A DNA stretch of 64,000 nt from Bradyrhizobium elkanii WSM2783 (GTDB lineage Bacteria > Pseudomonadota > Alphaproteobacteria > Rhizobiales > Xanthobacteraceae), in assembly GCF_000472865.1 (NCBI RefSeq), contig NZ_AXAP01000019.1:47971-111970 (forward strand), given 5' to 3'. This document shows positions 1-64,000 of the stretch, one piece after another (position 1 is the first letter of the stretch; every line of letters starts with the position of its first letter). A program made the translations under genes and the position numbers. The notes under the pieces were generated by a model. That model was given only the letters and a program-made list of their open reading frames with translations, was not told where the DNA came from and made no database searches.

Positions 1-139
1 AGCGATATCTGTTGATCCGGCCTATTGCGCATCGTACGCATACGACGAAGACCGCCTGATTGACGCATGCGCGCGAGAGCCGGGTAGCGCTATGATAGCG
101 CTACGTGAAGGTTAGGCAGCTTGCTGAAGTGGTGATGCT

Positions 140-3100
140 GTGGCAACAAGAATGTCACCTATCCCGGGGCTCTCGGGGTACGTGCTTTTGCCCCTGCGGG
201 AAAGCGCGGACTTTACCCTTTACCGCGGCCGAAAGCACGACGACCCCTCGCCAGTCCTGGCGATCGCACTCTTTGAACAGGCGCCGCCTCACAGTATCAG
301 GCGGCTCATGCACGAATACTCGTTCGCAGCCGAACTCGATCCCGCGTGGGCTGCCAAGCCTCTGGCCATTACTCGTCACGAAGGGCGGACGATCCTCTTA
401 CTCAAGGACCCTGGCGGTCAGCCGCTGGATCGGATTCTTGAGCGTGACCAGGGGCAACCGCTCGACCTGACTCGCTTCCTTCGTAATGCCATTGGGTTGG
501 CAAGAACACTCGGTCAAGTCCATCAGCAGGGCCTCATACATAAGGATATCAAGCCTGCGAATGTCCTCGTCGACGACTCCGGCAACGCATGGCTCACCGG
601 ATTCGGGATTGCGTCCCGACTTCCGCGCGAGCGCCAGTCGCCCGAACCTCCCGAGTTCATCGCGGGAACGCTCGCCTACATGGCACCCGAGCAGACGGGA
701 CGAATGAACCGTTCCATCGATTCTCGGAGCGACCTTTACTCGCTTGGAGTGACGTTTTACGAAATGCTGACCGGCAGTCTTCCATTCACGGCCTCCGAGC
801 CGATGGAATGGGTGCACTGTCACATCGCGAAACAACCAGCCGCACCCAGTGAGCGCGTGGAAACCGTCCCGGCTTCGGTCTCCGCGATCACGATGAAGTT
901 GCTCTCCAAGACGGCGGAGGAGAGGTATCAGACAGCGGTGGGAGTTGAAGGCGATCTTCGGCGCTGCCTGTCCCAATGGGAGTCCCAGGGGCGGATCGAT
1001 GATTTCACTCCTGGCTCTCGCGACACCCCGGATCGCCTCATGATTCCCGAGAAGCTGTACGGAAGGGACCGCGAGGTTGACACTCTGCTCACCGCCTTCG
1101 ACCGCATCGTTGGCGGTGGCCGAGCGGAACTGGTGCTGGTCTCCGGATACTCCGGCATCGGCAAATCCGCAGTCGTCAATGAGCTCCACAAACCACTCGT
1201 GCCGCCACGCGGCTTGTTTGCGTCGGGCAAATCCGACCAGTACAAGCGCGACATTCCGCATGCCTCGCTGGCCCAGGCGTTTCAGAGCCTCATCCGGCGG
1301 CTCCTCAGCCAGAACGAGGAAGACGTGCGCAAATGGCGGGACGCACTTCGTGAGGCGCTGGGTCCGAACGGACTGCTCCTCGTCGATCTCGTTCCGGAAC
1401 TGAGGCATGTCATTGGCGAGCAGCCGCCGGTGCCCGAATTGCCGCCGCAGGAAGCGCAGAGACGTTTTCAGATTGTGGTTCGACGGTTCATCGGCGTATT
1501 TGCGCGACGTGAACACCCGCTCGCGCTCTTCCTTGATGACATGCAATGGCTGGATGCCGCCACACTCGACCTTCTTGAAGATCTGTTGACCCGCAACGAT
1601 TTGCAGCACTTACTGCTCATTGGTGCGTATCGGGACAACGAGATCAATGCCACCCACCCGCTGGTACGTAAGCTAGAAGCGATCCGTCAGGCCGGAGCGG
1701 CAGTGCAGGACATCGTTCTCACACCACTCAGTCGCGACGATCTGGGTAAACTGCTTGCGGACTCGCTTCATTGCCAATTGGAGCGCGCCGCCCCACTGGC
1801 AGACTTGATTCACGAAAAGACCACGGGCAACCCGTTCTTCGCAATCCAGTTCATTTCTACTCTGGCGGACGATCGCCTGCTGACATTCGATTACCGCGCG
1901 CGGCATTGGGTATGGGACCTGCTCCGCATTCGTGCCAAAGGCTTCACGGACAATGTTGTAGAGCTGATGGTCGAGAAGTTGAAGCGCCTTCCGCCAGAAA
2001 CCCAGAAGGTACTCCAGCAGTTCGCCTGCATGGGCAACAGTGCAGAGTTTGAGATGCTGCGGATTGGGTATCAGGGCTCGGTCGAGGACCTGCACGCCCA
2101 TCTCTGGGAAGCCGTGCGATCGGGCCTCATCTTCCGTGCGGACAATTCCTACGGCTTCCTGCACGACCGCGTGCAGGAAGCCGCCTACTCGATGATCCCG
2201 AAGGAGCTGCGTGCCGAGGCTCACCTGCACATCGGAGTGCTCCTCGCCGTGCACACGCCCGCTGAAAAACGTGAAGAGGCGATATTTGAGATCGTCAATC
2301 AACTCAACCGGGGCTCCCATCTCATCACCTCTGTCGAGGATCGTGAGCGCGTCGCAGAACTGAATCTGATCGCAGGCCGGCGCGCGAAACTCTCGACGGC
2401 ATACGACTCGGCGCTCAAGTATCTCAGGGCCGGCAGAGCCCTTCTTGCAGAAGAGACTTGGGAACGTAATCACCAGCTCATCTTCTCGATCGAGTATCTG
2501 ACAGCCGAGTGCGAGCTACTGACCGTCACGGTTTGCCTGGCCGCCGGGGATCCACTCGCGGAAGTGCAAAAGGAATGCGAGAACGGCCTGGCATTTGCTA
2601 GGCGGGTGGGTTTCGGCCCGCTCGTCGAGCGCTGCGGAGCACAACTCGGTTTGATTCTGACCTTGCGCGGGCTGACCGCGACGTTCGGGTGCCTGGATCA
2701 TGAGGGATACAGCGAACTCGATACCGAACGCCGCTTGGCCAACAGCCCCGATCTGGTGCTCGCCGAGTTCTATTACTGGACGCGAAAGCTGCAGGCGCAC
2801 TTTTTTGCCGGGGACCTTGCGTCGGCGGTCGACGCCTCGCTGCACGCGGAACCGCTGCTTTGGACGTCGGCGGCAATGTTCGAGTCAGCGGTGTATCGAT
2901 TTTATGGCGCGCTGGCGCACGCGGCGGTCTGGGATCACGCCACACCGGAGCAGAGACCGACGCATTTCGATTTTGTGCTGGACCAACACCGGCAGCTCCA
3001 AATGTGGGCGGAGGTCAACCCCGAAACCTTCGAAGACTGCGCTGCCTTGGTCGGCGCCGAGATCGCCCGCATTGAGGGCCGGCTACTGAACGCTCAGGAG

Positions 3101-4996
3101 CTGTACGACAAGGCCATCCGCGACGCTCACAAATACGGGTTCGTGCACAACCAGGCAATTGCCAACGAGATTGCCGGGCGTTTCTACGCAGAGCGCGGTT
3201 ACGAGAAGATCGCGGCGACCTATTTGCGGGCCGCGCGGGCCTGCTACCTGCGCTGGGGAGCCGACGGAAAGGTTCGCCAACTCGAGGAGCTTTATCCGCA
3301 CCTCAAGGTGGACAAGTCGATCCCGGATTCCACCGCGACAATAGTGGCACCCAACGAGCAGCTCGATTTGGCTACCGTAATCAGAGTCTCGGAAGCCGTG
3401 TCAGGCGAGATCGTTTTCGAGAAGTTAATCAACACGCTCATGAGTTCGGCAATCGAACACGCGGGCGCCGATCGAGGTCTCTTGATCCTTCCGCGAGGCG
3501 ACAAATATCAAATTGAAGCGGAGGCCACAACCAGCAGTGACAACGTGAACGTGGTCCTGAAACAGGCACGCGTCACGGCCGCAGATCTACCGAAGTCTGT
3601 GTTTCGCTACGTCCTTCGGACAAAAGAAAGCGTTCTCCTGCACGATGCGTCCAGTCAGAGCGCGTTTTCAGAGGATGGCTACATTCGCGACCACCGCTCA
3701 CGGTCAGTGCTCTGCCTGCCGATACTTAAGCAGACCAGGTTGATCGGGATGCTGTACTTGGAGAACAACCTTACGACTGCCGCGTTTACTCCTGCTCGAA
3801 TGGTAGTCCTCACACTGCTCGCTTCCCAGGCGGCTATCTCAATAGAGAACGCCAGCCTGTACCGCGATCTAGCTGAGCGGGAGGCCAGGATCCGACGGCT
3901 AGTGGATGCTAACATCATCGGCATCTTCGTCTGGGATCCGGACGGTCGAATCATCGATGCCAACGAAGCTTTTCTCCGCATCGTCGGATACGGCCGCGAC
4001 GATCTCGTCTCCGGTCGACTGCGCTGGCGGGATCTGACGCCCGCCGAATGGCGAGATGCCGACGACCGACGTGTGGCGGATCTGGAGGCGACCGGAACCA
4101 CGCAACCCTACGAGAAGGAGTACTTCCTGAAAAGCGGCGGCCGCGTGCCGGTGCTGGTCGGGGCAGCGACGTTCGGCGGGCGACACGACCAGGGCGTGGC
4201 CTTCGTGGTCGACTTAACCGAGCGCAAGCGGGCGGAGAAGGAAATTCGCGAAAGCGAGCGGCGTTACGGCGAGGTGCAGATGGAGCTCGTGCACGCGAAT
4301 CGAGTCGCAACAATGGGGCAGCTCTCGGCTTCGATTGCCCATGAAGTCAACCAGCCGATTGGGGCGACGCTCAACAATGCCTCTGCGGCGTTGCACTGGC
4401 TGAGCAAAGAACCGGCAGATCTGGAGAAGGCTCGGCAGGCTCTCAACCGGATTTTTGCAAACGGCAATCGCGTCAGCGAGGTCATCGGCCGCATGCGCGC
4501 GCTTTTCAAAAAAGCACCCCTCCGGAAAGAAGACGTGGACATCAACGGAGCAATCCTCGAGGTCATCGCCCTGACCCGTGGCGAGGTCGTGAAGAATGGC
4601 ATTTCGGTGCAGTCACACCTCGTGGAGGGCTTGCCGCTCATTCAAGGAGATCGGGTTCAGCTGCAACAAGTGATCATGAACCTGATCATCAACGCTATTG
4701 AAGCATTAAGCTCGGTCAGCGAGCGGTCGCGAGAGTTAGTGATCACCACTGGTAAGGTCGAGCCGGACGGCGTGCTCGTCGTAGTGCGGGATTCGGGTCC
4801 AGGTCTGAGTTCACCGGGTCTCGAGCACATCTTTGACGCCTTCAACACGACAAAGCCCGGCGGCTTGGGGATGGGTCTATCGATCTGCCGCACCATCGTT
4901 GAAGCGCATGGGGGACGACTATGGGCTACCGCCGCCCAACCTCAGGGCGCGACTTTTCAGTTCACCCTGCCTGCACAGTCAAGTCAGGCGATGTAA
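140..4996 (+). CDS. Hybrid Ser/Thr kinase-like / AAA ATPase / GAF-PAS / sensor histidine kinase (paralogue 1)
   Basis: A 1618-residue multidomain sensor. In order: protein-kinase-like domain (about 10-280), MalT/AAA-type ATPase with Walker A GYSGIGKS near residue 336 and Walker B LALFLDD, helical repeat region (about 600-1060), GAF (about 1080-1240), PAS (about 1250-1370), then a histidine kinase with His1401 in AHEVNQP, N-box NLIINAIEAL, DSGPG and GMGLSICR. The kinase lobe has HKDIKPAN but GFG in place of DFG, and no lysine at the expected VAIK site, so phosphotransfer there is doubtful. Compared with the paralogue at 7230 it lacks about 235 residues of the helical region and the second PAS domain. 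The start is GTG at 140; ATG at 152 is an alternative. No transmembrane segment is evident, so it is probably cytoplasmic. The histidine kinase part looks intact; the input signal is unknown. Confidence 0.9.
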   Translation: MATRMSPIPGLSGYVLLPLRESADFTLYRGRKHDDPSPVLAIALFEQAPPHSIRRLMHEYSFAAELDPAWAAKPLAITRHEGRTILLLKDPGGQPLDRILERDQGQPLDLTRFLRNAIGLARTLGQVHQQGLIHKDIKPANVLVDDSGNAWLTGFGIASRLPRERQSPEPPEFIAGTLAYMAPEQTGRMNRSIDSRSDLYSLGVTFYEMLTGSLPFTASEPMEWVHCHIAKQPAAPSERVETVPASVSAITMKLLSKTAEERYQTAVGVEGDLRRCLSQWESQGRIDDFTPGSRDTPDRLMIPEKLYGRDREVDTLLTAFDRIVGGGRAELVLVSGYSGIGKSAVVNELHKPLVPPRGLFASGKSDQYKRDIPHASLAQAFQSLIRRLLSQNEEDVRKWRDALREALGPNGLLLVDLVPELRHVIGEQPPVPELPPQEAQRRFQIVVRRFIGVFARREHPLALFLDDMQWLDAATLDLLEDLLTRNDLQHLLLIGAYRDNEINATHPLVRKLEAIRQAGAAVQDIVLTPLSRDDLGKLLADSLHCQLERAAPLADLIHEKTTGNPFFAIQFISTLADDRLLTFDYRARHWVWDLLRIRAKGFTDNVVELMVEKLKRLPPETQKVLQQFACMGNSAEFEMLRIGYQGSVEDLHAHLWEAVRSGLIFRADNSYGFLHDRVQEAAYSMIPKELRAEAHLHIGVLLAVHTPAEKREEAIFEIVNQLNRGSHLITSVEDRERVAELNLIAGRRAKLSTAYDSALKYLRAGRALLAEETWERNHQLIFSIEYLTAECELLTVTVCLAAGDPLAEVQKECENGLAFARRVGFGPLVERCGAQLGLILTLRGLTATFGCLDHEGYSELDTERRLANSPDLVLAEFYYWTRKLQAHFFAGDLASAVDASLHAEPLLWTSAAMFESAVYRFYGALAHAAVWDHATPEQRPTHFDFVLDQHRQLQMWAEVNPETFEDCAALVGAEIARIEGRLLNAQELYDKAIRDAHKYGFVHNQAIANEIAGRFYAERGYEKIAATYLRAARACYLRWGADGKVRQLEELYPHLKVDKSIPDSTATIVAPNEQLDLATVIRVSEAVSGEIVFEKLINTLMSSAIEHAGADRGLLILPRGDKYQIEAEATTSSDNVNVVLKQARVTAADLPKSVFRYVLRTKESVLLHDASSQSAFSEDGYIRDHRSRSVLCLPILKQTRLIGMLYLENNLTTAAFTPARMVVLTLLASQAAISIENASLYRDLAEREARIRRLVDANIIGIFVWDPDGRIIDANEAFLRIVGYGRDDLVSGRLRWRDLTPAEWRDADDRRVADLEATGTTQPYEKEYFLKSGGRVPVLVGAATFGGRHDQGVAFVVDLTERKRAEKEIRESERRYGEVQMELVHANRVATMGQLSASIAHEVNQPIGATLNNASAALHWLSKEPADLEKARQALNRIFANGNRVSEVIGRMRALFKKAPLRKEDVDINGAILEVIALTRGEVVKNGISVQSHLVEGLPLIQGDRVQLQQVIMNLIINAIEALSSVSERSRELVITTGKVEPDGVLVVVRDSGPGLSSPGLEHIFDAFNTTKPGGLGMGLSICRTIVEAHGGRLWATAAQPQGATFQFTLPAQSSQAM

Positions 4997-5459
4997 ACTG
5001 AACATCCTGCAGCTGGCCATGTGTGGACCGCTCCGGGTGGGCAAGGAGAATCTTCATTTTACAGCATTGCACGCAGCAGGCATGTGTTCGGCCTGTTTGC
5101 GCGCTGCACATAACCGCTGGCCATAGTGCCCTACGCGGATCAAGTCCCGATCAACAGCACGCATTCGAAAATGCCGTGGCCCATGTGAGTCGTCCTGATC
5201 GCCGGATCGACCGGCGCTGCACTAGGTGCTGTTCACCGTCCCAACCGTTACGTCACACCGGATGTCGGGTGCAATCTCATCTCGATGACGCCACGAGCGC
5301 GGCGGGTTCGAATCGTGCGAACTGACGCCGAAAGCGCACGCGAGTGGCGTTTGTGAAGATCGACAACGCCTGATGAATGGTGTTCACTCTCGGAGAAGAG
5401 GTCCGAGCGAGGTCTCCAATAGCAATAGACACATTCATTGGTTCACAAGCAGGAACGAG
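4997..5459. other. Intergenic, no gene recognised
   Basis: I find no convincing gene between the first hybrid kinase and the binding-protein gene. Open frames here are short and do not resemble known proteins. The stretch is long enough to hold the promoter of the downstream gene, but I could not identify one with confidence. Confidence 0.5.
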
Positions 5460-6689
5460 ATGTCCTTCGTCGCGCGACGATTGGCGGCGTTTTCGACCGC
5501 CATCATAATGCTTGCTGCCAGCGGAGGCAGCGCACTTTCCCAGAAGAAATACGATGCCGGCGCAACCGACACCGAAATCAAGATCGGCAACATCATGCCC
5601 TACAGCGGGCCAGCGTCGGCTTACGGCATTACAGGCAGGACCGAGGCCGCCTACTTTCGCAAGATCAACGGCGAAGGCGGCATCAACGGCCGCAAAATCA
5701 ACTTCATTTCCTATGACGACGGTTACAATCCACAAAAAGCCGTCGAGCAGGCGCGCAGACTGGTTGAGAGCGACGAGGTCTTCCTCATCTTCGGCTCGCT
5801 TGGCACGCCGACCAACACCGCCATTCAGAAATATCTGAACGCAAAGAAGGTGCCGCAACTGTTCGTGCAGACCGGCGCGACCAAATGGAACGATCCGCAG
5901 AACTTCCCGTGGACCATGGGTTGGTCGCCCAACTCTCAGAACGAAGCACGGATCTACGCGAGGTATATTCTGAAGGAAAAGCCGAACGCCAAGATCGCCG
6001 TCCTCTACCAGAACGACGATTACGGGAAGGATTATCTCAAAGGCCTGAAGGATGGCCTCGGCACCAAGGCTGCGTCGATGATCATTGCCGAAGACGCCTA
6101 TGAGGTGGCCGAGCCGACCATCGACCAGCACGTCGTCAAGATGAAGTCGCTCAATGCCGACGTATTCGTCGACATCACTACGCCAAAGTTCACGGCGCAG
6201 GCCATCAGGAAGGCGGCCGAGATCGGCTGGAAGCCACTGCACGTCCTCAACAGCGTCAGCACCTCCATCGGAGCCGTCATCGAGCCCGCCGGTTTCGAAA
6301 ACGCACAGGGCATCATTTCGGTGGCCCATCTGATGGACGCGCTCGATCCGCAATGGAAGGATGATCCCGGCATGAAGGCCTTTGACGACTTCCTCGCCGA
6401 CGATTTCCCCCAAGGCAATCGGGCCGATAGTCTGGTGATGACAGGCTTCAATATGGCGCAGACGCTGGTGCAGGTGCTCAAGCAATGCGGCGATAACCTC
6501 ACGCGCGAGAACGCGATGAAGCAGGCTGCAAGCCTCAAGGACTTCAGGACCACCAACCTGCTGCCCGGCATCAAGATCAACACCGGCCCGATCGATTTCG
6601 CGCCAATCAAGCAGGTGCAGCTCAGGAGGTTCAAGGGCGACAGATGGGAGCTGTTCGGGCCTATACTAGGCAGCGAAATCGGAGGCTAG
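5460..6689 (+). CDS. Periplasmic ABC transporter substrate-binding protein, LivK/branched-chain amino acid type
   Basis: A 409-residue exported type I periplasmic binding protein. The ATG at 5460 gives a signal peptide (MSFVARRL, hydrophobic core IIMLAASGG, then ALSQ) followed by the family opening EIKIGNIMPYSGPASAYG and the later AEDAYEVAEPTIDQHV. Known members bind amino acids, amides or other small organic ligands and hand them to Liv-type permeases. No permease or ATPase genes are nearby, so this one is an orphan. It lies between two giant paralogous sensor kinases on the same strand, suggesting it may present a ligand to a signalling system rather than serve import; that is inference. 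The frame also runs upstream to 5373, but that part lacks signal-peptide character. Confidence 0.9.
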   Translation: MSFVARRLAAFSTAIIMLAASGGSALSQKKYDAGATDTEIKIGNIMPYSGPASAYGITGRTEAAYFRKINGEGGINGRKINFISYDDGYNPQKAVEQARRLVESDEVFLIFGSLGTPTNTAIQKYLNAKKVPQLFVQTGATKWNDPQNFPWTMGWSPNSQNEARIYARYILKEKPNAKIAVLYQNDDYGKDYLKGLKDGLGTKAASMIIAEDAYEVAEPTIDQHVVKMKSLNADVFVDITTPKFTAQAIRKAAEIGWKPLHVLNSVSTSIGAVIEPAGFENAQGIISVAHLMDALDPQWKDDPGMKAFDDFLADDFPQGNRADSLVMTGFNMAQTLVQVLKQCGDNLTRENAMKQAASLKDFRTTNLLPGIKINTGPIDFAPIKQVQLRRFKGDRWELFGPILGSEIGG

Positions 6690-7229
6690 AGCGCTTTATT
6701 CGATCATAGCGGCGGATACGATCCGGCGCGTCGTCTCCGACCTTCAACGCGTGCGGTGCCACGTCTGTATCCCGGAGCCAGTCCAAGAGGTGGAAGGGGG
6801 TCTCGGAGGGTCCGCTCGTGCGCATCCTCGCAGACAGGGACATGGGTGAGGTCAAGCTGCACGCCGTCCGGCGCGCAAAGCTGCGAAGCCGTCCGCGCGT
6901 GCATTCGTCGACTTGCTTGCTTCAAGTGCCATCATGATCCTTTCTTCTGGGTCGCAGTCCCGCTCAGAGTCCCCTCGGGACCAGCGGGCATGGCGCTTAT
7001 TGACCCCTGTGTGCTGCCGTAGCGAGTAAAGCTGGGCAGATCGCTCCAAATTGCTGCTAAGAAAGAAGGAGAATCCGCGTCCGTCGTACCCGGCAAGACC
7101 ATGAGGACGGCTGGCATTTCTTGGGTGATAGGGTACGATTTCTCCAGGCTAGGGACAGGCCGCGCGAGCGGCACGCGAAGAGCTTGATCAGCCGACTTCA
7201 AGCCGAAGCCCGACGCTGGAGTCTGACAG
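6690..7229. other. Intergenic, no gene recognised
   Basis: About 540 bases between the binding-protein gene and the second hybrid kinase. The open frames present on either strand look like composition-driven shadows. No promoter or hairpin was identified with confidence. Confidence 0.45.
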
Positions 7230-10200
7230 ATGGTGCAGCAGTCGCCGAACGTCGCGTACTCGGATGGTAGCTCCCAGGTGTTGTGGGAGGACGGCGAGCG
7301 CGTGTTCAGCCGCGGCTGGCGATTGGACGACAATGGCAACCGGCTCGCCGTGCTGCTTGTTGCCCCTGCCGCCGACCACCCGTCCCGGACAAGACTCGAT
7401 CGCTTCACGCACGAATACGAGCTGAAAGATGAGCTCGACGGGGCATGGGCGGCGCGGCCATTGGCCCTCATGCGCGACGCCGGTCGGACCGTGCTGGTGC
7501 TCGATGATCCGGGCGGCGAGCCGCTCGACCGTTTGCTCGGTCGGCCCATGGAGGTCGGACGCTTTCTGCGCCTGGCTATCGCTGTTACCTCGGCTCTGGG
7601 CAAGCTTCATCAGCGCGGGCTCATCCACAAAGACATCAAGCCAGCCAATATTGTGGCGGATTGCGCGGATGGACACGTGCGCCTCACCGGGTTTGGCATC
7701 GCATCGCGAATGTCCCGCGAGCGGCAGGCGCCCGAGCCGCCTGAGACCATCGCCGGTACGCTTGCCTACATGGCACCCGAACAAACCGGGCGGATGAACC
7801 GCTCAATCGACGCCCGCAGCGATCTCTACGCCCTCGGCGTTACGCTGTACCAGATGCTCACCGGCGTTTTGCCCTTCACGGCGGCCGATCCCATGGAGTG
7901 GGTGCACTGCCATATAGCCAGAAAGCCGGTGCCGCCAGGGGAGCGGTTAGAGAGTGTCCCAGCGCCCATCTCGGCGATCATCATGAAGTTGCTCGCCAAG
8001 ACTCCCGACGATCGTTACCAGACCGCCGGCGGTGTCGAGCGCGATCTGCGACGCTGCCTGGCGGAGTGGGAAGCGTGCCATCGCATTGATAACTTCCCGC
8101 TCGGCCTGCAGGACACGCCGAACCAGCTGCTGATCCCCGAAAAGCTGTACGGACGAGATCGTGAGATCGCGACGTTGCTTTCCTGCTTCGATCGCATCAT
8201 CAAGACCGGTGTGCCAGAGTTGGTGCTGGTCTCCGGATATTCCGGTATCGGCAAGTCCTCTGTCGTCAATGAGCTGCACAAGGTGCTCGTACCGCCCCGC
8301 GGCCTTTTTGCCTCGGGTAAGTTCGACCAATACAAACGTGACATCCCTTATGCCACGTTCGCGCAGGCCTTCGGGGGTCTTGTCCGCTCGCTTCTCGGCA
8401 AGGAGGAAGAAGAGCTGAGCATCTGGCGCGATGGCTTTCGCCAGGCGTTGGGGCCAAACGGGGCGCTTATCATCGATCTTGTCCCCGAATTAAAGCTAAT
8501 CATCGGAGAACAGCCGCCGGTTCCTGTCCTTCCGCCATTGGATGCGCAACGCCGATTCCAATTGGTATTCCGGCGATTCATCGCCGTATTCGCACGGCCG
8601 GAGCATCCGCTTACGCTGTTCCTCGACGATTTGCAGTGGCTCGATGCAGCAACGCTCGATTTGCTCGAAGATATATTGAGCTGGCAGGACGTGCAGTACA
8701 TGATGTTGATCGGCGCCTACCGAGACAACGAAGTGGACTCCGCCCATCCCCTTACGCGCAGGCTCGAAGCGATCCGCAAAGCTGGCGCGATAGTGCAGGA
8801 GATCACCCTCGCGCCCCTGGCCCGTGAACACTTGGGACAATTGATAGCGGATTCCCTTCACTGCGAGCCGGAGCGCGCCACCTCGTTGGCGCAACTGGTT
8901 CAAGAGAAGACCGCTGGCAATCCGTTCTTCGCTAATCAGTTTATTTATGCGCTTGCCGAAGAGGCGTTACTGATTTTTGACCACCGCAATGCGCGATGGT
9001 CTTGGGATCTGAATCGCATTCACGCAAAGGGTTACACCGATAACGTGGTGGACCTCATGGTTGGGAAGTTGACTCGGCTGCCCGTTCGAACTCAGAACGC
9101 ACTGCAGCAGCTTGCCTGTTTAGGCAACAGCGCGGATTTCGCACTACTTACGAAGGTCTACGGAGGCTCGAAAGATGTCGTGCATCGCGATCTCCTGGAA
9201 GCGGTCCGAGTTGGGCTCGTTCTCCACTCAGAAAGCGCCTATAGATTTCTGCATGATCGTGTCCAGGAAGCAGCTTATTCACTAATACCTGAAACGGCCC
9301 GTGCCGAAGCTCATATTCGAATTGGCCGCCTCCTCGCAGCGGGCATTCCGGCAACGCAGATCGAAGAGAAGATCTTCGATATCGTAAACCAGCTCAATCG
9401 TGGCTCTCATCTCATAACGTCAGATCAGGAGCGTGAGTGGGTCGCAGAATTGAATCTAATTGCAGGTAGACGCGCGAAGATCTCAACGGCGTATACTTCA
9501 GCGCTTTCATATCTCGCCGTTGGGCGGGCGTTGTTGACCGAGCAGAGTTGGGACTACAACTACGAGCTCATCTTCGCCATCGAATATCTAACAGCCGAGT
9601 GCGAATTACTGACCGCGAGTAAGTTGGCGGCCGAAAATCGACTTTCGATGCTAGCGCGTCGTGCCAGAAGCGGCCCCGATACCGCCGCCGTCACACGTTT
9701 GCGGCTCACGCTTTATACCACTTTGGACCAGAGCGATCGCGGCGTCGAGATATGTCTTGAATACCTCCAGCGTGGAGGCGTTGGTTGGTCACGTCATCCG
9801 ACCAGTATTGAAGTACAACGCGAATACGATCGGATCTGGTCCCTGCTTGGAAGTCGACAAATCGAGGAACTCGTCGACTTGCCTTTGATGACCAATCCGG
9901 ACTTACTCGCTACTCTAGATATATTAGCCGAGTTTCCGGCAATGCATATCGAGGAGAACTTATCTTCGCTCGTTGTTTGTCGAATGGTGAATCTGAGCCT
10001 CGAGTATGGCAATAGCGATGGGTCATGCTTCGCTTATGTGTGGTTCGCCCAGATCGCCGGACCTCGCTTCAGCAACTATCAGGACGGTTTTCGTTTCGGC
10101 CGGCTTGGCTATGAACTGGTAGAGAAGCGCGGCTTAAAGCGCTATCAAGCCCGAACGTACATGTCCTTCGGAAACATCGTCATGCCGTGGGCAAGACATG

Positions 10201-13169
10201 TCTTAGAGGGACGTGATCTGGTACGTCGCGCCTTTGCTGCCGCCGACCGCGCAGGGGACATTACATTTGCCGGTTATAGCTGTAGTCACTTGATAACCAA
10301 CTTTTTGTCAGCGGGAGAGCCGCTGGCTGAGGTGGAACGGGAAGCCGAGAGGGGTTTCGAGTATGCGCAGAAAGTTCGGTTCGGTTTCGTCATTGACAAT
10401 CTCGCCATGCAGCTCGGATTTATTCGGACGCTTAGAGGACTAACTCCGACGTTTGGCTCCTTCAATCACGATGGATTCGATGAACTTCGATTTGAGCGCC
10501 ACCTAGCGAGTAATCCGGTCTTGAAGCTGCTCGAGTTTCGATATTGGGTCCGCAAGTTACAAGCCCGGTTCTTCGCTGCGGATTATGCTTCCGCCACGGA
10601 TGCGTCACTGAGAGCGCAACAGCTACTCTGGACGTCACCGTCACATTTTGAAACGGCAGAGTATTGCTTCTATAGTGCGCTCAGCCACGCGGCAGCATGG
10701 AATTCGGCATATCCGGACGAGAAACACCGACATTTTGAGCCGCTTGTGGCCCACCACAAACAACTCGAAGTATGGGCGGCGCGCTGTGCGGAAAACTTCG
10801 AGAACCGCGCTGCGTTGGTTGGTGCGGAGATTGCCCGGATTGATGGCCGCGCGTTCGATGCCATGAAGCTTTACGAACAAGCCATCCTTTCGGCACAGGC
10901 AAACGGCTTTGTCCACAACGAGGCGCTCGCCAAAGAGTTGGCGGCGCGCTTTTACGGCGCGTGCGGCTTCGAGCAGATCGCGCACCTATATCTGCGAAAC
11001 GCCCGGGACTGCTATCTGCGCTGGGGCGCGAACGGCAAGGTGCGTCAACTCGATGTGATGTATCCGCGCCACAGAATGGAAGAGCTCGCACCTGCTCCGA
11101 CAAGCACAATCGTAGCGTCTGTCGAGCAACTCGACCTCGCAACGGTGATCAAGGTGTCGCAGGCCATATCGGGCGAGATCGTGTTGGAAAATCTGCTCGA
11201 AATGCTTATGCGCACGGCGCTTGAACAGGCTGGCGCCGAACGAGGCTTGTTGATTTTTTCTCACCGGGCGGAGCAGCGGATCGCCGCCGAAGCCACGACC
11301 GATGGCGATTTGGTGACCGTGCATCTGCACGACGAGGACGTGGCTGCGACAGTGCTGCCGGAGTCGGTGCTCCACTATGTCCTGCGCACCCGGGAAAGCG
11401 TTATTCTCGACGATGCGTCATCCCACAATCCATTTTCTGCCGATCCCTACATCGTTGAGAGTTATCTTCGTTCTATTCTCTGTTTGCCGTTGATCAACCA
11501 GGGAAAGCTTACAGGCGTTCTCTACTTGGAGAACAATCTGGCACCCAGAGTTTTTACACCCGATCGCGTCGCTTTGTTGAAGGTGCTTGCGTCGCAGGCA
11601 GCGATCTCGCTTGAAAATTCGCGGCTTTATCGCGACGTCGCAGATCGCGAAGGGAAGATTCGCCGTTTGGTCGATGCCAACATCATTGGGATCTCGATTG
11701 CCGACCGCGAAGGTCGAATTCTTGAAGCCAATGACGCGTTTCTACGTATCTTAGGATATGACCGTGAGGACTTGGTTTCGGGCCCCGTGCGCTGGACCGA
11801 GCTGAGCCCTCCGGAATGGCGCGAGCGCGACGTATTGATTCAGGCAGAACTGAACTCAACCGGGATAGTTCAGCCCTTCGAGAGGGAGTATGTTCGGAAA
11901 GACGGCAGCCGTGTTCCCGTACTTGTTGGCGCCGCGATGTTCAAGGAAGGAGGCGACAAGGGTCTTGCGTTCGTGCTCGATTTGACGGAGCGCAAGCGGG
12001 CGGAAGAGACGCTGCGGGCGAGCGAAGCTAAGTTTCGCGCAGCCATTGACGGGATAGCCGGACTCGTTGCGATCATGGCTCCGAGCGGTGAACTCGAATC
12101 CGTCAACAGCCCACTCACCGAGTATTTCGGCCGGACTGTCGAAGAGCTGAAGAACTGGGGGACAAGCGATGCGGTACATCCTGAAGACCTTCCCCGTGTC
12201 CTTGAAGCTTATGGGACGTCCCTCGCCGCCGGTACTCCCTTCCATCACGAACTACGCCTGAGACGCTATGACGGCGAATATCGGTGGTTTGAAAATCGCG
12301 GCGCCCCGATTCGCGACGAGTCCGGGCGTATCACTCGTTGGTACTGTCTGCTGACTGACATCGAAGATCGCACGCAAGCGCTGGCGCGATTGCAGCAGAT
12401 GCAATCAGATTTTGCCCACATGAACCGCGTGAGCGTGATGGGAGAGTTGGCCGCCTCGCTTTCACATGAAATCACGCAGCCAATTGCTAGCGCGCGCAAT
12501 AACGCGCGAGCGGCTCAGAATTTCTTGAAGATGCAGCCGCCAGACCTAGGCGAGGTCATGGAAGCACTTGCCTGCGCCGTCGGAGATACCGATCGGGCCG
12601 GGAACATCATCGATCGCATTCGTGAGCACGTCAAGAAGGCGCCGCCGCGAAAGGAGCGTTTTGATCTTAATGTAGCGATCAACGAGATGATTGTATTGGC
12701 GAGAAGCGCAATCATTCGGTATGGCGTCTCAGTCCAGACCCGGCTTTCGGAAGGACTGGTCCAAATCCAGGGGGATCGGGTTCAACTGCAACAAGTCTTG
12801 CTGAACCTGATCCTGAACGCAGTTGAAGCAATGGATTCGATTGAGGTGGGAGTACGAGAGCTATTGATCAGTACCGAGCAAGATCAGACAGGCGTCCTCG
12901 TGGCCGTGCGCGATTCCGGGCCGGGCATTGATCCGGCGCATCTCGATCGAGTCTTCGACGCCTTCTACACCACGAAGTCCGGCGGAACAGGCATGGGGCT
13001 GTCGATATGCCGCTCTATCATCCATGCTCATGGGGGCAAGCTGTGGGCGGAAGCGAATGAGCCTCGTGGCGCCGTATTTCAGTTCACCTTGCCCGGCACC
13101 AACCGCGAAGTCACGAGTCCGCTTCAGGTGGGTGACCGGACCTCAGAGCTGCACAAACACATTGGGTGA
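7230..13169 (+). CDS. Hybrid Ser/Thr kinase-like / AAA ATPase / GAF-PAS-PAS / sensor histidine kinase (paralogue 2)
   Basis: A 1979-residue paralogue of the protein at 140 and the fuller version. Order: kinase-like domain (HKDIKPAN present, but GFG instead of DFG and no VAIK lysine), ATPase with GYSGIGKS near residue 336 and LTLFLDD, long helical repeat region (about 600-1290), GAF, PAS, a second PAS with a PAC-like tail (RYDGEYRWFENRG), and a histidine kinase with His1746 in SHEITQP, NLILNAVEAM, DSGPG and GMGLSICR. The start is ATG at 7230. It ends in a 59-base tail-to-tail overlap with the response regulator on the opposite strand, its most plausible phosphotransfer partner by position. No membrane segments are seen. 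The histidine kinase half appears catalytically competent; the N-terminal kinase-like domain probably acts as a binding or scaffold module. Confidence 0.92.
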   Translation: MVQQSPNVAYSDGSSQVLWEDGERVFSRGWRLDDNGNRLAVLLVAPAADHPSRTRLDRFTHEYELKDELDGAWAARPLALMRDAGRTVLVLDDPGGEPLDRLLGRPMEVGRFLRLAIAVTSALGKLHQRGLIHKDIKPANIVADCADGHVRLTGFGIASRMSRERQAPEPPETIAGTLAYMAPEQTGRMNRSIDARSDLYALGVTLYQMLTGVLPFTAADPMEWVHCHIARKPVPPGERLESVPAPISAIIMKLLAKTPDDRYQTAGGVERDLRRCLAEWEACHRIDNFPLGLQDTPNQLLIPEKLYGRDREIATLLSCFDRIIKTGVPELVLVSGYSGIGKSSVVNELHKVLVPPRGLFASGKFDQYKRDIPYATFAQAFGGLVRSLLGKEEEELSIWRDGFRQALGPNGALIIDLVPELKLIIGEQPPVPVLPPLDAQRRFQLVFRRFIAVFARPEHPLTLFLDDLQWLDAATLDLLEDILSWQDVQYMMLIGAYRDNEVDSAHPLTRRLEAIRKAGAIVQEITLAPLAREHLGQLIADSLHCEPERATSLAQLVQEKTAGNPFFANQFIYALAEEALLIFDHRNARWSWDLNRIHAKGYTDNVVDLMVGKLTRLPVRTQNALQQLACLGNSADFALLTKVYGGSKDVVHRDLLEAVRVGLVLHSESAYRFLHDRVQEAAYSLIPETARAEAHIRIGRLLAAGIPATQIEEKIFDIVNQLNRGSHLITSDQEREWVAELNLIAGRRAKISTAYTSALSYLAVGRALLTEQSWDYNYELIFAIEYLTAECELLTASKLAAENRLSMLARRARSGPDTAAVTRLRLTLYTTLDQSDRGVEICLEYLQRGGVGWSRHPTSIEVQREYDRIWSLLGSRQIEELVDLPLMTNPDLLATLDILAEFPAMHIEENLSSLVVCRMVNLSLEYGNSDGSCFAYVWFAQIAGPRFSNYQDGFRFGRLGYELVEKRGLKRYQARTYMSFGNIVMPWARHVLEGRDLVRRAFAAADRAGDITFAGYSCSHLITNFLSAGEPLAEVEREAERGFEYAQKVRFGFVIDNLAMQLGFIRTLRGLTPTFGSFNHDGFDELRFERHLASNPVLKLLEFRYWVRKLQARFFAADYASATDASLRAQQLLWTSPSHFETAEYCFYSALSHAAAWNSAYPDEKHRHFEPLVAHHKQLEVWAARCAENFENRAALVGAEIARIDGRAFDAMKLYEQAILSAQANGFVHNEALAKELAARFYGACGFEQIAHLYLRNARDCYLRWGANGKVRQLDVMYPRHRMEELAPAPTSTIVASVEQLDLATVIKVSQAISGEIVLENLLEMLMRTALEQAGAERGLLIFSHRAEQRIAAEATTDGDLVTVHLHDEDVAATVLPESVLHYVLRTRESVILDDASSHNPFSADPYIVESYLRSILCLPLINQGKLTGVLYLENNLAPRVFTPDRVALLKVLASQAAISLENSRLYRDVADREGKIRRLVDANIIGISIADREGRILEANDAFLRILGYDREDLVSGPVRWTELSPPEWRERDVLIQAELNSTGIVQPFEREYVRKDGSRVPVLVGAAMFKEGGDKGLAFVLDLTERKRAEETLRASEAKFRAAIDGIAGLVAIMAPSGELESVNSPLTEYFGRTVEELKNWGTSDAVHPEDLPRVLEAYGTSLAAGTPFHHELRLRRYDGEYRWFENRGAPIRDESGRITRWYCLLTDIEDRTQALARLQQMQSDFAHMNRVSVMGELAASLSHEITQPIASARNNARAAQNFLKMQPPDLGEVMEALACAVGDTDRAGNIIDRIREHVKKAPPRKERFDLNVAINEMIVLARSAIIRYGVSVQTRLSEGLVQIQGDRVQLQQVLLNLILNAVEAMDSIEVGVRELLISTEQDQTGVLVAVRDSGPGIDPAHLDRVFDAFYTTKSGGTGMGLSICRSIIHAHGGKLWAEANEPRGAVFQFTLPGTNREVTSPLQVGDRTSELHKHIG

Positions 13170-13500
13170 GATGCGCTTCGTCAACTGGCTTGCGCAGGTA
13201 GCAGACGACCCCGTCGTTCAAGGCGTGAGCCCGATCAACATCATCGGGGAAAGCGGTCACGAGAATTGTCGGAATCGCGCGGTCCGTGTCGATGAGGCGT
13301 CGATAGAGCTCGAGCCCCGTCATGACAGGCATGTGGATGTCGGCGATTAGACAGGCTGTTTCGGCGAGGCGCGGGGACGCGAGAAATTCGGTTGCAGACG
13401 AAAAAATCTCGACCGTATAGCCCAGCGATCTCATGAGCCTACCCATGGACTCACGAAAGAACCGATCATCTTCAACGACCGAAATCAGTACCTTTTTCAT
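13111..13500 (-). CDS. Single-domain response regulator (CheY/FixJ-type receiver)
   Basis: A 129-residue receiver domain with no output domain. The acidic pocket (VVEDD, residues 8-12), phosphoacceptor Asp54 (CLIADIHMPVMTG), a threonine-site segment (VTAFPDD) and the conserved lysine in RKPVD are all present. I chose the ATG of MKKVLISV (13500, with another ATG directly before it); the open frame extends to 13542 but the extra residues are not receiver-like. It is convergent with the hybrid kinase and overlaps its last 59 bases, so it probably takes phosphate from that kinase and signals by protein contact or as a phosphate sink. The partner assignment is inference. Confidence 0.88.
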   Translation of the reverse strand: MKKVLISVVEDDRFFRESMGRLMRSLGYTVEIFSSATEFLASPRLAETACLIADIHMPVMTGLELYRRLIDTDRAIPTILVTAFPDDVDRAHALNDGVVCYLRKPVDEAHLTQCVCAALRSGHPPEADS

Positions 13501-13733
13501 CATGCCCCCTATGGCCATTCGCTCGACCCGTCGTGCAGCCAATCATAGGGACGCTCCGCATCGAATTGCTTGATATCTGAGAGAATGCCACCAGTATGCC
13601 GCCTGTGCCCCATAAACTTTGGCTTATCTGGACATTTCCGGCATGGCTTGTGATCGAGGCTTCCGCCTGGACGAAAGCAGTCGCGGGACCGCGGCCGGCG
13701 AACTTCTAAAGCGCGATGGCGTTAGGTTGTATC

Positions 13734-13752
13734 GATTTGGGATTCCCAAATC
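13734..13752. repeat. Perfect short palindrome near the left end of the IS630 remnant
   Basis: Nine-base arms gatttggga and tcccaaatc around a single T. It sits about 50 bases before the first codon of the broken IS630 transposase, where the left terminal region of that element would lie. It may be part of the IS end or a transcription-blocking hairpin. Confidence 0.5.
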
Positions 13753-13799
13753 AGTCTGTTTCTGATTCACCATGCTGGCCGGGAAGGAGGCCAGCACGG

Positions 13800-14600
13800 A
13801 TGGGCAAGCTTTAGTTCTCTTGATCTTTGAAGGCGTATGATTGCGGCGATCGAGGGCTGGATGTCGCGCAATCAGGCGGCCAAGCAGTTTGGGGCTGCGA
13901 TCAGCGCCGCCATTAACTGGATGAAGCGGGTCGATGAGACCGGTAGCGTTGCTCCGGGCCAGATGGGCGGTCACAAGCCCAAGGCAATTTCGGGGAACAC
14001 CCAGTCTGGCTGTCGCAGCGGATCAGGGTCGACGATATCGCCCCTGTGCGGGCTCGTGACCGAGCTCGCCGAGCGCGGCTGAAAGTCGACTACCACTCGG
14101 TGCGAGACCTCGTTCATGCCGAGAAGTTCAGCTTCAAAAAAAGCGTGGTGGCTGGCGAACGCGATCGTCCCGACGTGGCGCTGCGGCGAGCCCAGTGGAC
14201 AAAACATTAACATCGCGTCGCAGCTAAGCGGCCGGTTTTTATCGACGGACCAGGACCGATATAGCTCTCTTACGGAGATGGACGCCGCGGGGACAGAGGC
14301 TCTCCGCCAAGGTTCCACACGGCCGCTCGAAGACCATGACCTCCCTTGCGGCATTGCGTCATGACCGGATCGATGCGTTGTGGTTCATCGAGGGACCAAG
14401 CAATGGCGAGAGCTTTCGGACCTATGTTGAGAAGGTTCTCGTTCCGACTCTTCGTCCCGGCGATATCGTCATCATGGACAATCTGGGCAGTCACAAGGGA
14501 AAAGCCGTGCGCCAGTTCATTCGCTCCGCCCGTGCCATCTCATCATGCTTTAGGACTCGTCCGAGCGCCCTAAGCCTTCGTATCATCGTCCTGCCCCCTT
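13800..14600 (+). pseudogene. IS630-family transposase, frameshifted remnant
   Basis: Pieces of an IS630 DDE transposase are readable in order but in different frames. The start codon is at 13800; the N-terminal helix-turn-helix segment (MSRNQAAKQFG, VDETGSVAPGQMGGHKPKA) is in the frame at 13837, a middle segment follows, and the catalytic segment is at 14336-14540 (LRPGDIVIMDNLGSHKGKAVRQ, containing a DDE-type aspartate). At least three frame changes make it inactive. The 3' end, including the final catalytic glutamate region, is lost where the sequence passes into the repeated small-protein cassette near 14548. Confidence 0.85.
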
Positions 14601-15060
14601 TGGATGGCCCGAGCTCAACCCGCGCTCAATTGAGCCGTTGGTCACAATCCTTTTAGGCTTAGTGCATCCGAAATGCACACGGGCCAAAAGGAGAAAACAA
14701 TGCCTTACCGCTTGGAAAGTCACGGGTCTGACAAGGCCATGCGATGCACAGTCTGTGAGGTTGGTCTCGTCCGGCATTATTCGTGGCGAACGCCGCTTTG
14801 CTCCAGGAAATGCGTCTATCGCTTCAAGGCGCGCCGCCAAAGTGACCACAATTAGAAGGGCTGGTTCCAAATCGCTTTCGACCAGTCGCCCGAAAACCGC
14901 GCAAGCGCGTCATGACGCTTCAGATCTCACAACGAGGCAAGGAATATTTTAAGACAGCGCAGACTTTGCTTCGCACTGCCAAAACCATGACGGACCAAGC
15001 GATTGCGGCTCAGCTCAAGGCTCTTGCCGACGACTACGAGCGGCGAGCCGAGAAGGCTTC
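14548..15060 (+). repeat. Two-gene small-protein cassette, copy 1 of 3 (degraded)
   Basis: This unit shares order and sequence with 39471-40010 and 60247-60830. It comprises a conserved leader (ccttcgta...ccctttggatggcc...caattgagc), gene A encoding a four-cysteine protein, and gene B encoding a small helical protein. Here the leader abuts the IS630 remnant. Gene A is shortened by a stop codon and gene B has lost its normal end, so this copy is probably decayed. Confidence 0.75.
14700..14855 (+). CDS. Small four-cysteine protein, cassette gene A copy 1 (shortened)
   Basis: A 51-residue protein with C-x2-C (MRCTVC) and C-x3-C (LCSRKC) separated by the conserved LVRHYSWRTP, the pattern of a small zinc-binding fold. 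The ATG at 14700 follows a purine-rich aaaaggagaaaaca. Relative to the copies at 39673 and 60442 a stop falls where they read tryptophan, and the remaining homologous residues (QIAFDQSPENRA) lie after it in frame. Function unknown; zinc binding is inferred from cysteine spacing only. Confidence 0.5.
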   Translation: MPYRLESHGSDKAMRCTVCEVGLVRHYSWRTPLCSRKCVYRFKARRQSDHN

Positions 15061-15229
15061 GCTCGACGATGCAAAGCATTGCTCGATCCGCCTGCTAGCG
15101 CTGAATACGAGTGGCATACCTGAGCTGATGGACAGCTTCCCTCAGCGGTTATCTAGACGACCAGAGATAGAATTTAAGCCGAATGTCAGCCCAAGCGTCA
15201 GAGCGGGCGAGCTGTGTCAGCGCGCGTAA
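14912..15229 (+). CDS. Small helical protein, cassette gene B copy 1 (altered C-terminus)
   Basis: The first 50 or so residues (MTLQISQRGKEYFKTAQTLL, then AKTMTDQAIAAQLKALADDY) match gene B of the two other cassette copies and predict a charged helical protein. After ERRAEKASLDDA the reading frame runs on for about 45 residues with no counterpart in copy 3, so the original stop appears lost. Function unknown. Confidence 0.5.
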   Translation: MTLQISQRGKEYFKTAQTLLRTAKTMTDQAIAAQLKALADDYERRAEKASLDDAKHCSIRLLALNTSGIPELMDSFPQRLSRRPEIEFKPNVSPSVRAGELCQRA

Positions 15230-15366
15230 GCTTTGGTGTGCCCGCCGCTCATCCTTAAGAAAAAGGGACTGTTCAGGTTCAAGGATTGGGATTAGAAATG
15301 CGCTGTCTGCCGGACCTGCAAACCAAGATGCAAGCTGATTTTCGCGATCTCTTCCGAGTGGTAGCG

Positions 15367-16002
15367 ATGTTTGACGCAACCTCCACCGTGTTGGTCATCG
15401 ACGACGATCCGGATCTACGCGCGTCGGTCGGGCGCCTGCTGCGATCGCTCGGCATTAACGTTCAACTATTTGCCTCCATTTCCGACTTCCTCAAATCCGA
15501 TCCACCGGATTGCCCCACCTGTCTGGTGCTCGATATCAGATTGCCCGGCCAAAGCGGCCTCGATTTCCAGCGCGAGCTAGCTGCGGCAAACAGGGAGATC
15601 CCGATCATCTTCGTCACGGGCCACGGCGACATACCGATGTCTGTGCAGGCAATGAAGCGGGGTGCGATCGAGTTCCTGACCAAGCCGTTCCGCGACCAGG
15701 ATCTTCTCGATGCCATTCAGCTTGGCTTGGCCCGCGATCGTGCGCGGCGGGAGAATGACAAGGACTTGGTCTCCCTTAAGCGGCGTTTCGCCTCCTTAAG
15801 CCCCCGGGAACGCGAGATCGTAGTTCAGGTGGCGCGCGGCCGCCTGAGCAAACAGATTGCCCACGATATCGGCATCGCCGAGGCTACGGTGAAGGTGCAT
15901 CGCAGCAGGGCGATGCAGAAGATGCAGGCCGGTTCGCTTCCAGAACTCGGCCGGATGGCTGACAAGCTCAAGCTTGTGCCTGACACGCCGCAACGCTCTT
16001 AA
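15367..16002 (+). CDS. Two-component response regulator, FixJ/NarL (LuxR) family
   Basis: A 211-residue regulator with an N-terminal receiver (IDDD at 11-14, phosphoacceptor Asp56 in VLDIRLPGQSG, VTGHGD, LTKPF) and a C-terminal LuxR-type helix-turn-helix (LSPREREIVVQVARGRLSKQ, then GIAEATVKVHRSRAMQKM). FixJ-type members activate target promoters after phosphorylation by a sensor kinase. The ATG at 15367 gives the usual family start; the open frame extends 27 residues further upstream without receiver character. No kinase gene is adjacent, so the partner is unknown; the hybrid kinases upstream are candidates only by proximity. Confidence 0.9.
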   Translation: MFDATSTVLVIDDDPDLRASVGRLLRSLGINVQLFASISDFLKSDPPDCPTCLVLDIRLPGQSGLDFQRELAAANREIPIIFVTGHGDIPMSVQAMKRGAIEFLTKPFRDQDLLDAIQLGLARDRARRENDKDLVSLKRRFASLSPREREIVVQVARGRLSKQIAHDIGIAEATVKVHRSRAMQKMQAGSLPELGRMADKLKLVPDTPQRS

Positions 16003-17305
16003 GGTGTGCGTTTTTGCGCGATGTACTATTCGCGCGGACGCATGAGTTAAGCGGTCGCGCAATCTCCAAAGCAAACCAACAGAACAAGGCCGACGGGCGC
16101 TACGCCGGCGACTTTTTCTTGCAACCGCCGGCTCGTGGATCCGGTTCCGCTGCGATTCTCTGCACTGAGTCCCAGGGCAAACGAAGAGCAAGCTGCTGTG
16201 CACTTGGCGGTCAGCATCGATTGAATCGTTACGATAGTGCGAATGTACGGAAGGAGCACCGCATTACCGAATCTGGATACAGCCAATTATACGCCGGCTT
16301 ATTGATCACGAAGTGCCGCGCAGATGCGCGGTAGCCTCAAGTTTCTCCTCTTGGATGACGATTGTGATTTGCACCAAGCGCTGCCATCGCGAAATGATCC
16401 AATCTGTGATCCCGCCATGGCACTTACAATGTGCGCCGATTGAAGCCGTCTCCCGGCTTGTAAATCTAGGTTTAGCAACGTCACCAAATCTGTCATTGCG
16501 CGCCACCCGCGTGGAATAGCTCGCAGCCCTCCAAATCGTCAGATTGCGCTTCACTAGCATCTTTGCGGGGATGGGCACTTGCCAAAGCAAGCGAGTTCAT
16601 TATGCGATCGACTGCCGCTTTCGGGACGCTCGGAACAATTTCATCTCGAACCGGAGCTAAAACGTCGGACGCACCCATTAGCACAGCCAACTGATCCTGA
16701 CCTCTAAGCCACGGCGCATTCTTCGAGCCGACGTGGGTTGACCCAGCGGTCCAGACCACTGAGGTGTTGCACACACTACAGATGAAAGCGCCATGCAATA
16801 CTCACTCAACAAATGTTGCAAGAATAAGAACGCCGTAACAAGAACTGCGCTTAACGCCGCGATCAAGCCGCTCTATCTCTCGTCCGCAATAACATCAGGC
16901 ACAGCAGGGTCACGGAGAACAAGGATGCGCGCCATATCTGAGCGTCAACTGCATCGCCTAACAGCGGCGATGTGACCGTCAAGGACACCAAGCGTGGCAA
17001 TGCAAGATTTAGACGATCGGATACGTGTTTCGGACTCTCGGATTGAGCTTGTGCTCGTCTTGGGGACACCGACGATACTTTTCGCTGGTCTGGCGGCTAC
17101 GATATTCTACGCAACCGGCCACGTTAAAAGGAAACAACGTCGGTCAGAACACTTTGCCGCAAGATGAGAAACATTTCCGAAAGGCGAAGGTCGACAATTC
17201 CGAGCCGGCACACAATATCTGTTTCCGTGGAAGCTCCGCGACAAACCGCTTGACCAACTATGGCAACGAACCGGAACGATCCGAACCACGGGAAAACTTT
17301 CGAGT
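16003..17305. other. 1.3 kb without a recognisable gene
   Basis: Only short open frames lie here, and none resembles a known family. A minus-strand frame at 16493-16798 (101 residues, containing PSVPKAAVDRIMNSLALASA) has somewhat protein-like composition but no start context or homology I can name. The last 250 bases precede the LysR gene and should contain its promoter. Confidence 0.45.
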
Positions 17306-18352
17306 ATGAGTATGCGACTGCAGCTTTATCAGGTGCGATATTTCTTGGCCCTAGCAAGGACGCTCAATTTTACGCAGGCTGCGAAGCAATGCAATGTGAC
17401 GCAGCCGGCGCTCACAAAGGCGGTACAAAAGCTCGAGGAAGAACTCGGTGGCGCGTTGATTCACCGTGAACGTCACCTCACCCAGCTGACCGAGCTAGGC
17501 AAGATGATTTTGCCTACGCTGGAGAAAATATTTGCCGCCGCGGAGGCGGTGCGGCTTCAGGCGCGAGGCTACCAAAAGAAGACAATCGCCCCGCTCAAGA
17601 TCGGGTTGGTGCCGTCAGTTTCCGCTGCACTCATCACGGAATTGCTCTTGGAGCTCGCCAAGATCATTCCTGACCTTCGAATCGATCTGCGCGAGGCGGA
17701 TGCCAATCGACTCGTTGCAATGCTTTTGGATGGCGAGATCAATGCCGCACTCGTCGGTGACGCCGTGGAGCTACCTGAGCGTATTGATCGCTGGCCGCTG
17801 TTCGAGGAGCGATACGTGCTCGTCGTGTCTCGGGAACATCCGATGGCGAGGCGAACAGTTATCCCGCTCCAAGACTTGCATGAGGCGGTATTTCTCGAAA
17901 GGGTCGGTTGCGACGTCGCCGGCCGATTCAAGCAGGCCTGTTTTGCCAACCATCCAGGCCCTAAAGTGGTGCACAGGAGCACTGAGGAACGGCATCTTGA
18001 GCAGATGGCATCCGCCGGCTTTGGAGCCATGCTGGCGCCAGAGCACGCTCCCAGGCTGCCGTTGCTCGCCGCTATTCCAATCGAAGGCGACCCCATCCGC
18101 CGCGAGGTGCAGCTTTTGGCGGTGGCGGGAAGGCAATATTCGCCGGCGCTGGACGCCTTTATCAAGGTCGCTCGCGTTCGCGACTGGACGAGTGCGCTGG
18201 ACAAACTCCGCCGCGCATCTGCCCCTGCCTCGAACAAGGACAATGTTGGCAAGGCTGACGCACAAGGTGCGAGCGCCTTGGTCCAAATCACGGGCCCCAG
18301 TCCTGCTTCCCCATGCCCGAGCTTGTCGCGGGCATCCAACCGTCGTTGCTGA
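17306..18352 (+). CDS. LysR-family transcriptional regulator
   Basis: An N-terminal winged helix typical of LysR proteins (YFLALARTLNFTQAAKQCNV, then TQPALTKAVQKLEEELGG) is followed by a periplasmic-binding-protein-like effector domain (LKIGLVPSVSAALI; RWPLFEERYVLVVSREHPMA). At 348 residues it is about 40 longer than usual; the extra C-terminus reads into a REP-like repeat beginning at 18311, suggesting the original stop was lost. It is convergent with the peroxiredoxin-like gene at 18456. Target genes and effector are unknown. Confidence 0.9.
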   Translation: MSMRLQLYQVRYFLALARTLNFTQAAKQCNVTQPALTKAVQKLEEELGGALIHRERHLTQLTELGKMILPTLEKIFAAAEAVRLQARGYQKKTIAPLKIGLVPSVSAALITELLLELAKIIPDLRIDLREADANRLVAMLLDGEINAALVGDAVELPERIDRWPLFEERYVLVVSREHPMARRTVIPLQDLHEAVFLERVGCDVAGRFKQACFANHPGPKVVHRSTEERHLEQMASAGFGAMLAPEHAPRLPLLAAIPIEGDPIRREVQLLAVAGRQYSPALDAFIKVARVRDWTSALDKLRRASAPASNKDNVGKADAQGASALVQITGPSPASPCPSLSRASNRRC

Positions 18353-18396
18353 AGTGACGCGAAGTCGTGGATGGTGGGGACAAGCCCGGCCATGAT
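18311..18396. repeat. REP-like imperfect inverted repeat
   Basis: The arm ccatgcccgagcttgtc... (from 18311) and the arm ...gacaagcccggccatgat (to 18396) are imperfect inverse complements flanking a short spacer. The wording (cttgtc, ggcatcca, gacaagcccggccatga) is typical of dispersed palindromes in Bradyrhizobium-type genomes. It overlaps the end of the LysR reading frame and lies between two convergent genes, where it could block transcription. Confidence 0.6.
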
Positions 18397-18455
18397 GCCG
18401 TTGCAGTCGCCACGTGTAGCCTCTTGAATTGACTCGCCTTATTTCCGGTCAGGCT

Positions 18456-19142
18456 CTAAGGGCGAGGCTCAGGCCCATCCAATTTGGACAGGGCAGCAAG
18501 CACCGTTGCGGTCGTCGCTCCCGTGATGGAGTCCGGCCCGACACACGCTCGACGGATGATCCCCCGTTGGTCGAGGACATAGGTGGCCGGCATTGGCAAC
18601 ATCCAAAAGGAGAAGCCATGGGGAGCGGAGAGATCAAGGCCGCGCTGCAAGAGATGGCTCTTTATCTCCGCCGGCACCACGGACACCAGGCCGAACGAAA
18701 GGCTCACCCCAAGATCTAGGTCGGAGAGGATTTCCAGATCCAGTCGGTGATCGCGCTTGAAATTGCGTGGCAAGTCTCCGGTCTCGGGCGTTATGGCAAT
18801 TGCTCTGGCGCCGGCAGCGCGGATACTAGGGGTGGCCCGGTGAAGAGCGAGTATTCCAGCTGCGCACAATGGGGACCAAGTCCCGTAAACGAAGGTGACG
18901 ATCAACGGCGCAGTTTGTCGCAATTCAAAAGATGAAACGAGCTTTCCATTTGCCTCGGGGAGAAGGAAATCGGGGGCAGGGTCATTCGCCCTCAGCGCGC
19001 CATCAGGAACGCACGCCTCTCGCAGCCATGATGAAAGCAGCTGGTCGGCTTGGATGTCTAGCGTGCGAAAGCCGCTCAAGGTCCCTGTGGAGGCTTCGAT
19101 CGGCGTACTGACCGGGCGCCCCTTCAAAACTTCGTCGTCCAT
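18456..19142 (-). CDS. Peroxiredoxin-like (AhpC/TSA, redoxin) protein lacking the first active-site cysteine
   Basis: A 228-residue thioredoxin-fold protein of the AhpC/TSA family (NDPAPDFLLPEANGKLVSSF; PLIVTFVYGTWSPLC; FKRDHRLDLEILSDLDLGVS; PATYVLDQRGIIRRACVGPD). Relatives, including the redoxin at 34219, read W-C-P-Y-C at the active site; here it is W-S-P-L-C, so the first cysteine is serine and normal peroxidase chemistry is doubtful. The start is taken at ATG 19142 (MDDEVLKG). It converges on the LysR gene. Confidence 0.8.
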   Translation of the reverse strand: MDDEVLKGRPVSTPIEASTGTLSGFRTLDIQADQLLSSWLREACVPDGALRANDPAPDFLLPEANGKLVSSFELRQTAPLIVTFVYGTWSPLCAAGILALHRATPSIRAAGARAIAITPETGDLPRNFKRDHRLDLEILSDLDLGVSLSFGLVSVVPAEIKSHLLQRGLDLSAPHGFSFWMLPMPATYVLDQRGIIRRACVGPDSITGATTATVLAALSKLDGPEPRP

Positions 19143-20217
19143 TCTCGTTCTCCCCCCAACGGTGCCCCTCGCGGCGCCCGTCCGCATATGTTTCTTGCAT
19201 GGTGACCGTGCGTTCTCGAAAACGAAAATTCAACTTTGGAATGGTAGTCGTTGACGAATAATTGCTAGGAATAGTCGGCGGCCCCAAATATCGCGATGTG
19301 CCGCGGCGCACACGAAGCACTAAGCGCAGCTTCCGTAGAGGAGCCCGCGACCGATGACTCTTATAGTCACCGCGCCCGTGCTCCCGCATACCGAGCGACA
19401 GGATGAGGAGACGGAAGCCAACCATGGAACTGGACGAACTGGTACGCCATGACTAATCCTCCGAACCGAGGTCCATCGGGAAGTTCACGGCGAATAACTT
19501 CGAGCGAAGACGATGGCCTCGTAGCAAGGATGAAACGATATCGTGAAGTCGGACTGAATTCGTAGGAGCTTGAACGTGGTAAGTCCAGACATTGCTCAGT
19601 CGTTTTCTCGAGTCTGCGGCTGTCCGTTCGCGCTCTCTGTTCCAGCCGGCAACGCGGCGTGTCAGGCACGCGCTTTTTTTGCGTTACGGCACCTACGAAC
19701 GGCGACAGGCCCGCCTTCCTACCGCGAGATGTATCCGGCAGCGAAAGAGCACTTGTCGGATATAAAAAACTGAACAAGGCTACAGAAGCAAACTACGTTA
19801 GCCATCTGGAGTCGTCTATTAAAGGATAATTTGGACCGGGTACCCAAGAACAAGCGCGACGACCTTCCTGGCCGGCATTTCGCAGGGGCCTCGTCGACCT
19901 CAGCCGGTAAAGGTTGAGGTTGACGACGTCGGCGCCGGCGAACAGGCTCGTCCGCTTTCCATCGCGAGGCTTCCGCACGGTGACGCAGTACCGTCGCCCC
20001 CCGTGCATCCCTTCGCCGTTGCCGCTGGCATCGCGGAGCGCGCCGATTCAAAGTTCTGTTCCAGCAGTGTCAGACCCGTCGCCTGGGCCAATGAATCGGC
20101 CCGGCAGATTGAAGCACGTCCGGTGTCGATTCGCATGGCATCGTTTCGATAGCCGGCGGTAATTGGACCGTCGCCCACCCATGCCTATCTCAAACGCAGA
20201 ACAAAGGAGCTTCGCGA
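19143..20217. other. About 1.07 kb without a recognisable gene
   Basis: Between the peroxiredoxin-like gene and msrB I find only short frames with no family resemblance. The last bases before 20218 contain an AGGAG ribosome-binding site for msrB. No promoter could be assigned with confidence. Confidence 0.5.
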
Positions 20218-20670
20218 ATGCCGACCTACAGGAAAAACCCCGAAGCGGTCTCGAAGTTGACGCCCGAGCAGTACCGCGTCACGCAGACTGACGGGACCGA
20301 GCGCCCCTTCGCCAACGAATACTGGGGCAACAAGGAGCCGGGCCTCTACGTCGACGTGGTTTCCGGCGAACCGCTCTTTGCGTCCTTCGACAAGTTCGAC
20401 AGCGGAACGGGATGGCCGAGTTTCACGCGGCCTCTCGAGGCCGCGAACGTCGTCGAGAACGCGGACAGCTCGCACGGCATGACACGGACCGAGGTTCGCT
20501 CCAAGCACGGCGACAGCCACCTTGGCCACGTTTTCTCGGATGGGCCGCGCGACAAGGGCGGGTTGAGGTACTGCATGAACTCGGCCTCCTTGAGGTTCAT
20601 CCACCGCGACCAGTTGGAGGGCGAGGGGTACGGCGAGTACGCAAAGCGCTTCGCAAAGCAGGAGGCTTGA
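20218..20670 (+). CDS. msrB: Peptide methionine (R)-S-oxide reductase MsrB
   Basis: A 150-residue protein that reduces methionine-R-sulfoxide in proteins. Family motifs are complete: [46 protein letters not shown], and the catalytic cysteine in [11 protein letters not shown]. The two CxxC zinc pairs of some MsrB proteins are absent, as in the zinc-free subgroup. There is no signal peptide, so it should be cytoplasmic. It overlaps the msrA ribosome-binding site, and the two genes form an operon two bases apart. A broken copy of the same gene lies at 30910-31106. Confidence 0.96.
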
Positions 20671-20672
20671 CG

Positions 20673-21185
20673 ATGACAGCGACTACAGAACGCGCGATCC
20701 TGGCAGGGGGTTGCTTCTGGGGAATGCAGCAGCTGGTGCGGCGCTTGCCCGGCGTCGTCTCGACGCGGGTTGGGTACTCGGGCGGCGACGTCAAGAATGC
20801 CACGTACAGCAACCATGGCACGCACGCAGAAGCGATCGAGATCACGTTCGATCCGAGTCAGACGAGCTTCCGCGACCTGCTGGAGTTCTTCTTCCAGATT
20901 CACGACCCGACGACGCCCAATCGGCAGGGAAACGACCGAGGCACAAGCTACAGGTCGGCGATCTTCTACACGAGCGAGGAACAACGCCGCGTCGCCGAAG
21001 ACACTATCGCCGACGTTGAGGCTTCAGGGCTGTGGCCGGGCAAGGTCGTGACCGCACTCTCGCCCGCTGGCGATTTCTGGGAGGCGGAGCCCGAGCACCA
21101 GGATTACCTGGAACGCTATCCGAACGGCTACACCTGCCACTTCGTCCGTCCGCATTGGAAGTTGCCGCGGAGAAACGCCGCTTGA
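20673..21185 (+). CDS. msrA: Peptide methionine (S)-S-oxide reductase MsrA
   Basis: A 170-residue enzyme reducing methionine-S-sulfoxide, complementing MsrB. The catalytic motif GGCFWG is near the N-terminus, followed by [20 protein letters not shown] and [13 protein letters not shown]. The start is ATG 20673 with AGGAGG at 20660-20665 inside the end of msrB, so translation of the pair is coupled. The longer open frame beginning at 20412 is an out-of-frame extension over msrB. The context is oxidative damage repair next to haem-protein genes. Confidence 0.95.
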
Positions 21186-21749
21186 CGGCGACCGCAGTGT
21201 CTGTGGCCTGCGGCGCACAGCCTCACGGCGTGTGCACCATAAATCGTTTGCCAAGTGTCCTCGCCGCCCCGGCGAAGTCGCTCACAACGCGACAAGGTGG
21301 CGAGTTTGGACGGCCGGACACAGCTTTGAGGTTCTCGACGTGAAAATACTAGTTCGGCCGCAACCACCACTCGGTCGGCCGCAACTGGATATTTGTTCAG
21401 CGTCTTCAATAAGGCAACGAAGATCGAACCGATCAAGACCCCAGATCAGGTTGGAGCGCGGAAGGGCTCTTCATCCGCAGGCTGGATGTCTGCGTGAGAT
21501 GGCATCGACCCCGCTGTGCCGAAGCCGAGCTGATATGGGCCTGAGCGCCATAAAGGCTTCTGGACGTGGCAGGCGAGCCGTTCTGGCGTAGATCGCGACA
21601 AGACCTCGACAAGTTGATGACCACCTTGGACGTCACCTTCGTCATGCTGTCGGAGTGCGTGCTTGCGGCGGGTGCGCACAAGGTCGACGCGCACATGGCG
21701 AAGTTGACGCAACACGACCCGTCAGGCGCCCCGCAGCACCCCGATGATG
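21186..21749. other. No gene recognised (about 560 bases)
   Basis: Short overlapping frames on both strands with no recognisable family. The segment directly upstream of the DUF1993-like remnant reads in frame with it but does not match that family's N-terminus, which suggests a recombination joint. Confidence 0.4.
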
Positions 21750-22010
21750 TATCTGGCAGCGAGACTCACGGCTTCCTGCGAAACGTGCATCCGGATGAGA
21801 TCGCCGGCGCGCAGTCCCACACATATGAGCCGACGCCGTCCATCCTGCGCGGATGGTTCGGCGGCGACGACCACATCCGGTACCTGGTGCTGCCCGGCTT
21901 CTTCTTCCACATCTCGATTGCGCACGTGATCCTCAGGCACCTTGGAGCGAAGATCGGGAAGCGCGACTATCTTTGCAACCCCACTCAACAGAGCGGCGGT
22001 GACTACTCGT
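21750..22010 (+). pseudogene. DUF1993-family protein, C-terminal remnant
   Basis: The stretch FLRNVHPDEIAGAQSHTYE, then LVLPGFFFHISIAHVILRHL and GAKIGKRDYL corresponds to the last half of DUF1993 proteins, which typically end in a FFFH...A..ILRH.G..IGKRDYL signature. The N-terminal half is missing or scrambled: the frame is open from 21566 but that part is not family-like. The family's biochemical function is not established to my knowledge. Confidence 0.55.
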
Positions 22011-22072
22011 GTGAGACGGGCGCGGGGCGCGGCACGGATAGAGCCCTTCAAGGCAGTAAGCAAGTTTAAGTG

Positions 22073-22515
22073 ATGCCGCTAGTGAGCGTGTTGCGAGAGA
22101 TCATCGGCGCGCTGCAAGGCGAAGCGAAATTCGAGGCTGCCGTAAGCGAGTTGCGAGGGATCGACTGCGCTCGCGTAAGCTTCCTAGCGCAGGAGGAAAT
22201 TGCAGCCTCCTGCGCAGGAGCCGGCGTCGAGATCGGCTTGAGCGACGACCGGCGACAGGTTCGCACACTTGCGACCTCGCTTGCGGCCACCGCCGTCCTG
22301 GCGGCGGCTGGTGCAGCACCCGCGTCGGCCCTGCTGGCGGGACTGGCTTCCGGGGATAGTGTGGGCGGGCTGACAGCCTTGTTCGGCCAGCGCCACGAAG
22401 CCCACGTGCACGAGTGGTCCGAGAGCCAGATCCTCAACGGCGCCTTCGTGTTGACCGGCCACTCCGCCAGTGCAGAGCAGTTCGAGGCCGCCGCTATTAT
22501 GCGCCGGCACCAGAG
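22073..22515 (+). CDS. Hypothetical protein with central glycine/alanine-rich membrane-like segment, truncated by IS481 remnant
   Basis: The N-terminal part (LREIIGALQGEAKFEAAVSE, then CARVSFLA) and the part before the IS sequence (ILNGAFVLTGHSASAEQFEA) resemble the two lobes of small stress-type proteins with a central alanine/glycine-rich hydrophobic segment (here LAATAVLAAAGAAPASALL). The frame stays open to 22654, but from about 22525 it overlays an IS481 transposase remnant, so the natural C-terminus is lost. GTG at 22070 directly precedes the ATG at 22073. Function unknown. Confidence 0.45.
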
Positions 22516-22524
22516 CTACGGCCG

Positions 22525-23189
22525 CTGGTATGCATCTGACCCGCTGGTTCCTGCATCGGTGCCTCCGGCGGAACGGCATCTGCCAGTTGCCGGAGATCAC
22601 CGGCGACAAGACCATGTCCGATCGGCTGCTTCCACATCGACAGCGGCGAGGTGAGGACTGAGGAAGGCAAGCTCTATCTCTTCGTCGCCGCGGACCGGAC
22701 CTCGAAATGCGCCTTCGCCCGGCTCATGCCGAAGGCGACCGCGCGCGAGGCTCGCGCCTTCCTGGCGGCCTTGGTGGTGCGGTGCCGTATGAGATCAACA
22801 CCGCGCGCACCGACGACGGCATTCAGTTCGCCGATCTACTGCCCAGAAACCGGCGAGGGACCTACCGCCAGATGGCGTGGCCATCCCTTTGATCGCGCCT
22901 GCCGGAGCCATGGCATTGAACATCGGCTGAGCCAGCCTAATTCTCCCTGGAGCAATGGTCAGGTCGAGCGAATGAACCGCACCCTCAAGGAGGCGACCGT
23001 CCGGCGCTATCACTAAGAGGATCCGGCTCCGCGATCACCTCGCGGCATTCCTCGTTGCCTACAACTTCGCCAACCGATTGAAGACTTACAAGGCTTCACA
23101 TCCTATGAGCGAACAGCAAAGCTTGGACGGACAATCCCGGGCGATTCAGATACGATCCAATCCACCTCACATCGGGACTGAACAACTAG
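22525..23189 (+). pseudogene. IS481-family transposase remnant
   Basis: Successive segments of an IS481 integrase-like transposase are readable across several frames: LTRWFLHRCLRRNGICQLPE, then GEVRTEEGKLYLFVAADRTS, DDGIQFADL, GIEHRLSQPNSPWSNGQVER, MNRTLKEATV, LRDHLAAFLVAYNFANRLKT and the C-terminal WTDNPGRFRYDPIHLTSGLN. The N-terminus is missing and several frameshifts are present. The stop at 23187-23189 overlaps the stop of ccoS on the other strand, so the remnant is flush against the oxidase operon. Confidence 0.85.
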
Positions 23190-23380
23190 TTGCGGTGACT
23201 CGGCTTGTCCCCGTGCGCCCTCGCTGTGTTGTCAGGCCCATCGCGACTTTCGAACAGGATTCGTTCGGCGGCGCCCGCAAGATCGTCATATTGGCCGCTT
23301 CGCAGCGACCACATGAACGCGCCGAGCGCTATGGCGCCGAGCGCGAGCGCAACGGGAATCAGGAAGAAGTAATCTGTCAT
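23186..23380 (-). CDS. ccoS: cbb3-type cytochrome oxidase assembly protein CcoS
   Basis: A 64-residue protein with a single N-terminal membrane helix (DYFFLIPVALALGAIALGAF) and the family continuation MWSLRSGQYDDLAGAAERIL. CcoS (FixS) is needed for insertion of haem and copper cofactors into the oxidase. Its ATG overlaps the stop of ccoI (ATGA), so the two are translationally coupled. The C-terminus meets an IS481 remnant; residues after ILFES vary in the family, so the tail may be altered. Confidence 0.93.
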   Translation of the reverse strand: MTDYFFLIPVALALGAIALGAFMWSLRSGQYDDLAGAAERILFESRDGPDNTARAHGDKPSHRN

Positions 23381-25656
23381 CGGGCTTTCTCCATCGCAAG
23401 TGCCCGGCCGGAGATATCGCCAGCGGGCGCGCGCCCGCGCGGCTCTTTGCGCGAGCGCCAGCCCTGCAGTCGCAGGGCATTGGCGATCACGAGCAGTGAC
23501 GAGGTCGACATCGCCACCGCCGCCACCAGCGGTGTCACATGGCCGAGGATGGCGATGGGCACTGCAATGGCATTGTAGCCGATGGCGAGCATGAGATTCT
23601 GGCGCACGAGGTGCCGCGCATTGCGCGCAACCGCAATGGCCTGCGCCACGGCGAGAAGACTGTCGTGCAGGAAGACGAGGTCGGCGGCATTGCGTCCGAC
23701 ATCGGCGGCGGTGGCCGGAGCCATGGATGCATGGGCGGCGGCGAGGGCAGGCGCGTCGTTGAGACCGTCGCCGACCATCAGTACACGGTGTCCTGCCTCC
23801 GTCAGATCAGCGATGTGTTTCGCTTTGTCCGCGGGCGAGACGCCGGCGCGGTAGGCAAGTCCGAGGTCCGATGCAAGATGGCGTACCGGTTCGTCTCGGT
23901 CGCCAGACATGATCTCGACGCGGCATCCTTGATTGGACATGGCAAGCACGGCCTCGCGGACGTCCGGGCGAAGATCGCTATCGAAACGGAAGGTCGCGCG
24001 CAGCCGCCCGTTCTCGGAGAGGACAACGCCGGTGGTGGCCGACTGTTCGGCTGCCGCCGTCAGCGCCCAGTCCGCCCGGCCCAGCCTGTAGGTCGTCGTG
24101 CCGATGGTGGCCTGCATTCCAGCGCCCGGCTGCTCTGAAAGATCGTTCAGCGCCACAGGCGTGACGGCATTGTCGCGTCCCGCGGCGACCAGCGCGCGCG
24201 AGTAGGGATGACGTGAATGGGCCGCGATCGAAGCGGCGATCGCCAGCGCCGCGAGATCGATGTCATTGCGATTCATGAGCCGGAGCCGATCCATGGTCAG
24301 CGTTCCAGTCTTGTCAAAGATTACGGTGTCGACTTTGGCGATGCGCTCCAACGCGCCGCCGTCCTTGACTATGACGCCGCTCTCGAACAAATGCCGCGCG
24401 GCAACGACCTGCACCATGGGCACGGCAAGGCCGAGCGCGCAGGGGCAGGTGATGATCAGCACCGCGATGGCGATGGTTGCCGCGCGATGCAGGTCGCCTT
24501 CCACGATCATCCAGCCGATGAATGTCAGGAGTGCGGTGACATGCACGACCGGCGCATAAAGCCGCGAGGCGCTGTCCGAAACGCGCCGGTAGACCGAGCG
24601 CCCGGCTTCGGCCGCTTCCATCATTCGTACCATTTCGGCGAGAAATGAATCTTTCGCGGCAGCCGTCGCGACGATGGTGAGCGGGCCGGTCAGGTTCAGC
24701 GTACCCGCGGACAGCGCCGCGCCCGGTGCAACCGGCTGCGGCAGGCTCTCGCCGGAGACCAGCGCGCAGTCGATCTCCGATTGTCCTGTTTCGACGCGGG
24801 CATCGACCGGCACGCGCTCGCCCGCCGCCAGCAGGATGTGCATATTCGGCCGGATCTCGTTCACCGGCAGATAGGCGTGGGTGCCGTCGTCCTGCACCAC
24901 GAGCGCGCCGCGCGAGGACAGGCGGGCCAAGCCTCGGACAGCGGTCCGTGCGCGCTCGCGCATCATGTGATCGAGCGTGCGGCCGATCAGGAGAAAGAAC
25001 AACAGTGATATTGCGGCGTCGAAATAGGCGTGCGCTTCATGATGGAACGTTTCGTAGAGGCTCATGCCCAAGGCAAGCAGCACGCCGATGGAAATCGGAA
25101 CGTCCATATTGGTCTGGCCATGGCGCAACGCGCGCCAGGCGGAAGAAAAGAATACGCGGCCCGAATAGATCAGCGCGGGGAAAGCGATCAGCGCGGAGAT
25201 CCAATGAAACATGTCGCGGATCGGGGCGTCCGCGCCGGACCATACCGACACTGACAGCAGCATGATGTTGCTGGCGGCGAAACCTGCCACCGCAAGCGCG
25301 CGGATCAATTCTTTCAGTGTCTCCTCGGTCTTGTCCGTGCCCGCATCGTGAAGGTACGCGTCGTAACCGATTTTGTTGAGTGTCTCGATGAACGGTGCGG
25401 GCGGTTTGTCCGCCTGCCAGCGAATTGCGACCCGCTTGGAGGAGAGATTGACCCGCGCTTTTTCCACGCCGGGAAGCGCGCCGAGGGCCACTTCGACCTT
25501 CTGGATGCAGCCGCCGCAGTGAATACCCGGCACCGAGAGGTCAGTCTGGCGGACGCCGTCGCCGATGATACGGCTCGCGAGCAACACTTCCTCATTCGCG
25601 GTGTGGGGATCGGCCATCGCGAGAGCGAGTTCAGCGCTGGGCGCACAACAACTCAT
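23377..25656 (-). CDS. ccoI: Copper-translocating P1B-type ATPase CcoI/FixI for cbb3 oxidase assembly
   Basis: A 759-residue copper-exporting ATPase that supplies copper for the CuB site of cbb3 oxidase. An N-terminal cysteine patch (MSCCAP) precedes a heavy-metal-associated domain with GIHCGGC. The membrane metal site CPC is in ITCPCALGLAVP, the phosphorylation site is DKTGTLT, and the hinge motif is GDGLNDAPAL. The start is ATG 25656; the open frame extends ten codons further. It lies 48 bases after the DUF2189 gene and overlaps ccoS, in an operon with the oxidase subunits. Confidence 0.95.
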   Translation of the reverse strand: MSCCAPSAELALAMADPHTANEEVLLASRIIGDGVRQTDLSVPGIHCGGCIQKVEVALGALPGVEKARVNLSSKRVAIRWQADKPPAPFIETLNKIGYDAYLHDAGTDKTEETLKELIRALAVAGFAASNIMLLSVSVWSGADAPIRDMFHWISALIAFPALIYSGRVFFSSAWRALRHGQTNMDVPISIGVLLALGMSLYETFHHEAHAYFDAAISLLFFLLIGRTLDHMMRERARTAVRGLARLSSRGALVVQDDGTHAYLPVNEIRPNMHILLAAGERVPVDARVETGQSEIDCALVSGESLPQPVAPGAALSAGTLNLTGPLTIVATAAAKDSFLAEMVRMMEAAEAGRSVYRRVSDSASRLYAPVVHVTALLTFIGWMIVEGDLHRAATIAIAVLIITCPCALGLAVPMVQVVAARHLFESGVIVKDGGALERIAKVDTVIFDKTGTLTMDRLRLMNRNDIDLAALAIAASIAAHSRHPYSRALVAAGRDNAVTPVALNDLSEQPGAGMQATIGTTTYRLGRADWALTAAAEQSATTGVVLSENGRLRATFRFDSDLRPDVREAVLAMSNQGCRVEIMSGDRDEPVRHLASDLGLAYRAGVSPADKAKHIADLTEAGHRVLMVGDGLNDAPALAAAHASMAPATAADVGRNAADLVFLHDSLLAVAQAIAVARNARHLVRQNLMLAIGYNAIAVPIAILGHVTPLVAAVAMSTSSLLVIANALRLQGWRSRKEPRGRAPAGDISGRALAMEKAR

Positions 25657-25704
25657 CGGCACTCCGTTTCTGCACTTCGCCGGCATTCCGCCGGCGGCGT
25701 GTCG

Positions 25705-26511
25705 TTATATTGCGGCTTCGACCGCCATCGCGCTATAGGCGTGCCAGGTGCCGTGCCCGAGCAGGGGAAACACGATGATCAGGCCCAGCATTCCAGTGGC
25801 AAGGGAGAGCAGGAACAGTGCAAGCGCAATGGCACCCCAGGTCAGCATCACGGTCAGGTTGTTCCAGACCAGCGCCATACTCGAGCCCATGGCGGTGAGG
25901 GCGTCAACGCGCTTGTCGAACATCATGGGAATTGAAAACGCGCTGATGGCAAACGAGAAGGCCGCGAACAGTCCGCCGACGGCACTTCCGACAATGAGCA
26001 TCGCCCAGCCGACCGGCGTGGTGAATAGCATCGGTGCGATATACTCGAGGCCGGGAAACGGCACCAGGCCGAAAAACAACGCGTAGATGATCACCGCCGC
26101 GCGCATCCATGTGATCATCAAAAGGCACAACAGGACGCCCACGAACAGGATCTGTCCGCCGCATCGCGGCCTGACGAAGATCATGTTCGCGAGATTGACG
26201 GGCAGGCCGGCGGCGAGGCGGCGGCTTTTTTCATACAGGCCGATTGCGAGGATCGGGCCCACCACCATAAAGCCGGCGAACGCAGGAAATAGGATGTAAT
26301 CCCACTCTAGGCGAAACAGGCCGTCGACAATCGCAACGGACGCGAGAAAGATCATCAGGCCGTAGCTCAGGCTCGTCATCGGCTGCACGGTCAGGTCGTG
26401 CCAGCCTTTCGTAAGCCATGTGAAGGCATCGGCGGGAACAAGTAAGCGATGCCAGCGGTTTTTTGTGGGAAGCGGAGGCAAGACGGTCGGGATCATGGTC
26501 ATGTCGATCAT
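25705..26511 (-). CDS. DUF2189 integral membrane protein
   Basis: A 268-residue polytopic protein with about six hydrophobic segments and the family features LTKGWHDLTVQPMTSLSYGL near the N-terminus, GPILAIGLYEKSRRLAAG and PMMFDKRVDALTAM. DUF2189 proteins are often annotated as cytochrome oxidase subunit I-like, but their role is unproven. It sits between ccoP and ccoI where many operons have ccoG and ccoH, overlapping the preceding small gene by four bases (ATGA). A role in oxidase assembly is inference from position. Confidence 0.88.
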   Translation of the reverse strand: MIDMTMIPTVLPPLPTKNRWHRLLVPADAFTWLTKGWHDLTVQPMTSLSYGLMIFLASVAIVDGLFRLEWDYILFPAFAGFMVVGPILAIGLYEKSRRLAAGLPVNLANMIFVRPRCGGQILFVGVLLCLLMITWMRAAVIIYALFFGLVPFPGLEYIAPMLFTTPVGWAMLIVGSAVGGLFAAFSFAISAFSIPMMFDKRVDALTAMGSSMALVWNNLTVMLTWGAIALALFLLSLATGMLGLIIVFPLLGHGTWHAYSAMAVEAAI

Positions 26512-26753
26512 TCCACCTGCGCTTTGGTTGTCATGGAGGGTTTAGATGAACACGACGAGGTCGCCGCGCTGAAGCTATTGGTGCCGTTGCCTTCGCCGTG
26601 CGGGAGATGAGCGACGCAGTCCGGCTGTGAGGATACAGCCACGTAAAGCAGATGCGCATTGGCGGCGGCAAACACGATCAGTCCGATGCCGATCGACAGC
26701 CAGACGATGGACTTCGCCTTCCACCCACCATGGGATGCCGCCGCGCTGCTCAT
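26508..26753 (-). CDS. Small single-pass membrane protein in the cco operon
   Basis: An 81-residue protein with one hydrophobic helix (IVWLSIGIGLIVFAAANAHL), then LYVAVSSQPDCVAHL with cysteines at the presumed outer side. The start overlaps the end of ccoP and the stop overlaps the DUF2189 start, so it is translated as part of the operon. It occupies a position where a CcoH-like protein might be expected but is much shorter. I do not recognise a family with confidence. Confidence 0.75.
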   Translation of the reverse strand: MSSAAASHGGWKAKSIVWLSIGIGLIVFAAANAHLLYVAVSSQPDCVAHLPHGEGNGTNSFSAATSSCSSKPSMTTKAQVE

Positions 26754-27631
26754 GGGGCGGGCATCCTCTCATCGAAAAGGTAGAGCGCCAGGATCTTGCG
26801 ATCGAGCGGTGTCAGGCGGCCCTCCCATGACGGCATGTGGCCCTGCCGCCCATTCCACAGCGTGTTCGTGATCGTCTGCACGTCGCCGCCGTAGATCCAG
26901 AACTTATCGGTCAGGTTCGGTGCGCCCACGTCGCTGTTGCCCTTAGCGTCCTCGCCATGACATGCGGCGCAATTGGCAGCGAATATCTCCTTGCCAGCGT
27001 CCACATCGCCGGGCTTTGCGGTCTTCGCGGTGGATGGATCGGAGAGCGAGCGCACGAAGGCTACCACCTTGTCGATATCAGCTGGCTGGAGAATCTGATC
27101 ATGGCCGAAAGCCGGCATCTGCGAGGTGCGGCTGTCGGGATGCGGCGAGTTGATGCCGACGCGGATGGTCTCGGCAATGGCGTCCGGATCGCCGCCCCAC
27201 AGCCATGAGGTGGTGGTCAGGTTCGGGAAGCCGTGGCCACCCTGCGCGTTGAGCCCATGGCACGCGGCGCAATTGTCGCCGAACACGGTGCGGCCGGTCT
27301 GACGCACGATGTTCATCAGCGCAGGATCGGCTTGAATCTCCCGAAAGCTTTTGGCCTCGATCTGCTTAGTCCATGCGCTGCGGCCGAAGGCGGCTCGCTT
27401 CAGCGAGTCCTGTACGATGTTGCGTTGGTCGAGGCCGAGCAGTCCTTTGGTGTAGCTGACGCCGAGTGGCCACGCGGGCATCAACACCCAGTAGCCGACC
27501 GAAAAGACAAAAGCAATCAACAGGAAAAAGTACACCGCGCGCGGAACGGGTGTGTTCAATTCCTTGATGCCGTTCCACTCGTGCCCGGTCGTGAGATAAC
27601 CGGTGTAGTAGTCGCGTTCTTCTACCGCCAT
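26750..27631 (-). CDS. ccoP: cbb3-type cytochrome c oxidase subunit III CcoP (dihaem cytochrome c)
   Basis: A 293-residue membrane-anchored electron-entry subunit. The N-terminus MAVEERDYYTGYLTTGHEWN and ELNTPVP leads to a membrane helix (AVYFFLLIAFVFSVGYW) and two cytochrome c domains, each with a CAACH haem site (CAACHGLN and CAACHGED) and later methionines (SQMPAFG; GHMPSW). ATG 27631 fits the family; the open frame upstream overlays ccoQ. The gene overlaps ccoQ by ten bases and the following small gene by four. Confidence 0.96.
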   Translation of the reverse strand: MAVEERDYYTGYLTTGHEWNGIKELNTPVPRAVYFFLLIAFVFSVGYWVLMPAWPLGVSYTKGLLGLDQRNIVQDSLKRAAFGRSAWTKQIEAKSFREIQADPALMNIVRQTGRTVFGDNCAACHGLNAQGGHGFPNLTTTSWLWGGDPDAIAETIRVGINSPHPDSRTSQMPAFGHDQILQPADIDKVVAFVRSLSDPSTAKTAKPGDVDAGKEIFAANCAACHGEDAKGNSDVGAPNLTDKFWIYGGDVQTITNTLWNGRQGHMPSWEGRLTPLDRKILALYLFDERMPAP

Positions 27632-27792
27632 GGTCCATCCTCGTTGTGCAGGACCGACTTCGCGGCGCGATCGAACGCCTTTTTGTTCGACGGCCAATAG
27701 GCGTAGACGACGGTGATGATCGAGAGTGCGATCAGATAGAACAAGCCGAACGACTTCGAGAACCACACCAGCGTACCGTGTCCGAGATCCAT
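27622..27792 (-). CDS. ccoQ: cbb3-type cytochrome c oxidase subunit IV CcoQ
   Basis: A 56-residue protein beginning MDLGHGTLVWFSKSFGLFYL, with one membrane helix (FYLIALSIITVVYAYWP), followed by NKKAFDRAAKSVLHNEDGPW. This is the usual CcoQ/FixQ pattern; the subunit stabilises the complex. It starts two bases after the ccoO stop and its end overlaps the ccoP start. Confidence 0.93.
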   Translation of the reverse strand: MDLGHGTLVWFSKSFGLFYLIALSIITVVYAYWPSNKKAFDRAAKSVLHNEDGPWR

Positions 27793-27794
27793 GA

Positions 27795-28526
27795 TCACCT
27801 CGCAGCTTTTGCGACGGATTTGTGCGCCGCGTCGGTCAGGTGGCCGAGCACCTGGAGATAGGCGACCAGGGCGTCCATCTCGGTGAGTTCGCCAGGCCTG
27901 CCGTCGAACGCGCGGACGTTGGTGGCCTTGCCGTAGCGTTGGGTGACGCCATCGGCGTAGGGCGATTCCGGCGCGGCCTGGCCGTAGGCGTCCTTGCTCG
28001 CATTCGCGATCATGTCGTCGGTGTAGGGCACGCCGACGGCGCGCTGGGCCTTCAGGTGCGCGCCGAGATCATCGGTGCGCAGCGTCGTTTTCAGCAACCA
28101 CGAATAGGCGGGCATGACGGAAACGGAAAGCACATCGCGCGGGTTGTTGAGGTGCGCGACGTGCCATTCGTCGGAATATTTGCTGCCAATGCGTGCGAGG
28201 TCCGGTCCCGTGCGCTTCGAGCCCCACAGCATCGGATGGTCGTATTTCGATTCAACCGCGAGCGAGTAGGGGCCGTAGCGTTCGACCTCATCGCGCAGGG
28301 TGCGGATCATCTGGGAATGACAGGCGTAGCAGCCTTCGCGGATGTAGATGTTGCGGCCCGCCAGTTCGAGCGGCGTGTAGACGCGCATGTCGGGCGCGTC
28401 TTCCACCGTCTGGTGGATGGTGAAGAGCGGCGCGATTTCTACGAGGCCGCCGATGCTGGCCACAAGGATGATGCCGAGAGTGAGGCCGATGGCTTTGCGT
28501 TCGAGCCGATAGTGCAGTCCGAACAC
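27795..28526 (-). CDS. ccoO: cbb3-type cytochrome c oxidase subunit II CcoO (monohaem cytochrome c)
   Basis: A 243-residue subunit with an N-terminal membrane anchor (IGLTLGIILVASIGGLVEIA) and a periplasmic cytochrome c domain. The haem site is in REGCYACHSQMIRTLRDEVE, with MLWGSKRTGPDLARIG and VMPAYSWL supplying ligand regions. It passes electrons between CcoP and CcoN. It starts three bases after the ccoN stop. No disruption is seen. Confidence 0.96.
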   Translation of the reverse strand: MFGLHYRLERKAIGLTLGIILVASIGGLVEIAPLFTIHQTVEDAPDMRVYTPLELAGRNIYIREGCYACHSQMIRTLRDEVERYGPYSLAVESKYDHPMLWGSKRTGPDLARIGSKYSDEWHVAHLNNPRDVLSVSVMPAYSWLLKTTLRTDDLGAHLKAQRAVGVPYTDDMIANASKDAYGQAAPESPYADGVTQRYGKATNVRAFDGRPGELTEMDALVAYLQVLGHLTDAAHKSVAKAAR

Positions 28527-28529
28527 GGC

Positions 28530-30183
28530 TTACTCTCCCGGTTGAAGGACGGTCCCGCCGAGCACCGGCGATGGCATGTCGGTTGCAGATTCATGCACCT
28601 TGCGAATGCCGGTTCTGATCGTCATCCAGATGTTGTAGCCGCCAACGATCGCGCCGATCAGGAACAGCAGACCGCCGATGGCGCGCGCGATGTAGTAGGG
28701 ATGCATCGCAATCAGCGAGTCGACGAAAGTATAAGCGAGGGTGCCGCTCTCATTGTAGGTCCGCCACATCAGCCCCTGGATGATGCCGGAATTCCACATG
28801 GAAGACGTAAACAACGGCGCCGGCAAGGGCGAGCCAGAAATGCACCTCGACGAGCCGCGGCGAATACATGCGGTCGCGTTTCCAGAGCCACGGCACGATG
28901 GCATAGATCGATCCGAACGTGATCATCGCCACCCATCCGAGCGCGCCGGCATGGACGTGGCCGACGGTCCAGTCGGTGTAGTGGGAAAGCGAGTTGACGG
29001 GTCGGATGGCGAGGAATGATCCTTCGAAGGTGGTGATACCATAGAACACCGCCGCCACCATCATGAAGCGCAGCGTCGCATCGTCCCGCACCTTGTCCCA
29101 TGCGCCGTTCAGCGTCAGCAGCGCGTTAGCGGCGGACGCCCACGACGGAATCAGCAGCATTAGCGAGAACGTCATGCCCAGCGTCTGCACCCATTGCGGT
29201 AACGCCGTGTAGTGCAGGTGATGCGAGCCCGCCCACATGTAAAAGAAGGTGATGCCCCAAAAGCTGATGATCGACATCCGGTAGGAATAAATCGGCCGTC
29301 TGGCGCGTACCGGCACGAAGTAGTACATCATGCCGAGGAAGCCGGCGGTGAGGAAGAAGGCGACGGCATTGTGACCGTACCACCATTCGGTCATGGCATC
29401 CTGCACTCCGGAGAACAGCGAGTAGCTCTTGGCGCTGCCGAACGAGACGGGGACGGCGAGGTTGTTGACGATGTGCAGGATCGCGATCACCAGGATGAAG
29501 GCCATGTAGTACCAATTGGCCACATAGATGTGCGGTTCCTTGCGTCGTGCGAGCGTGCGCAGATAGATGGCGAAGTATACGACCCACACCACCAGCAGCC
29601 AGATATCCGCGTACCATTCTGGCTCCGCGTATTCCTTGGACTGGGTGATACCCATCATGTAGCCAGTAACGGCGAGCACACAGAACAGATTGTAGCCGAG
29701 CAGAACGAACCACGGGCTGAGCTGATCGGGCAGGCGCGCGCGCGAGGTCCGCTGTAGTACGTAGTAGGATGTGGCGATCAGTGCGTTGCCGCCGAAGCCG
29801 AAGAGCACGCTGGTGGTGTGAACGGGACGCAGCCGCCCGAAGCTGGCCCAACCGGCATCAAAAGTGAAGTCGGGCTTCACCAAGAGCCACGCCACCCAGT
29901 CACCTATAAAGAGGCCGAACACGACCCATATCATCGCGAGAATAATGCCGAATCTCGTCGGATCGTCGTAATAGTGGTTGAGGCGTTCGTCGCCGGGTTC
30001 AGGATCGTAGTAAACCGAAATGACTTTGAATATCCCGGCAAGCGCTGCGACCCCGATGAGCGCCCCGTGAATGCCGAGCGGATCGTCCTTGCCTGCTATG
30101 CCAAATATCAATCCACACAGCGCGAGCCCGAGCAGGATCAATAGCGCGTATTGACGTTCAGCCTTGGTCAGTTGTCCGATCAT
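28530..30183 (-). pseudogene. ccoN: cbb3-type cytochrome c oxidase subunit I CcoN, apparent frameshift near the C-terminus
   Basis: This is the catalytic haem-copper subunit. The first part (from ATG 30183, with GGAAGG ten bases upstream) reads normally through twelve-helix oxidase sequence (GYMMGITQSKEYAEPEWY; HNAVAFFLTAGFLGMMYYF; FYMWAGSHHLHYTALP; VGHVHAGALGWVAMITFG) up to VHFWLALAGAVVYV near 28810. The family continuation SSMWNSGIIQGLMWRTYNE, then IAMHPYYIARAIGG, is in another frame to the stop at 28530. Comparison with the expected VYVSSMW suggests two missing bases (or one extra) around 28798-28806. Either the gene is broken and the oxidase inactive, or this is a sequence error; the otherwise intact operon favours checking the read. 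Confidence 0.88.
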
Positions 30184-30347
30184 TGTCTTGCTGCCTTCCA
30201 AAACCGGAATTCCGATTTGGTCCGCATTGAAAACTCAAAGGTCAGGTCAAATCGCCTGGTGGTCCGGTCGCCTGCGTCGGCCGCAGCTGCGTAGCGACGT
30301 AACGTCCAAATGGATAACGTCTTGCTGACGCCTCGCTCAACGAGTCG

Positions 30348-30722
30348 CTACTTCAACGTAGCAAGATAAGTAACGAGGTCCGTCCGGTCCGTCGGGTTCT
30401 TCAGCCCTGTGTAGGCCATTCTATTTCCGGGAACCACCTTCTGTGGCGATTCCAGATACGCATCGAGGGTCTTCGCATCCCACACAATGCCGGACTGCTT
30501 CATCGCGCTACTGTAGCTGAAGCCAGGAGCCGTGGCCGCCTTCCTGCCAATGATTCCTTCCAGGCCCGGCCCGACGCGATTGGCATGATCCGTCGCATGG
30601 CATGCTGCGCAAGCTTTGAAGATGGTTTGTCCGTGCTCGGCGTCCTGTGCGTAGCTGAGATTCGTGGTTACTCCCGTAAGTACGAGCACCGCGATAAACA
30701 CTCCGCCTTTCATTGGGAACAT
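30348..30722 (-). CDS. Periplasmic class I cytochrome c
   Basis: A 124-residue exported monohaem cytochrome. A signal peptide (MKGGVFIAVLVLTGVTTNLS, then YAQ) precedes ACAACHATDHANRVGPGLEG, with the methionine ligand in VPGNRMAYTGL and the final helix LVTYLATLK. It lies 165 bases upstream of ccoN on the same strand, so it may be co-transcribed and act as an electron donor to the cbb3 oxidase; that partnership is inferred. The start is ATG 30722 or the ATG three codons later. Confidence 0.92.
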   Translation of the reverse strand: MFPMKGGVFIAVLVLTGVTTNLSYAQDAEHGQTIFKACAACHATDHANRVGPGLEGIIGRKAATAPGFSYSSAMKQSGIVWDAKTLDAYLESPQKVVPGNRMAYTGLKNPTDRTDLVTYLATLK

Positions 30723-30909
30723 CCTTTTTTAGATCGGTATCAGCGGTGGCGCAGCCGCGCAACCTAACTGTTGAGGTCGTCGTCGAGTCGACGCGCGCGC
30801 ATGCCTCTAACGGCTTATCGGGTAAGGACGGATGCACCGACAACAAAGAGGTCCTCTACATTCCTCCCTCGAAATCGGTGAAGGAAAGCGCAGGCGGGAC
30901 TGCGGTCTA

Positions 30910-31106
30910 GACCGACAACCGGTACCGCTGTCGAATTTGTCGGCGCACGCGAATAATGGCTCGCCCGACACCACCTCGGCGTAGGGTTCCGGCTCTTTGT
31001 TGTCCCAGTACTCGTTCCGAAACGAGTCCCTGCTTGCCGTCTTGATGCGTGATCCGGCACTAAGCGTTAGCGGCGATACCGCCTCGAGGTTTTTGTACGC
31101 CTTCAT
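30910..31106 (-). pseudogene. msrB N-terminal remnant
   Basis: The segment [33 protein letters not shown] and DKFDSGTG matches the first half of the intact MsrB at 20218. After FDSGTG the sequence diverges, so the catalytic cysteine half is absent. It is a partial duplication or the remains of an older copy. Confidence 0.8.
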
Positions 31107-31124
31107 CCTTCGATCTCCTCGCAA

Positions 31125-32240
31125 ACAAACAAAAAGTAGGACGGCGAAAGTCGACGGTCCAATGACTTGTGGCTATGGAATCGATGCCATCGACGTTGTG
31201 CGGGAAAATAGACGGTGCAGTACAAACATATGCTTCCCGCTGATCGGGCTTAGAGGTCTCTGTAAATAGAAACGTCGATTTCGAGGAGCCATGCGGCTGG
31301 TGGCAGTCCTCCCTACAGCAGCGCGTGGCGCGGCGCGCGGGCCGCTGACGGAGCTGTTGGCGAAAATCTCGCGGGGAGGCGTCGCATCGATCCCTACAAC
31401 GCCTCAATCGCGGCGACAGAAGCTCCCGTTGTCTCGCCGGGCGCCTGCCGTCGGCGCTCAGGACCCGGCACCAGCTTCCACCTCCTGATCAATCGAAGCG
31501 AGGAGGGCTGCGATTGACGCGCGCTTGTTGCCGGGCCGCGAATGAAACCGCAGTGGGTTTGTCGTGTGCTTTAGCGTAGTTGTCGCCTCCGGCGTCGGTC
31601 GCCAACAAGGGTGGGCAATGGCCTAAGCGCGTCTTCCGTCGTCGCGTTAGGCGCCTTCGGATTCAAAATAGGCCGATCAGCGCGCGTTTGATCCGGCAGC
31701 GACCTCACCTCAGCCTCCGCAGTCGGCCTTGGCTCAGCCTTTGGCAGAGATGGAGGGGAGGCGGAAACGCCGTCATCCGCGTTCGACCTAAACTCTATAG
31801 GGGCCGCTCCGGCGACAGGGTGCCGCGTCCGTGCTCGGCGCCGCCCATCTCGCAGGCGGTATGGCGTCCGCATAAGCAGTATCGACAGAAGTCTGCGCTT
31901 CGACAGTATCGGGTTCGCCCAACTCGAGTAGCACGGCTGGGGTAGCGTTTGCCGCGGCGTCGACCTCTACCATGGAGGGTGGGGGGATCGTGCCATCGGG
32001 AGAGAGGCGGAGTCCGCCGAGCGCCGGTTTCGAAATTCTTCATAGGTCGCCTTATTCGGAGCATCCTTATAGTAGGTGATCTTCCGCACCATGAAGCCCG
32101 GCCCTATGTCTGCCTTTCCAACTCTGTTGCGTTCGTGGCCCGGCACTGGCGCGCTGTTTGATTGCCAATGGGTATCCTACACTGGGACCCTCTCCGGCCT
32201 CGAAGCGTCCAAATTCATTGAAGAACGTGTACACCACGAC
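31125..32240. other. About 1.1 kb of probably decayed sequence
   Basis: No intact gene is recognised. On the minus strand two overlapping frames between 31571 and 31973 (VEVDAAANATPAVLLELGEP in one; VSASPPSLPKAEPRPTAEAE in the other) could be one proline/alanine-rich protein split by a frameshift, but I cannot name a family. Confidence 0.35.
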
Positions 32241-32254
32241 AACATCGCCTACCG

Positions 32255-32484
32255 GACGGATTCAGCTTGTCGGCGTCGCGGCCGCGATCGTTGCGGGTCT
32301 GGGCGTCTGTTACCTGCGCCGCATGCTTGGTGATGTCACACCAGGTCTTATACGTGTTGAGGCAGTGGAGCTAGCGCTCAACGATGAGCTGTGGTTGCTG
32401 ATCCATCCGGATATCCGCAAGTCAGGACGAATATACGCATTCATGACGCACTGCGTGAAGTCGATCAAAAAGCTACGCGATTGA
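32255..32484 (+). pseudogene. LysR-family regulator, C-terminal remnant
   Basis: The stretch VAAAIVAGLGVCYLRRMLGD, VTPGLIRVEAVELALNDELW, LLIHPDIRKSGRIYAFMTHC resembles the last third of LysR effector domains (typical GLG...L...LGD...L.R......ELWL..HPDLR...R..A). No DNA-binding half is present upstream in a coherent frame. Confidence 0.6.
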
Positions 32485-32547
32485 TCGAGGGCTTTGGGGA
32501 ACGACTTTGGCTCCGCCGATGTGGCCGAGATCACCGCGGCTTCGCTT

Positions 32548-32930
32548 CTACCCCGACAGCGTAGCCTTGAAGGTGATTTCGATGAGCTGTTCAGGAAAGG
32601 CCAGTCTCGTCACGCCGATCAGGTTACTGGCGCACTGAGGTCGTGCCGCGCCGTAGGCCTCCTTGTGCGCCTTGCCCGCCGCGGCGAATGCGGCGTCGAC
32701 ATCGAGGACATAGAGCGTCTCCTCGACGACATTGTCCAGCGTTGCCCCGAAGCGCGCCAAAAGCTTGACGGCATTGGCGTAGATCGCACGCATCTGCTGT
32801 TCCATCATCGAGAACTCGGCCGGCTTGCCGGATTCATCGAGAGAACCAGGCGCGATCAGGTTCCCCTTCTCGTTGTGGCTGAGCTGGCCAAAGACATGGA
32901 GCTCTCTCAACTTGTTCAGCTTATCGGTGT
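32548..32930 (-). pseudogene. RidA/YjgF-family protein, N-terminally truncated
   Basis: The C-terminal 115 residues belong to the Rid (UK114/YER057c) family: GQLSHNEKGNLIAPGSLDES, MRAIYANAVKLLARFGATLD, NVVEETLYVLDVDAAFAAAG and ASNLIGVTRLAFPEQLIEIT. Rid proteins deaminate reactive enamine/imine intermediates. The normal N-terminus is missing: the frame continues upstream to 33366 into unrelated sequence, so the piece is probably not expressed as a working protein. Confidence 0.7.
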
Positions 32931-33137
32931 GATTATGGAGGGTATCGTCCAGGGCTTCGGAAAGATCACTGGCAATTTCGGCCCGGGCCTGCTCATCGCT
33001 TTCGATCGGTTCGCTTCGGTCAAGACTAGCATCAGCAATATAGTCGAAGTACTTTTCGCGAGCGCTTTGAAGGGCCGCGCCCTCAAGCGTGGCATTCCTC
33101 GCAACCGGATCACGCGGCACGGCGAGCGGCAATAACC

Positions 33138-33198
33138 ATCGTCTATCGACTCTATGGCGAAAGGTGATTTCCCTCGCCGGCGTTGCAAAGTCATTCTC
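33138..33198 (+). repeat. Dispersed ~60-bp element, copy A
   Basis: The sequence beginning atcgtctatcgactctatgg and ending ttgcaaagtcattctcc is nearly identical to the complement of 38919-38980. A shorter match occurs at 61574-61616. Here it lies between the RidA and SDR remnants. Confidence 0.8.
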
Positions 33199-33439
33199 CA
33201 ACGCATCGTCGTACCGAAACGTCCAGTGCGGCGACCGAGACGCGATGCCGGATTGAGAAGCCGGGAGACTCGAGATGCAAAGCAACGACGTAATTGAAGT
33301 CGTCCCGCTCTCGGGGGGCAGCGAAGTTACCTTGTTCCTGGATGTAACTCCCGTTCTTGCGGGCAACTGCGGGTGTATTGGTGGAATTGGGCGGCCGTCC
33401 GGAACCTATCAATCGGTGAGAGCCACGTTGTCCTGTACG

Positions 33440-34184
33440 TGAGGAGGGTTGAGATCCCAGTTGTTGGCGAAGGGAGCGAAAGTGGCGATCAGCGGACGCC
33501 GCAGGGAAGTCGTCGCCAAAGTCATTCGACCGATGCAAACCGGGAGCGCCGAGATGCACGGCATAGCGTCTGATGTCGCGACGGCCGACGGCTGCGCCGC
33601 GACGCTCGAACAGGCTCTTGCCGCTCTCGCCGGCCTTGATGTCCTTGTGAACAACGCCAGCGCGGTGCAGGTCGGTCGTCGGGAGAACACGGACGGAGCC
33701 CGAGCTGCAGGCCCTAATCGACGTGACCGCACCGATCCTGCTGACGCGGGCGGCACCGCTAGTGATCCGCAACAGCGGCGACGCCATGATGGTGAATGTT
33801 TCCTCCGGTATCGCGCCGGTCGGCGCGCCGTTCTACGAGACCTATGCCACGCTAAAGGCTCGGCTTGCCTATTTCGGCGAACCGCCGCGGCGCGAGTTGA
33901 AAAGGGAGGGCATCCATGTCCTCTCTATCCCGGCGAGACGGATATGCAAATGATGAAGTCAAACCCCGCCGGGCCCGAACCTGGCTTTACGCGCCAACCG
34001 GCCTCCGCCGTTGCCGACGCCATCGCAGAAGGCATCGAAATCGGCGTCCGAGGTGATCCGTAGCGGCCGGGTCCCGGCTCGGATGATCGCGCTCAATCGC
34101 GAGAACCCGGTTGCGGTCGATGAGCGCTTGCTCGGTTTGAAGCCGGCGCTAGAGGAAGCGATAAAAGATCATTCGGCGCCTTGA
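33440..34184 (+). pseudogene. Short-chain dehydrogenase/reductase (SDR), frameshifted
   Basis: SDR segments appear in order but in shifting frames: LLAKGAKVAISGRRREVVAK (cofactor-binding start, with the N-terminal glycine motif missing), LAGLDVLVNNAS, DVTAPILLTRAAPLVIRNSG, DAMMVNVSSGIAPVGAPFYE, TYATLKARLAYFGE and REGIHVLSI, then DMQMMKSNPAGPEPGFT. The usual YxxxK reads TYATLKAR, so the catalytic tyrosine position is disturbed as well. At least three frame breaks make it non-functional. Confidence 0.8.
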
Positions 34185-34218
34185 GCGCCAAATAGTTCAA
34201 ACATGGAGTGCAATTGTG

Positions 34219-34695
34219 ATGCTGCAAAATGGCGATGTCTTTCCCTCTCTTACCTTTGCTCGCGTCGGTGGCGGCGAAATCCATTTGCCTGCCGATCTCG
34301 CCGGTTGGTTCGGTGTGGTCCTATTCCACCGCGGTTCCTGGTGTCCGTACTGCAATGCTCAGCTTGCCGCTTTTGCGAGAGCGGCGGACAAATTCGCTGG
34401 GGAACGCCTCAAGGTCGTCTCTGTATCGGTAGACGATCGGGAAAAGTCGGAGATGCTCGTCGAAAAGCACAAGCTCAATTTCCCGGTCGCTTACGGCGCC
34501 AACGCGCGAGCGGTTTCCGCAGTCACCGGCGCCTTCGTCAATGACGATCCCGTCTGTCTCCAGGCAACTGGCTTCGTCCTCAATCCCGAAGGCCGGGTGG
34601 TGACGGCCGTGTATTCGACCCGCGCGATCGGCCGTCTGATGCCCGACGATGTGCTCGGATTTGTCCGCCACCTCAAATCTTTGGCAAAGAACTGA
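34219..34695 (+). CDS. Redoxin/peroxiredoxin (AhpC/TSA family) with CPYC active site
   Basis: A 158-residue thioredoxin-fold protein: LQNGDVFPSLTFARVGGGEI, VVLFHRGSWCPYCNAQLAAF, LKVVSVSVDDREKSEMLVEK, LNFPVAYGANARAVSAVTGA and QATGFVLNPEGRVVTAVYST. The WCPYC pair should give thiol-dependent peroxide or disulfide reduction. No signal peptide, so probably cytoplasmic. ATG 34219 is preceded by an in-frame GTG at 34216. The first 32 bases of coding sequence recur exactly, inverted, at 39172-39203. It is the only intact gene in a decayed stretch before hemC. Confidence 0.88.
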   Translation: MLQNGDVFPSLTFARVGGGEIHLPADLAGWFGVVLFHRGSWCPYCNAQLAAFARAADKFAGERLKVVSVSVDDREKSEMLVEKHKLNFPVAYGANARAVSAVTGAFVNDDPVCLQATGFVLNPEGRVVTAVYSTRAIGRLMPDDVLGFVRHLKSLAKN

Positions 34696-34892
34696 CGAGC
34701 AGCGGCCGATTAGCGGGAGCTCGATGAATGGCACAGCCGATTCTAGAGCCGCGCAGCCGCGTTATCGATGCGGAATCGTGCCCGGGAGAGTTCGGCGGGG
34801 GAAAGCCGGGTCGGCACCGGGGCACGGTGCTGGCCGCCTGCGATCGCCGCGGCCTGCGGGAGTGAGGCCCGCGGGCCTTGAATGGGATACGT

Positions 34893-35870
34893 ATGCTATC
34901 GGATCGATTGCGGATCGGCACGCGCAAAAGCGCAATGGCGATCACCCAGACTGAGGAGATCGCACGACGCCTGAAGGCCGTCGGCACCGAGGTCGAAATC
35001 GTCAAGTTCGAGACCACGGGCGATATCGACCAGGTTGGCAAGCTCTTGCCGCATGGCGGCAAAGGTGGGGCCTTCGTGGCGCAGATTCGCGAGGCGGTGC
35101 TTAGCGGAAGGCTCCACGCCGCGATGCATTCGCTTAAGGACGTGCCGGGCAATGAGGACACGCCCGGGCTTGTGATCGGCGCGACGCTCTCGCGCGATCC
35201 GCCCGGCGACGTCCTGGTGCTGCGGCCGGGCACCTCGGTCGACGAGCTCAAACGCACGCGTGGCAAGGGATTCGAGATCGGCACCAACTCCGTCCGCCGC
35301 GCGGCCTATGTGCGGCGGCTGTTTCCGGAGATCGAGGTCATCCATTTCCGCGGCGCCGCCGACAGCCGCGTGCGCAAGCTTGACCAGGGCGCAAAGCAGA
35401 AGCTGCCAGATGGCGGTGAGGTGGGGCCTGCGGATGCGTTGATCATGGCGCGCTCAGGCGTTGAGCGCGTCAGGCTTACGAGCCGGATAGCGTACGAATT
35501 TTCGATTGCCGAGATGCTGCCGGCAGTGGGGCAGGGGATAATCGCAGTCGAATGCGCCGCGCGCGATTTCGAGACGCGCCGTATCCTGTCAGCGATCGAC
35601 GATGCGACGACCCATGCGTGCGCCGACGCCGAGCGCGAGGTGCTATGGGTGCTCAATGGCCATTGTAACTCGCCGATCGCGGGATTTGCGGAAGTCACGG
35701 GCGCGGAGATGCAGCTCGCCGCATCCGTGCTCGATCATGCGGGCGGTCGGATCATCGAGGCCTCGCGTGTTGGCCGAGCAAGCCGCCCGCGCGAACTCGG
35801 CCGCGCAGTGGGAATGGAGCTGCTCGCCAGAGGTGCTGCCGAGATTATCGAGCGCGGCCGGCCGGTGTGA
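34893..35870 (+). CDS. hemC: Hydroxymethylbilane synthase (porphobilinogen deaminase), divergent
   Basis: A 325-residue enzyme that polymerises four porphobilinogens to hydroxymethylbilane in tetrapyrrole synthesis. Family hallmarks: RIGTRKSAMAITQTEEIARR, the catalytic aspartate in HSLKDVPG, GTNSVRRAAYVRRLFPEIEV, PAVGQGIIAVEC and the dipyrromethane-binding Cys258 in NGHCNSPI. It is divergent: the usual RGNVxTRL loop reads RGAADSRV, and the cofactor motif has GHC rather than G-small-C. The start is ATG 34893 (a TTG lies five codons upstream). With hemA at 53520 this gives two haem-synthesis steps in the same region. Confidence 0.9.
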   Translation: MLSDRLRIGTRKSAMAITQTEEIARRLKAVGTEVEIVKFETTGDIDQVGKLLPHGGKGGAFVAQIREAVLSGRLHAAMHSLKDVPGNEDTPGLVIGATLSRDPPGDVLVLRPGTSVDELKRTRGKGFEIGTNSVRRAAYVRRLFPEIEVIHFRGAADSRVRKLDQGAKQKLPDGGEVGPADALIMARSGVERVRLTSRIAYEFSIAEMLPAVGQGIIAVECAARDFETRRILSAIDDATTHACADAEREVLWVLNGHCNSPIAGFAEVTGAEMQLAASVLDHAGGRIIEASRVGRASRPRELGRAVGMELLARGAAEIIERGRPV

Positions 35871-35898
35871 TGGAGCGCCGTTGCGGGAACGAAACCAC

Positions 35899-35938
35899 GA
35901 AGCAATCCAGAGTCACAGGTGAGACTCGGGATTGCTTC
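35899..35938. repeat. Inverted repeat downstream of hemC (REP-like, possible terminator)
   Basis: Sixteen-base arms gaagcaatccagagtc and gactcgggattgcttc pair with one mismatch around an eight-base loop. It lies about 30 bases after the hemC stop and is followed by cgcttcgctcgcaatta, a phrase typical of dispersed repeats in Bradyrhizobium-like genomes. There is no T-run, so an intrinsic terminator is only possible. Confidence 0.65.
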
Positions 35939-35964
35939 GCTTCGCTCGCAATTACGGCCGGACA

Positions 35965-36152
35965 ACGACGAGCGCCAACCGCAGCTGGTGACGGAACTTG
36001 CTTGGCTAATTCCCAACGAATTGGTTTGGCGCTTTGCCTTCTCAGGTTGCCCGAAGGACGTAAGAGAGCAGATAGATGCTTCGAGGAGACTCGACATCGA
36101 TGAAGTCATCCTTGCCATTCCATCCGCAGATCTGTTCGCGTTCCGCTGTTAA
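35965..36152 (+). pseudogene. Possible luciferase-like monooxygenase C-terminal fragment
   Basis: The segment LIPNELVWRFAFSGCPKDVR, EQIDASRRLDIDEVILAIPS resembles the end of flavin-dependent luciferase-like oxidoreductases, in which a ..P.ELV..FA..G.P......I....GVDEVIL pattern is common. Nothing upstream in frame extends the match; the frame starts inside a repeat. Confidence 0.35.
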
Positions 36153-36772
36153 GCAATCGTACCATTTCGAGGCCTGCTGATCGATGCCGGGTATAAAGAT
36201 CCGGAGAGTGGCGCGGCGCTGGCAAGAGCGAAAGAGAGTCTCAACCTTCTACGAGCAACGTGATTTCCGTTAGCCTCAACCACAGGAACGGTGAAATCTG
36301 CGTCGCAGCCAATCCCCGCCTGACGCGAGCGGCTTTTCGGGGGGCAGCACGTCAAAGTCTCATATTCGAGCGCAACGAACTGGAAAGCGAGTCGCAAAGC
36401 CATGCCGCATTGTTGGTCTTGCTGAAACATCCGACCTGGCCGGGCGCTCGGCAACGGCAATGGAGCGCACCTCGAGACCCTCGCGCCCCATTTGCGAGGC
36501 CACGCGGCATGGGAGGGCTTCTCCGCATCCGACCGCGGCAAGAAGCGGGGCCCATTGCGGGCGGCGCTGGACGAGATTGCAGACCGCACACGCGGCCTAG
36601 AAGGTGGCATGGGCTGCACCATCGAAGACTAATAGCGGGCTTGTGGGGTTAAGCCGTCCCAAGGAACTACCGTTCCTTGAAGGGCGGCGCGACATGAGAC
36701 CGAGTGATTCTGCCGGGACTCTCGGCGGATTCAGACGAAAAACGCCTCGCGGCAGTAGCTCGAACTAATCAT
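36153..36772. other. About 620 bases with no recognisable gene
   Basis: A plus-strand stretch ending at 36632 (EGFSASDRGKKRGPLRAALD, then GMGCTIED) reads like the end of a protein but is interrupted by stops upstream and matches no family I recognise. Confidence 0.35.
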
Positions 36773-37306
36773 TCATCCGCCCGGAGACATCGACTGAAAT
36801 ACTTCGTCGCGCAGATAGAAGTGGTGGAAGAGAGCCGCGGCTGCATGCACGCCGGCAACCCAGAGGATGGCGTTGCCGAGGGTGGTGTGTAGTTCCATGA
36901 TCAGCTGCCCTAGGCGATGCGCCTTCGCGATCTGGGGAGCGATGTCGAATCCGGGAAGGGTGACGGGAATCCCCAAGAGCCAGGTACCAAGCACCGCCGT
37001 TATTGGAATCGCGGTGAGGAGCGCATAAAGCGCGAACTGGACGAGTTTTGCGGCCGCAGCCATCCATCGCGGCATCGGCTGCTTCACGGGCGTGCTGTCG
37101 ATCAGCCGCCATAGCAGCCGCAGCACGACGACAATGAACACGAGCACCCCAAGCGTCTCGTGAATCCGGCGGAGCCCGTCCGCGCCGGCGGAATAGAGCG
37201 AATCGGGGTCGCCCTTGCTCACCACGTAAGCGGCGAGAACCAGCATGACGGTCAGCCAATGGAAGGCCTGGGCACCGGCGCCGTAGCGAGAGGAAGTGCT
37301 GCGCAA
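36773..37306 (-). CDS. Cytochrome b561 family protein
   Basis: A 177-residue four-helix membrane cytochrome. Helices and candidate haem-ligand histidines are in YGAGAQAFHWLTVMLVLAAY, RRIHETLGVLVFIVVVLRLL, LVQFALYALLTAIPITAVLG and MELHTTLGNAILWVAGVHAA, followed by ALFHHFYLRDEVF. Such proteins move electrons between quinones and periplasmic acceptors. The frame has no ATG near the expected start; a TTG at 37306 gives MRSTSSRYG, and the frame is open further upstream. It stands alone, convergent with no clear neighbour. Confidence 0.9.
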   Translation of the reverse strand: MRSTSSRYGAGAQAFHWLTVMLVLAAYVVSKGDPDSLYSAGADGLRRIHETLGVLVFIVVVLRLLWRLIDSTPVKQPMPRWMAAAAKLVQFALYALLTAIPITAVLGTWLLGIPVTLPGFDIAPQIAKAHRLGQLIMELHTTLGNAILWVAGVHAAAALFHHFYLRDEVFQSMSPGG

Positions 37307-37449
37307 AGCGACTACTCCGATCTTGAGCCCGCCGCAGCGGTTGATGAACAGTGGCGGCGCGTCGCCAGAGATTTGAGTGCTTGGTAAGCTGGCTGGTCTC
37401 CCCAGCGCCCAACTTTAAATTATGACAAACCCATCGCCCAAGCGTACTC

Positions 37450-38308
37450 CATCGGTGTCCGAGCGTCCGGCACTCTTCAACCCGGACTGCAAGAGGAGAT
37501 GATCATCGCAGCGGCCGCGGAGATTGTGGGCATTCGCCAAAGGATCAAATAGTGGTTCATGTCCCTTTCAAGCACGATCCTCGATCGCGTCGCGTGCTTG
37601 CTCTTCCGGAATGACGGGCGTTGCCGGCATGGGCGGGCGCCCGGCCCAGCACCGGGCATAGGGCCAGAAGCGGCAGGCGCGCCCATCGCCGGGGCAGGCC
37701 CGGCAATCGGCGGTCGCAGAGGCCGCATCCCGGCGGCAGCGGGGGGACGCGGGGGACTGCCGCCGGGAGCGCCGACGCCGGGCGGGGGTGGGGATTCCCG
37801 GCGTAGCTTGTGCCGGCCCTTGCGGCGCCGGCGGAGTGGAGAAAGGGTTGGTGCCATCGAGCGCGGGACCGTCACTGTGGCCCATCATGTCGGCGCTCTT
37901 CGGCTTCTGCGGCCGATCATCGCGAACCTTCATGGGACCGGCCGCCGGCAGCATCTCGCCCATGGCATTCGCCTGGAACAGCGAGCACGCTTCGAGCAAC
38001 AGCGGATGGCGGACCGTCGACATGCCTTCCAGCGGCGCCGAGGATGAAACCGATGTCCCGGTGGCAGTCTCGATCACCAGCACGAGCAGCTTCAATTCGC
38101 TTGCAATGGTGTTCCGCTCGCCTTCATCCATCTTCGCAGCAAAGTTCGCAGAGAACTTGTCATCGAGCCGGACGGCGCGGCGGCCCGACCTGAAAGATCG
38201 CTCGAAACCCAGCCGTCCGGGTTTTCCGTGACGGCGGCGCCATCTTCTTGCACAGTTGTAGCCGGTATAAACGAACAGCTCATGCTTACTGTTCTTCAGG
38301 ATGGGCAT
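37450..38308 (-). pseudogene. Phage portal-like protein, decayed
   Basis: The middle of this stretch (TASELKLLVLVIETATG, then APLEGMSTVRHPLLLEACSL, FQANAMGEMLPAAGPMKVRD) resembles Bcep22-type portal proteins found in prophages. A further portal-like phrase, ERDMNHYL, occurs downstream in another frame. The opening MPILKNSKHELF looks like a terminase-small-subunit start fused to it, and a proline-rich insert separates the parts. Frameshifts rule out function. The call rests on remembered family phrases and should be confirmed by profile search. Confidence 0.5.
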
Positions 38309-38539
38309 TGGATTGCCTGTTCAGTCGTGCAGAGGGCTGTTACTGAGCTTTGCGACTAGGGCGCGTACTAAAGGCGTAGATGTCAGTTTCTAATGGCCAA
38401 GCGGACAGATCGCGATCAATTTGAAACTTTACCTCTCGTGACCCAAGGGCGACGTGCGCATGACCGAGGAACGCTAAATCTCTCAATACATGTTGACGAG
38501 CGGCGGCTCGAGGGAGCCGCACGCTGCCAAGCTTTCGTG

Positions 38540-38875
38540 TCACCACCGGTTGTAGTCACTCCAGCCGTAAGAGAAGTCGGGGTAGTAATAGGTCGGATAG
38601 CGCCAATATGAATTATAGGTCGGATAGCGCCAGTACGAATTATAGGTGGGATAGTCCCAGTACGAAGGATAGGGATAATCATTCGGCGTGCGTTGCACGC
38701 CGCGCGTCCCCCGATCCCGCCGCACCCGATAGCGCACGTCCGTCTTTACGGCTGCTACCGCCGCCTTGATCGACGTGCCATTGATCGGCGCAGCAGACGA
38801 TTTGGCCGTGGTGGCAACTGCGATAGGAACGGCAATTGCGAGCGCAATCGCAAGGCTGCGGACTTGAATCTTCAT
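38540..38875 (-). CDS. Small exported Tyr/Trp/Pro-rich repeat protein
   Basis: A 111-residue protein with a clear signal peptide (MKIQVRSLAIALAIAVPIAV, cleavage after SSA) and a C-terminus rich in Tyr, Trp, Pro and Asn made of a nine-residue repeat SYWRYPTYN (first unit SYWDYPTYN, last unit SYWRYPTYY). ATG 38875 begins the signal peptide; the open frame extends 29 codons upstream through the dispersed 60-bp element. Likely periplasmic or cell-surface. No family is recognised. Confidence 0.7.
   Translation of the reverse strand: MKIQVRSLAIALAIAVPIAVATTAKSSAAPINGTSIKAAVAAVKTDVRYRVRRDRGTRGVQRTPNDYPYPSYWDYPTYNSYWRYPTYNSYWRYPTYYYPDFSYGWSDYNRW
38591..38671. repeat. Three 27-bp tandem repeats inside the small exported protein
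   Basis: Units at 38591-38617, 38618-38644 and 38645-38671 each begin ggt(c/g)ggatag. The first two differ at two bases; the third is more diverged. They encode the nine-residue YWRYPTYNS repeat on the minus strand. Confidence 0.9.
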
Positions 38876-38918
38876 GGTAGCTCCTGTTCGTGTAAAAGAT
38901 GACTCCCACCACCCGACG

Positions 38919-38980
38919 AGAATGACCTTGCAACGCCGGCGAGGGAAATCATCTCTCGCCATAGAGTCGATAGACGATCG
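38919..38980 (-). repeat. Dispersed ~60-bp element, copy B
   Basis: Inverse orientation to copy A at 33138-33198 with near identity (tatcgactctatggcgagag, atttccctcgccggcgttgc). It lies about 45 bases upstream of the signal-peptide start of the small exported protein and could carry its promoter or leader. Confidence 0.8.
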
Positions 38981-39171
38981 TTATTGCCACCGAGCCGCGT
39001 GATGCCGTAGCGAGCTATGCCACCAGCCGTATCTGCAGAAACTTCTAAACTCGTTGTCGCCCTTGGACCAATCGAGGTTGCGCGTGCCAATGCGCCGCCG
39101 TCCTTGACCATGACGGCGCTCCTACAGCGGATTTGTCGTGCGCCACGTCGCCGACCGGATGCCGGACCGAT

Positions 39172-39203
39172 GTAAGAGAGGGAAAGACATCGCCATTTTG
39201 CAG
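39172..39203 (-). repeat. 32-bp inverted duplicate of the redoxin gene start
   Basis: The complement of this stretch is identical to 34222-34253, the codons just after the start of the redoxin gene (LQNGDVFPSL). Sequence on either side differs, so this is a short recombination footprint or the last remnant of a second redoxin copy. Confidence 0.85.
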
Positions 39204-39470
39204 ATAGGGCAGGATGCCTACAGAGAAAATTTCAGAAAATCCGGAACTGCATGGGTAACGACCAAGCTGTTCTTGCACACTCAGGTCGTCTGGTGGGCGA
39301 AGCCAAGTCCCCGACCCGCCACTCGATCCGAGCTGACCCGGACACGTTACGTCGCCTCTTGGCCCTTCAGAGACCTGACAACAGCCGGTCACTACGTCTG
39401 CTGTTCAGCGTAGACCGGAAGTGACGGCTTGGCCGCCAAAAAAACTGCGCTCATGACCCGTTGCGGAAGC

Positions 39471-40010
39471 GGTCGGCTTGAGGGGCGCTCCCTACACCTT
39501 CGTATCATTCCCTGGCCCCTTTGGATGGCCGGCGCATTACCCACGTACAATTGAGCGGCTGACCGCGATCGTCCTAGGCTGTACGCGTAAGAAAAGCGGA
39601 CAGACCCATGCAGTGCGACGGTGGAAAAGGATGATCGACGAACGGCGACGATAGTACCAACAGGAGACTACGATGCCCCATTGCTCCGATAATCTTAGAT
39701 CTGGCAGTGCCGCGCGATGCGCAGTGTGTGATGGCAAGTTTGGTCTCGTCCGGCACTACGCGTGGCGAACCCCGCTTTGTTCCAAGAAGTGCGTCGATCG
39801 TTTCAGAACCCGCAGGGAAAGTGATCGCAATTGGGTGAGCTGGCTCCAAATCACCTTCGACCAGCCGCCCGAGAACCGCGCGAGGGCTTTATGACGGTCC
39901 AGATCTCACAACGATACAAGGAATATTTAGAGACAGCACAGACTTTGCTCCGCGCCGCCAAAAACATGACCGACTCAGCGATTGCGGGTCAGCTCAAGGC
40001 CTTGGCCGCT
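39471..40010 (+). repeat. Two-gene small-protein cassette, copy 2 of 3
   Basis: Leader, gene A and gene B as in 60247-60830, with high similarity to that copy. The match ends inside gene B at about 40005, where unrelated sequence replaces its last codons. Confidence 0.85.
39673..39894 (+). CDS. Small four-cysteine protein, cassette gene A copy 2
   Basis: A 73-residue protein, MPHCSDNLRSGSAARCAVCD, then GKFGLVRHYAWRTPLCSKKC and a basic/helical tail ending PENRARAL. C-x2-C and C-x3-C pairs suggest one zinc site. ATG 39673 follows AGGAG by six bases. Its stop overlaps the ATG of gene B (ATGA), so the pair is translationally coupled. No known family recognised. Confidence 0.75.
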   Translation: MPHCSDNLRSGSAARCAVCDGKFGLVRHYAWRTPLCSKKCVDRFRTRRESDRNWVSWLQITFDQPPENRARAL

Positions 40011-40079
40011 AACATGTCACGTTTTGAAGGGTGTCAGCTCGCGAGAAAGAAGCATGCCTCTCGAATTCTGCACCATTGA
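39891..40079 (+). CDS. Small helical protein, cassette gene B copy 2 (C-terminus replaced)
   Basis: The first 38 residues (MTVQISQRYKEYLETAQTLL, then NMTDSAIAGQLKALA) match copy 3; the remaining residues (ANMSRFEGCQ...) are unrelated because of a junction near 40005. Translation is coupled to gene A by an ATGA overlap. Function unknown and this copy may be impaired. Confidence 0.6.
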   Translation: MTVQISQRYKEYLETAQTLLRAAKNMTDSAIAGQLKALAANMSRFEGCQLARKKHASRILHH

Positions 40080-40251
40080 AGCGCTGAACCTGCGCCCCGG
40101 CTCCAAGGATCTGGAAGCATTCAACGTCGAGCGTGTGCGCGGCTACCTCGAGTGCAATCTCGGCTGCACAAAGAAGGAAGTGATCCACGCGCTAGGCCTG
40201 AATCAGCGCACGGTGGCCAAGGCCATCAAGATCATCCGCGCACGATCGTGA
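40054..40251 (+). CDS. Small helix-turn-helix-like protein
   Basis: A 65-residue protein from ATG 40054: MPLEFCTIEALNLRPGSKDL, then EAFNVERVRGYLECNLGCTK, KEVIHALGLNQRTVAKAIKI. The second half has the look of a winged or simple helix-turn-helix (KKEVIHALGLNQRTVAKAI). It could be a small DNA-binding protein or the N-terminal part of a larger regulator. It overlaps the replaced tail of gene B copy 2. Confidence 0.55.
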   Translation: MPLEFCTIEALNLRPGSKDLEAFNVERVRGYLECNLGCTKKEVIHALGLNQRTVAKAIKIIRARS

Positions 40252-40403
40252 ACTTATGGCCCCAGCGCGGCCAGTCACGAGCTTTTTATTCCGTCGTTAC
40301 CGCCTGCAGAGCTTCAAAGTTGGGGCTGAGATACCAATTCACGATTGAATTATTATCATCATCTAATAGCAGACATGTTCTCTAACTAATGTTTGGAGCG
40401 AAT

Positions 40404-40596
40404 ATGGGCGAAGTTGTTCGATTTGTCCCCAAAGTCTGAGCGCGAGCGGGCCCGTCTAATTGCAGAAGCCCGCGCGATATATGACAGCATCTTTCCGCCG
40501 GCTGATCCAGCCAGCGAGCAGCAGGACAACGCACCGATAAGTCATAAGGTCAGCGGCCCCATTGCCCATCGTAGCGACGGGGTTCTCCTGTCGTGA
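40404..40596 (+). pseudogene. Small hypothetical protein, probable one-base insertion near the start
   Basis: ATG 40404 reads MGEVVRFVPK then stops at 40437, while the adjacent frame from a TTG at 40393 continues SERERARLIAEARAIYDSIF, PPADPASEQQ to 40596. Removing one G at about 40434 joins them into MGEVVRFVPKSERERARLIA, a more natural start. Either the gene is frameshifted or translation begins at the TTG. No family assigned. Confidence 0.5.
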
Positions 40597-40802
40597 TCAA
40601 GATCATCGCCTTGCTCTGCAGTCTCTCCTCTCCGGAAAATTGCCACGAGCAGACCGTCACCACCTCGGACTTCGCTGACGTCTCGATGCAGTCCTGCCTG
40701 ATGGGCGCGCCGCAGCTTGCCGAGTGGATGAAGCAGCATCCCGCCGAGCGCCTAGCGGCGTGGCACTGCGTGATTGGCAAACAGGATGGCAGGGGAGCTT
40801 AG
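40593..40802 (+). CDS. Small hypothetical protein coupled to the preceding frame
   Basis: A 69-residue protein (MIKIIALLCSLSSPENCHEQ, then DVSMQSCLMGAPQLAEWMKQ, HPAERLAAWHC) whose GTG start overlaps the stop of the previous frame (GTGA). Three or four cysteines and the length suggest a small soluble protein. Function unknown. Confidence 0.6.
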   Translation: MIKIIALLCSLSSPENCHEQTVTTSDFADVSMQSCLMGAPQLAEWMKQHPAERLAAWHCVIGKQDGRGA

Positions 40803-41284
40803 GGAGGAAAGCCGCTTCCACGGGTGCTTTGAAATCGCTTAATCACAATGGCTGCGATTTCAGGCCTATGCACCTGGTCTGCATCGGTCCGGCTGCCGTT
40901 GTGGCCGTTGTCCGGGTTCAGCGAGGCGTCCAGCTCATCAACTTCGTGGCCCTTGTCGTCGATGCCGTTTCGATTTGAGACAATAGCGTGGCGGCACGCT
41001 TGTCGAGATCATCGACTTTTGCGAGATTGCCGCGGTGCGAACGTCTCGTTTCTTTCGCTGGCCGAAATTTTGGCAAGCAAATCGGCAAAGTTTATCATTT
41101 TGCCTCCCAGTGCCGCCGTCGCCTGTGCCCCAGGAACGCTGGCGAGCGCCACCGGAGGCACTTGCGTGATGTGGATTGTCATTCGGCGTCCAAAATTTGC
41201 ACGCCGATTGACACGCCGGCACGAACTGTACTTCTTCCACTTCGGAATGATCGTTCGCGGCTTTTCACAACTGACGTCGCGAGC
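40803..41284. other. No clear gene (about 480 bases)
   Basis: Short frames on both strands. A minus-strand segment (MTIHITQVPPVALASVPGAQ, then ALGGKMINFADLLAKIS) looks protein-like but is embedded in frames that also cover the IS66 remnant; I cannot assign it. Confidence 0.35.
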
Positions 41285-41544
41285 AAAACAACTGCCGCGG
41301 CGACAATCCGTGCCGTCGGGCTCCTGAACAAACCGAGCCGACGCTCGCCACGATCTCCGCAACGATCCGCGCCTTGTCCTCGTCGCTCCACCGCCGCCGA
41401 CGCCCCAGCTCCGGTGAACACCTCAAGCCGTCGTAGTGTGCACACCGGTGGCAAGTTTCCAGCCAGCGACAGCGTAGGCCGCGCTTCCTCGCGGCGTAGC
41501 GTCCCTTCGCACAGCCGATCCACAGCCGTTTTGATGGTCAGCAC
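41285..41544 (-). pseudogene. IS66-family accessory protein (TnpA/OrfA), remnant
   Basis: The frame from 41544 reads LSLAGNLPPVCTLRRLEVFT, GAG, which is the N-terminus of the IS66 TnpA protein; the next family segment (RRRRWSDEDKARIVAEI) is in another frame after a shift. The rest of IS66 (tnpB, tnpC) is absent. Confidence 0.7.
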
Positions 41545-41879
41545 CCCTGTGACAAGGTGTGCTTTCGATCTCGACGATGAGTTCTCACCGATCCGGCAGC
41601 ACCCTCATCGGCACGCCGAGAGCGCGTCCCATGCGCTCGGCGGGGACCACCGTGCGTTCCGTGGTCTGCCAGTCAGCAAACAGGAGCATGGCTGTCGCGC
41701 GCGACAATGCTCAGCTCCGCCTCGCGCGTTGGTAGCTCCAAACAAGGCGGAGACGATTGAGGGGCGCCCGCTATGGGAAGTCAGCCTTGACCTTCGATCT
41801 TTGGAGGTCAGCAGGAGTCTGTTTCATCACCCGCGGCAACCGGCAAGTGCAGAGCCAACGGAAGAGACGGGAACGCCGC

Positions 41880-42697
41880 TCAGTGCCGGCCAAAGGTTAC
41901 ACTCTCGGTTAGCGTAGATGACACAGCTGGAATTTGTTGGCCCTGCGTAGCAGCCGCCACCGCGTTTCGGGTGTTGTTGAAGACCTCCTCGATCCTCTTC
42001 GAAGAATTCATCTGCGTAAGAAGAACGGTCATCAGCTGACTATGTAGTTCATCCGATTCTTCGACGACCTGGCCGGCCGCTGCTGAGCTCAGGATGAGTG
42101 TGTTCTCACTCATTTGAATGGGTGCAAGTCCGTGTGAGTAAGTCCTGAAACGTCGTTCATAGGGGTTGCGGCGTGAGGCTTCGATGACTACGAGCTGGAC
42201 GCGTGCTCCGGAAGTCTTGAGTTTCGAAAGGAGGAGGTCAATGCTCACACCTTGTCGACGAACATCCTCTTCATACCAGATCTTCGCATCGACTGGGATT
42301 AAATAGTTTCACCGTCAGATTGAACGCCGAAACCTCCGAAATAGATCAGCACAATCGAGTTCAAATGTACTTTCTTGCACTTAGATCATCGATTGCGCGG
42401 GTCATGTCGCGGCGAGTCGCATTGTCAACGGCGTCCACCAGGAAGCCGTTCTTTCGAAGAGTATCTGTCAAACCTTCCGCATCGCGTGCCATTTGGGAAA
42501 GAGGAGAGTCGGCATCGGGATAGTTTGAATTACCAATCACTAGAGCTAGCCGATTCGAGTTGTGCCGATTCACCCAACGAGTTGGGCGCGCTCATGGGTT
42601 GGCCATGAGCCTTCTCCAGCCGTATTGTCTTGCCGAGGCCGGCCGAGAGCAGGCCGAGCAGGACTGCAACGCCGACCAGTATTCTGGGAACCGTCAT
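41880..42697 (-). pseudogene. Caspase-like (peptidase C14) protein, multiply frameshifted
   Basis: Reading down the minus strand: an N-terminal hydrophobic anchor (MTVPRILVGVAVLLGLLSAG), the caspase p20 start (RLALVIGNSNYPDADSPLSQ, ARDAEGLTDTLRKNGF), a core strand (NSIVLIYFGGFGVQSDGET), then LIPVDAKIW, VQLVVIEASRRNPYERRFRT and ALILSS-like NTLILSSAAAGQVVEE. Frames change at least three times. The positions of the catalytic histidine (GHG reads GFG) and cysteine (reads A-S-R) are not catalytic, as in pseudo-caspase relatives. Non-functional as it stands. Confidence 0.75.
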
Positions 42698-42751
42698 CTC
42701 ATTATGAGCTCCAGTTCAGCGTGGAAACGCTCCTCTCCGCCGTGGCGTCCT

Positions 42752-43114
42752 TCAGCTGCGTCGCGCCGTCCAGTAGCCCGAGCATCGCGCAGTTCCTGAG
42801 TGGCCGTTCCAGGTCCCCTGGCCGGACGTTGCGAACAATTTGCCTGCACCCGAGGCATATTTATCCTGGACCGTCACTGAAGCGCGAACCGCGCCGGATT
42901 TTGCGACGTAACCTCGAAATCTCACGAGGTTGGGATGCGTGACAATTCCGCCGGTCACATCGACAGTAAACCTGTAACTGGAATCGCAGGTTCCTCGTTG
43001 CGTTATGAAGACGAGGTCCCGGGAGCCGTCGTATGCTGAGCGTCCGTATGCTGCCGGTGCAAAGGCAATGAAGTAGCTTGTCGCTGCGATCAGAAGCGAA
43101 CGCTTTGTCACCAT
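42752..43114 (-). CDS. Small exported hypothetical protein
   Basis: A 120-residue protein from ATG 43114 with a signal peptide (MVTKRSLLIAATSYFIAFAP, cleavage near AYG) and a compact domain with paired cysteines (TQRGTCDSSYRFTVDV; SGTARCSGYWTARRS), probably one disulfide. The G-W-G-like repeats (GQGTWNGHSGTARCSGYW) suggest a small beta-rich periplasmic domain. No named family. Intact among pseudogenes. Confidence 0.7.
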   Translation of the reverse strand: MVTKRSLLIAATSYFIAFAPAAYGRSAYDGSRDLVFITQRGTCDSSYRFTVDVTGGIVTHPNLVRFRGYVAKSGAVRASVTVQDKYASGAGKLFATSGQGTWNGHSGTARCSGYWTARRS

Positions 43115-43284
43115 AGTTCTCCAAACTTGGCTAAAGCAGATCATGTGTTCGAGCGTTGGCGCCAACCGAGGTAATCGCCATCACCGGCCAAGAGTATGCT
43201 CGTAAGCGGCAGTGGCTGAGAGACCGATTGCGCTCCCCGCATAAACGGGAAGCGCCAGTTATGGGCGAGCAGATTATTCATTGG

Positions 43285-43415
43285 TGAAGTCTACGACCGG
43301 AAAAATGGCGAGAGTCCCCCGCGTCTTCACCGGCTCCCCGCAGGCTCACCAGTAAGCCTGACCCACTCTTGGCTTCGAGATCGTCGCCGTCAGTGATCAG
43401 TTTCCGTTGATCCTT
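43285..43415 (-). pseudogene. Fragment homologous to the 3' end of the exported-protein gene at 57545
   Basis: QRKLITDGDDLEAKSGSGLL here matches QRKLITDGNDIAAKSEAGLL at the end of the protein encoded at 57545-58639. After a one-frame shift the match continues to the terminal VVDFTNE versus VVGFTNE. Only the tail of the gene is present, in inverse orientation. Confidence 0.75.
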
Positions 43416-43579
43416 CAGGATAGCGATGACGCCGGTGCCGAGGTCGACCACACCGTTTTTGGCAAGTGCTTCCGTGAGTCGAAGCGACAGCGGATCAAAG
43501 CAGCTGGGAAGCGTAAGCTGCCTTGCTTCGTAAGAAAATGGAAATGCTGTAACGCGCCCTGAGCGCTCCTGACTCTTCC

Positions 43580-44921
43580 TCATAGCGGCAGCGCTAACCG
43601 GATAGTCAGGTCGCAATCCTCATTCCTTTCTGCCGAGATCCGTCCACGATGAGCCTCTATAATACGCCGGCTTATGAGTACGCCTAAACTCATTCCAGAG
43701 TCTCTCGCGGTGAACAATGGATCGAACAAACGATTCATATCGTTTGTGTTTGTTCCTGAGCCACCACCGCAATGACGAAATGTCGTTAACATTTCGACGT
43801 CGTCAGCACGGCACGATATTTCCAGCCTTCGCGGCCGGCCGTGCACATCCTTCATCGCATCGATGCCGTTTCGCAGCAGGTTGAAAACAACCTGCTGTAG
43901 CTGCAAGCGATCTCCCCTCAGCTCCGGCAACCCTTCATCGATATAGGCACGCACGGAAATGGATGACTTCTCGAGCTCGTCACGAAACATGCCTAATACT
44001 TCCAAAATGACGCCGTCGATCCTGATGAAGCTGAGGCTCGCATGAGCCACCGTTGGCCAGCACTTCCAATCCACCCTCGATCGCAACATCGCGCTTTCCT
44101 TTGTTTACAAACCTGGTTAGCAGCTTCGACCGCCTTGGATATCTCCATTGGACATCTTGACAGCCAACAGCGGCAGGCCTCCACGCTGGTTATCAGCACA
44201 GTCCGTGGTTGTTCACCTCGTGCACGATCGAGCCGGCAAGCTCGCCCAAAGCCGCCAGGCGCGAAGCGGTCGAAAGCTCAGGCGGAGTTTCGGCAAACAA
44301 CCGTTCGGCGGCCTTCCGTTCTGTAATGTCGATGACGATTCCTCAATACAGGAGATCTCCATCCTCGTTCGTCTCCGGATGACCCTCCGAGTAGACGTGA
44401 CGCACCCGTATTTGTCGCGCGAGATCATCGGTTAATCGAATGTTGGCCAGAACCGCGGCAGCTTGGATTGCGATGGCGCTGAAGCTTTCGATGGAGGTTG
44501 CTCCGAAGCTCTCGCCTTGATCCGCTTCTAGGTAGATCAGATCCACTGTTTCTCCTTGATACCTTAGAGGTATCTGCAGGACGGAAAGCTCGACGCCATC
44601 AAACCTAGAAAGAACCTCGTTCATCGAAATGGGATCGGGCATCCTGGCAGCATGCTCAAGAGCACCATCGTCCAACGCAAGCCGCGAGGAGGAAAGCCGA
44701 ATACCCCTCACAGCGTTCTCTGCCCAGTTCGACGTGGCGAACCGTAAAAACTGACCGTTCTGGTTGAATAGCACAGCCCCAACCGACGCTCGTGACGGCT
44801 GAAGAGCGATTCTGAGGAGCGCCTTTGCAATATCTGCTCGGCTTCTCGCCTCGAGATGAGCCAAGGTCGCTGTTTTCTCTTCTTCAACTCTTTCGCCCTG
44901 TACACTTATCGACACCGCCAA
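43580..44921 (-). pseudogene. Sensor histidine kinase, frameshifted
   Basis: The N-terminal half (44343-44921) is a GAF/PAS-like sensor segment (ASVGAVLFNQNGQFLRFATS; TVDLIYLEADQGESFGATSI). The C-terminal half (43580-44089) is a histidine kinase ATPase domain with the N-box VVFNLLRNGIDAMKD, but the G1 region reads RHCGGGSG after a shift, and GMSLGVLISRRIIEAHRGRI follows. The His-box region between them is disrupted. It resembles the C-terminal parts of the two hybrid kinases at 140 and 7230 and may derive from a relative. Confidence 0.75.
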
Positions 44922-45999
44922 TTTGGTCTCGCGGGTTTTGCGGAAGACATCATTGCTGAAGATGACTCATGAGAAGTTTCCAGGTGATCGAGCAATATCG
45001 TCGCCCTTCTCGTTGAGAGCGAGGTGTCTCGCATCCAGGATGTCACCATCCCAGAGTGCGAGCACATGCTGAAATGAAAATTGGGAATGCTGCCGATAAG
45101 GACTGGTTATCGGGCGGTAACAGCAACTCTCAATCTACAGCGGCAGTCTGAAATCTTCCCGTCAGCATTTGGTGCACGCGTGGGAAGCAGTTCAGTCAAT
45201 GCCCCCGGCTCGGATTTAGCTTTGCCTTCGAACGTTACCCGCCCCGCTATAGTCGATACCGCATACTGAAGTTTCATTTTGCGAGACGTCGAGCCCGACG
45301 CACCGCGCTCATGGTAGCGCTGGGAATCGGTTGATCGCGAGAGCTCGACGATAATAGGACGACCTTAGTCCAGAATCGTCGATCGCAATTACGTCATAGT
45401 TTCCAAATTTGCATGCCGAACGACACCGTCGTGCGAACGCTGCACATCCAAGACGGGATGACGGATGACGGCTTCGGATATCGCCGGAAAGCCTGGCGCG
45501 CGTCGATGTGGTTGCCCAACAGCTCCTGGAGACGCTCCTAGAGCCCGACTGCCATGATCGAGTCGCTGTTGGAAGACGAAGTCGACCCGCGTCGGATCCT
45601 GGGGATAGATCGTCGGAGCAAAGCCGCTGCTTCGCCCGAAACACGTCTAGTCCATCCGGGCGAAAGTTTCAGGTGGATGGTCAGCTTCGAGGTCGTGCTC
45701 GGTTCAATCTCTGGCATCCAGTAATCTCCCTCGCGCTCAACCCCCGTGGTTCGCGGACGTCAAAACCGGTTAAGCCGGTCAGGCCATTCGACTGCGCTGA
45801 TACGTGGCAAAATGTTCCATTCAGATGCGCCAACGGCATCGAAACGATAACCGATTGTAATTGGCGAAGCTGCTACGGATGCATTGTATCACGCGATAGG
45901 CGCGCCACCGACTTTATTGAGCACTAGCCGTTGGCAATCAATCTAGAAAGAGCTCTCGACCCACACATCCGCGGCTGTCGATTTCAGGAGATCGGAAAC
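44922..45999. other. About 1.08 kb without an intact gene; holds an IS110 remnant
   Basis: Apart from the IS110-like fragment at 45115-45305 nothing is recognised. The last 80 bases lead into ccmC and contain its ribosome-binding site (AGGAG at 45986-45990). Confidence 0.45.
45115..45305 (-). pseudogene. IS110-family transposase N-terminal remnant
   Basis: VGLDVSQNETSVCGID resembles the start of IS110 DEDD transposases, and the following segment TFEGKAKSEPGALTELLPTR in an adjacent frame matches the next family region. The rest of the gene is missing. Confidence 0.5.
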
Positions 46000-46773
46000 T
46001 TGAAGGTCAGTTTCATCGCCTACGCCAATCCCACCAATTTTCTGCACGTTGCCGCGAAGCTGCTGCCGTGGCTGTGGGGGTTGACGGCGTTAGCCTTTGC
46101 GCTCGGCCTCTTCGGTGCGTTCACGGCACCACCCGACTACCAGCAGGGCGAGATGGTGCGCATCATGTACATTCACGTTCCGGCCGCCTGGGTGGCGATG
46201 CTGGCCTATACGCTGATGGCGATCTCGGCGGTCGGCTCGTTGGTTTGGCGCCATCCGCTTGCGAATGCGGCGCAGAAGGCTGCCGGGCCGCTCGGCGCCG
46301 CCTTCACTTTTACTTGCCTCGTCACCGGCTCCCTCTGGGGCAAGCCGATGTGGGGCACGTACTGGGTGTGGGACGCCCGGCTTACTTCCGTGCTGGTCCT
46401 TTTCCTGATCTATCTTGGTCTGATCGGACTCTGGCAGACAATCGAGGACACCAGCAGGGCCGCGCGGGCCGCATCGATCATGACGCTGGTCGGGTTCATC
46501 AATATTCCTATCGTCAAATTTTCGGTCGATTGGTGGAATACCCTCCACCAGCCAGCCTCTGTGTTCCGGATTGAAGGCTCGACGATCGCCGGCCCGATGC
46601 TATGGCCACTGCTCGTCATGTCGCTTGCATACACGCTTCTATTCGCGACGCTCCACGTTATGGCGATGCGCAACGAAATCATGCGGCGCCGCGCTCAGCG
46701 GCTCGCGATCATGCTGGCGGCCGTTGGCGAATCCGCTGGGGCCCGACTGCAATCGGTCGAAACTGTTTCCTGA
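46000..46773 (+). CDS. ccmC: Haem exporter membrane protein CcmC
   Basis: A 257-residue six-helix protein that presents haem to CcmE for c-type cytochrome maturation. The tryptophan-rich haem-handling motif is GTYWVWDARLTSVLVLFLIY, flanked by the histidine-containing MYIHVPAAWVAMLAY and WWNTLHQPAS. I start at TTG 46000 (MKVSFIAYANPT) because AGGAG lies nine bases upstream; the frame is open back to 45931. It heads the plus-strand ccmC-D-G-I-E-F-H run. Confidence 0.93.
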   Translation: MKVSFIAYANPTNFLHVAAKLLPWLWGLTALAFALGLFGAFTAPPDYQQGEMVRIMYIHVPAAWVAMLAYTLMAISAVGSLVWRHPLANAAQKAAGPLGAAFTFTCLVTGSLWGKPMWGTYWVWDARLTSVLVLFLIYLGLIGLWQTIEDTSRAARAASIMTLVGFINIPIVKFSVDWWNTLHQPASVFRIEGSTIAGPMLWPLLVMSLAYTLLFATLHVMAMRNEIMRRRAQRLAIMLAAVGESAGARLQSVETVS

Positions 46774-46780
46774 GCGTGCG

Positions 46781-46930
46781 ATGGCTCAGCATGGCGGGTT
46801 CATCGTGGCAGCTTATCTGGTGACGGGCACGATCCTGATCGGGACGATCGCGGCGGTCCTCTTCGACTATCGGCTTCAGCTGCATGCGCTGGCCCGCCTT
46901 GCACCAGGCCGTCTCGGCAATCGCTCATGA
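46781..46930 (+). CDS. ccmD: Haem exporter protein CcmD
   Basis: A 49-residue single-helix protein: MAQHGGFIVAAYLVTGTILI, GTIAAVLFDYRLQLHALARL. The pattern HGGFI..AY followed by one membrane helix and a basic cytoplasmic tail is diagnostic. CcmD stabilises the CcmABC-CcmE complex. It starts eight bases after ccmC and its stop overlaps the ccmG start (ATGA). Confidence 0.9.
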   Translation: MAQHGGFIVAAYLVTGTILIGTIAAVLFDYRLQLHALARLAPGRLGNRS

Positions 46931-47550
46931 ACGACACTCCTCCCTCGAAATTCCTCTCACCTGATATCGCGGCCACTCGGCACCGCTTGGTCCGCATTGT
47001 GGCGGCGGTCCCGAGTCTGGTTTTCCTCGGAATTGCCGCACTGCTCGCGGTGCGGCTTGGCGTCGACAACCCGTCACTCGTGCCGTCCGCCCTGATCGGT
47101 AGGCCAGTGCCGCAATTCGCGTTGGCGCCGCTTGAAGGGCTCGCCACGCCCGGGCCGCCCGGCCTGTCGAGCGCCGACCTGAAGGCAGGGCATGTGACGC
47201 TTGTGAACGTGTTCGCGTCCTGGTGTGTCGAATGTCATAGCGAGCACGAGGCGCTCATGGCCTTGTCGCGTGAACCGGCGCTGCGGCAGCATGGGGTAAA
47301 GCTTACTGGCATCATCTACAAGGACGATCCAGGGAGTGCGCGGAGCTATCTCAATGCCAAGGGGAATCCGTTCGCACAGGTCGGCATTGACCCGTCCGGC
47401 AGGACCGGTATTGATTTCGGCGTCTATGGCGTCCCCGAGACCTACGTAGTCAAAGGAAACGGGACCATCGCCTACAAGCTGGTGGGCGGCATCTCGGACG
47501 CGACGCGTCCCGCTTTGATGGCGGCAATCGCAAGCGCGCAACGGCCATGA
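46927..47550 (+). CDS. ccmG: Thiol:disulfide interchange protein CcmG/DsbE
   Basis: A 207-residue periplasmic thioredoxin-fold protein with an N-terminal membrane anchor (SLVFLGIAALLAVRLGVDNP). The active site is W99-C-V-E-C103 in LVNVFASWCVECHSEHEALM; most relatives have proline at the fourth position (WCVPC), so the redox potential may differ. Later segments YKDDPGSARSYLNAKGNPFA, GVYGVPETYVV and GTIAYKLVGGI are typical. It reduces apocytochrome cysteines. Translationally coupled to ccmD. Confidence 0.93.
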   Translation: MNDTPPSKFLSPDIAATRHRLVRIVAAVPSLVFLGIAALLAVRLGVDNPSLVPSALIGRPVPQFALAPLEGLATPGPPGLSSADLKAGHVTLVNVFASWCVECHSEHEALMALSREPALRQHGVKLTGIIYKDDPGSARSYLNAKGNPFAQVGIDPSGRTGIDFGVYGVPETYVVKGNGTIAYKLVGGISDATRPALMAAIASAQRP

Positions 47551-47764
47551 CGGCTACTTTGCTAAGTCTCGATCCATATACGACAGGTCCAACAAGTCTG
47601 ATCTTGTCCGTACGCGCGGCGTCACTGGCCTGCGCCACGGGCAGGCGATCGATCGGCTCGAAGGAGCTGCACTACAGGAGCATTTTGGTCGTAGAGAATG
47701 GCGAGCGTACCATCTTTTGCAAGGTCACGCGTTCGCGGAAGTCGGCGGTAGAGGACCTTGAGAC

Positions 47765-48655
47765 ATGCTTTGGCTTGCGTTCGCAATGATGACGGCCGCG
47801 GTCTCGCTGGCGCTGCTCCGGCCGCTCTCGGCGCGGCAGCAAGAGCGTAACCCGCGCGCTTCCGACATCGCTTTCTATCGAAGCCTATTGGTTGAAACGG
47901 ATGATGATGTCCGCCGAGGCTTAGTCGCGGCTGAGGATGCCGCGGCCGCGCGAGCCGAAATTGCGCGCCGGCTGCTCGCCTCCGTCGACTCCGTGCGGAA
48001 GGATCGGCCGCATGCATCGGTGCGACCGAGGCGCATCCGCGCCGTTCTGACGATTGTTGTGGTGCTGCCGTTTATCGCTCTGGCGCTTTATCTTAGGGTG
48101 GGCGCGCCTAACCAACTTGACATGCCAGCATCACGCCGGACGGGTGGAGAGTTCAACCCCACGGCTGTAATCCCCAGGATCGGAGCGCAACACGCGGCCG
48201 ACCTCAACGACGGACACGGCCTCCAGGCGATCGCGGTCGAGCAAGACGGCAGCACAGAAAAAGCGAGGCAACTCTGGGAGGCGCTACGGGCGGATTCGCT
48301 ATCCGACGCGCCGTGGATGGATGCTGTGCATCCGCATTTGGCTGCTATTGCCGGAGCGCCGCAGCCGGGCGTGGAGGCCGCGCGCTCCGGCTTAGACAGT
48401 ACTGGCGTTGCGGCGCCGCCTCCGGAGCAGAGGGCGGAGGTGACCAGTGCGATGGTGGAGGGACTCGCTGGGAAGCCCGCGAAGGACGATCACGATCTCG
48501 ACGGGTGGCTGAATTGATCAGGGCCTACGCGGTCGCGTGTAAGCAAGAGAAGGTCGAAGAGGCCGTGGCAAATGCGCGGGTTAGGCATTCGGACAACATG
48601 AAGCGTTGGCACGCGTTGATGAGTTCGTCAAGCAGCTCGGGCTGAAAGGACAAAT
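47765..48655 (+). pseudogene. ccmI: Cytochrome c maturation protein CcmI (CycH), frameshifted
   Basis: From ATG 47765: an N-terminal helix (MLWLAFAMMTAAVSLALLRP), the arginine/glutamate helix (FYRSLLVETDDDVRRGLVAA), a second membrane helix (IRAVLTIVVVLPFIALALYL) and TPR-like sequence (LQAIAVEQDGSTEKARQLWE; MVEGLAGKPAKDDHDLDGWL). The stop at 48517 interrupts; the family continuation LIRAYAVACKQEKVEEAVAN is in another frame, and the end EFVKQLGLKGQI is in a third, running into ccmE. CcmI normally holds apocytochrome for ligation. Either the gene is broken or the sequence has errors; the TPR region also appears short. About 215 bases separate it from ccmG. Confidence 0.8.
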
Positions 48656-48656
48656 T

Positions 48657-49112
48657 TTGGCAAGAAAGAAAAGGCGCCTTCTCCTCATCGGCGCGGCTGG
48701 CATAACTTTGGCGATCGCGATGAGTCTCGTACTCTTTGCGCTACGCGACAGCATCGTCTTCTTCTACGGGCCGACCGAAATGGCCGAGAAAGCGCCGCCG
48801 TTGGGAACGCGGCTGCGCATCGGCGGGCTGGTGGAGCAGGGCTCACTGATACATGAGGGCCCGTCGACCGTCACGTTCGCGGTGACCGACCTTAAGAAGC
48901 ACATCAAGGTCATCTACACAGGATTGCTACCCGATCTCTTCCGGGAAGGGCAGGGTGTCGTGGCCGAGGGCACGGTGGAAGGTCCAAGCCTCTTCCATGC
49001 CGACACTGTGCTCGCCAAACATGATGAGCGCTACATGCCCAAGGACGTGGCCGACGGGCTCAAACGGCAGGGTATTTGGCGTGACGGCGAGCAATCCGCG
49101 CAGACACAATAG
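48657..49112 (+). CDS. ccmE: Cytochrome c-type biogenesis haem chaperone CcmE
   Basis: A 151-residue membrane-anchored protein: basic start (MARKKRRLL), one helix (LIGAAGITLAIAMSLVLFAL), then the OB-fold domain (RLRIGGLVEQGSLIHEGPST; VIYTGLLPDLFREGQGVVAE). The covalent haem-binding His122 and Tyr126 lie in LAKHDERYMP. The start is TTG 48657, inside the end of the broken ccmI. It carries haem from CcmC to CcmF/H. Confidence 0.93.
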   Translation: MARKKRRLLLIGAAGITLAIAMSLVLFALRDSIVFFYGPTEMAEKAPPLGTRLRIGGLVEQGSLIHEGPSTVTFAVTDLKKHIKVIYTGLLPDLFREGQGVVAEGTVEGPSLFHADTVLAKHDERYMPKDVADGLKRQGIWRDGEQSAQTQ

Positions 49113-49154
49113 AGTTGCCGTTTATGGTTCATATCAGCGTCCAGGAGTGACAGG

Positions 49155-51152
49155 GTGATCGTCGAAACGGGACATTATGCGCTCGCCCTAGCCTTAGCGG
49201 TCACACTGCTGCAGTCGGTTCTGCCGATCTGGGGTACTCGCCGCGGCGATCTCGGGCTCGCCTCGATGGCGGTGCCTTCCGCGATTACCCAATTTGCGCT
49301 GGTGGCCTATGCCTTTGCGGCGTTGACCTACGCTCATGTGGTGTCCGACTTCAGTCTCGTAACGGTCGTTGAGAATTCGCATACCACCAAGCCGCTCGTC
49401 TACAAGATCGCGGGCGTCTGGGGCAATCATGAAGGATCTATGCTGCTCTGGGTCTTAATCCTGGCGATCTTCGGAGCCGCGGTGGCGAGCTTTGGCCGCG
49501 GCATGGCAGATGAACTGCGGGCCAATACCCTGGCGGTCCAGGGCTGGATCGCGTTTGCCTTCCTACTGTTCATTCTGCTCACATCCGACCCCTTCGCGCG
49601 CCGATTTCCCGCACCCTTCGAGGGGCAAGACCTCAATCCGTTGCTTCAGGACCCTAGCCTCGCGATACATCCGCCGCTGCTCTATCTCGGCTATGTCGGC
49701 TTCTCGATTGTGTTCTCCTTCGCGGCGGCGGCGCTGATTAGCGGCCGCGTCGATGCCGCCTGGGCCCGATACATTCGACCATGGGCACTGATCGCCTGGA
49801 GTTTCCTGACGCTCGGCATCGCGATGGGTTCTTACTGGGCCTATTACACCCTGGGCTGGGGTGGATTCTGGTTCTGGGATCCGGTGGAGAATGCCTCGTT
49901 GATGCCCTGGCTCGCGGGCACGGCGCTGCTGCATTCTGCGGCCGTCATGGAAAAGAGAGACGCGCTCAAGATCTGGACCATCTTCCTCGCGATTCTCACC
50001 TTCTCGCTTTCGCTGCTCGGCACGTTCCTGGTCCGCTCGGGCGTGCTTACCTCGGTGCACTCCTTCGCCAGCGACCCATCACGCGGCCTCTTCATCCTCG
50101 TGATCCTTATCCTCTTTATCGGCGGGTCGCTCGTTCTCTTCGTTTGGCGCGCTCCGGCCTTGCGACCCGGCGGCCTGTTCGCGCCTGTGTCTCGGGAAGG
50201 TGCGCTCGTGATCAACAACCTGATGCTGACCATCTGTTGCGGTATCGTCCTCACCGGTACCCTTTACCCTCTGGTACTTGAGACCTTGACCGGCGACAAG
50301 ATTTCGGTCGGCGCGCCGTTTTTCAATCTGACGTTCGCCCCGTTGGTCCTTCCCATCCTGCTATTAATGCCGATCGGCCAGTCGCTTTCTTGGAAGCGCG
50401 GCGACTTTCTCGGCGCAGCGCAACGGGTGATGGTTGCGGCGGCGGCGGGCGTGGCCCTTTCACTAGTTCTGGTGGCGGCCCTGCGTGGCGGGCCGGTCCT
50501 CGCTCCGATAGGTGTGGGCTTGGCGGTCTATCTGATCCTTGGATCGTCCAGCGAACTAGTGTCGCGGATCTGGGCCAAAGGGCAGGCCTGGCGGGTAACT
50601 TTGGCCCGCGCGACTGGGCTTCCGCGTTCGGCTTGGGGCACGGCTATCGCCCACGCGGGGCTCGGCGTGACACTGTTGGGGCTCGCCGCAACCGGTTGGG
50701 GCGTGGAACAGATCGCGGCGGTCAAGCCGGGGCAGACGGTCGATCTCGGACCCTATCAAGCCACCATAGTCAAGCTTGAGGAGCGACAGGGCCCCAACTA
50801 TTCCGAAATAGGGGTCCGTGCGATTATCAGCCAGGATGGGTCGACGGTAACAACGATTGAACCGGCCAAGCGCACGTTTCCGGTGCGCCAGACTACGATA
50901 ACGGAAGCCGGCATCGTGACCCTAGGTTTCGGGCAGGTCTACATCTCGCTCGGAGACCAGCACCCGGATGGTTCTATTGATGCCCGCATGTTCTGGAAGC
51001 CGCTCGTTACGTTAATCTGGATTGGCGCGATCGTGATGGCGATCGGAGGAATTGTGTCGTTGTCCGATCGCCGTCTCAGGATCGGCTTTGCGCGTCGTGC
51101 CATTCGCGGCCGCCTCTCTGGCGATCCTGTAGCGCCGCAGCCCGCAGAATGA
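49155..51152 (+). CDS. ccmF: Haem lyase subunit CcmF
   Basis: A 665-residue multi-pass membrane protein that ligates haem to apocytochrome c. The haem-handling WWD motif is GWGGFWFWDPVENASLMPWL; other landmarks are GVWGNHEGSMLLWVLIL, FEGQDLNPLLQDPSLAIHPP and LTSVHSFASDPSRGLFIL. GTG 49155 is supported by AGGAG seven bases upstream. Its end overlaps the ccmH start (ATGA). No defect seen. Confidence 0.96.
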   Translation: MIVETGHYALALALAVTLLQSVLPIWGTRRGDLGLASMAVPSAITQFALVAYAFAALTYAHVVSDFSLVTVVENSHTTKPLVYKIAGVWGNHEGSMLLWVLILAIFGAAVASFGRGMADELRANTLAVQGWIAFAFLLFILLTSDPFARRFPAPFEGQDLNPLLQDPSLAIHPPLLYLGYVGFSIVFSFAAAALISGRVDAAWARYIRPWALIAWSFLTLGIAMGSYWAYYTLGWGGFWFWDPVENASLMPWLAGTALLHSAAVMEKRDALKIWTIFLAILTFSLSLLGTFLVRSGVLTSVHSFASDPSRGLFILVILILFIGGSLVLFVWRAPALRPGGLFAPVSREGALVINNLMLTICCGIVLTGTLYPLVLETLTGDKISVGAPFFNLTFAPLVLPILLLMPIGQSLSWKRGDFLGAAQRVMVAAAAGVALSLVLVAALRGGPVLAPIGVGLAVYLILGSSSELVSRIWAKGQAWRVTLARATGLPRSAWGTAIAHAGLGVTLLGLAATGWGVEQIAAVKPGQTVDLGPYQATIVKLEERQGPNYSEIGVRAIISQDGSTVTTIEPAKRTFPVRQTTITEAGIVTLGFGQVYISLGDQHPDGSIDARMFWKPLVTLIWIGAIVMAIGGIVSLSDRRLRIGFARRAIRGRLSGDPVAPQPAE

Positions 51153-51631
51153 CCGCGCTCCGTCGCTTTCTCATTCTTTTGGTCGTGTTCGCGGGGCTCG
51201 CGCCCGGTCTGGCGAGCGCGGTTCAGCCCGACGAGATCCTCGCCGATTCAAAGCTCGAAGCGCGCGCGCGGGGAATTTCCGTTGGGCTGCGCTGTCTTGT
51301 CTGTCAGAACCAGTCGATCGACGATTCGAGCGCGGAGCTTGCGCGGGATCTCCGGCTACTGGTTCGCGAACGTCTGAAGGCGGGCGACAGCGACGCGCAG
51401 GTGCGCGATTTCCTGGTGCGGCGCTATGGAAATTTCATCCTGTTGAAACCGCCATTCGACTCGGAAACCGCCCTACTCTGGGGCACGCCGGCCCTCCTGT
51501 TTGTGGCAGGCGCGATCCCGCTTCTTCTCGGACTGCGCCGCCGCAGGCGGTCCCCGCCGCCTGATCCGCTGAGCCAAGCCGAGTGCGACCGGCTCGCGCT
51601 GGTATTGAACGCCGATATTCCTTCAGAGTGA
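51149..51631 (+). CDS. ccmH: Cytochrome c maturation thiol-reductase CcmH (CycL)
   Basis: A 160-residue periplasmic protein with a signal peptide (FLILLVVFAGLAPGLASAV), the active-site motif LRCLVCQNQSIDDSSAELAR, the three-helix domain (LLVRERLKAGDSDAQVRDFL; RRYGNFILLKPPF) and a C-terminal membrane helix (LLWGTPALLFVAGAIPLLLG). It keeps the apocytochrome CXXCH reduced for ligation. It ends the plus-strand ccm run and converges on ccmB. Confidence 0.95.
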   Translation: MTALRRFLILLVVFAGLAPGLASAVQPDEILADSKLEARARGISVGLRCLVCQNQSIDDSSAELARDLRLLVRERLKAGDSDAQVRDFLVRRYGNFILLKPPFDSETALLWGTPALLFVAGAIPLLLGLRRRRRSPPPDPLSQAECDRLALVLNADIPSE

Positions 51632-51805
51632 TTTTGGGATTAGTCGGATCGTTTTATCTTGCGATATGCACGTGCCGAGGCATTTCACCTCTTCGCTTCA
51701 AGCGTCGACTCGAACTGCGGCGTTAGTCATACCGCGCCACAGATTGGAGCCGTTTCACTGACGTGATCCGCTTCGGAACGAACTTATTTCCACCGCTTGC
51801 TTCCT

Positions 51806-52477
51806 TTATTCCGCCGCCCCGCGAAGCGCGGCGGCTGCAGCGATCGGCGCGAGCGCAAAGGACGCGAGACCAAGCGCGCAGAGGATCAGAAAGGGCGTTA
51901 GGAATGACACCGTGCCACTCGCCGCCGCCGAGGCCGCCGAGACGCTAAAGATCATCACTGGCACCGCCAGCGGTACGACAAGAATCGAGAGCAGAAGGCC
52001 GCCGCGTCGCAACGTGACGGTAAGAGCTGCCCCGATCGCGCCCAGAAAAGTTAGAGCTGGTGTGCCTACTAGCAGGCTCACGGTCACTCCCCCGAGCGCC
52101 GGGCCATCCAGGGCCAACATCAGGCCGAACAGAGGAGAGAGGATCACCAGCGGCAGCCCTGTCGCGCACCAGTGAGCTAGGCACTTTACCAGGACAACGA
52201 GTTCTAGAGGTGCCGGTGACAGAAGCATCTGGTCTAGCGAACCATCCTCGTGGTCGGCTTGGAACAACCGGTCAAGGCCTAGCAGAGTCGCCAGGAATGC
52301 TCCGAGCCACAGGATGGCCGGACCTATTCTCGATAGCAGGTTCAAGTCGGGTCCGATCGCGAAGGGCACGATCGTGACGAGACCGAGGAAGAAGATTATC
52401 GCGAGAGACCCTCCGCCGCCGATGCGGCGCGATAGCACGAGATCGCGGTAAAAAACGGCTCGAAGAGTATCTGTCAT
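51806..52477 (-). CDS. ccmB: Haem exporter permease CcmB
   Basis: A 223-residue six-helix permease of the CcmAB ABC complex: RAVFYRDLVLSRRIGGGGSL, FAIGPDLNLLSRIGPAILWL, LDRLFQADHEDGSLDQMLLS and GTPALTFLGAIGAALTVTLR. The complex uses ATP to release holo-CcmE. I chose ATG 52477 (MTDTLRAV), with GGAGG just upstream; the open frame extends to 52618, overlapping ccmA. It follows ccmA on the minus strand. Confidence 0.93.
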   Translation of the reverse strand: MTDTLRAVFYRDLVLSRRIGGGGSLAIIFFLGLVTIVPFAIGPDLNLLSRIGPAILWLGAFLATLLGLDRLFQADHEDGSLDQMLLSPAPLELVVLVKCLAHWCATGLPLVILSPLFGLMLALDGPALGGVTVSLLVGTPALTFLGAIGAALTVTLRRGGLLLSILVVPLAVPVMIFSVSAASAAASGTVSFLTPFLILCALGLASFALAPIAAAAALRGAAE

Positions 52478-52604
52478 GGCCTCCATCCGCCGCCGCCATA
52501 GCGGTGTGACCGTCTCCCTTGAGGAAAAGGATCGGCCAGGCCTTGTTTCTCGCTCCGGGGCGCATGGAAGCGAAGCAGGCGGGTATGGCGCCACGGCACT
52601 GCTC

Positions 52605-53231
52605 TCATTGCGCCTCAAGCCTCAGTTCGAGGGTCCCTGGCAGACCGAGTGGTTCGTGGGTCGCCGCAAGCACCAAGCCGCCGCGTCCGAGATGATCGGC
52701 CACAATACCCATCAGCATGACACGTGCGGCTCGGTCAAGTGCGGTCAATGGCTCATCGAGCAGCCATAGAGGGCGGTCAGCGGCCAGCAGTCGGGCCAAG
52801 GCGACGCGGCGGCGCTGACCTGCCGAAAGGTAGCCGACCGGCAGGTCGACAACGTGCGCGAGCTCGACGCGGTCGAGCGCCTCCCGAGGGGGCAGCCGGG
52901 CCTGCCCGGAAAGGGTCAGACCGAATTGGATGTTTTCGCGAGCGGTCAGCGCGGACTTCAACCCGTCGAGGTGACCCACGTAGTGGACGCGCTCTGCGAG
53001 AGGCGCCAGATCCTTGGCTCCCCACTCGTTCAACGACGCGCAGCCGGACGCCGGGGGTAAGAAGCCGGCGATCACACGCAGCAGGGTTGATTTGCCCACG
53101 CCATTTGAGCCCGTTACTTCGCCGAGCTGTCCGGCGTCCAGCCGTAACGATACGCCACGGAGTACGGTGCGCCCACCGCGCACGACCCAGAGGTCCGCGA
53201 CTTGGAGATGGCAGGATTGTGTGTGGCTCAT
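52605..53231 (-). CDS. ccmA: Haem exporter ATP-binding protein CcmA
   Basis: A 208-residue ABC ATPase: Walker A GSNGVGKST, Q-loop region VHYVGHLDGLKSALTARENI, signature LSAGQRRRVALARLL, Walker B LWLLDEPLTALD and the switch histidine in ATHEP. It partners CcmB. In most relatives ccmA and ccmB immediately precede ccmC; here they sit on the opposite strand beyond ccmH, downstream of hemA. Confidence 0.95.
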   Translation of the reverse strand: MSHTQSCHLQVADLWVVRGGRTVLRGVSLRLDAGQLGEVTGSNGVGKSTLLRVIAGFLPPASGCASLNEWGAKDLAPLAERVHYVGHLDGLKSALTARENIQFGLTLSGQARLPPREALDRVELAHVVDLPVGYLSAGQRRRVALARLLAADRPLWLLDEPLTALDRAARVMLMGIVADHLGRGGLVLAATHEPLGLPGTLELRLEAQ

Positions 53232-53519
53232 CTTCGCTTTCAGTCAGCTATGCCCCGCGCCGTTCGCGTTTTTAGAACGCTCCCCTGCTTGCTTCTCGCT
53301 CGCCGCGGCGCGAGCCCAGGTTGGCATCACATCGCGTGAGAGATCCGACTTAGCGGCACGGGTGCCAGACGTGACGCCACGTTTGGGCCGATGACTCCGA
53401 CCCTGGCGGAACTTCGGTGGCTCGGCCCAGGCTCGCCTCTTGGCCGAACCATCGGAGCGCCCTGTTCGCGTGTGGCCGAGCACCCGCTGTCGAGAACCCA
53501 ACTCGCCCAGGGACACGGT

Positions 53520-54887
53520 TCAATCCAAAGCCAGGGTATCCCAGGTCTCGACGAGCGCGGCCGTTAGTTTGGCTATGTGTGCCGCCCGGTGTAGCGGCGA
53601 GGGCGTGATGCGCAAACGCTCGGTGCCGCGTGGGACAGTAGGGTAGTTGATCGGCTGGATGTAGATGGCGTGGTGCTCAAGCAGGTGATCGGCAGCCGCC
53701 TTGCACCGCTCTGCATCACCGACCATCACCGGCACGATGTGAGTGTCGGTGGCGAGCACCGGCAGACCGGCGGCCTTGAGCGCGGTCTTTGTTGCCGCCG
53801 CCTGTCGCTGGTGTGCCTCGCGCTCGGCATTCGAGTGCTTGAGGTAGCGCACAGAAGTGAGGGCAGCGGCGGCAACCGCAGGCGGCAGGGCTGTAGTGAA
53901 GATGAAGCCCGAGGCGAAGCTGCGTACCGCATCGCAGATTGTCGGCGAGGCCGCGATGTAGCCCCCGATGCAGCCGAAGCCTTTGGCGAGGGTGCCCTCG
54001 ATTACATCTAGGCGGTGCATCACGCCGTCGCGCTCGCTGATCCCGCCGCCGCGGGGGCCGTAAAGGCCGACCGCGTGGACCTCGTCGAGGTAAGTCATCG
54101 CGCCGTACTGATCCGCAAGGTCGCAGATCCTGCCGATAGGTGCCACATCGCCGTCCATGGAGTAGACGGACTCGAACACGATGAGCTTAGGGCGGTCGCC
54201 CGCCTCCTGTAGCAACGCCTCAAGATGGCCGTGATCGTTGTGGCGGAAGATCCGCTTCTCGCAGCCCGATTGACGGATGCCTTCGATTATCGAGTTGTGG
54301 TTGAAGGCGTCGGAAAGGATCAAGCAGTCCGGGATCAGCTTGGCGATCGTCGAGATGCCGGCCTGGTTCGAGATGTAGCCCGAGGTGAAGACGAGGCTCG
54401 CCTCCTTGCCGTGCAAGTCGGCGAGCTCGCGCTCAAGGTCCACCAGTGCCGAGTTATTTCCCGCGATGTTGCGCGTGCCGCCCGCGCCGACGCCGCAGCA
54501 CCGGGCAGTCTCGATCATCGCGGCCACGACCTCAGGGCGCTGCCCCATGCCGAGGTAGTCATTGGAGCACCAGACCGTGATCTCGGTGATCATCCCGTCG
54601 CGCCGGCGCCACTTGGCGACCGGGAAGCGGCCAGAAATGCGCTCGATGTCGGTGAAAACACGGTAGCGCCGCTCATCGTGCAGACGATCAAGGGCCTTGC
54701 GGAGGTGGCGCTCGTACGCTTGGTCAGCGCCCTTCGTGTCCTCCGGCCTGGACGCGACCCTTGCCGGCAAGTGCACGGCTGGCGCTCCTTGCCCCGACAT
54801 CGCGCTCGAGCACGGACATGCTTCGCCAGCACGCGCGCGAGTTTGAAGTCTCGCCAGCAATTCCGCTCCTGTAACGTGATCTGCCAT
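53520..54887 (-). CDS. hemA: 5-aminolevulinate synthase
   Basis: A 455-residue PLP enzyme condensing glycine and succinyl-CoA to 5-aminolevulinate, the first haem-synthesis step in alphaproteobacteria. Motifs: [72 protein letters not shown] and the PLP lysine K302 in [13 protein letters not shown]. It is about 50 residues longer than typical bacterial enzymes because of an N-terminal extension containing Cys-Pro-Cys (ACPCSSAM); ATG 54887 starts it and an internal ATG at residue 30 could be an alternative. Upstream of ccmA on the same strand. Confidence 0.95.
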
Positions 54888-55149
54888 GGTTGTCAGGCCC
54901 TAAAGCTGAAGCCCCGGTTGTCCATGGCTCATTATCTTTCAGGCCCTCTCGGCTCGCACAAGTTATTGTTTGTATGCCCTCTGATTATTGCCATGTGCAT
55001 CGGCAAAATGCGATCTTTGGTGTGAACTTGCAAAGGCAAGTAGCGCGAACCAGCCACCTCCATGACAAGAATGCAGTCCGCCGCCTTGCGCTCGGTCGCG
55101 AGACATGCGCGGCCGCGTTTGTGGCGCGTCGGCGGTCCATCAGTTTATC

Positions 55150-55930
55150 TAGCAGTCTGCTGAAAAAACCCGGTTCGGCGGCGGAGGCCGCAACGCCGGT
55201 CAATTCCACCGGGTGCACACCATGGCGGTCGACGAGCTTGGCGACGTCTATAACCGCCGCCCTGAAATTGAAATTCGCGGAGAACGGCATCGGCTTTTCT
55301 CTTATGGGCGTGGCACCTGGTGATGCGGTGCTCGAAGTAATTTTGCTGGGCGGGCCTGCGCCGGGACGAGTTTCGGAACGGGGATCAGGTTGTAGGCGAT
55401 CAGGTTTAGCATGAAGTCGGCTGCAATGCGACAGATGACGCGATGTTTTGTTTTGCGCATTGTGCCATGCTGCTTGCCCCAACCGAAGATGCATTCGATC
55501 ACCGGCCGGCCCGATTGCGGCATGCCATAGCCTTGGTGGCGCGTGGTCCGTTCGTCGATGGCGCTCCGGCGGCTCTTGCCAGTTCTGGTGATACCGCTGT
55601 TCTGCGTCACGTGGGGCGTGACGTTGAGGGCGCGAACATTGGTGACATGATCGGCCGTATCATAGGCTTCGTCCTCACCGGCAGTGATGCGGTGACCTTG
55701 GCTTTTTTCAGCATCCTCTCGGCGGCACGATGCTCGGCGGTGCCGTTGGCGAGAGTGAGCATGCCGGTTCTCCATCGTGGCGTGGCCTTGTGGAAGAGCT
55801 TTGCTTCCCGCACGGCGGGCCTTGCGAAGGCGACCGTCGGGATTACTGGTACTCGCATGCGTGTCGTTCTTGCGCTTCCGGCCGTGAAAGTTCGCACCGC
55901 TACAGCGAGGGGTTTTTCAGCAGACCGCTA
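55150..55930 (-). mobile_element. Decayed IS5-type element with terminal inverted repeats
   Basis: Inverted ends tagcagtctgctgaaaaaac (from 55150) and the complement of ggtttttcagcagaccgcta (55911-55930) match with one or two differences. Between them on the minus strand are transposase pieces in several frames: NFHGRKRKNDTHAS, TLANGTAEHRAAERMLKK, ITAGEDEAYDTADHVTNVRA, LNVTPHVTQNSG and the C-terminal VIECIFGWGKQHGTMRKTKH, then DFMLNLIAYNLI. At about 780 bases it is roughly half of a full element, so it has internal deletions and cannot transpose itself. Confidence 0.75.
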
Positions 55931-56221
55931 GTGAGTGCTGGACCAAGTGCACGCTCTCGACGTTAAGCGCAGAGATCGCCTCGTCGAGCTGCAACATTCA
56001 CAATTGCCATCGCCTTGCGAGGCAGCAAGGTGCCTGGCTAAGGGAGTGTCGTGTCTCGAACGATAAACTGCCCGGCATCCGCATTCCCAATCGGCATCGA
56101 TTTGATGCCAACATTCGATTTTCGCGGCCCAGGGCACCTGGGTTAAATCCCTCCTTGCTGGGCAGAGGAAGTCATTCTCATCGCCGCCGCGAGCGAATCG
56201 CGGTTTGACTGGAGAAAAATC

Positions 56222-56869
56222 ATGAAGCACACGGTGTCAGTATTACTTTCCAGCGTTCTTGCTGTCGGCGCGATCACAACGGCGGTATTCGCGCAGCAAC
56301 CAAAGCTTCCTCCACCGGACGACTGGCATGCGACTGGGCGCTATCTTCCGGAATACACGAGTGATGGTGCTCTCGTGCTACCGAAAAACTTCCATGAATG
56401 GGTTTATGTCGGCTCGCCTCTGACGCCAAACATATTGAACAATGGGAAAGCAAACTTCCCGGAGTTCCACAACGTGTACATCGAGCCTGGGTCCTATGAA
56501 ATCTATAAGAACACGGGCGTCTTCCCCGAAGGAACCATCTTCGTAAAGGAGCTACAACTTATGCTGCCCGCCGATCGTGCGGATGGCTCGAGGCAAGAGC
56601 CCTCTGGGCGCGGGTTCTTTCCGGGGCCCTTTAACGGCGCCGATGTAACCGTCAAAGACACCAAACGGTACCCCGAGACAAATGGCTGGGGTTACTACAA
56701 CTTCAACCACTTCGAGCCGAAGGCCGCCACCGCCAAAGTCAGGCCACTGGAGGAATGCGCGTATTGTCATATCGCTAGTGCTAAACGCGATGACGTATGG
56801 ACGCAGTTCTACGCGTTGCTCGACCAGGTGCCGGTGCCGCCCGCCGAGAACAAGACTATAAAAAAGTAG
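56222..56869 (+). CDS. Cytochrome P460 family protein 1
   Basis: A 215-residue periplasmic haem protein with a signal peptide (MKHTVSVLLSSVLAVGAITT, cleavage after VFA). Family landmarks are FHEWVYVGSPLTPN, FHNVYIEPGSYEIYKNTGVF, PEGTIFVKELQL, NGWGYYNF and the haem-attachment site C179-A-Y-C-H183 near the C-terminus. P460 cytochromes carry a Lys-crosslinked haem and oxidise hydroxylamine or nitric oxide in some bacteria; which activity applies here is unknown. Ribosome site GGAG at 56211. First of a three-gene run with a second P460 nine bases downstream. Confidence 0.92.
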   Translation: MKHTVSVLLSSVLAVGAITTAVFAQQPKLPPPDDWHATGRYLPEYTSDGALVLPKNFHEWVYVGSPLTPNILNNGKANFPEFHNVYIEPGSYEIYKNTGVFPEGTIFVKELQLMLPADRADGSRQEPSGRGFFPGPFNGADVTVKDTKRYPETNGWGYYNFNHFEPKAATAKVRPLEECAYCHIASAKRDDVWTQFYALLDQVPVPPAENKTIKK

Positions 56870-56878
56870 GAGGCTGCG

Positions 56879-57475
56879 ATGAAGATTCTCAGGCCAACGA
56901 TGGCGGCTTTGTCGGCGTCCATAATCGCAACGGGCATTGGATGCTTGGTCTCGCTGCCAGCGGGCAGCCAGGCCGGCCCTGCGCGGGCTCAGGCCGGCTC
57001 TGCGCAGGCCCAGCTCGTCGATGCGGCCGGCAACATGCACATACCGGACAATTACCGCACCAGCTATGAATACCTGGGAAGTTGGTCTGTGGCAGGCGAT
57101 GAGAAGGGTGCGAAAGAGATGCACACCGTTTACGCCTCACCGGGAGCTGCGGAGGCTTATCGCGCCACGGGCCAGTTCCCTGATGGATCGGTCTTAGTAA
57201 AAGAGGTCCAGAGCACAGCGACTGCAGTAATGACCACGGGCACGGTCAGTCATGTAGATCGTCTCAAAGGTTGGTTCATGATGGTGAAGGACGGCAAGAA
57301 CAGCCACCCTGACAACAAGCTGTGGGGTAACGGCTGGGGCTGGTCCTGGTTTGATGCTGACAATAAGGTCAAGACCACCTCGAAGGATTTTCGTACTGAT
57401 TGTCTGGGCTGCCACGTCCCAGCCAAGGCAACGGATTGGATCTATGTCTCCGGTTATCCCGGACTGAAGAAATAG
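56879..57475 (+). CDS. Cytochrome P460 family protein 2
   Basis: A 198-residue paralogue of the preceding protein. Signal peptide (MKILRPTMAALSASIIATGI), alanine/glutamine-rich linker, then YEYLGSWSVAGDEKGAKEMH, TVYASPGAAEAYRATGQFPD, GSVLVKEVQS, KLWGNGWGWSWFDADNK and the haem site C175-L-G-C-H179. AGGAGG at 56868-56873 overlaps the stop of the first gene, so the two are co-translated. The distinct sequences suggest different partners or substrates rather than recent duplication. Confidence 0.92.
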   Translation: MKILRPTMAALSASIIATGIGCLVSLPAGSQAGPARAQAGSAQAQLVDAAGNMHIPDNYRTSYEYLGSWSVAGDEKGAKEMHTVYASPGAAEAYRATGQFPDGSVLVKEVQSTATAVMTTGTVSHVDRLKGWFMMVKDGKNSHPDNKLWGNGWGWSWFDADNKVKTTSKDFRTDCLGCHVPAKATDWIYVSGYPGLKK

Positions 57476-57500
57476 GTACGAAATCGCCACAAATGGTAGT

Positions 57501-57517
57501 CCGGCCAACAAGGCCGG
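57501..57517. terminator. Short hairpin after the P460 genes
   Basis: Perfect six-base arms ccggcc and ggccgg around aacaa, 26 bases after the second P460 stop and 28 before the next gene. No T-run follows, so it may be an attenuating or mRNA-stabilising hairpin rather than a true terminator. Confidence 0.4.
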
Positions 57518-57544
57518 CTACGAAAGCCAGTGATCGGAGCGATT

Positions 57545-58639
57545 ATGAAATCCAGCAAACCTCTTGGTAAATGCGTTTACGGACCGATGATGGTTCTTCT
57601 TGTGTCTTTTCTCGCAACTGAGGCGAGTTCGGCGGCAGATGCATCGACCGAAAAGAGAATCACGAAGCTGTTTCTCACCTCGGGCCAAGTCGATCTTGCA
57701 AGAGAAGTGGTAAGATTGCCGCTTCATCGCGGTCGCCTTTCCTCCGGAGAGACAGTCTGGTTCGTTCTCACCGACGTAAGCGATTTCGCCACTTCCAAGA
57801 AAATGGGCCTCACATGGGCGCCGAGCCTCAGTCAAGCAAAAGATCTCGCGAGCACGCGGGTCGCGGAAATGGATGAGTCCAATAACTTCACCTTCAAATC
57901 GGGGCGGGTTGATTTCTCACCCGTTCAAACATTGACGGCCGGAGAGACGCCAAACTTCTTCCCGCCCAGGTTGGCGCGGGCCGGGTCTGTCGGGGATGCG
58001 CACTACAGCCCGTTGGTCCGGGTGGCAAACCGTAATGACATTGTTTTCAACGCCCCCATGATCGCCTTCAACGTCGGAGCAGAGAAAATCTCGTTCTGCG
58101 GCGGCAATCCCGATTACTCGGTTGTGACCGACTCGGTGGCAAGCATCTGCCCTGACAATGGCACCGTCGACTTGAAGCTGCGCTTCGGATTTGCGGACGG
58201 CAAACATCTGCGGTACCTCAGCTTCGACGCCAACTCCGAGGAATCGGCAGCGCTCGAGGCATCCACTTTTGCGCCCGCCGAAAGCGACATCCTGCAAAGC
58301 GGCGCGACGGAGATTATCTACACAATCGTAAATGGTAGGACCGGTCCGAAGGATCCTGAGCGCCAGGGGCTTAACAGCGCGCTCAGTGGCGAAGGCCCTG
58401 CACTCGATATCCTTGCGAATTTCAAGGAGATCAGTGCCGGATATTCACCGATGTGGGATGTTCAGCTGGCGGAGTGGACCAAAGAGGCTGTTGAGAGCAA
58501 TCAACGGAAGCTGATTACTGACGGTAACGACATTGCAGCAAAAAGCGAGGCTGGCTTGTTGGTAAGCCCTGTCGGAGGTCCGGTTAAAACGATCGGACAT
58601 CTGGTGAACTGCCCAGTCGTGGGCTTCACCAACGAGTGA
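57545..58639 (+). CDS. Exported protein of unknown function, downstream of the P460 pair
   Basis: A 364-residue protein from ATG 57545 with a signal peptide (GPMMVLLVSFLATEASSAAD) and no further membrane segment. The body has segments such as HRGRLSSGETVWFVLTDVSD, LARAGSVGDAHYSPLVRVAN, YTIVNGRTGP and GYSPMWDVQLAEWTKEAVES. I do not recognise its function. It follows the P460 genes with a small hairpin between, so it may belong to the same transcription unit. A partial copy of its 3' end lies at 43285-43415. Confidence 0.85.
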   Translation: MKSSKPLGKCVYGPMMVLLVSFLATEASSAADASTEKRITKLFLTSGQVDLAREVVRLPLHRGRLSSGETVWFVLTDVSDFATSKKMGLTWAPSLSQAKDLASTRVAEMDESNNFTFKSGRVDFSPVQTLTAGETPNFFPPRLARAGSVGDAHYSPLVRVANRNDIVFNAPMIAFNVGAEKISFCGGNPDYSVVTDSVASICPDNGTVDLKLRFGFADGKHLRYLSFDANSEESAALEASTFAPAESDILQSGATEIIYTIVNGRTGPKDPERQGLNSALSGEGPALDILANFKEISAGYSPMWDVQLAEWTKEAVESNQRKLITDGNDIAAKSEAGLLVSPVGGPVKTIGHLVNCPVVGFTNE

Positions 58640-58790
58640 TTCTTCGACGAACGAGACGTCAAATTAGTGCGACACGGTAGCTTCGTGAGTTGTTGGTCGT
58701 CCGTACAAACCCAGCAATCGGTTCGCAGCTGCAATCAAGCGCATTCCGCCAGCGTCGTGCGATGCGCCGCCGGCGATTTTTTATGAAGTG

Positions 58791-59480
58791 CTATGTCTCA
58801 GGCACCCCTGTGGGCGCGGGCTGAAACGAGTCAATCATTTTCCGTGCGAGAGCGAGCAGATCGGGGGCTACCAGGTTCGGTTGCGATAGGCCTTCGATGG
58901 GCAGGATGGCATTGCCCAGCCGCGTGAGAAGGCCGCCCATGCCCGCGCTCCGATCGTGTCCCAAACATATGTCGCCACCAGACAGCATTCTTGCGGGGCA
59001 CGTCGAGCTCCTGGGCCACCATCTGAAAGACGACCTGTGCCGGCTTGTAGGCGCGTGCCGCCTTTCGATACTGAACTGCCGCTCGAAATACTTGTTGAGG
59101 TTGGCGTTCTCCAGCGGCCTCTTCCCGCCGGGGGCTGGAGGCGAATTTGTCAGGGTCACCAAACGAAAACCCGCGTCCTCAGCATCTTCAACCCCTCCGC
59201 CACGTCCACGTTGGCGTCGTCATCATACCCTTCTTCAGTGCATCGAGATCCGCATCCTTGATTGCAACGCCGCGGATCGCACCAACCATGCGGAATCGTC
59301 CCTCGCCAAGGTCCCAATAGTCTTTCTATAGCCCCGAAAGCGTGATTGTCATCGAATACATGATGAGGTGACCAGGCCATTCGCGGAGCACGTGCTTATG
59401 GCCAAACAGACGCTCGATAACGGCGCAATGGATTCGAAGTCGATCAAAGTCTCATTAACTGTGGCAATGTAGGCGGCCTT
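58791..59480 (-). pseudogene. Haloacid dehalogenase type II, frameshifted
   Basis: Segments in order along the minus strand: VNETLIDFESIAPL (the DxxxT-type nucleophile region, with the aspartate replaced by V-N), a degraded middle, ARAYKPAQVVFQMVAQELDV, VATYVWDTIGAR, and GMGGLLTRLGNAILPIEGLS, QPNLVAPDLLALARKMIDSF at the end. These match L-2-haloacid dehalogenases but lie in different frames, so the gene is dead. Confidence 0.65.
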
Positions 59481-59605
59481 TCTCTTAGTGCCGTCACGAC
59501 CGCTGCAGTTCCGTGCCAGATCGCACGCCGCGCTCGCACAGCAACGGTGAGCAGAGCCCCAAGCTTCGACCAGAGCCGCCGGGCCGTCAAAACAATCGGG
59601 CATTC

Positions 59606-60115
59606 ATTGCTCATCCGGCAGCGGTGCGTTGCGTGCGTCTGCCGCCTGGCTGCACGCCTCACTGATCTCGGGCCTGATCTGCGTCACCACCTCATCGATG
59701 TTGCGCTCACCACCATGTCGCGACTGCAACGCGCGCTCATGCCGCTCAGATGCTTCAGCACGGTGCCAGCGATCTCGTCGATCAGTGCATCGACATCGGT
59801 CCGGCGCACCAGTTCGTGCTTCTTGTCCATCAGGCGCAACTGCCGCATCTCGGTCTTGACCTTGACGTGATCAGCGTCGGCTTGCGTGCGCGGCGATTGC
59901 TGCCGCTCGCGCCGCAAGTATCGAGGGTAGGTAACGGGGCTCTAGTCGAGCGGGAAGCTGGCACCTAGCCACTGGATTACGCCTTCAGCTTCGAGCTTGC
60001 CAATGTACACGCGGCTGCAATCGAGGTGCAGTGCCAATGCCGACGCGCGCTGACGGTCTGGATCGCGGTCGCGAGCTCTCAGTTCGTGTTCGCTCCTCTT
60101 GCGTCGCGCTAGGAT
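59606..60115 (-). pseudogene. Phage terminase small subunit (Nu1-like), decayed
   Basis: ALALHLDCSRVYIGKLEAEG (helix-turn-helix of Nu1-type DNA-packaging proteins), an in-frame TAG at 59942-59944, then RRERQQSPRTQADADHVKVK, TEMRQLRLMDKKHELVRRTD and IDEIAGTVLKHLSGMSARCS in the same frame, followed by a frameshift to RRNIDEVVTQIRPEISEACS. Typical of prophage terminase small subunits in Bradyrhizobium-like genomes. With the portal-like remnant at 37.5-38.3 kb it marks old prophage sequence. Confidence 0.65.
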
Positions 60116-60441
60116 ACTCCGGTTGAGCGTGAAGGCGATCTCTAACGTAGCTCCAATGCCATGAACTTCCACGTTCGGCGGCATAGCGGACCGCGCCCGG
60201 ACTTGCCGCTGGCCAATTCGGTCGCGAACGGCCCGCTGCGCAAGTGGCCGGCTTTAGGGGCGCGCTCGCTACACCTTCGTAACATTCCCTGCCCCCTTTG
60301 GATGGCCGGCGCATTACCTACGTTCAATTGAGCGGCTGACCGCGATCGTCCTAGGCTGTTCGCGTAGGAAAAGCCACAGACCCATGCAGTGCGACGGTGG
60401 AAAAGTATGATCGACGAACAGCGACGATAGAGGAGACTACG

Positions 60442-60663
60442 ATGCCTCATTACTCCGATAATCTTAGATCTGGCAGTGCCGCGCGATGCGCGGTTTGTGA
60501 TGGCAAGTTTGGTCTCGTCCGGCACTACTCGTGGCGAACCCCGCTTTGTTCCAAGAAGTGCGTCGATCACTTCAGAACTCGCAGGGAAAGTGACCGCAAT
60601 TGGTTGAGATGGCTCCAAATCGCCTTCGACCAGCTGCCCGAGAATCGCGCGAGGGCTTTATGA
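60442..60663 (+). CDS. Small four-cysteine protein, cassette gene A copy 3
   Basis: A 73-residue protein: MPHYSDNLRSGSAARCAVCD, GKFGLVRHYSWRTPLCSKKC, VDHFRTRRESDRN, then a tryptophan-rich tail ending PENRARAL. C-x2-C / C-x3-C spacing suggests a single zinc-stabilised fold with a basic surface, possibly nucleic-acid or protein binding (inference). AGGAG six bases before ATG 60442; stop overlaps gene B start. Confidence 0.78.
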   Translation: MPHYSDNLRSGSAARCAVCDGKFGLVRHYSWRTPLCSKKCVDHFRTRRESDRNWLRWLQIAFDQLPENRARAL

Positions 60664-60830
60664 CGGTTCAGATCTCACAACGAGGCAAGAAATATCTAGA
60701 GATGGCACAGACTTTGCTCCGCGCCGCTAAAACCATGACCGACTCAGCGATTGCGGGTCAGCTTAAGGCCCTTGCCGACGACTACCAGCGGCGAGCTGAG
60801 AAAGCTTCGCATGTTGATGCGGATGAATGA
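60660..60830 (+). CDS. Small helical protein, cassette gene B copy 3
   Basis: A 56-residue protein: MTVQISQRGKKYLEMAQTLL, RAAKTMTDSAIAGQLKALAD, DYQRRAEKASHVDADE. It should form one or two amphipathic helices. Translation is coupled to gene A by ATGA, and the pairing is kept in all three copies, so the products probably act together. Function unknown. Confidence 0.78.
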   Translation: MTVQISQRGKKYLEMAQTLLRAAKTMTDSAIAGQLKALADDYQRRAEKASHVDADE

Positions 60831-60871
60831 ATTTCCTGACTTCACACAGAAAATCCGGGATTGGGTGTGAG

Positions 60872-61231
60872 ATGAACAATCGGATTTGGTATGCAGCGCT
60901 TGTTGTATTCACTGTCATGCCGCCGATTTATACAATCGGTCACGCCCGGGCCCACGATTATCAGCGCCCTGAGTTGAACAGTTGGTATGAGAGTTTGCAC
61001 AGCGGCAAGGGGCCCTGCTGCGATGGCAGCGATGCGAAGCGCATTGATGACGCCGATTGGGAAACTAAGAATGGTCACTATCGCGTACGCATTGATGGCG
61101 AGTGGGTTGATGTTCCAAACGACGCTGTCGTGGATGGACCGAACCGCGCTGGTCGCGCGATGGTCTGGCCCTACTTTCTGAACGGCGCTTTCGTTGGCGT
61201 CAGATGCTTCATGCCGGGGAGCATGGGCTGA
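60872..61231 (+). CDS. Small exported hypothetical protein
   Basis: A 119-residue protein from ATG 60872: signal peptide (MNNRIWYAALVVFTVMPPIY, cleavage near ARA), then HDYQRPELNSWYESLHSGKG, PCCDGSDAKRIDDADWETKN, GHYRVRIDGEWVDVPNDAVV and VWPYFLNGAFVGVRCFMPGS. The Cys-Cys and a later Cys suggest a periplasmic disulfide-bonded domain. The type (GKGxCC...DWxTxxGHYRVRxxGxWxxVP) recurs in rhizobial genomes, to my recollection without assigned function. Confidence 0.7.
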   Translation: MNNRIWYAALVVFTVMPPIYTIGHARAHDYQRPELNSWYESLHSGKGPCCDGSDAKRIDDADWETKNGHYRVRIDGEWVDVPNDAVVDGPNRAGRAMVWPYFLNGAFVGVRCFMPGSMG

Positions 61232-61714
61232 TCGCGAGCGCAGGGCGATCAGCAGCTCCCACTGCGGTGGCATTGCACGGTTCGGCTGCCAACCCGAACG
61301 AGGCGATATGCTTGGCGATATGGTCATAGTGATATTCGTACTGGCGATGTGCATTGCCGCGGCCTGCGTGGTCCTGGCGTTGTTGCTCTAACGATAGATA
61401 GCCCCGACTAACGCGCGGGCCGCCGGGGCCGGTTACCTTCACTTTCCGAGCGCCTTGAAAATATCGACGAAGCCGAGACCTCCTCTCGGCCGCCAAGAGT
61501 GCTCCTCGGCAAGTCCTTGGAGAGAGACGCCACGTACACCGGCGGCGCCCCCAGGCGCCCTCAGTCATTTCGATAGCGGTCGGTTATCGACTCCATGGCG
61601 AGAGGTGATTTTCCTTTCCACCGTCATGGACTCATCTTCGATCCATCGTCGCTCGCCCCGTGTACGGGCCGCAGTCGGCGTTCCGTTGAACGATCGCAGG
61701 CCAGGAGGTCCGAT
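61232..61714. other. Intergenic with a possible micro-membrane ORF
   Basis: The only coding hint is ATG 61308 to 61391, a 27-residue hydrophobic peptide (MLGDMVIVIFVLAMCIAAAC, VVLALLL) that could be a small membrane protein. It is too short to support further. The third partial copy of the dispersed element lies at 61574-61616. Confidence 0.35.
61574..61616 (+). repeat. Dispersed element, partial copy C
   Basis: The core ggttatcgactccatggcga, then gaggtgattttcct matches copies A (33138) and B (38919) with a few changes; the second half of the element is not conserved. It lies about 100 bases before a small membrane-protein gene. Confidence 0.65.
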
Positions 61715-61897
61715 ATGCAGATTAAAGAGACAATCAACGTTTCATTACCCGGCTCTGTCGGAGGCTCGCCGCTGGCGGATGTCGTCGTGCTCGTGTTTAG
61801 CGCCGGCGTTGCGCTGGGAGTGCAGCGTGCGTTCAGCGCGCCGCCAGCCAACAGCGGAGTATTCGACGTCGTAAACCCAGCTGCGCCGACGTCTTAG
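61715..61897 (+). CDS. Small membrane or exported protein
   Basis: A 60-residue protein (MQIKETINVSLPGSVGGSPL, then ADVVVLVFSAGVALGVQRAF, SAPPANSGVFDVVNPAAPTS) with one hydrophobic stretch. ATG 61715 follows aggaggtccgat, a strong ribosome site. It precedes the NhaA-DsbA gene by about 30 bases and may be co-transcribed. Not recognised. Confidence 0.55.
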   Translation: MQIKETINVSLPGSVGGSPLADVVVLVFSAGVALGVQRAFSAPPANSGVFDVVNPAAPTS

Positions 61898-61928
61898 CCG
61901 GCGCGAACAGTTGGAGACCGGTTCAGCG

Positions 61929-63980
61929 ATGGAGCTCATGATCCCGCCCGGCCGCCTCGACCGTCCGGTCGACCACGAGACGGACCACGTGCTCGGCCCC
62001 GCCGATGCCGAGATCACGCTCGTCGAGTACGGCAGCTACGCGTGCCCGCACTGCAGGGCTGCCAACGAGCGCATAACGCAAGCACGCGACCAACTCGGCG
62101 ACCGCGTCTGCTACGCCTTCCGGCACAGGCCGCTCACGGACAACCGCCTTGCGTTTCGGGCCGCCGAGCTCGCTGAGCTTGCCCAGACACCCAAGGCGTT
62201 CTGGTCCGCGCACGTCAAGCTGATGACGAGGTCGATGCAGCTCACAGAGGACGACCTCGTCGCGGTGGCCGCCGACCTCGGCGTGAACGCCGACTTCGCG
62301 GTCGGCGATAGCGACGCCGTGCGGCGCGCGAGGACGAGGGTGGAGGCGGACATCGCAAGCTCTTGCGCAAGCGGCGTGAGGTTCACGCCGACCTTCTACA
62401 TCAACCGCCGGCGCTACGATGGACCCTGGGACGAGAGCTCTCTCGTCGACGCGATGCTTGGCACACTCGGCCACCGCGTCCGTACGGCAGCCCTGGACTT
62501 CGCGAGTTGGAGCCCGTCCGCCGGCATTTTGCTTGTCCTCGCGACCGCGACGGCGATCGTCATGACGAACTCGCCGATCGGGCCGGCGTTCGAGGCGTTC
62601 TGGCGCCAGGAGCTCGGCGTGAGCTTGGGCGACGCAGCCTTTCAGATGTCCATCCTCCATTGGGTCAACCACGGCCTTTTGACGGTGTTCTTCCTCGTCG
62701 TGGGATTGGAAGTGAAGCGCGAGATGACAGTCGGCCACCTCGCAAGCCGCCGCTCCGCCGCGCTTCCGATCGCGGCCGCGTTCGGCGGCATGGTCGTGCC
62801 GGCGCTTCTGTATGCACTGATCATCCCTGCGGGGACGTGGTCGCACGGGTGGGGCGTTCCGATGGCGACCGATACCGCGTTCGCGATTGCCTTGATCGCC
62901 GTGATGGGCGACCGCGTCCCCATCGAGCTGCGCATCTTCCTCACCGCGGCGGCCATCGTCGACGACATCGGTGCGATCGTCGTCGTCGCTGTGTTCTACT
63001 CCGGCGATATCCATCCGGGCTACCTGGCCGCGGCCGCGACGACAGTCGTTGCGCTGGCGCTGCTGAGCCGATCGAGGGTCTATCTGCTGTCGCCCTACAT
63101 CCTGTTGGGTGTCGCGTTGTGGGGGCTCGTCTACGCGGGCGGCCTCCACGCTACGCTGGCCGGCGTGATACTTGCGCTGTTCATTCCGACGCGGCCGCCC
63201 GCCAACCTGGCTGCCCTGATGACGCAGGCCAGCACCATCATCGCCTCCGAGGCCCGGCACGACGGTGAGGTTCTCAGGCACGGCCCCTCCACCCCGGCGT
63301 TACACGCGCTCGACGCCATCTATGACAGACTTGAATCGCCCGCCGACCGGCTGCTGCGACACGCGGGCGCGCGGTCGAGCTACGCTGTCCTCCCGATCTT
63401 CGCACTGGCGAATGCGGGCGCGGCAATCGACCCGGGCGTCTTTGTTGGGCATGGCTGGCTCATGGCCGCGATCGTCGCTGGCCTCGCCATCGGAAAGCCG
63501 CTCGGCGTCTTCCTCGCGGCCGCCGCGGCCGTGCGCGCAGGCCTAGCCGTCAAGCCGGCGGAGTACACATGGCGGCAGTTGGCCGGGGCAGGAACCCTCG
63601 CAGGCATCGGCTTCACGATGTCGCTTTTCATCGCCGGGCAGGCGTTTCCAAGCGCCGCCGACTTCTCGGCCGCCAAGATCGCCGTGTTCGCCGCGTCGAT
63701 TCTTTCGGCCGTCGTTGGGACTGCCCTGCTCTGGGGAGCTTCCCGCCAGGAGCTTATCGAAGAGGCGCCGCAGAGCGCCAGCATGCAAGTGAATGGGAGG
63801 TCTTTCGATGATTCTACCTACCGGTACGACAGTGGCGGTCGCCGACGGGGAGACGATCCGCCTGTTCTACAACACAGGCGTGAAACCTGGGGTGCACTTG
63901 GTCGAGATCACGGCGGCTCCGCCTGCGCCCGCCCGCTCAGGCTCGGGTGCGCGGCATCACACCGGCTCTGCCAACCCTGA
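61929..63980 (+). CDS. Na+/H+ antiporter NhaA with N-terminal DsbA-like thioredoxin domain
   Basis: The N-terminal 190 residues form a DsbA-like domain (AEITLVEYGSYACPHCRAAN with CPHC; VRFTPTFYINRRRYDGPWDE). Residues about 195-620 form a twelve-helix NhaA antiporter (LTVFFLVVGLEVKREMTVGH; GWGVPMATDTAFAIALIAVM; AAAIVDDIGAIVVVAVFYSG, with the paired aspartates; LPIFALANAGAAI; GIGFTMSLFIAGQAF). Such fusions are known. ATG 61929 is my choice; a TTG at 61911 is also open. The frame runs about 60 residues past the usual NhaA end and overlaps the next gene by 173 bases, so the original stop may be lost. Confidence 0.93.
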   Translation: MELMIPPGRLDRPVDHETDHVLGPADAEITLVEYGSYACPHCRAANERITQARDQLGDRVCYAFRHRPLTDNRLAFRAAELAELAQTPKAFWSAHVKLMTRSMQLTEDDLVAVAADLGVNADFAVGDSDAVRRARTRVEADIASSCASGVRFTPTFYINRRRYDGPWDESSLVDAMLGTLGHRVRTAALDFASWSPSAGILLVLATATAIVMTNSPIGPAFEAFWRQELGVSLGDAAFQMSILHWVNHGLLTVFFLVVGLEVKREMTVGHLASRRSAALPIAAAFGGMVVPALLYALIIPAGTWSHGWGVPMATDTAFAIALIAVMGDRVPIELRIFLTAAAIVDDIGAIVVVAVFYSGDIHPGYLAAAATTVVALALLSRSRVYLLSPYILLGVALWGLVYAGGLHATLAGVILALFIPTRPPANLAALMTQASTIIASEARHDGEVLRHGPSTPALHALDAIYDRLESPADRLLRHAGARSSYAVLPIFALANAGAAIDPGVFVGHGWLMAAIVAGLAIGKPLGVFLAAAAAVRAGLAVKPAEYTWRQLAGAGTLAGIGFTMSLFIAGQAFPSAADFSAAKIAVFAASILSAVVGTALLWGASRQELIEEAPQSASMQVNGRSFDDSTYRYDSGGRRRGDDPPVLQHRRETWGALGRDHGGSACARPLRLGCAASHRLCQP

Positions 63981-64000
63981 CGGCAGGCGGCTCGTCGAGG
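63808..64000 (+). CDS. Host attachment-type protein (5' part, runs off the window)
   Basis: From ATG 63808, with GGGAGG seven bases upstream: MILPTGTTVAVADGETIRLF, YNTGVKPGVHLVEITAAPP, SGSGARHHTGSANPDGRRLV. The VAVADGE..RLF.N.G.....L.....P pattern and the GxxxRHH.SSANPD phrase are typical of proteins annotated as host attachment proteins in rhizobia. Their biochemical role is unclear. Only the first 64 codons lie in the window. Confidence 0.75.
   Translation, partial: MILPTGTTVAVADGETIRLFYNTGVKPGVHLVEITAAPPAPARSGSGARHHTGSANPDGRRLVE

Follow-up and report, generated by a model that had tools for sequence, protein, structure and literature searches.

A two-gene cassette present three times in a 64,000-nt stretch of the Bradyrhizobium elkanii WSM2783 genome (hereafter the window; bases 47971–111970 of contig C91) is, with a probability of about 0.65, an accessory cargo unit resembling the morons of prophages. 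In this interpretation, a promoter of the host's type precedes two small coupled genes, A and B, followed according to the copy by a third gene, C, or by a gene E and a block F. Prophage morons are cargo genes with their own promoter that sit among phage structural genes, as do lom and bor of lambda. The cassette is like them in that it carries its own promoter-like element, runs opposite to tail genes, and is inserted between tail genes in some phages while being absent from their close relatives. It differs from them in that it also occurs on plasmids and in many places on the chromosome, and in that its promoter-like element is common to small RNA (sRNA) genes. A and B would share a putative regulator with accessory alphaR8 sRNAs and other small genes; B would be made together with A by coupled translation, and would bind A and stabilize or steer it. 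The unit would spread by riding on phages and plasmids and through recombination, without transposition of its own.

Three copies of the cassette in the window

The sequence-only reading had proposed three copies in the order leader, A, B. A DNA search of the whole genome (9.9 Mb, 217 contigs) recovered all three far above chance, with E-values of 3e-308 for copy 3, 1.2e-217 for copy 2 and 2.2e-86 for copy 1; all lie on the plus strand. Among them only copy 3 (60247–60830) is intact. Its promoter-like element (60269–60359; 85.9 bits with model R1, and part of a 14-copy own-genome alignment) is followed by gene A (60442–60663), which encodes 73 amino acids with the pattern C-x2-C-x16-C-x3-C in a 34-row alignment, and by gene B (60660–60830; 56 amino acids, supported by alignment and a model with pLDDT 89), whose start overlaps the stop of A as ATGA. 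An open frame for the optional, secreted-looking gene C spans 60827–61231, with ATG 60872 as its likelier start.

In copy 2, the element (39490–39582; 88.6 bits) precedes an intact gene A (39673–39894) and a gene B (39891–40079) whose tail departs from the family after about codon 44. Gene E (40054–40251, 65 amino acids) and block F (40563–40833) follow; they are 92.7% identical over 193 nt and 88.2% identical over 271 nt, respectively, to a viral contig described below (L393). The ATGA overlap claimed for copies 2 and 3 is present in both. Copy 1 has an element at 14568–14661 (68.8 bits), a gene A (14700–14855) broken by an in-frame TAG at 14853–14855 and by 6 missing nucleotides, and a gene B (14912–15229) extended at its C terminus to 105 amino acids. 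A response-regulator gene (receiver and GerE domains, 15286–16002) adjoins it as part of a conserved locus in which A lies about 40 nt past the element.

A leader of about 190 nt had been described as conserved across the three copies. This holds for copies 2 and 3, which are 90.8% identical over 554 nt with A and B included, but not for copy 1, whose leader can be aligned over 95–98 nt at 73–75% identity and whose element-to-A distance is about 40 nt rather than the 85–90 nt seen otherwise. The genome as a whole holds six copies of A, five of them with B next, and one further B that stands alone on contig C171. Gene C, which has no family match above cut-off, recurs after A-B on contig C57 and directly behind an element at C91:36734. 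Behind the A copy on contig C175 lies what we take to be a methyltransferase-like gene.

The leader is a promoter-like element of fixed geometry

The conserved part of the leader is an element of about 90 bp, in which CCTTCGTAT is followed by 51–52 nt, AATTGAGC, 18 nt and TAGGCT or TAGATA. The first 14 copies from the own genome align from a CCTTCGTATC block to TAGGCT/TAGATA, with CTTCGTA (one C nearly so) and CAATTGAG invariant, and similarity dwindles across roughly 35 nt 5′ of the first block. Across the sites collected from Bradyrhizobium genomes, the distance between blocks is 51–52 nt in 73 of the 81 that could be scored (of 103). The usual form, TTGAGC-N18-TAG[GA][CT][TA], has the spacing of a −35/−10 pair of the sigma70 type, as judged from sequence alone; its −10 hexamer is far from TATAAT, and one class of sites has TAACGT in that position. 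The element looks like a sigma70-type promoter (TTGAGC, 18 nt, TAGGCT/TAGATA), probably with a regulator site upstream, around CCTTCGTAT. Copies ahead of other transcripts in the own genome retain 75–81% identity, and both A and the alphaR8 motif start at a few set distances from the element.

Several other readings of the leader were set aside. An open frame in it (PFGWP...AIVLG) had been put forward as the tail of a lost gene; it contains a stop in 66 of 88 copies, and in 42 equally spaced copies the three codon positions differ about equally often (8938/9505/9460), which together refute a protein-coding leader. A dyad like those of FNR or FixK in the −35/−10 spacer fits just 19 of 81 sites and was kept as an idea only. 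A minus-strand match to the Rfam family STnc250, at 19.9 bits, fell short of the gathering score of 42 and was disregarded. The response regulator beside copy 1 was rejected as the common regulator: its relatives, at ≥86% identity, occur in 7 of 60 genomes, the own genome included, as against 43 with elements.

The element precedes sRNA genes as well as A and B

In its own genome the leader is commoner than the A-B pair. A 111-nt leader query gave 14 strong places there, 8 of them without A, and a refined model gave 19 sites at E ≤ 0.002, of which 6 are ahead of A. At E ≤ 0.01 the element is present in 43 of 60 Bradyrhizobium genomes, again counting the own one. We classified what lies downstream at 103 refound sites out of about 149 listed places, stronger ones first. 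A and B follow at 30 sites, A at a further 9, B alone at 1 and C alone at 2; an alphaR8 RNA follows at 25, a degenerate or alphaR8-like RNA at 5, a second RNA-like class (GAGGCAGG..CCTCCCGG; the class with TAACGT) at 8, and another protein with a CxxC..CxxxC pattern, beginning MKFYRRT, at 7, leaving 16 sites with unclassified DNA. The alphaR8 class was assigned by core-motif patterns and is confirmed by Rfam at 14 sites, RF00519 scoring above cut-off behind 14 of the 103.

Accessory copies of the anti-Shine-Dalgarno sRNA alphaR8 (RF00519; MmgR, SisA–D) are the commonest feature behind the element apart from A and B. In the own genome, this sRNA (suhB/mmgR) scores above the gathering score after the element at 4 sites, and 4 of the 7 alphaR8 genes above cut-off have the element. 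Its top-scoring gene in most sampled genomes has a different promoter and no element, in a comparison made by eye.

The common leader of A/B and sRNA genes suggests that one regulator may act on all of them. Descent alone could also explain it, the leader having been inherited from one duplicated ancestor with no regulator in common, and indeed all copies are related: the 103 sites share descent, 68 remain at <90% identity, and even the flanks, to about 35 nt upstream of the anchor block CCTTCGTA, are weakly alike. We consider this explanation quite improbable. Conserved and free columns alternate within the element at fixed spacing, the element persists in front of sRNAs, A/B, C and further genes that are unrelated in their own DNA, and a different promoter, compared by eye, stands before the genus's main alphaR8 gene.

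Known sRNA families offer partial parallels, cited here from the sections consulted. MmgR responds to NtrC and AniA (PMC7143759). The Caulobacter alphaR8 siblings SisA–D have unrelated promoters (PMC12559287), unlike the siblings here, which have one element in common with mRNAs. The multi-copy anti-Shine-Dalgarno sRNA NfeR1 (alphar14) of Sinorhizobium has a sigma70-type promoter with a regulator-bound upstream block, an architecture comparable to that of the element; its CTTAGAC-N17-CTATAT consensus and its LsrB and NtrC sites are, however, not the blocks of the element (PMC10746234). The consulted parts of the open-access literature on these sRNAs, their promoters, pieces of the element and Bradyrhizobium small proteins, among them the examined parts of PMC5082802 and PMC4842269, describe neither the element nor the pair. 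According to the sections of PMC4842269 drawn on here, 67% of mapped starts have neither an RpoD-like nor an RpoN-like promoter upstream, so such an element could have escaped notice.

Some of the sites can be described individually. Behind a variant of the element, eight sites (L090–L092, L193–L195, L199 and L202) have a conserved RNA-like stretch, GTCGAGGCAGG..TTCCTCCCGGTCG..CCTGCCTCG, which matches no Rfam family at the gathering score and is perhaps an undescribed anti-Shine-Dalgarno sRNA. Seven sites (L181, L184–L188 and L191) have a second small C-x2-C..C-x3-C protein, MKFYRRTPRGPSICIECRRSL..PYCDYDCYLRYR, for which homology to A was not found in a direct comparison (2%). An RNA like BjrC80 (RF02354) lies between the element and either remnants or a copy of A at two sites (L073 and L171); one of the two matches exceeds the gathering score of 80, at 82.9 bits, and one falls short of it, at 63.4 bits. 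In one genome the element is directly followed by a gene that is presumably methyltransferase-like (L154).

A weakly resembles small zinc proteins and B is a predicted helical hairpin

The two cysteine pairs reported for A, C-x2-C and C-x3-C, are indeed there, and each of the 34 aligned A proteins has all four cysteines. An AlphaFold model gives a loose knuckle and a helix at residues 37–71 (pLDDT 69). Fold searches of A and B against the PDB returned no match at E ≤ 0.001; for A there were only weak hits, to chains of MYND, HIT and YacG. Against Pfam, the best match of the 34 members is to zf-AtTam37, in one member (E 0.0017). Weak matches to zf-FCS (PF06467) in 5 of 34 proteins (best E 0.1) and to DUF2116 (PF09889) in 3 of 34 (best E 0.055) do not amount to membership, and the YacG family is absent from the Pfam matches of the 34 at E ≤ 1. 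Ribosomal uS14 chains were rejected as relatives, the best E in a PDB profile search being 0.063.

YacG, which inhibits gyrase through its zinc finger and C-terminal region (PMC10886550, from the part consulted), is like A in its length of about 65–73 amino acids, its C-x2-C..C-x3-C pattern and its (F/L)CSK(R/K)C block. A profile comparison of the Escherichia coli protein with A gave 54% probability over 28 columns, and 4tma chain J, listed under YacG, is among the weak fold matches (E 4.0). Only the knuckle aligns, and A differs from YacG in having a long helix. A resembles YacG and FCS zinc fingers only weakly; it may be a small zinc protein of the treble-clef type, with a helix at its C terminus. 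As had been read from its sequence, B is short and charged, and the structure prediction gives a confident helical hairpin (pLDDT 89), a shape too simple for naming. The coupling of the genes and the cysteine motif lead us to propose that A binds zinc, that A and B bind each other, and that B stabilizes or steers A.

Selenocysteine in A was considered and rejected. One in-frame TGA was listed for many relatives in the search of the 60 genomes; at the 20 loci read it is the C-terminal stop of a shorter protein, mostly past QAA or QVA. These 20 loci belong to a second A subfamily, which has no B and often a secreted-looking neighbour.

A and B mostly occur together and are under purifying selection

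Sought in other genomes, as the sequence-only reading had advised, the two genes are mostly found together. We examined 79 named A loci, taken from the 80 of 108 that are most like the A subfamily of the window; chosen in this way, the sample is biased towards loci with B. B is next after A in 64 of the 79 and missing in 15. The element lies upstream in 55, in 48 of them together with B, and A-B occurs without the element in 16, so that A need not have B beside it, nor the pair an element before it. Stop and start overlap in 59 of 63 A-B pairs, as ATGA in 50 and by one base in 9. From the other side, A is directly upstream in 24 of 29 B loci. Among the 60 genomes, A occurs in 38, B in 24 and both in 23, so 15 genomes have A and no B. 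Association is therefore the rule, but strict pairing is not.

A has a median dN/dS of 0.33 and B one of 0.23, and the ratio is lower in A-B loci without the element (0.25 and 0.19) than in dispersed A-B loci (0.40 and 0.29). These values show purifying selection on both genes.

Two small coupled genes in many copies, carried by phages and plasmids, call to mind a toxin–antitoxin or inhibitor–antidote pair, in which a YacG-like A would hit gyrase or the ribosome and B would neutralize it; the weak match of A to the gyrase inhibitor (54% probability over 28 columns) would fit this scheme. Yet A occurs without B in 15 of the 38 A-bearing genomes and in 15 of the 79 loci, and there is one A-B locus that has been passed on vertically under purifying selection. 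A also precedes B. In toxin–antitoxin pairs the antidote gene usually comes first. Such a system is therefore an unlikely explanation of the pair.

The ends of the unit do not resemble those of a transposable element

Pairwise comparison of 34 copies gave 527 homologies, of which 489 start no more than 50 nt upstream of the CCTTCGTA anchor. At the right, 233 of 527 end at +525 to +599, the end of B, and smaller groups end with A and with C. One exception to this short homology is copy 2 and the copy at C91:36734, which are alike from −367. The concern that the copies are merely parts of larger segmental duplications is thus answered in the negative for most pairs. The proposal that two small-protein genes form a conserved unit, dispersed together with a leader of their own, is supported.

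Self-mobility fared differently. A MITE-like or selfish element, its leader-to-B ends recognized by a trans-acting transposase or integrase, would account for sharp homology ends (294 of 527 pairs have their left end 31–50 nt before the anchor, and 233 have their right end at the end of B), for the wider dispersal of the element alone than of the pair, and for a transposase-like frame directly upstream of copy 1, presumably IS630-like. Such an element should bear terminal inverted repeats and a target-site duplication, and neither is in excess. At 32 loci (the B end plainly wrong in 2, and B running into C in 2 more), direct repeats at the ends came to 5.88 nt against 5.82 nt at unrelated loci, and inverted repeats 5.66 against 5.75 nt. 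The right end moreover shifts with the cargo, to the end of A, B or C, and the element keeps set distances ahead of both RNA and protein genes. We regard self-mobility as improbable, and the flanking direct repeats anticipated for a mobile or selfish unit do not rise above the level of unrelated loci.

Phages and plasmids carry the unit

The unit is carried horizontally, on viral contigs and on plasmids. First, IMG/VR holds six viral contigs with the element and A, 93–100% identical across the unit stretch. In the two with listed frames, B follows A and then runs into E in one frame. Copy 2 of the window has element-A-B, E and block F in common with this viral unit, in the same order. The unit is an insertion of about 1.4 kb between two tail genes, opposite to their direction. 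One flank is a minor-tail gene (E 3e-33); the other has a weak tail-family match (E 1e-4) and is, we presume, NlpC/P60-like. A crude hairpin scan gave no convincing terminator for the unit. The exact pattern of the upstream half of the element had no match in viral contigs, and that of the downstream half picked out one short viral contig with the element and an alphaR8 motif. The host of the unit-bearing phages is probably Bradyrhizobium.

Second, the same tail junction exists without the unit. A sweep of the minor-tail gene gave 32 loci, 30 of them scorable. Six have a gap of 1376–1383 nt with the element; the other 24 lack the unit, and in 19 of these the genes adjoin (gap −27 to −9). An insert-free phage with the same isolate number has flanks 97.2% and 97.4% identical and 27 nt where the other has 1434 nt. 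Five of the 30 junctions hold other inserts of 315–502 nt with small open frames (390 nt in L414, L415 and L430, 315 nt in L416 and 502 nt in L426), and the junction looks like a cargo hotspot.

Third, A is on 20 plasmid records, 19 from Bradyrhizobium and one from Sinorhizobium chiapasense, of which 14 are predicted to be conjugative. At none of these matches is a gene listed (the gene table is incomplete), and A is thus easily missed. The Sinorhizobium plasmid has the element, A and a remnant of B between two response regulators, as around copy 1.

A different genus in the family of Bradyrhizobium has the element, A and B, and in the family beyond Bradyrhizobium 5 of 149 sampled genomes have an element match, four of them weak. 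In an order-wide sample A occurs in 6 of 297 genomes, all Bradyrhizobium. The 79 named loci are labelled Bradyrhizobium in 77 cases, and the remaining two (L309 and L358) come from one Acidobacteriaceae metagenome-assembled genome and are likely stray Bradyrhizobium DNA.

A possible regulon of mobile cargo

A bolder reading, which we put forward tentatively as less probable than not, extends the cargo interpretation. One promoter cassette recognized by the host would make small zinc-finger operons (A-B, A-B-C and the MKFYRRT protein; phage-, plasmid- and chromosome-borne) fire together, on one signal, with extra alphaR8 sRNAs that block translation, and A-B might act on the side of gyrase or the ribosome. 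It would join three separately studied subjects: multi-copy sRNAs, overlooked small proteins and mobile cargo. Fixed in its geometry, the element lends itself to counting in any genome of Bradyrhizobium, so that its regulator can be searched for and the whole set tested together. If true, the reading would show a route by which newly acquired small genes enter a host response, and would give a reason for the extra alphaR8 copies.

Other genes in the window

Just past copy 3, one frame (61911–63980) matches both thioredoxin/DSBA and Na+/H+ antiporter 1 and is an apparent fusion. Two giant proteins of 1618 and 1979 amino acids (140–4996 and 7230–13169) have Ser/Thr kinase, AAA ATPase, GAF, PAS and histidine kinase ATPase domains. 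Between the copies, 23377–30201 and 45931–51152 hold heavy-metal P-type ATPase and cytochrome c assembly genes together with parts of a cbb3-type oxidase (FixP-like, COX1).
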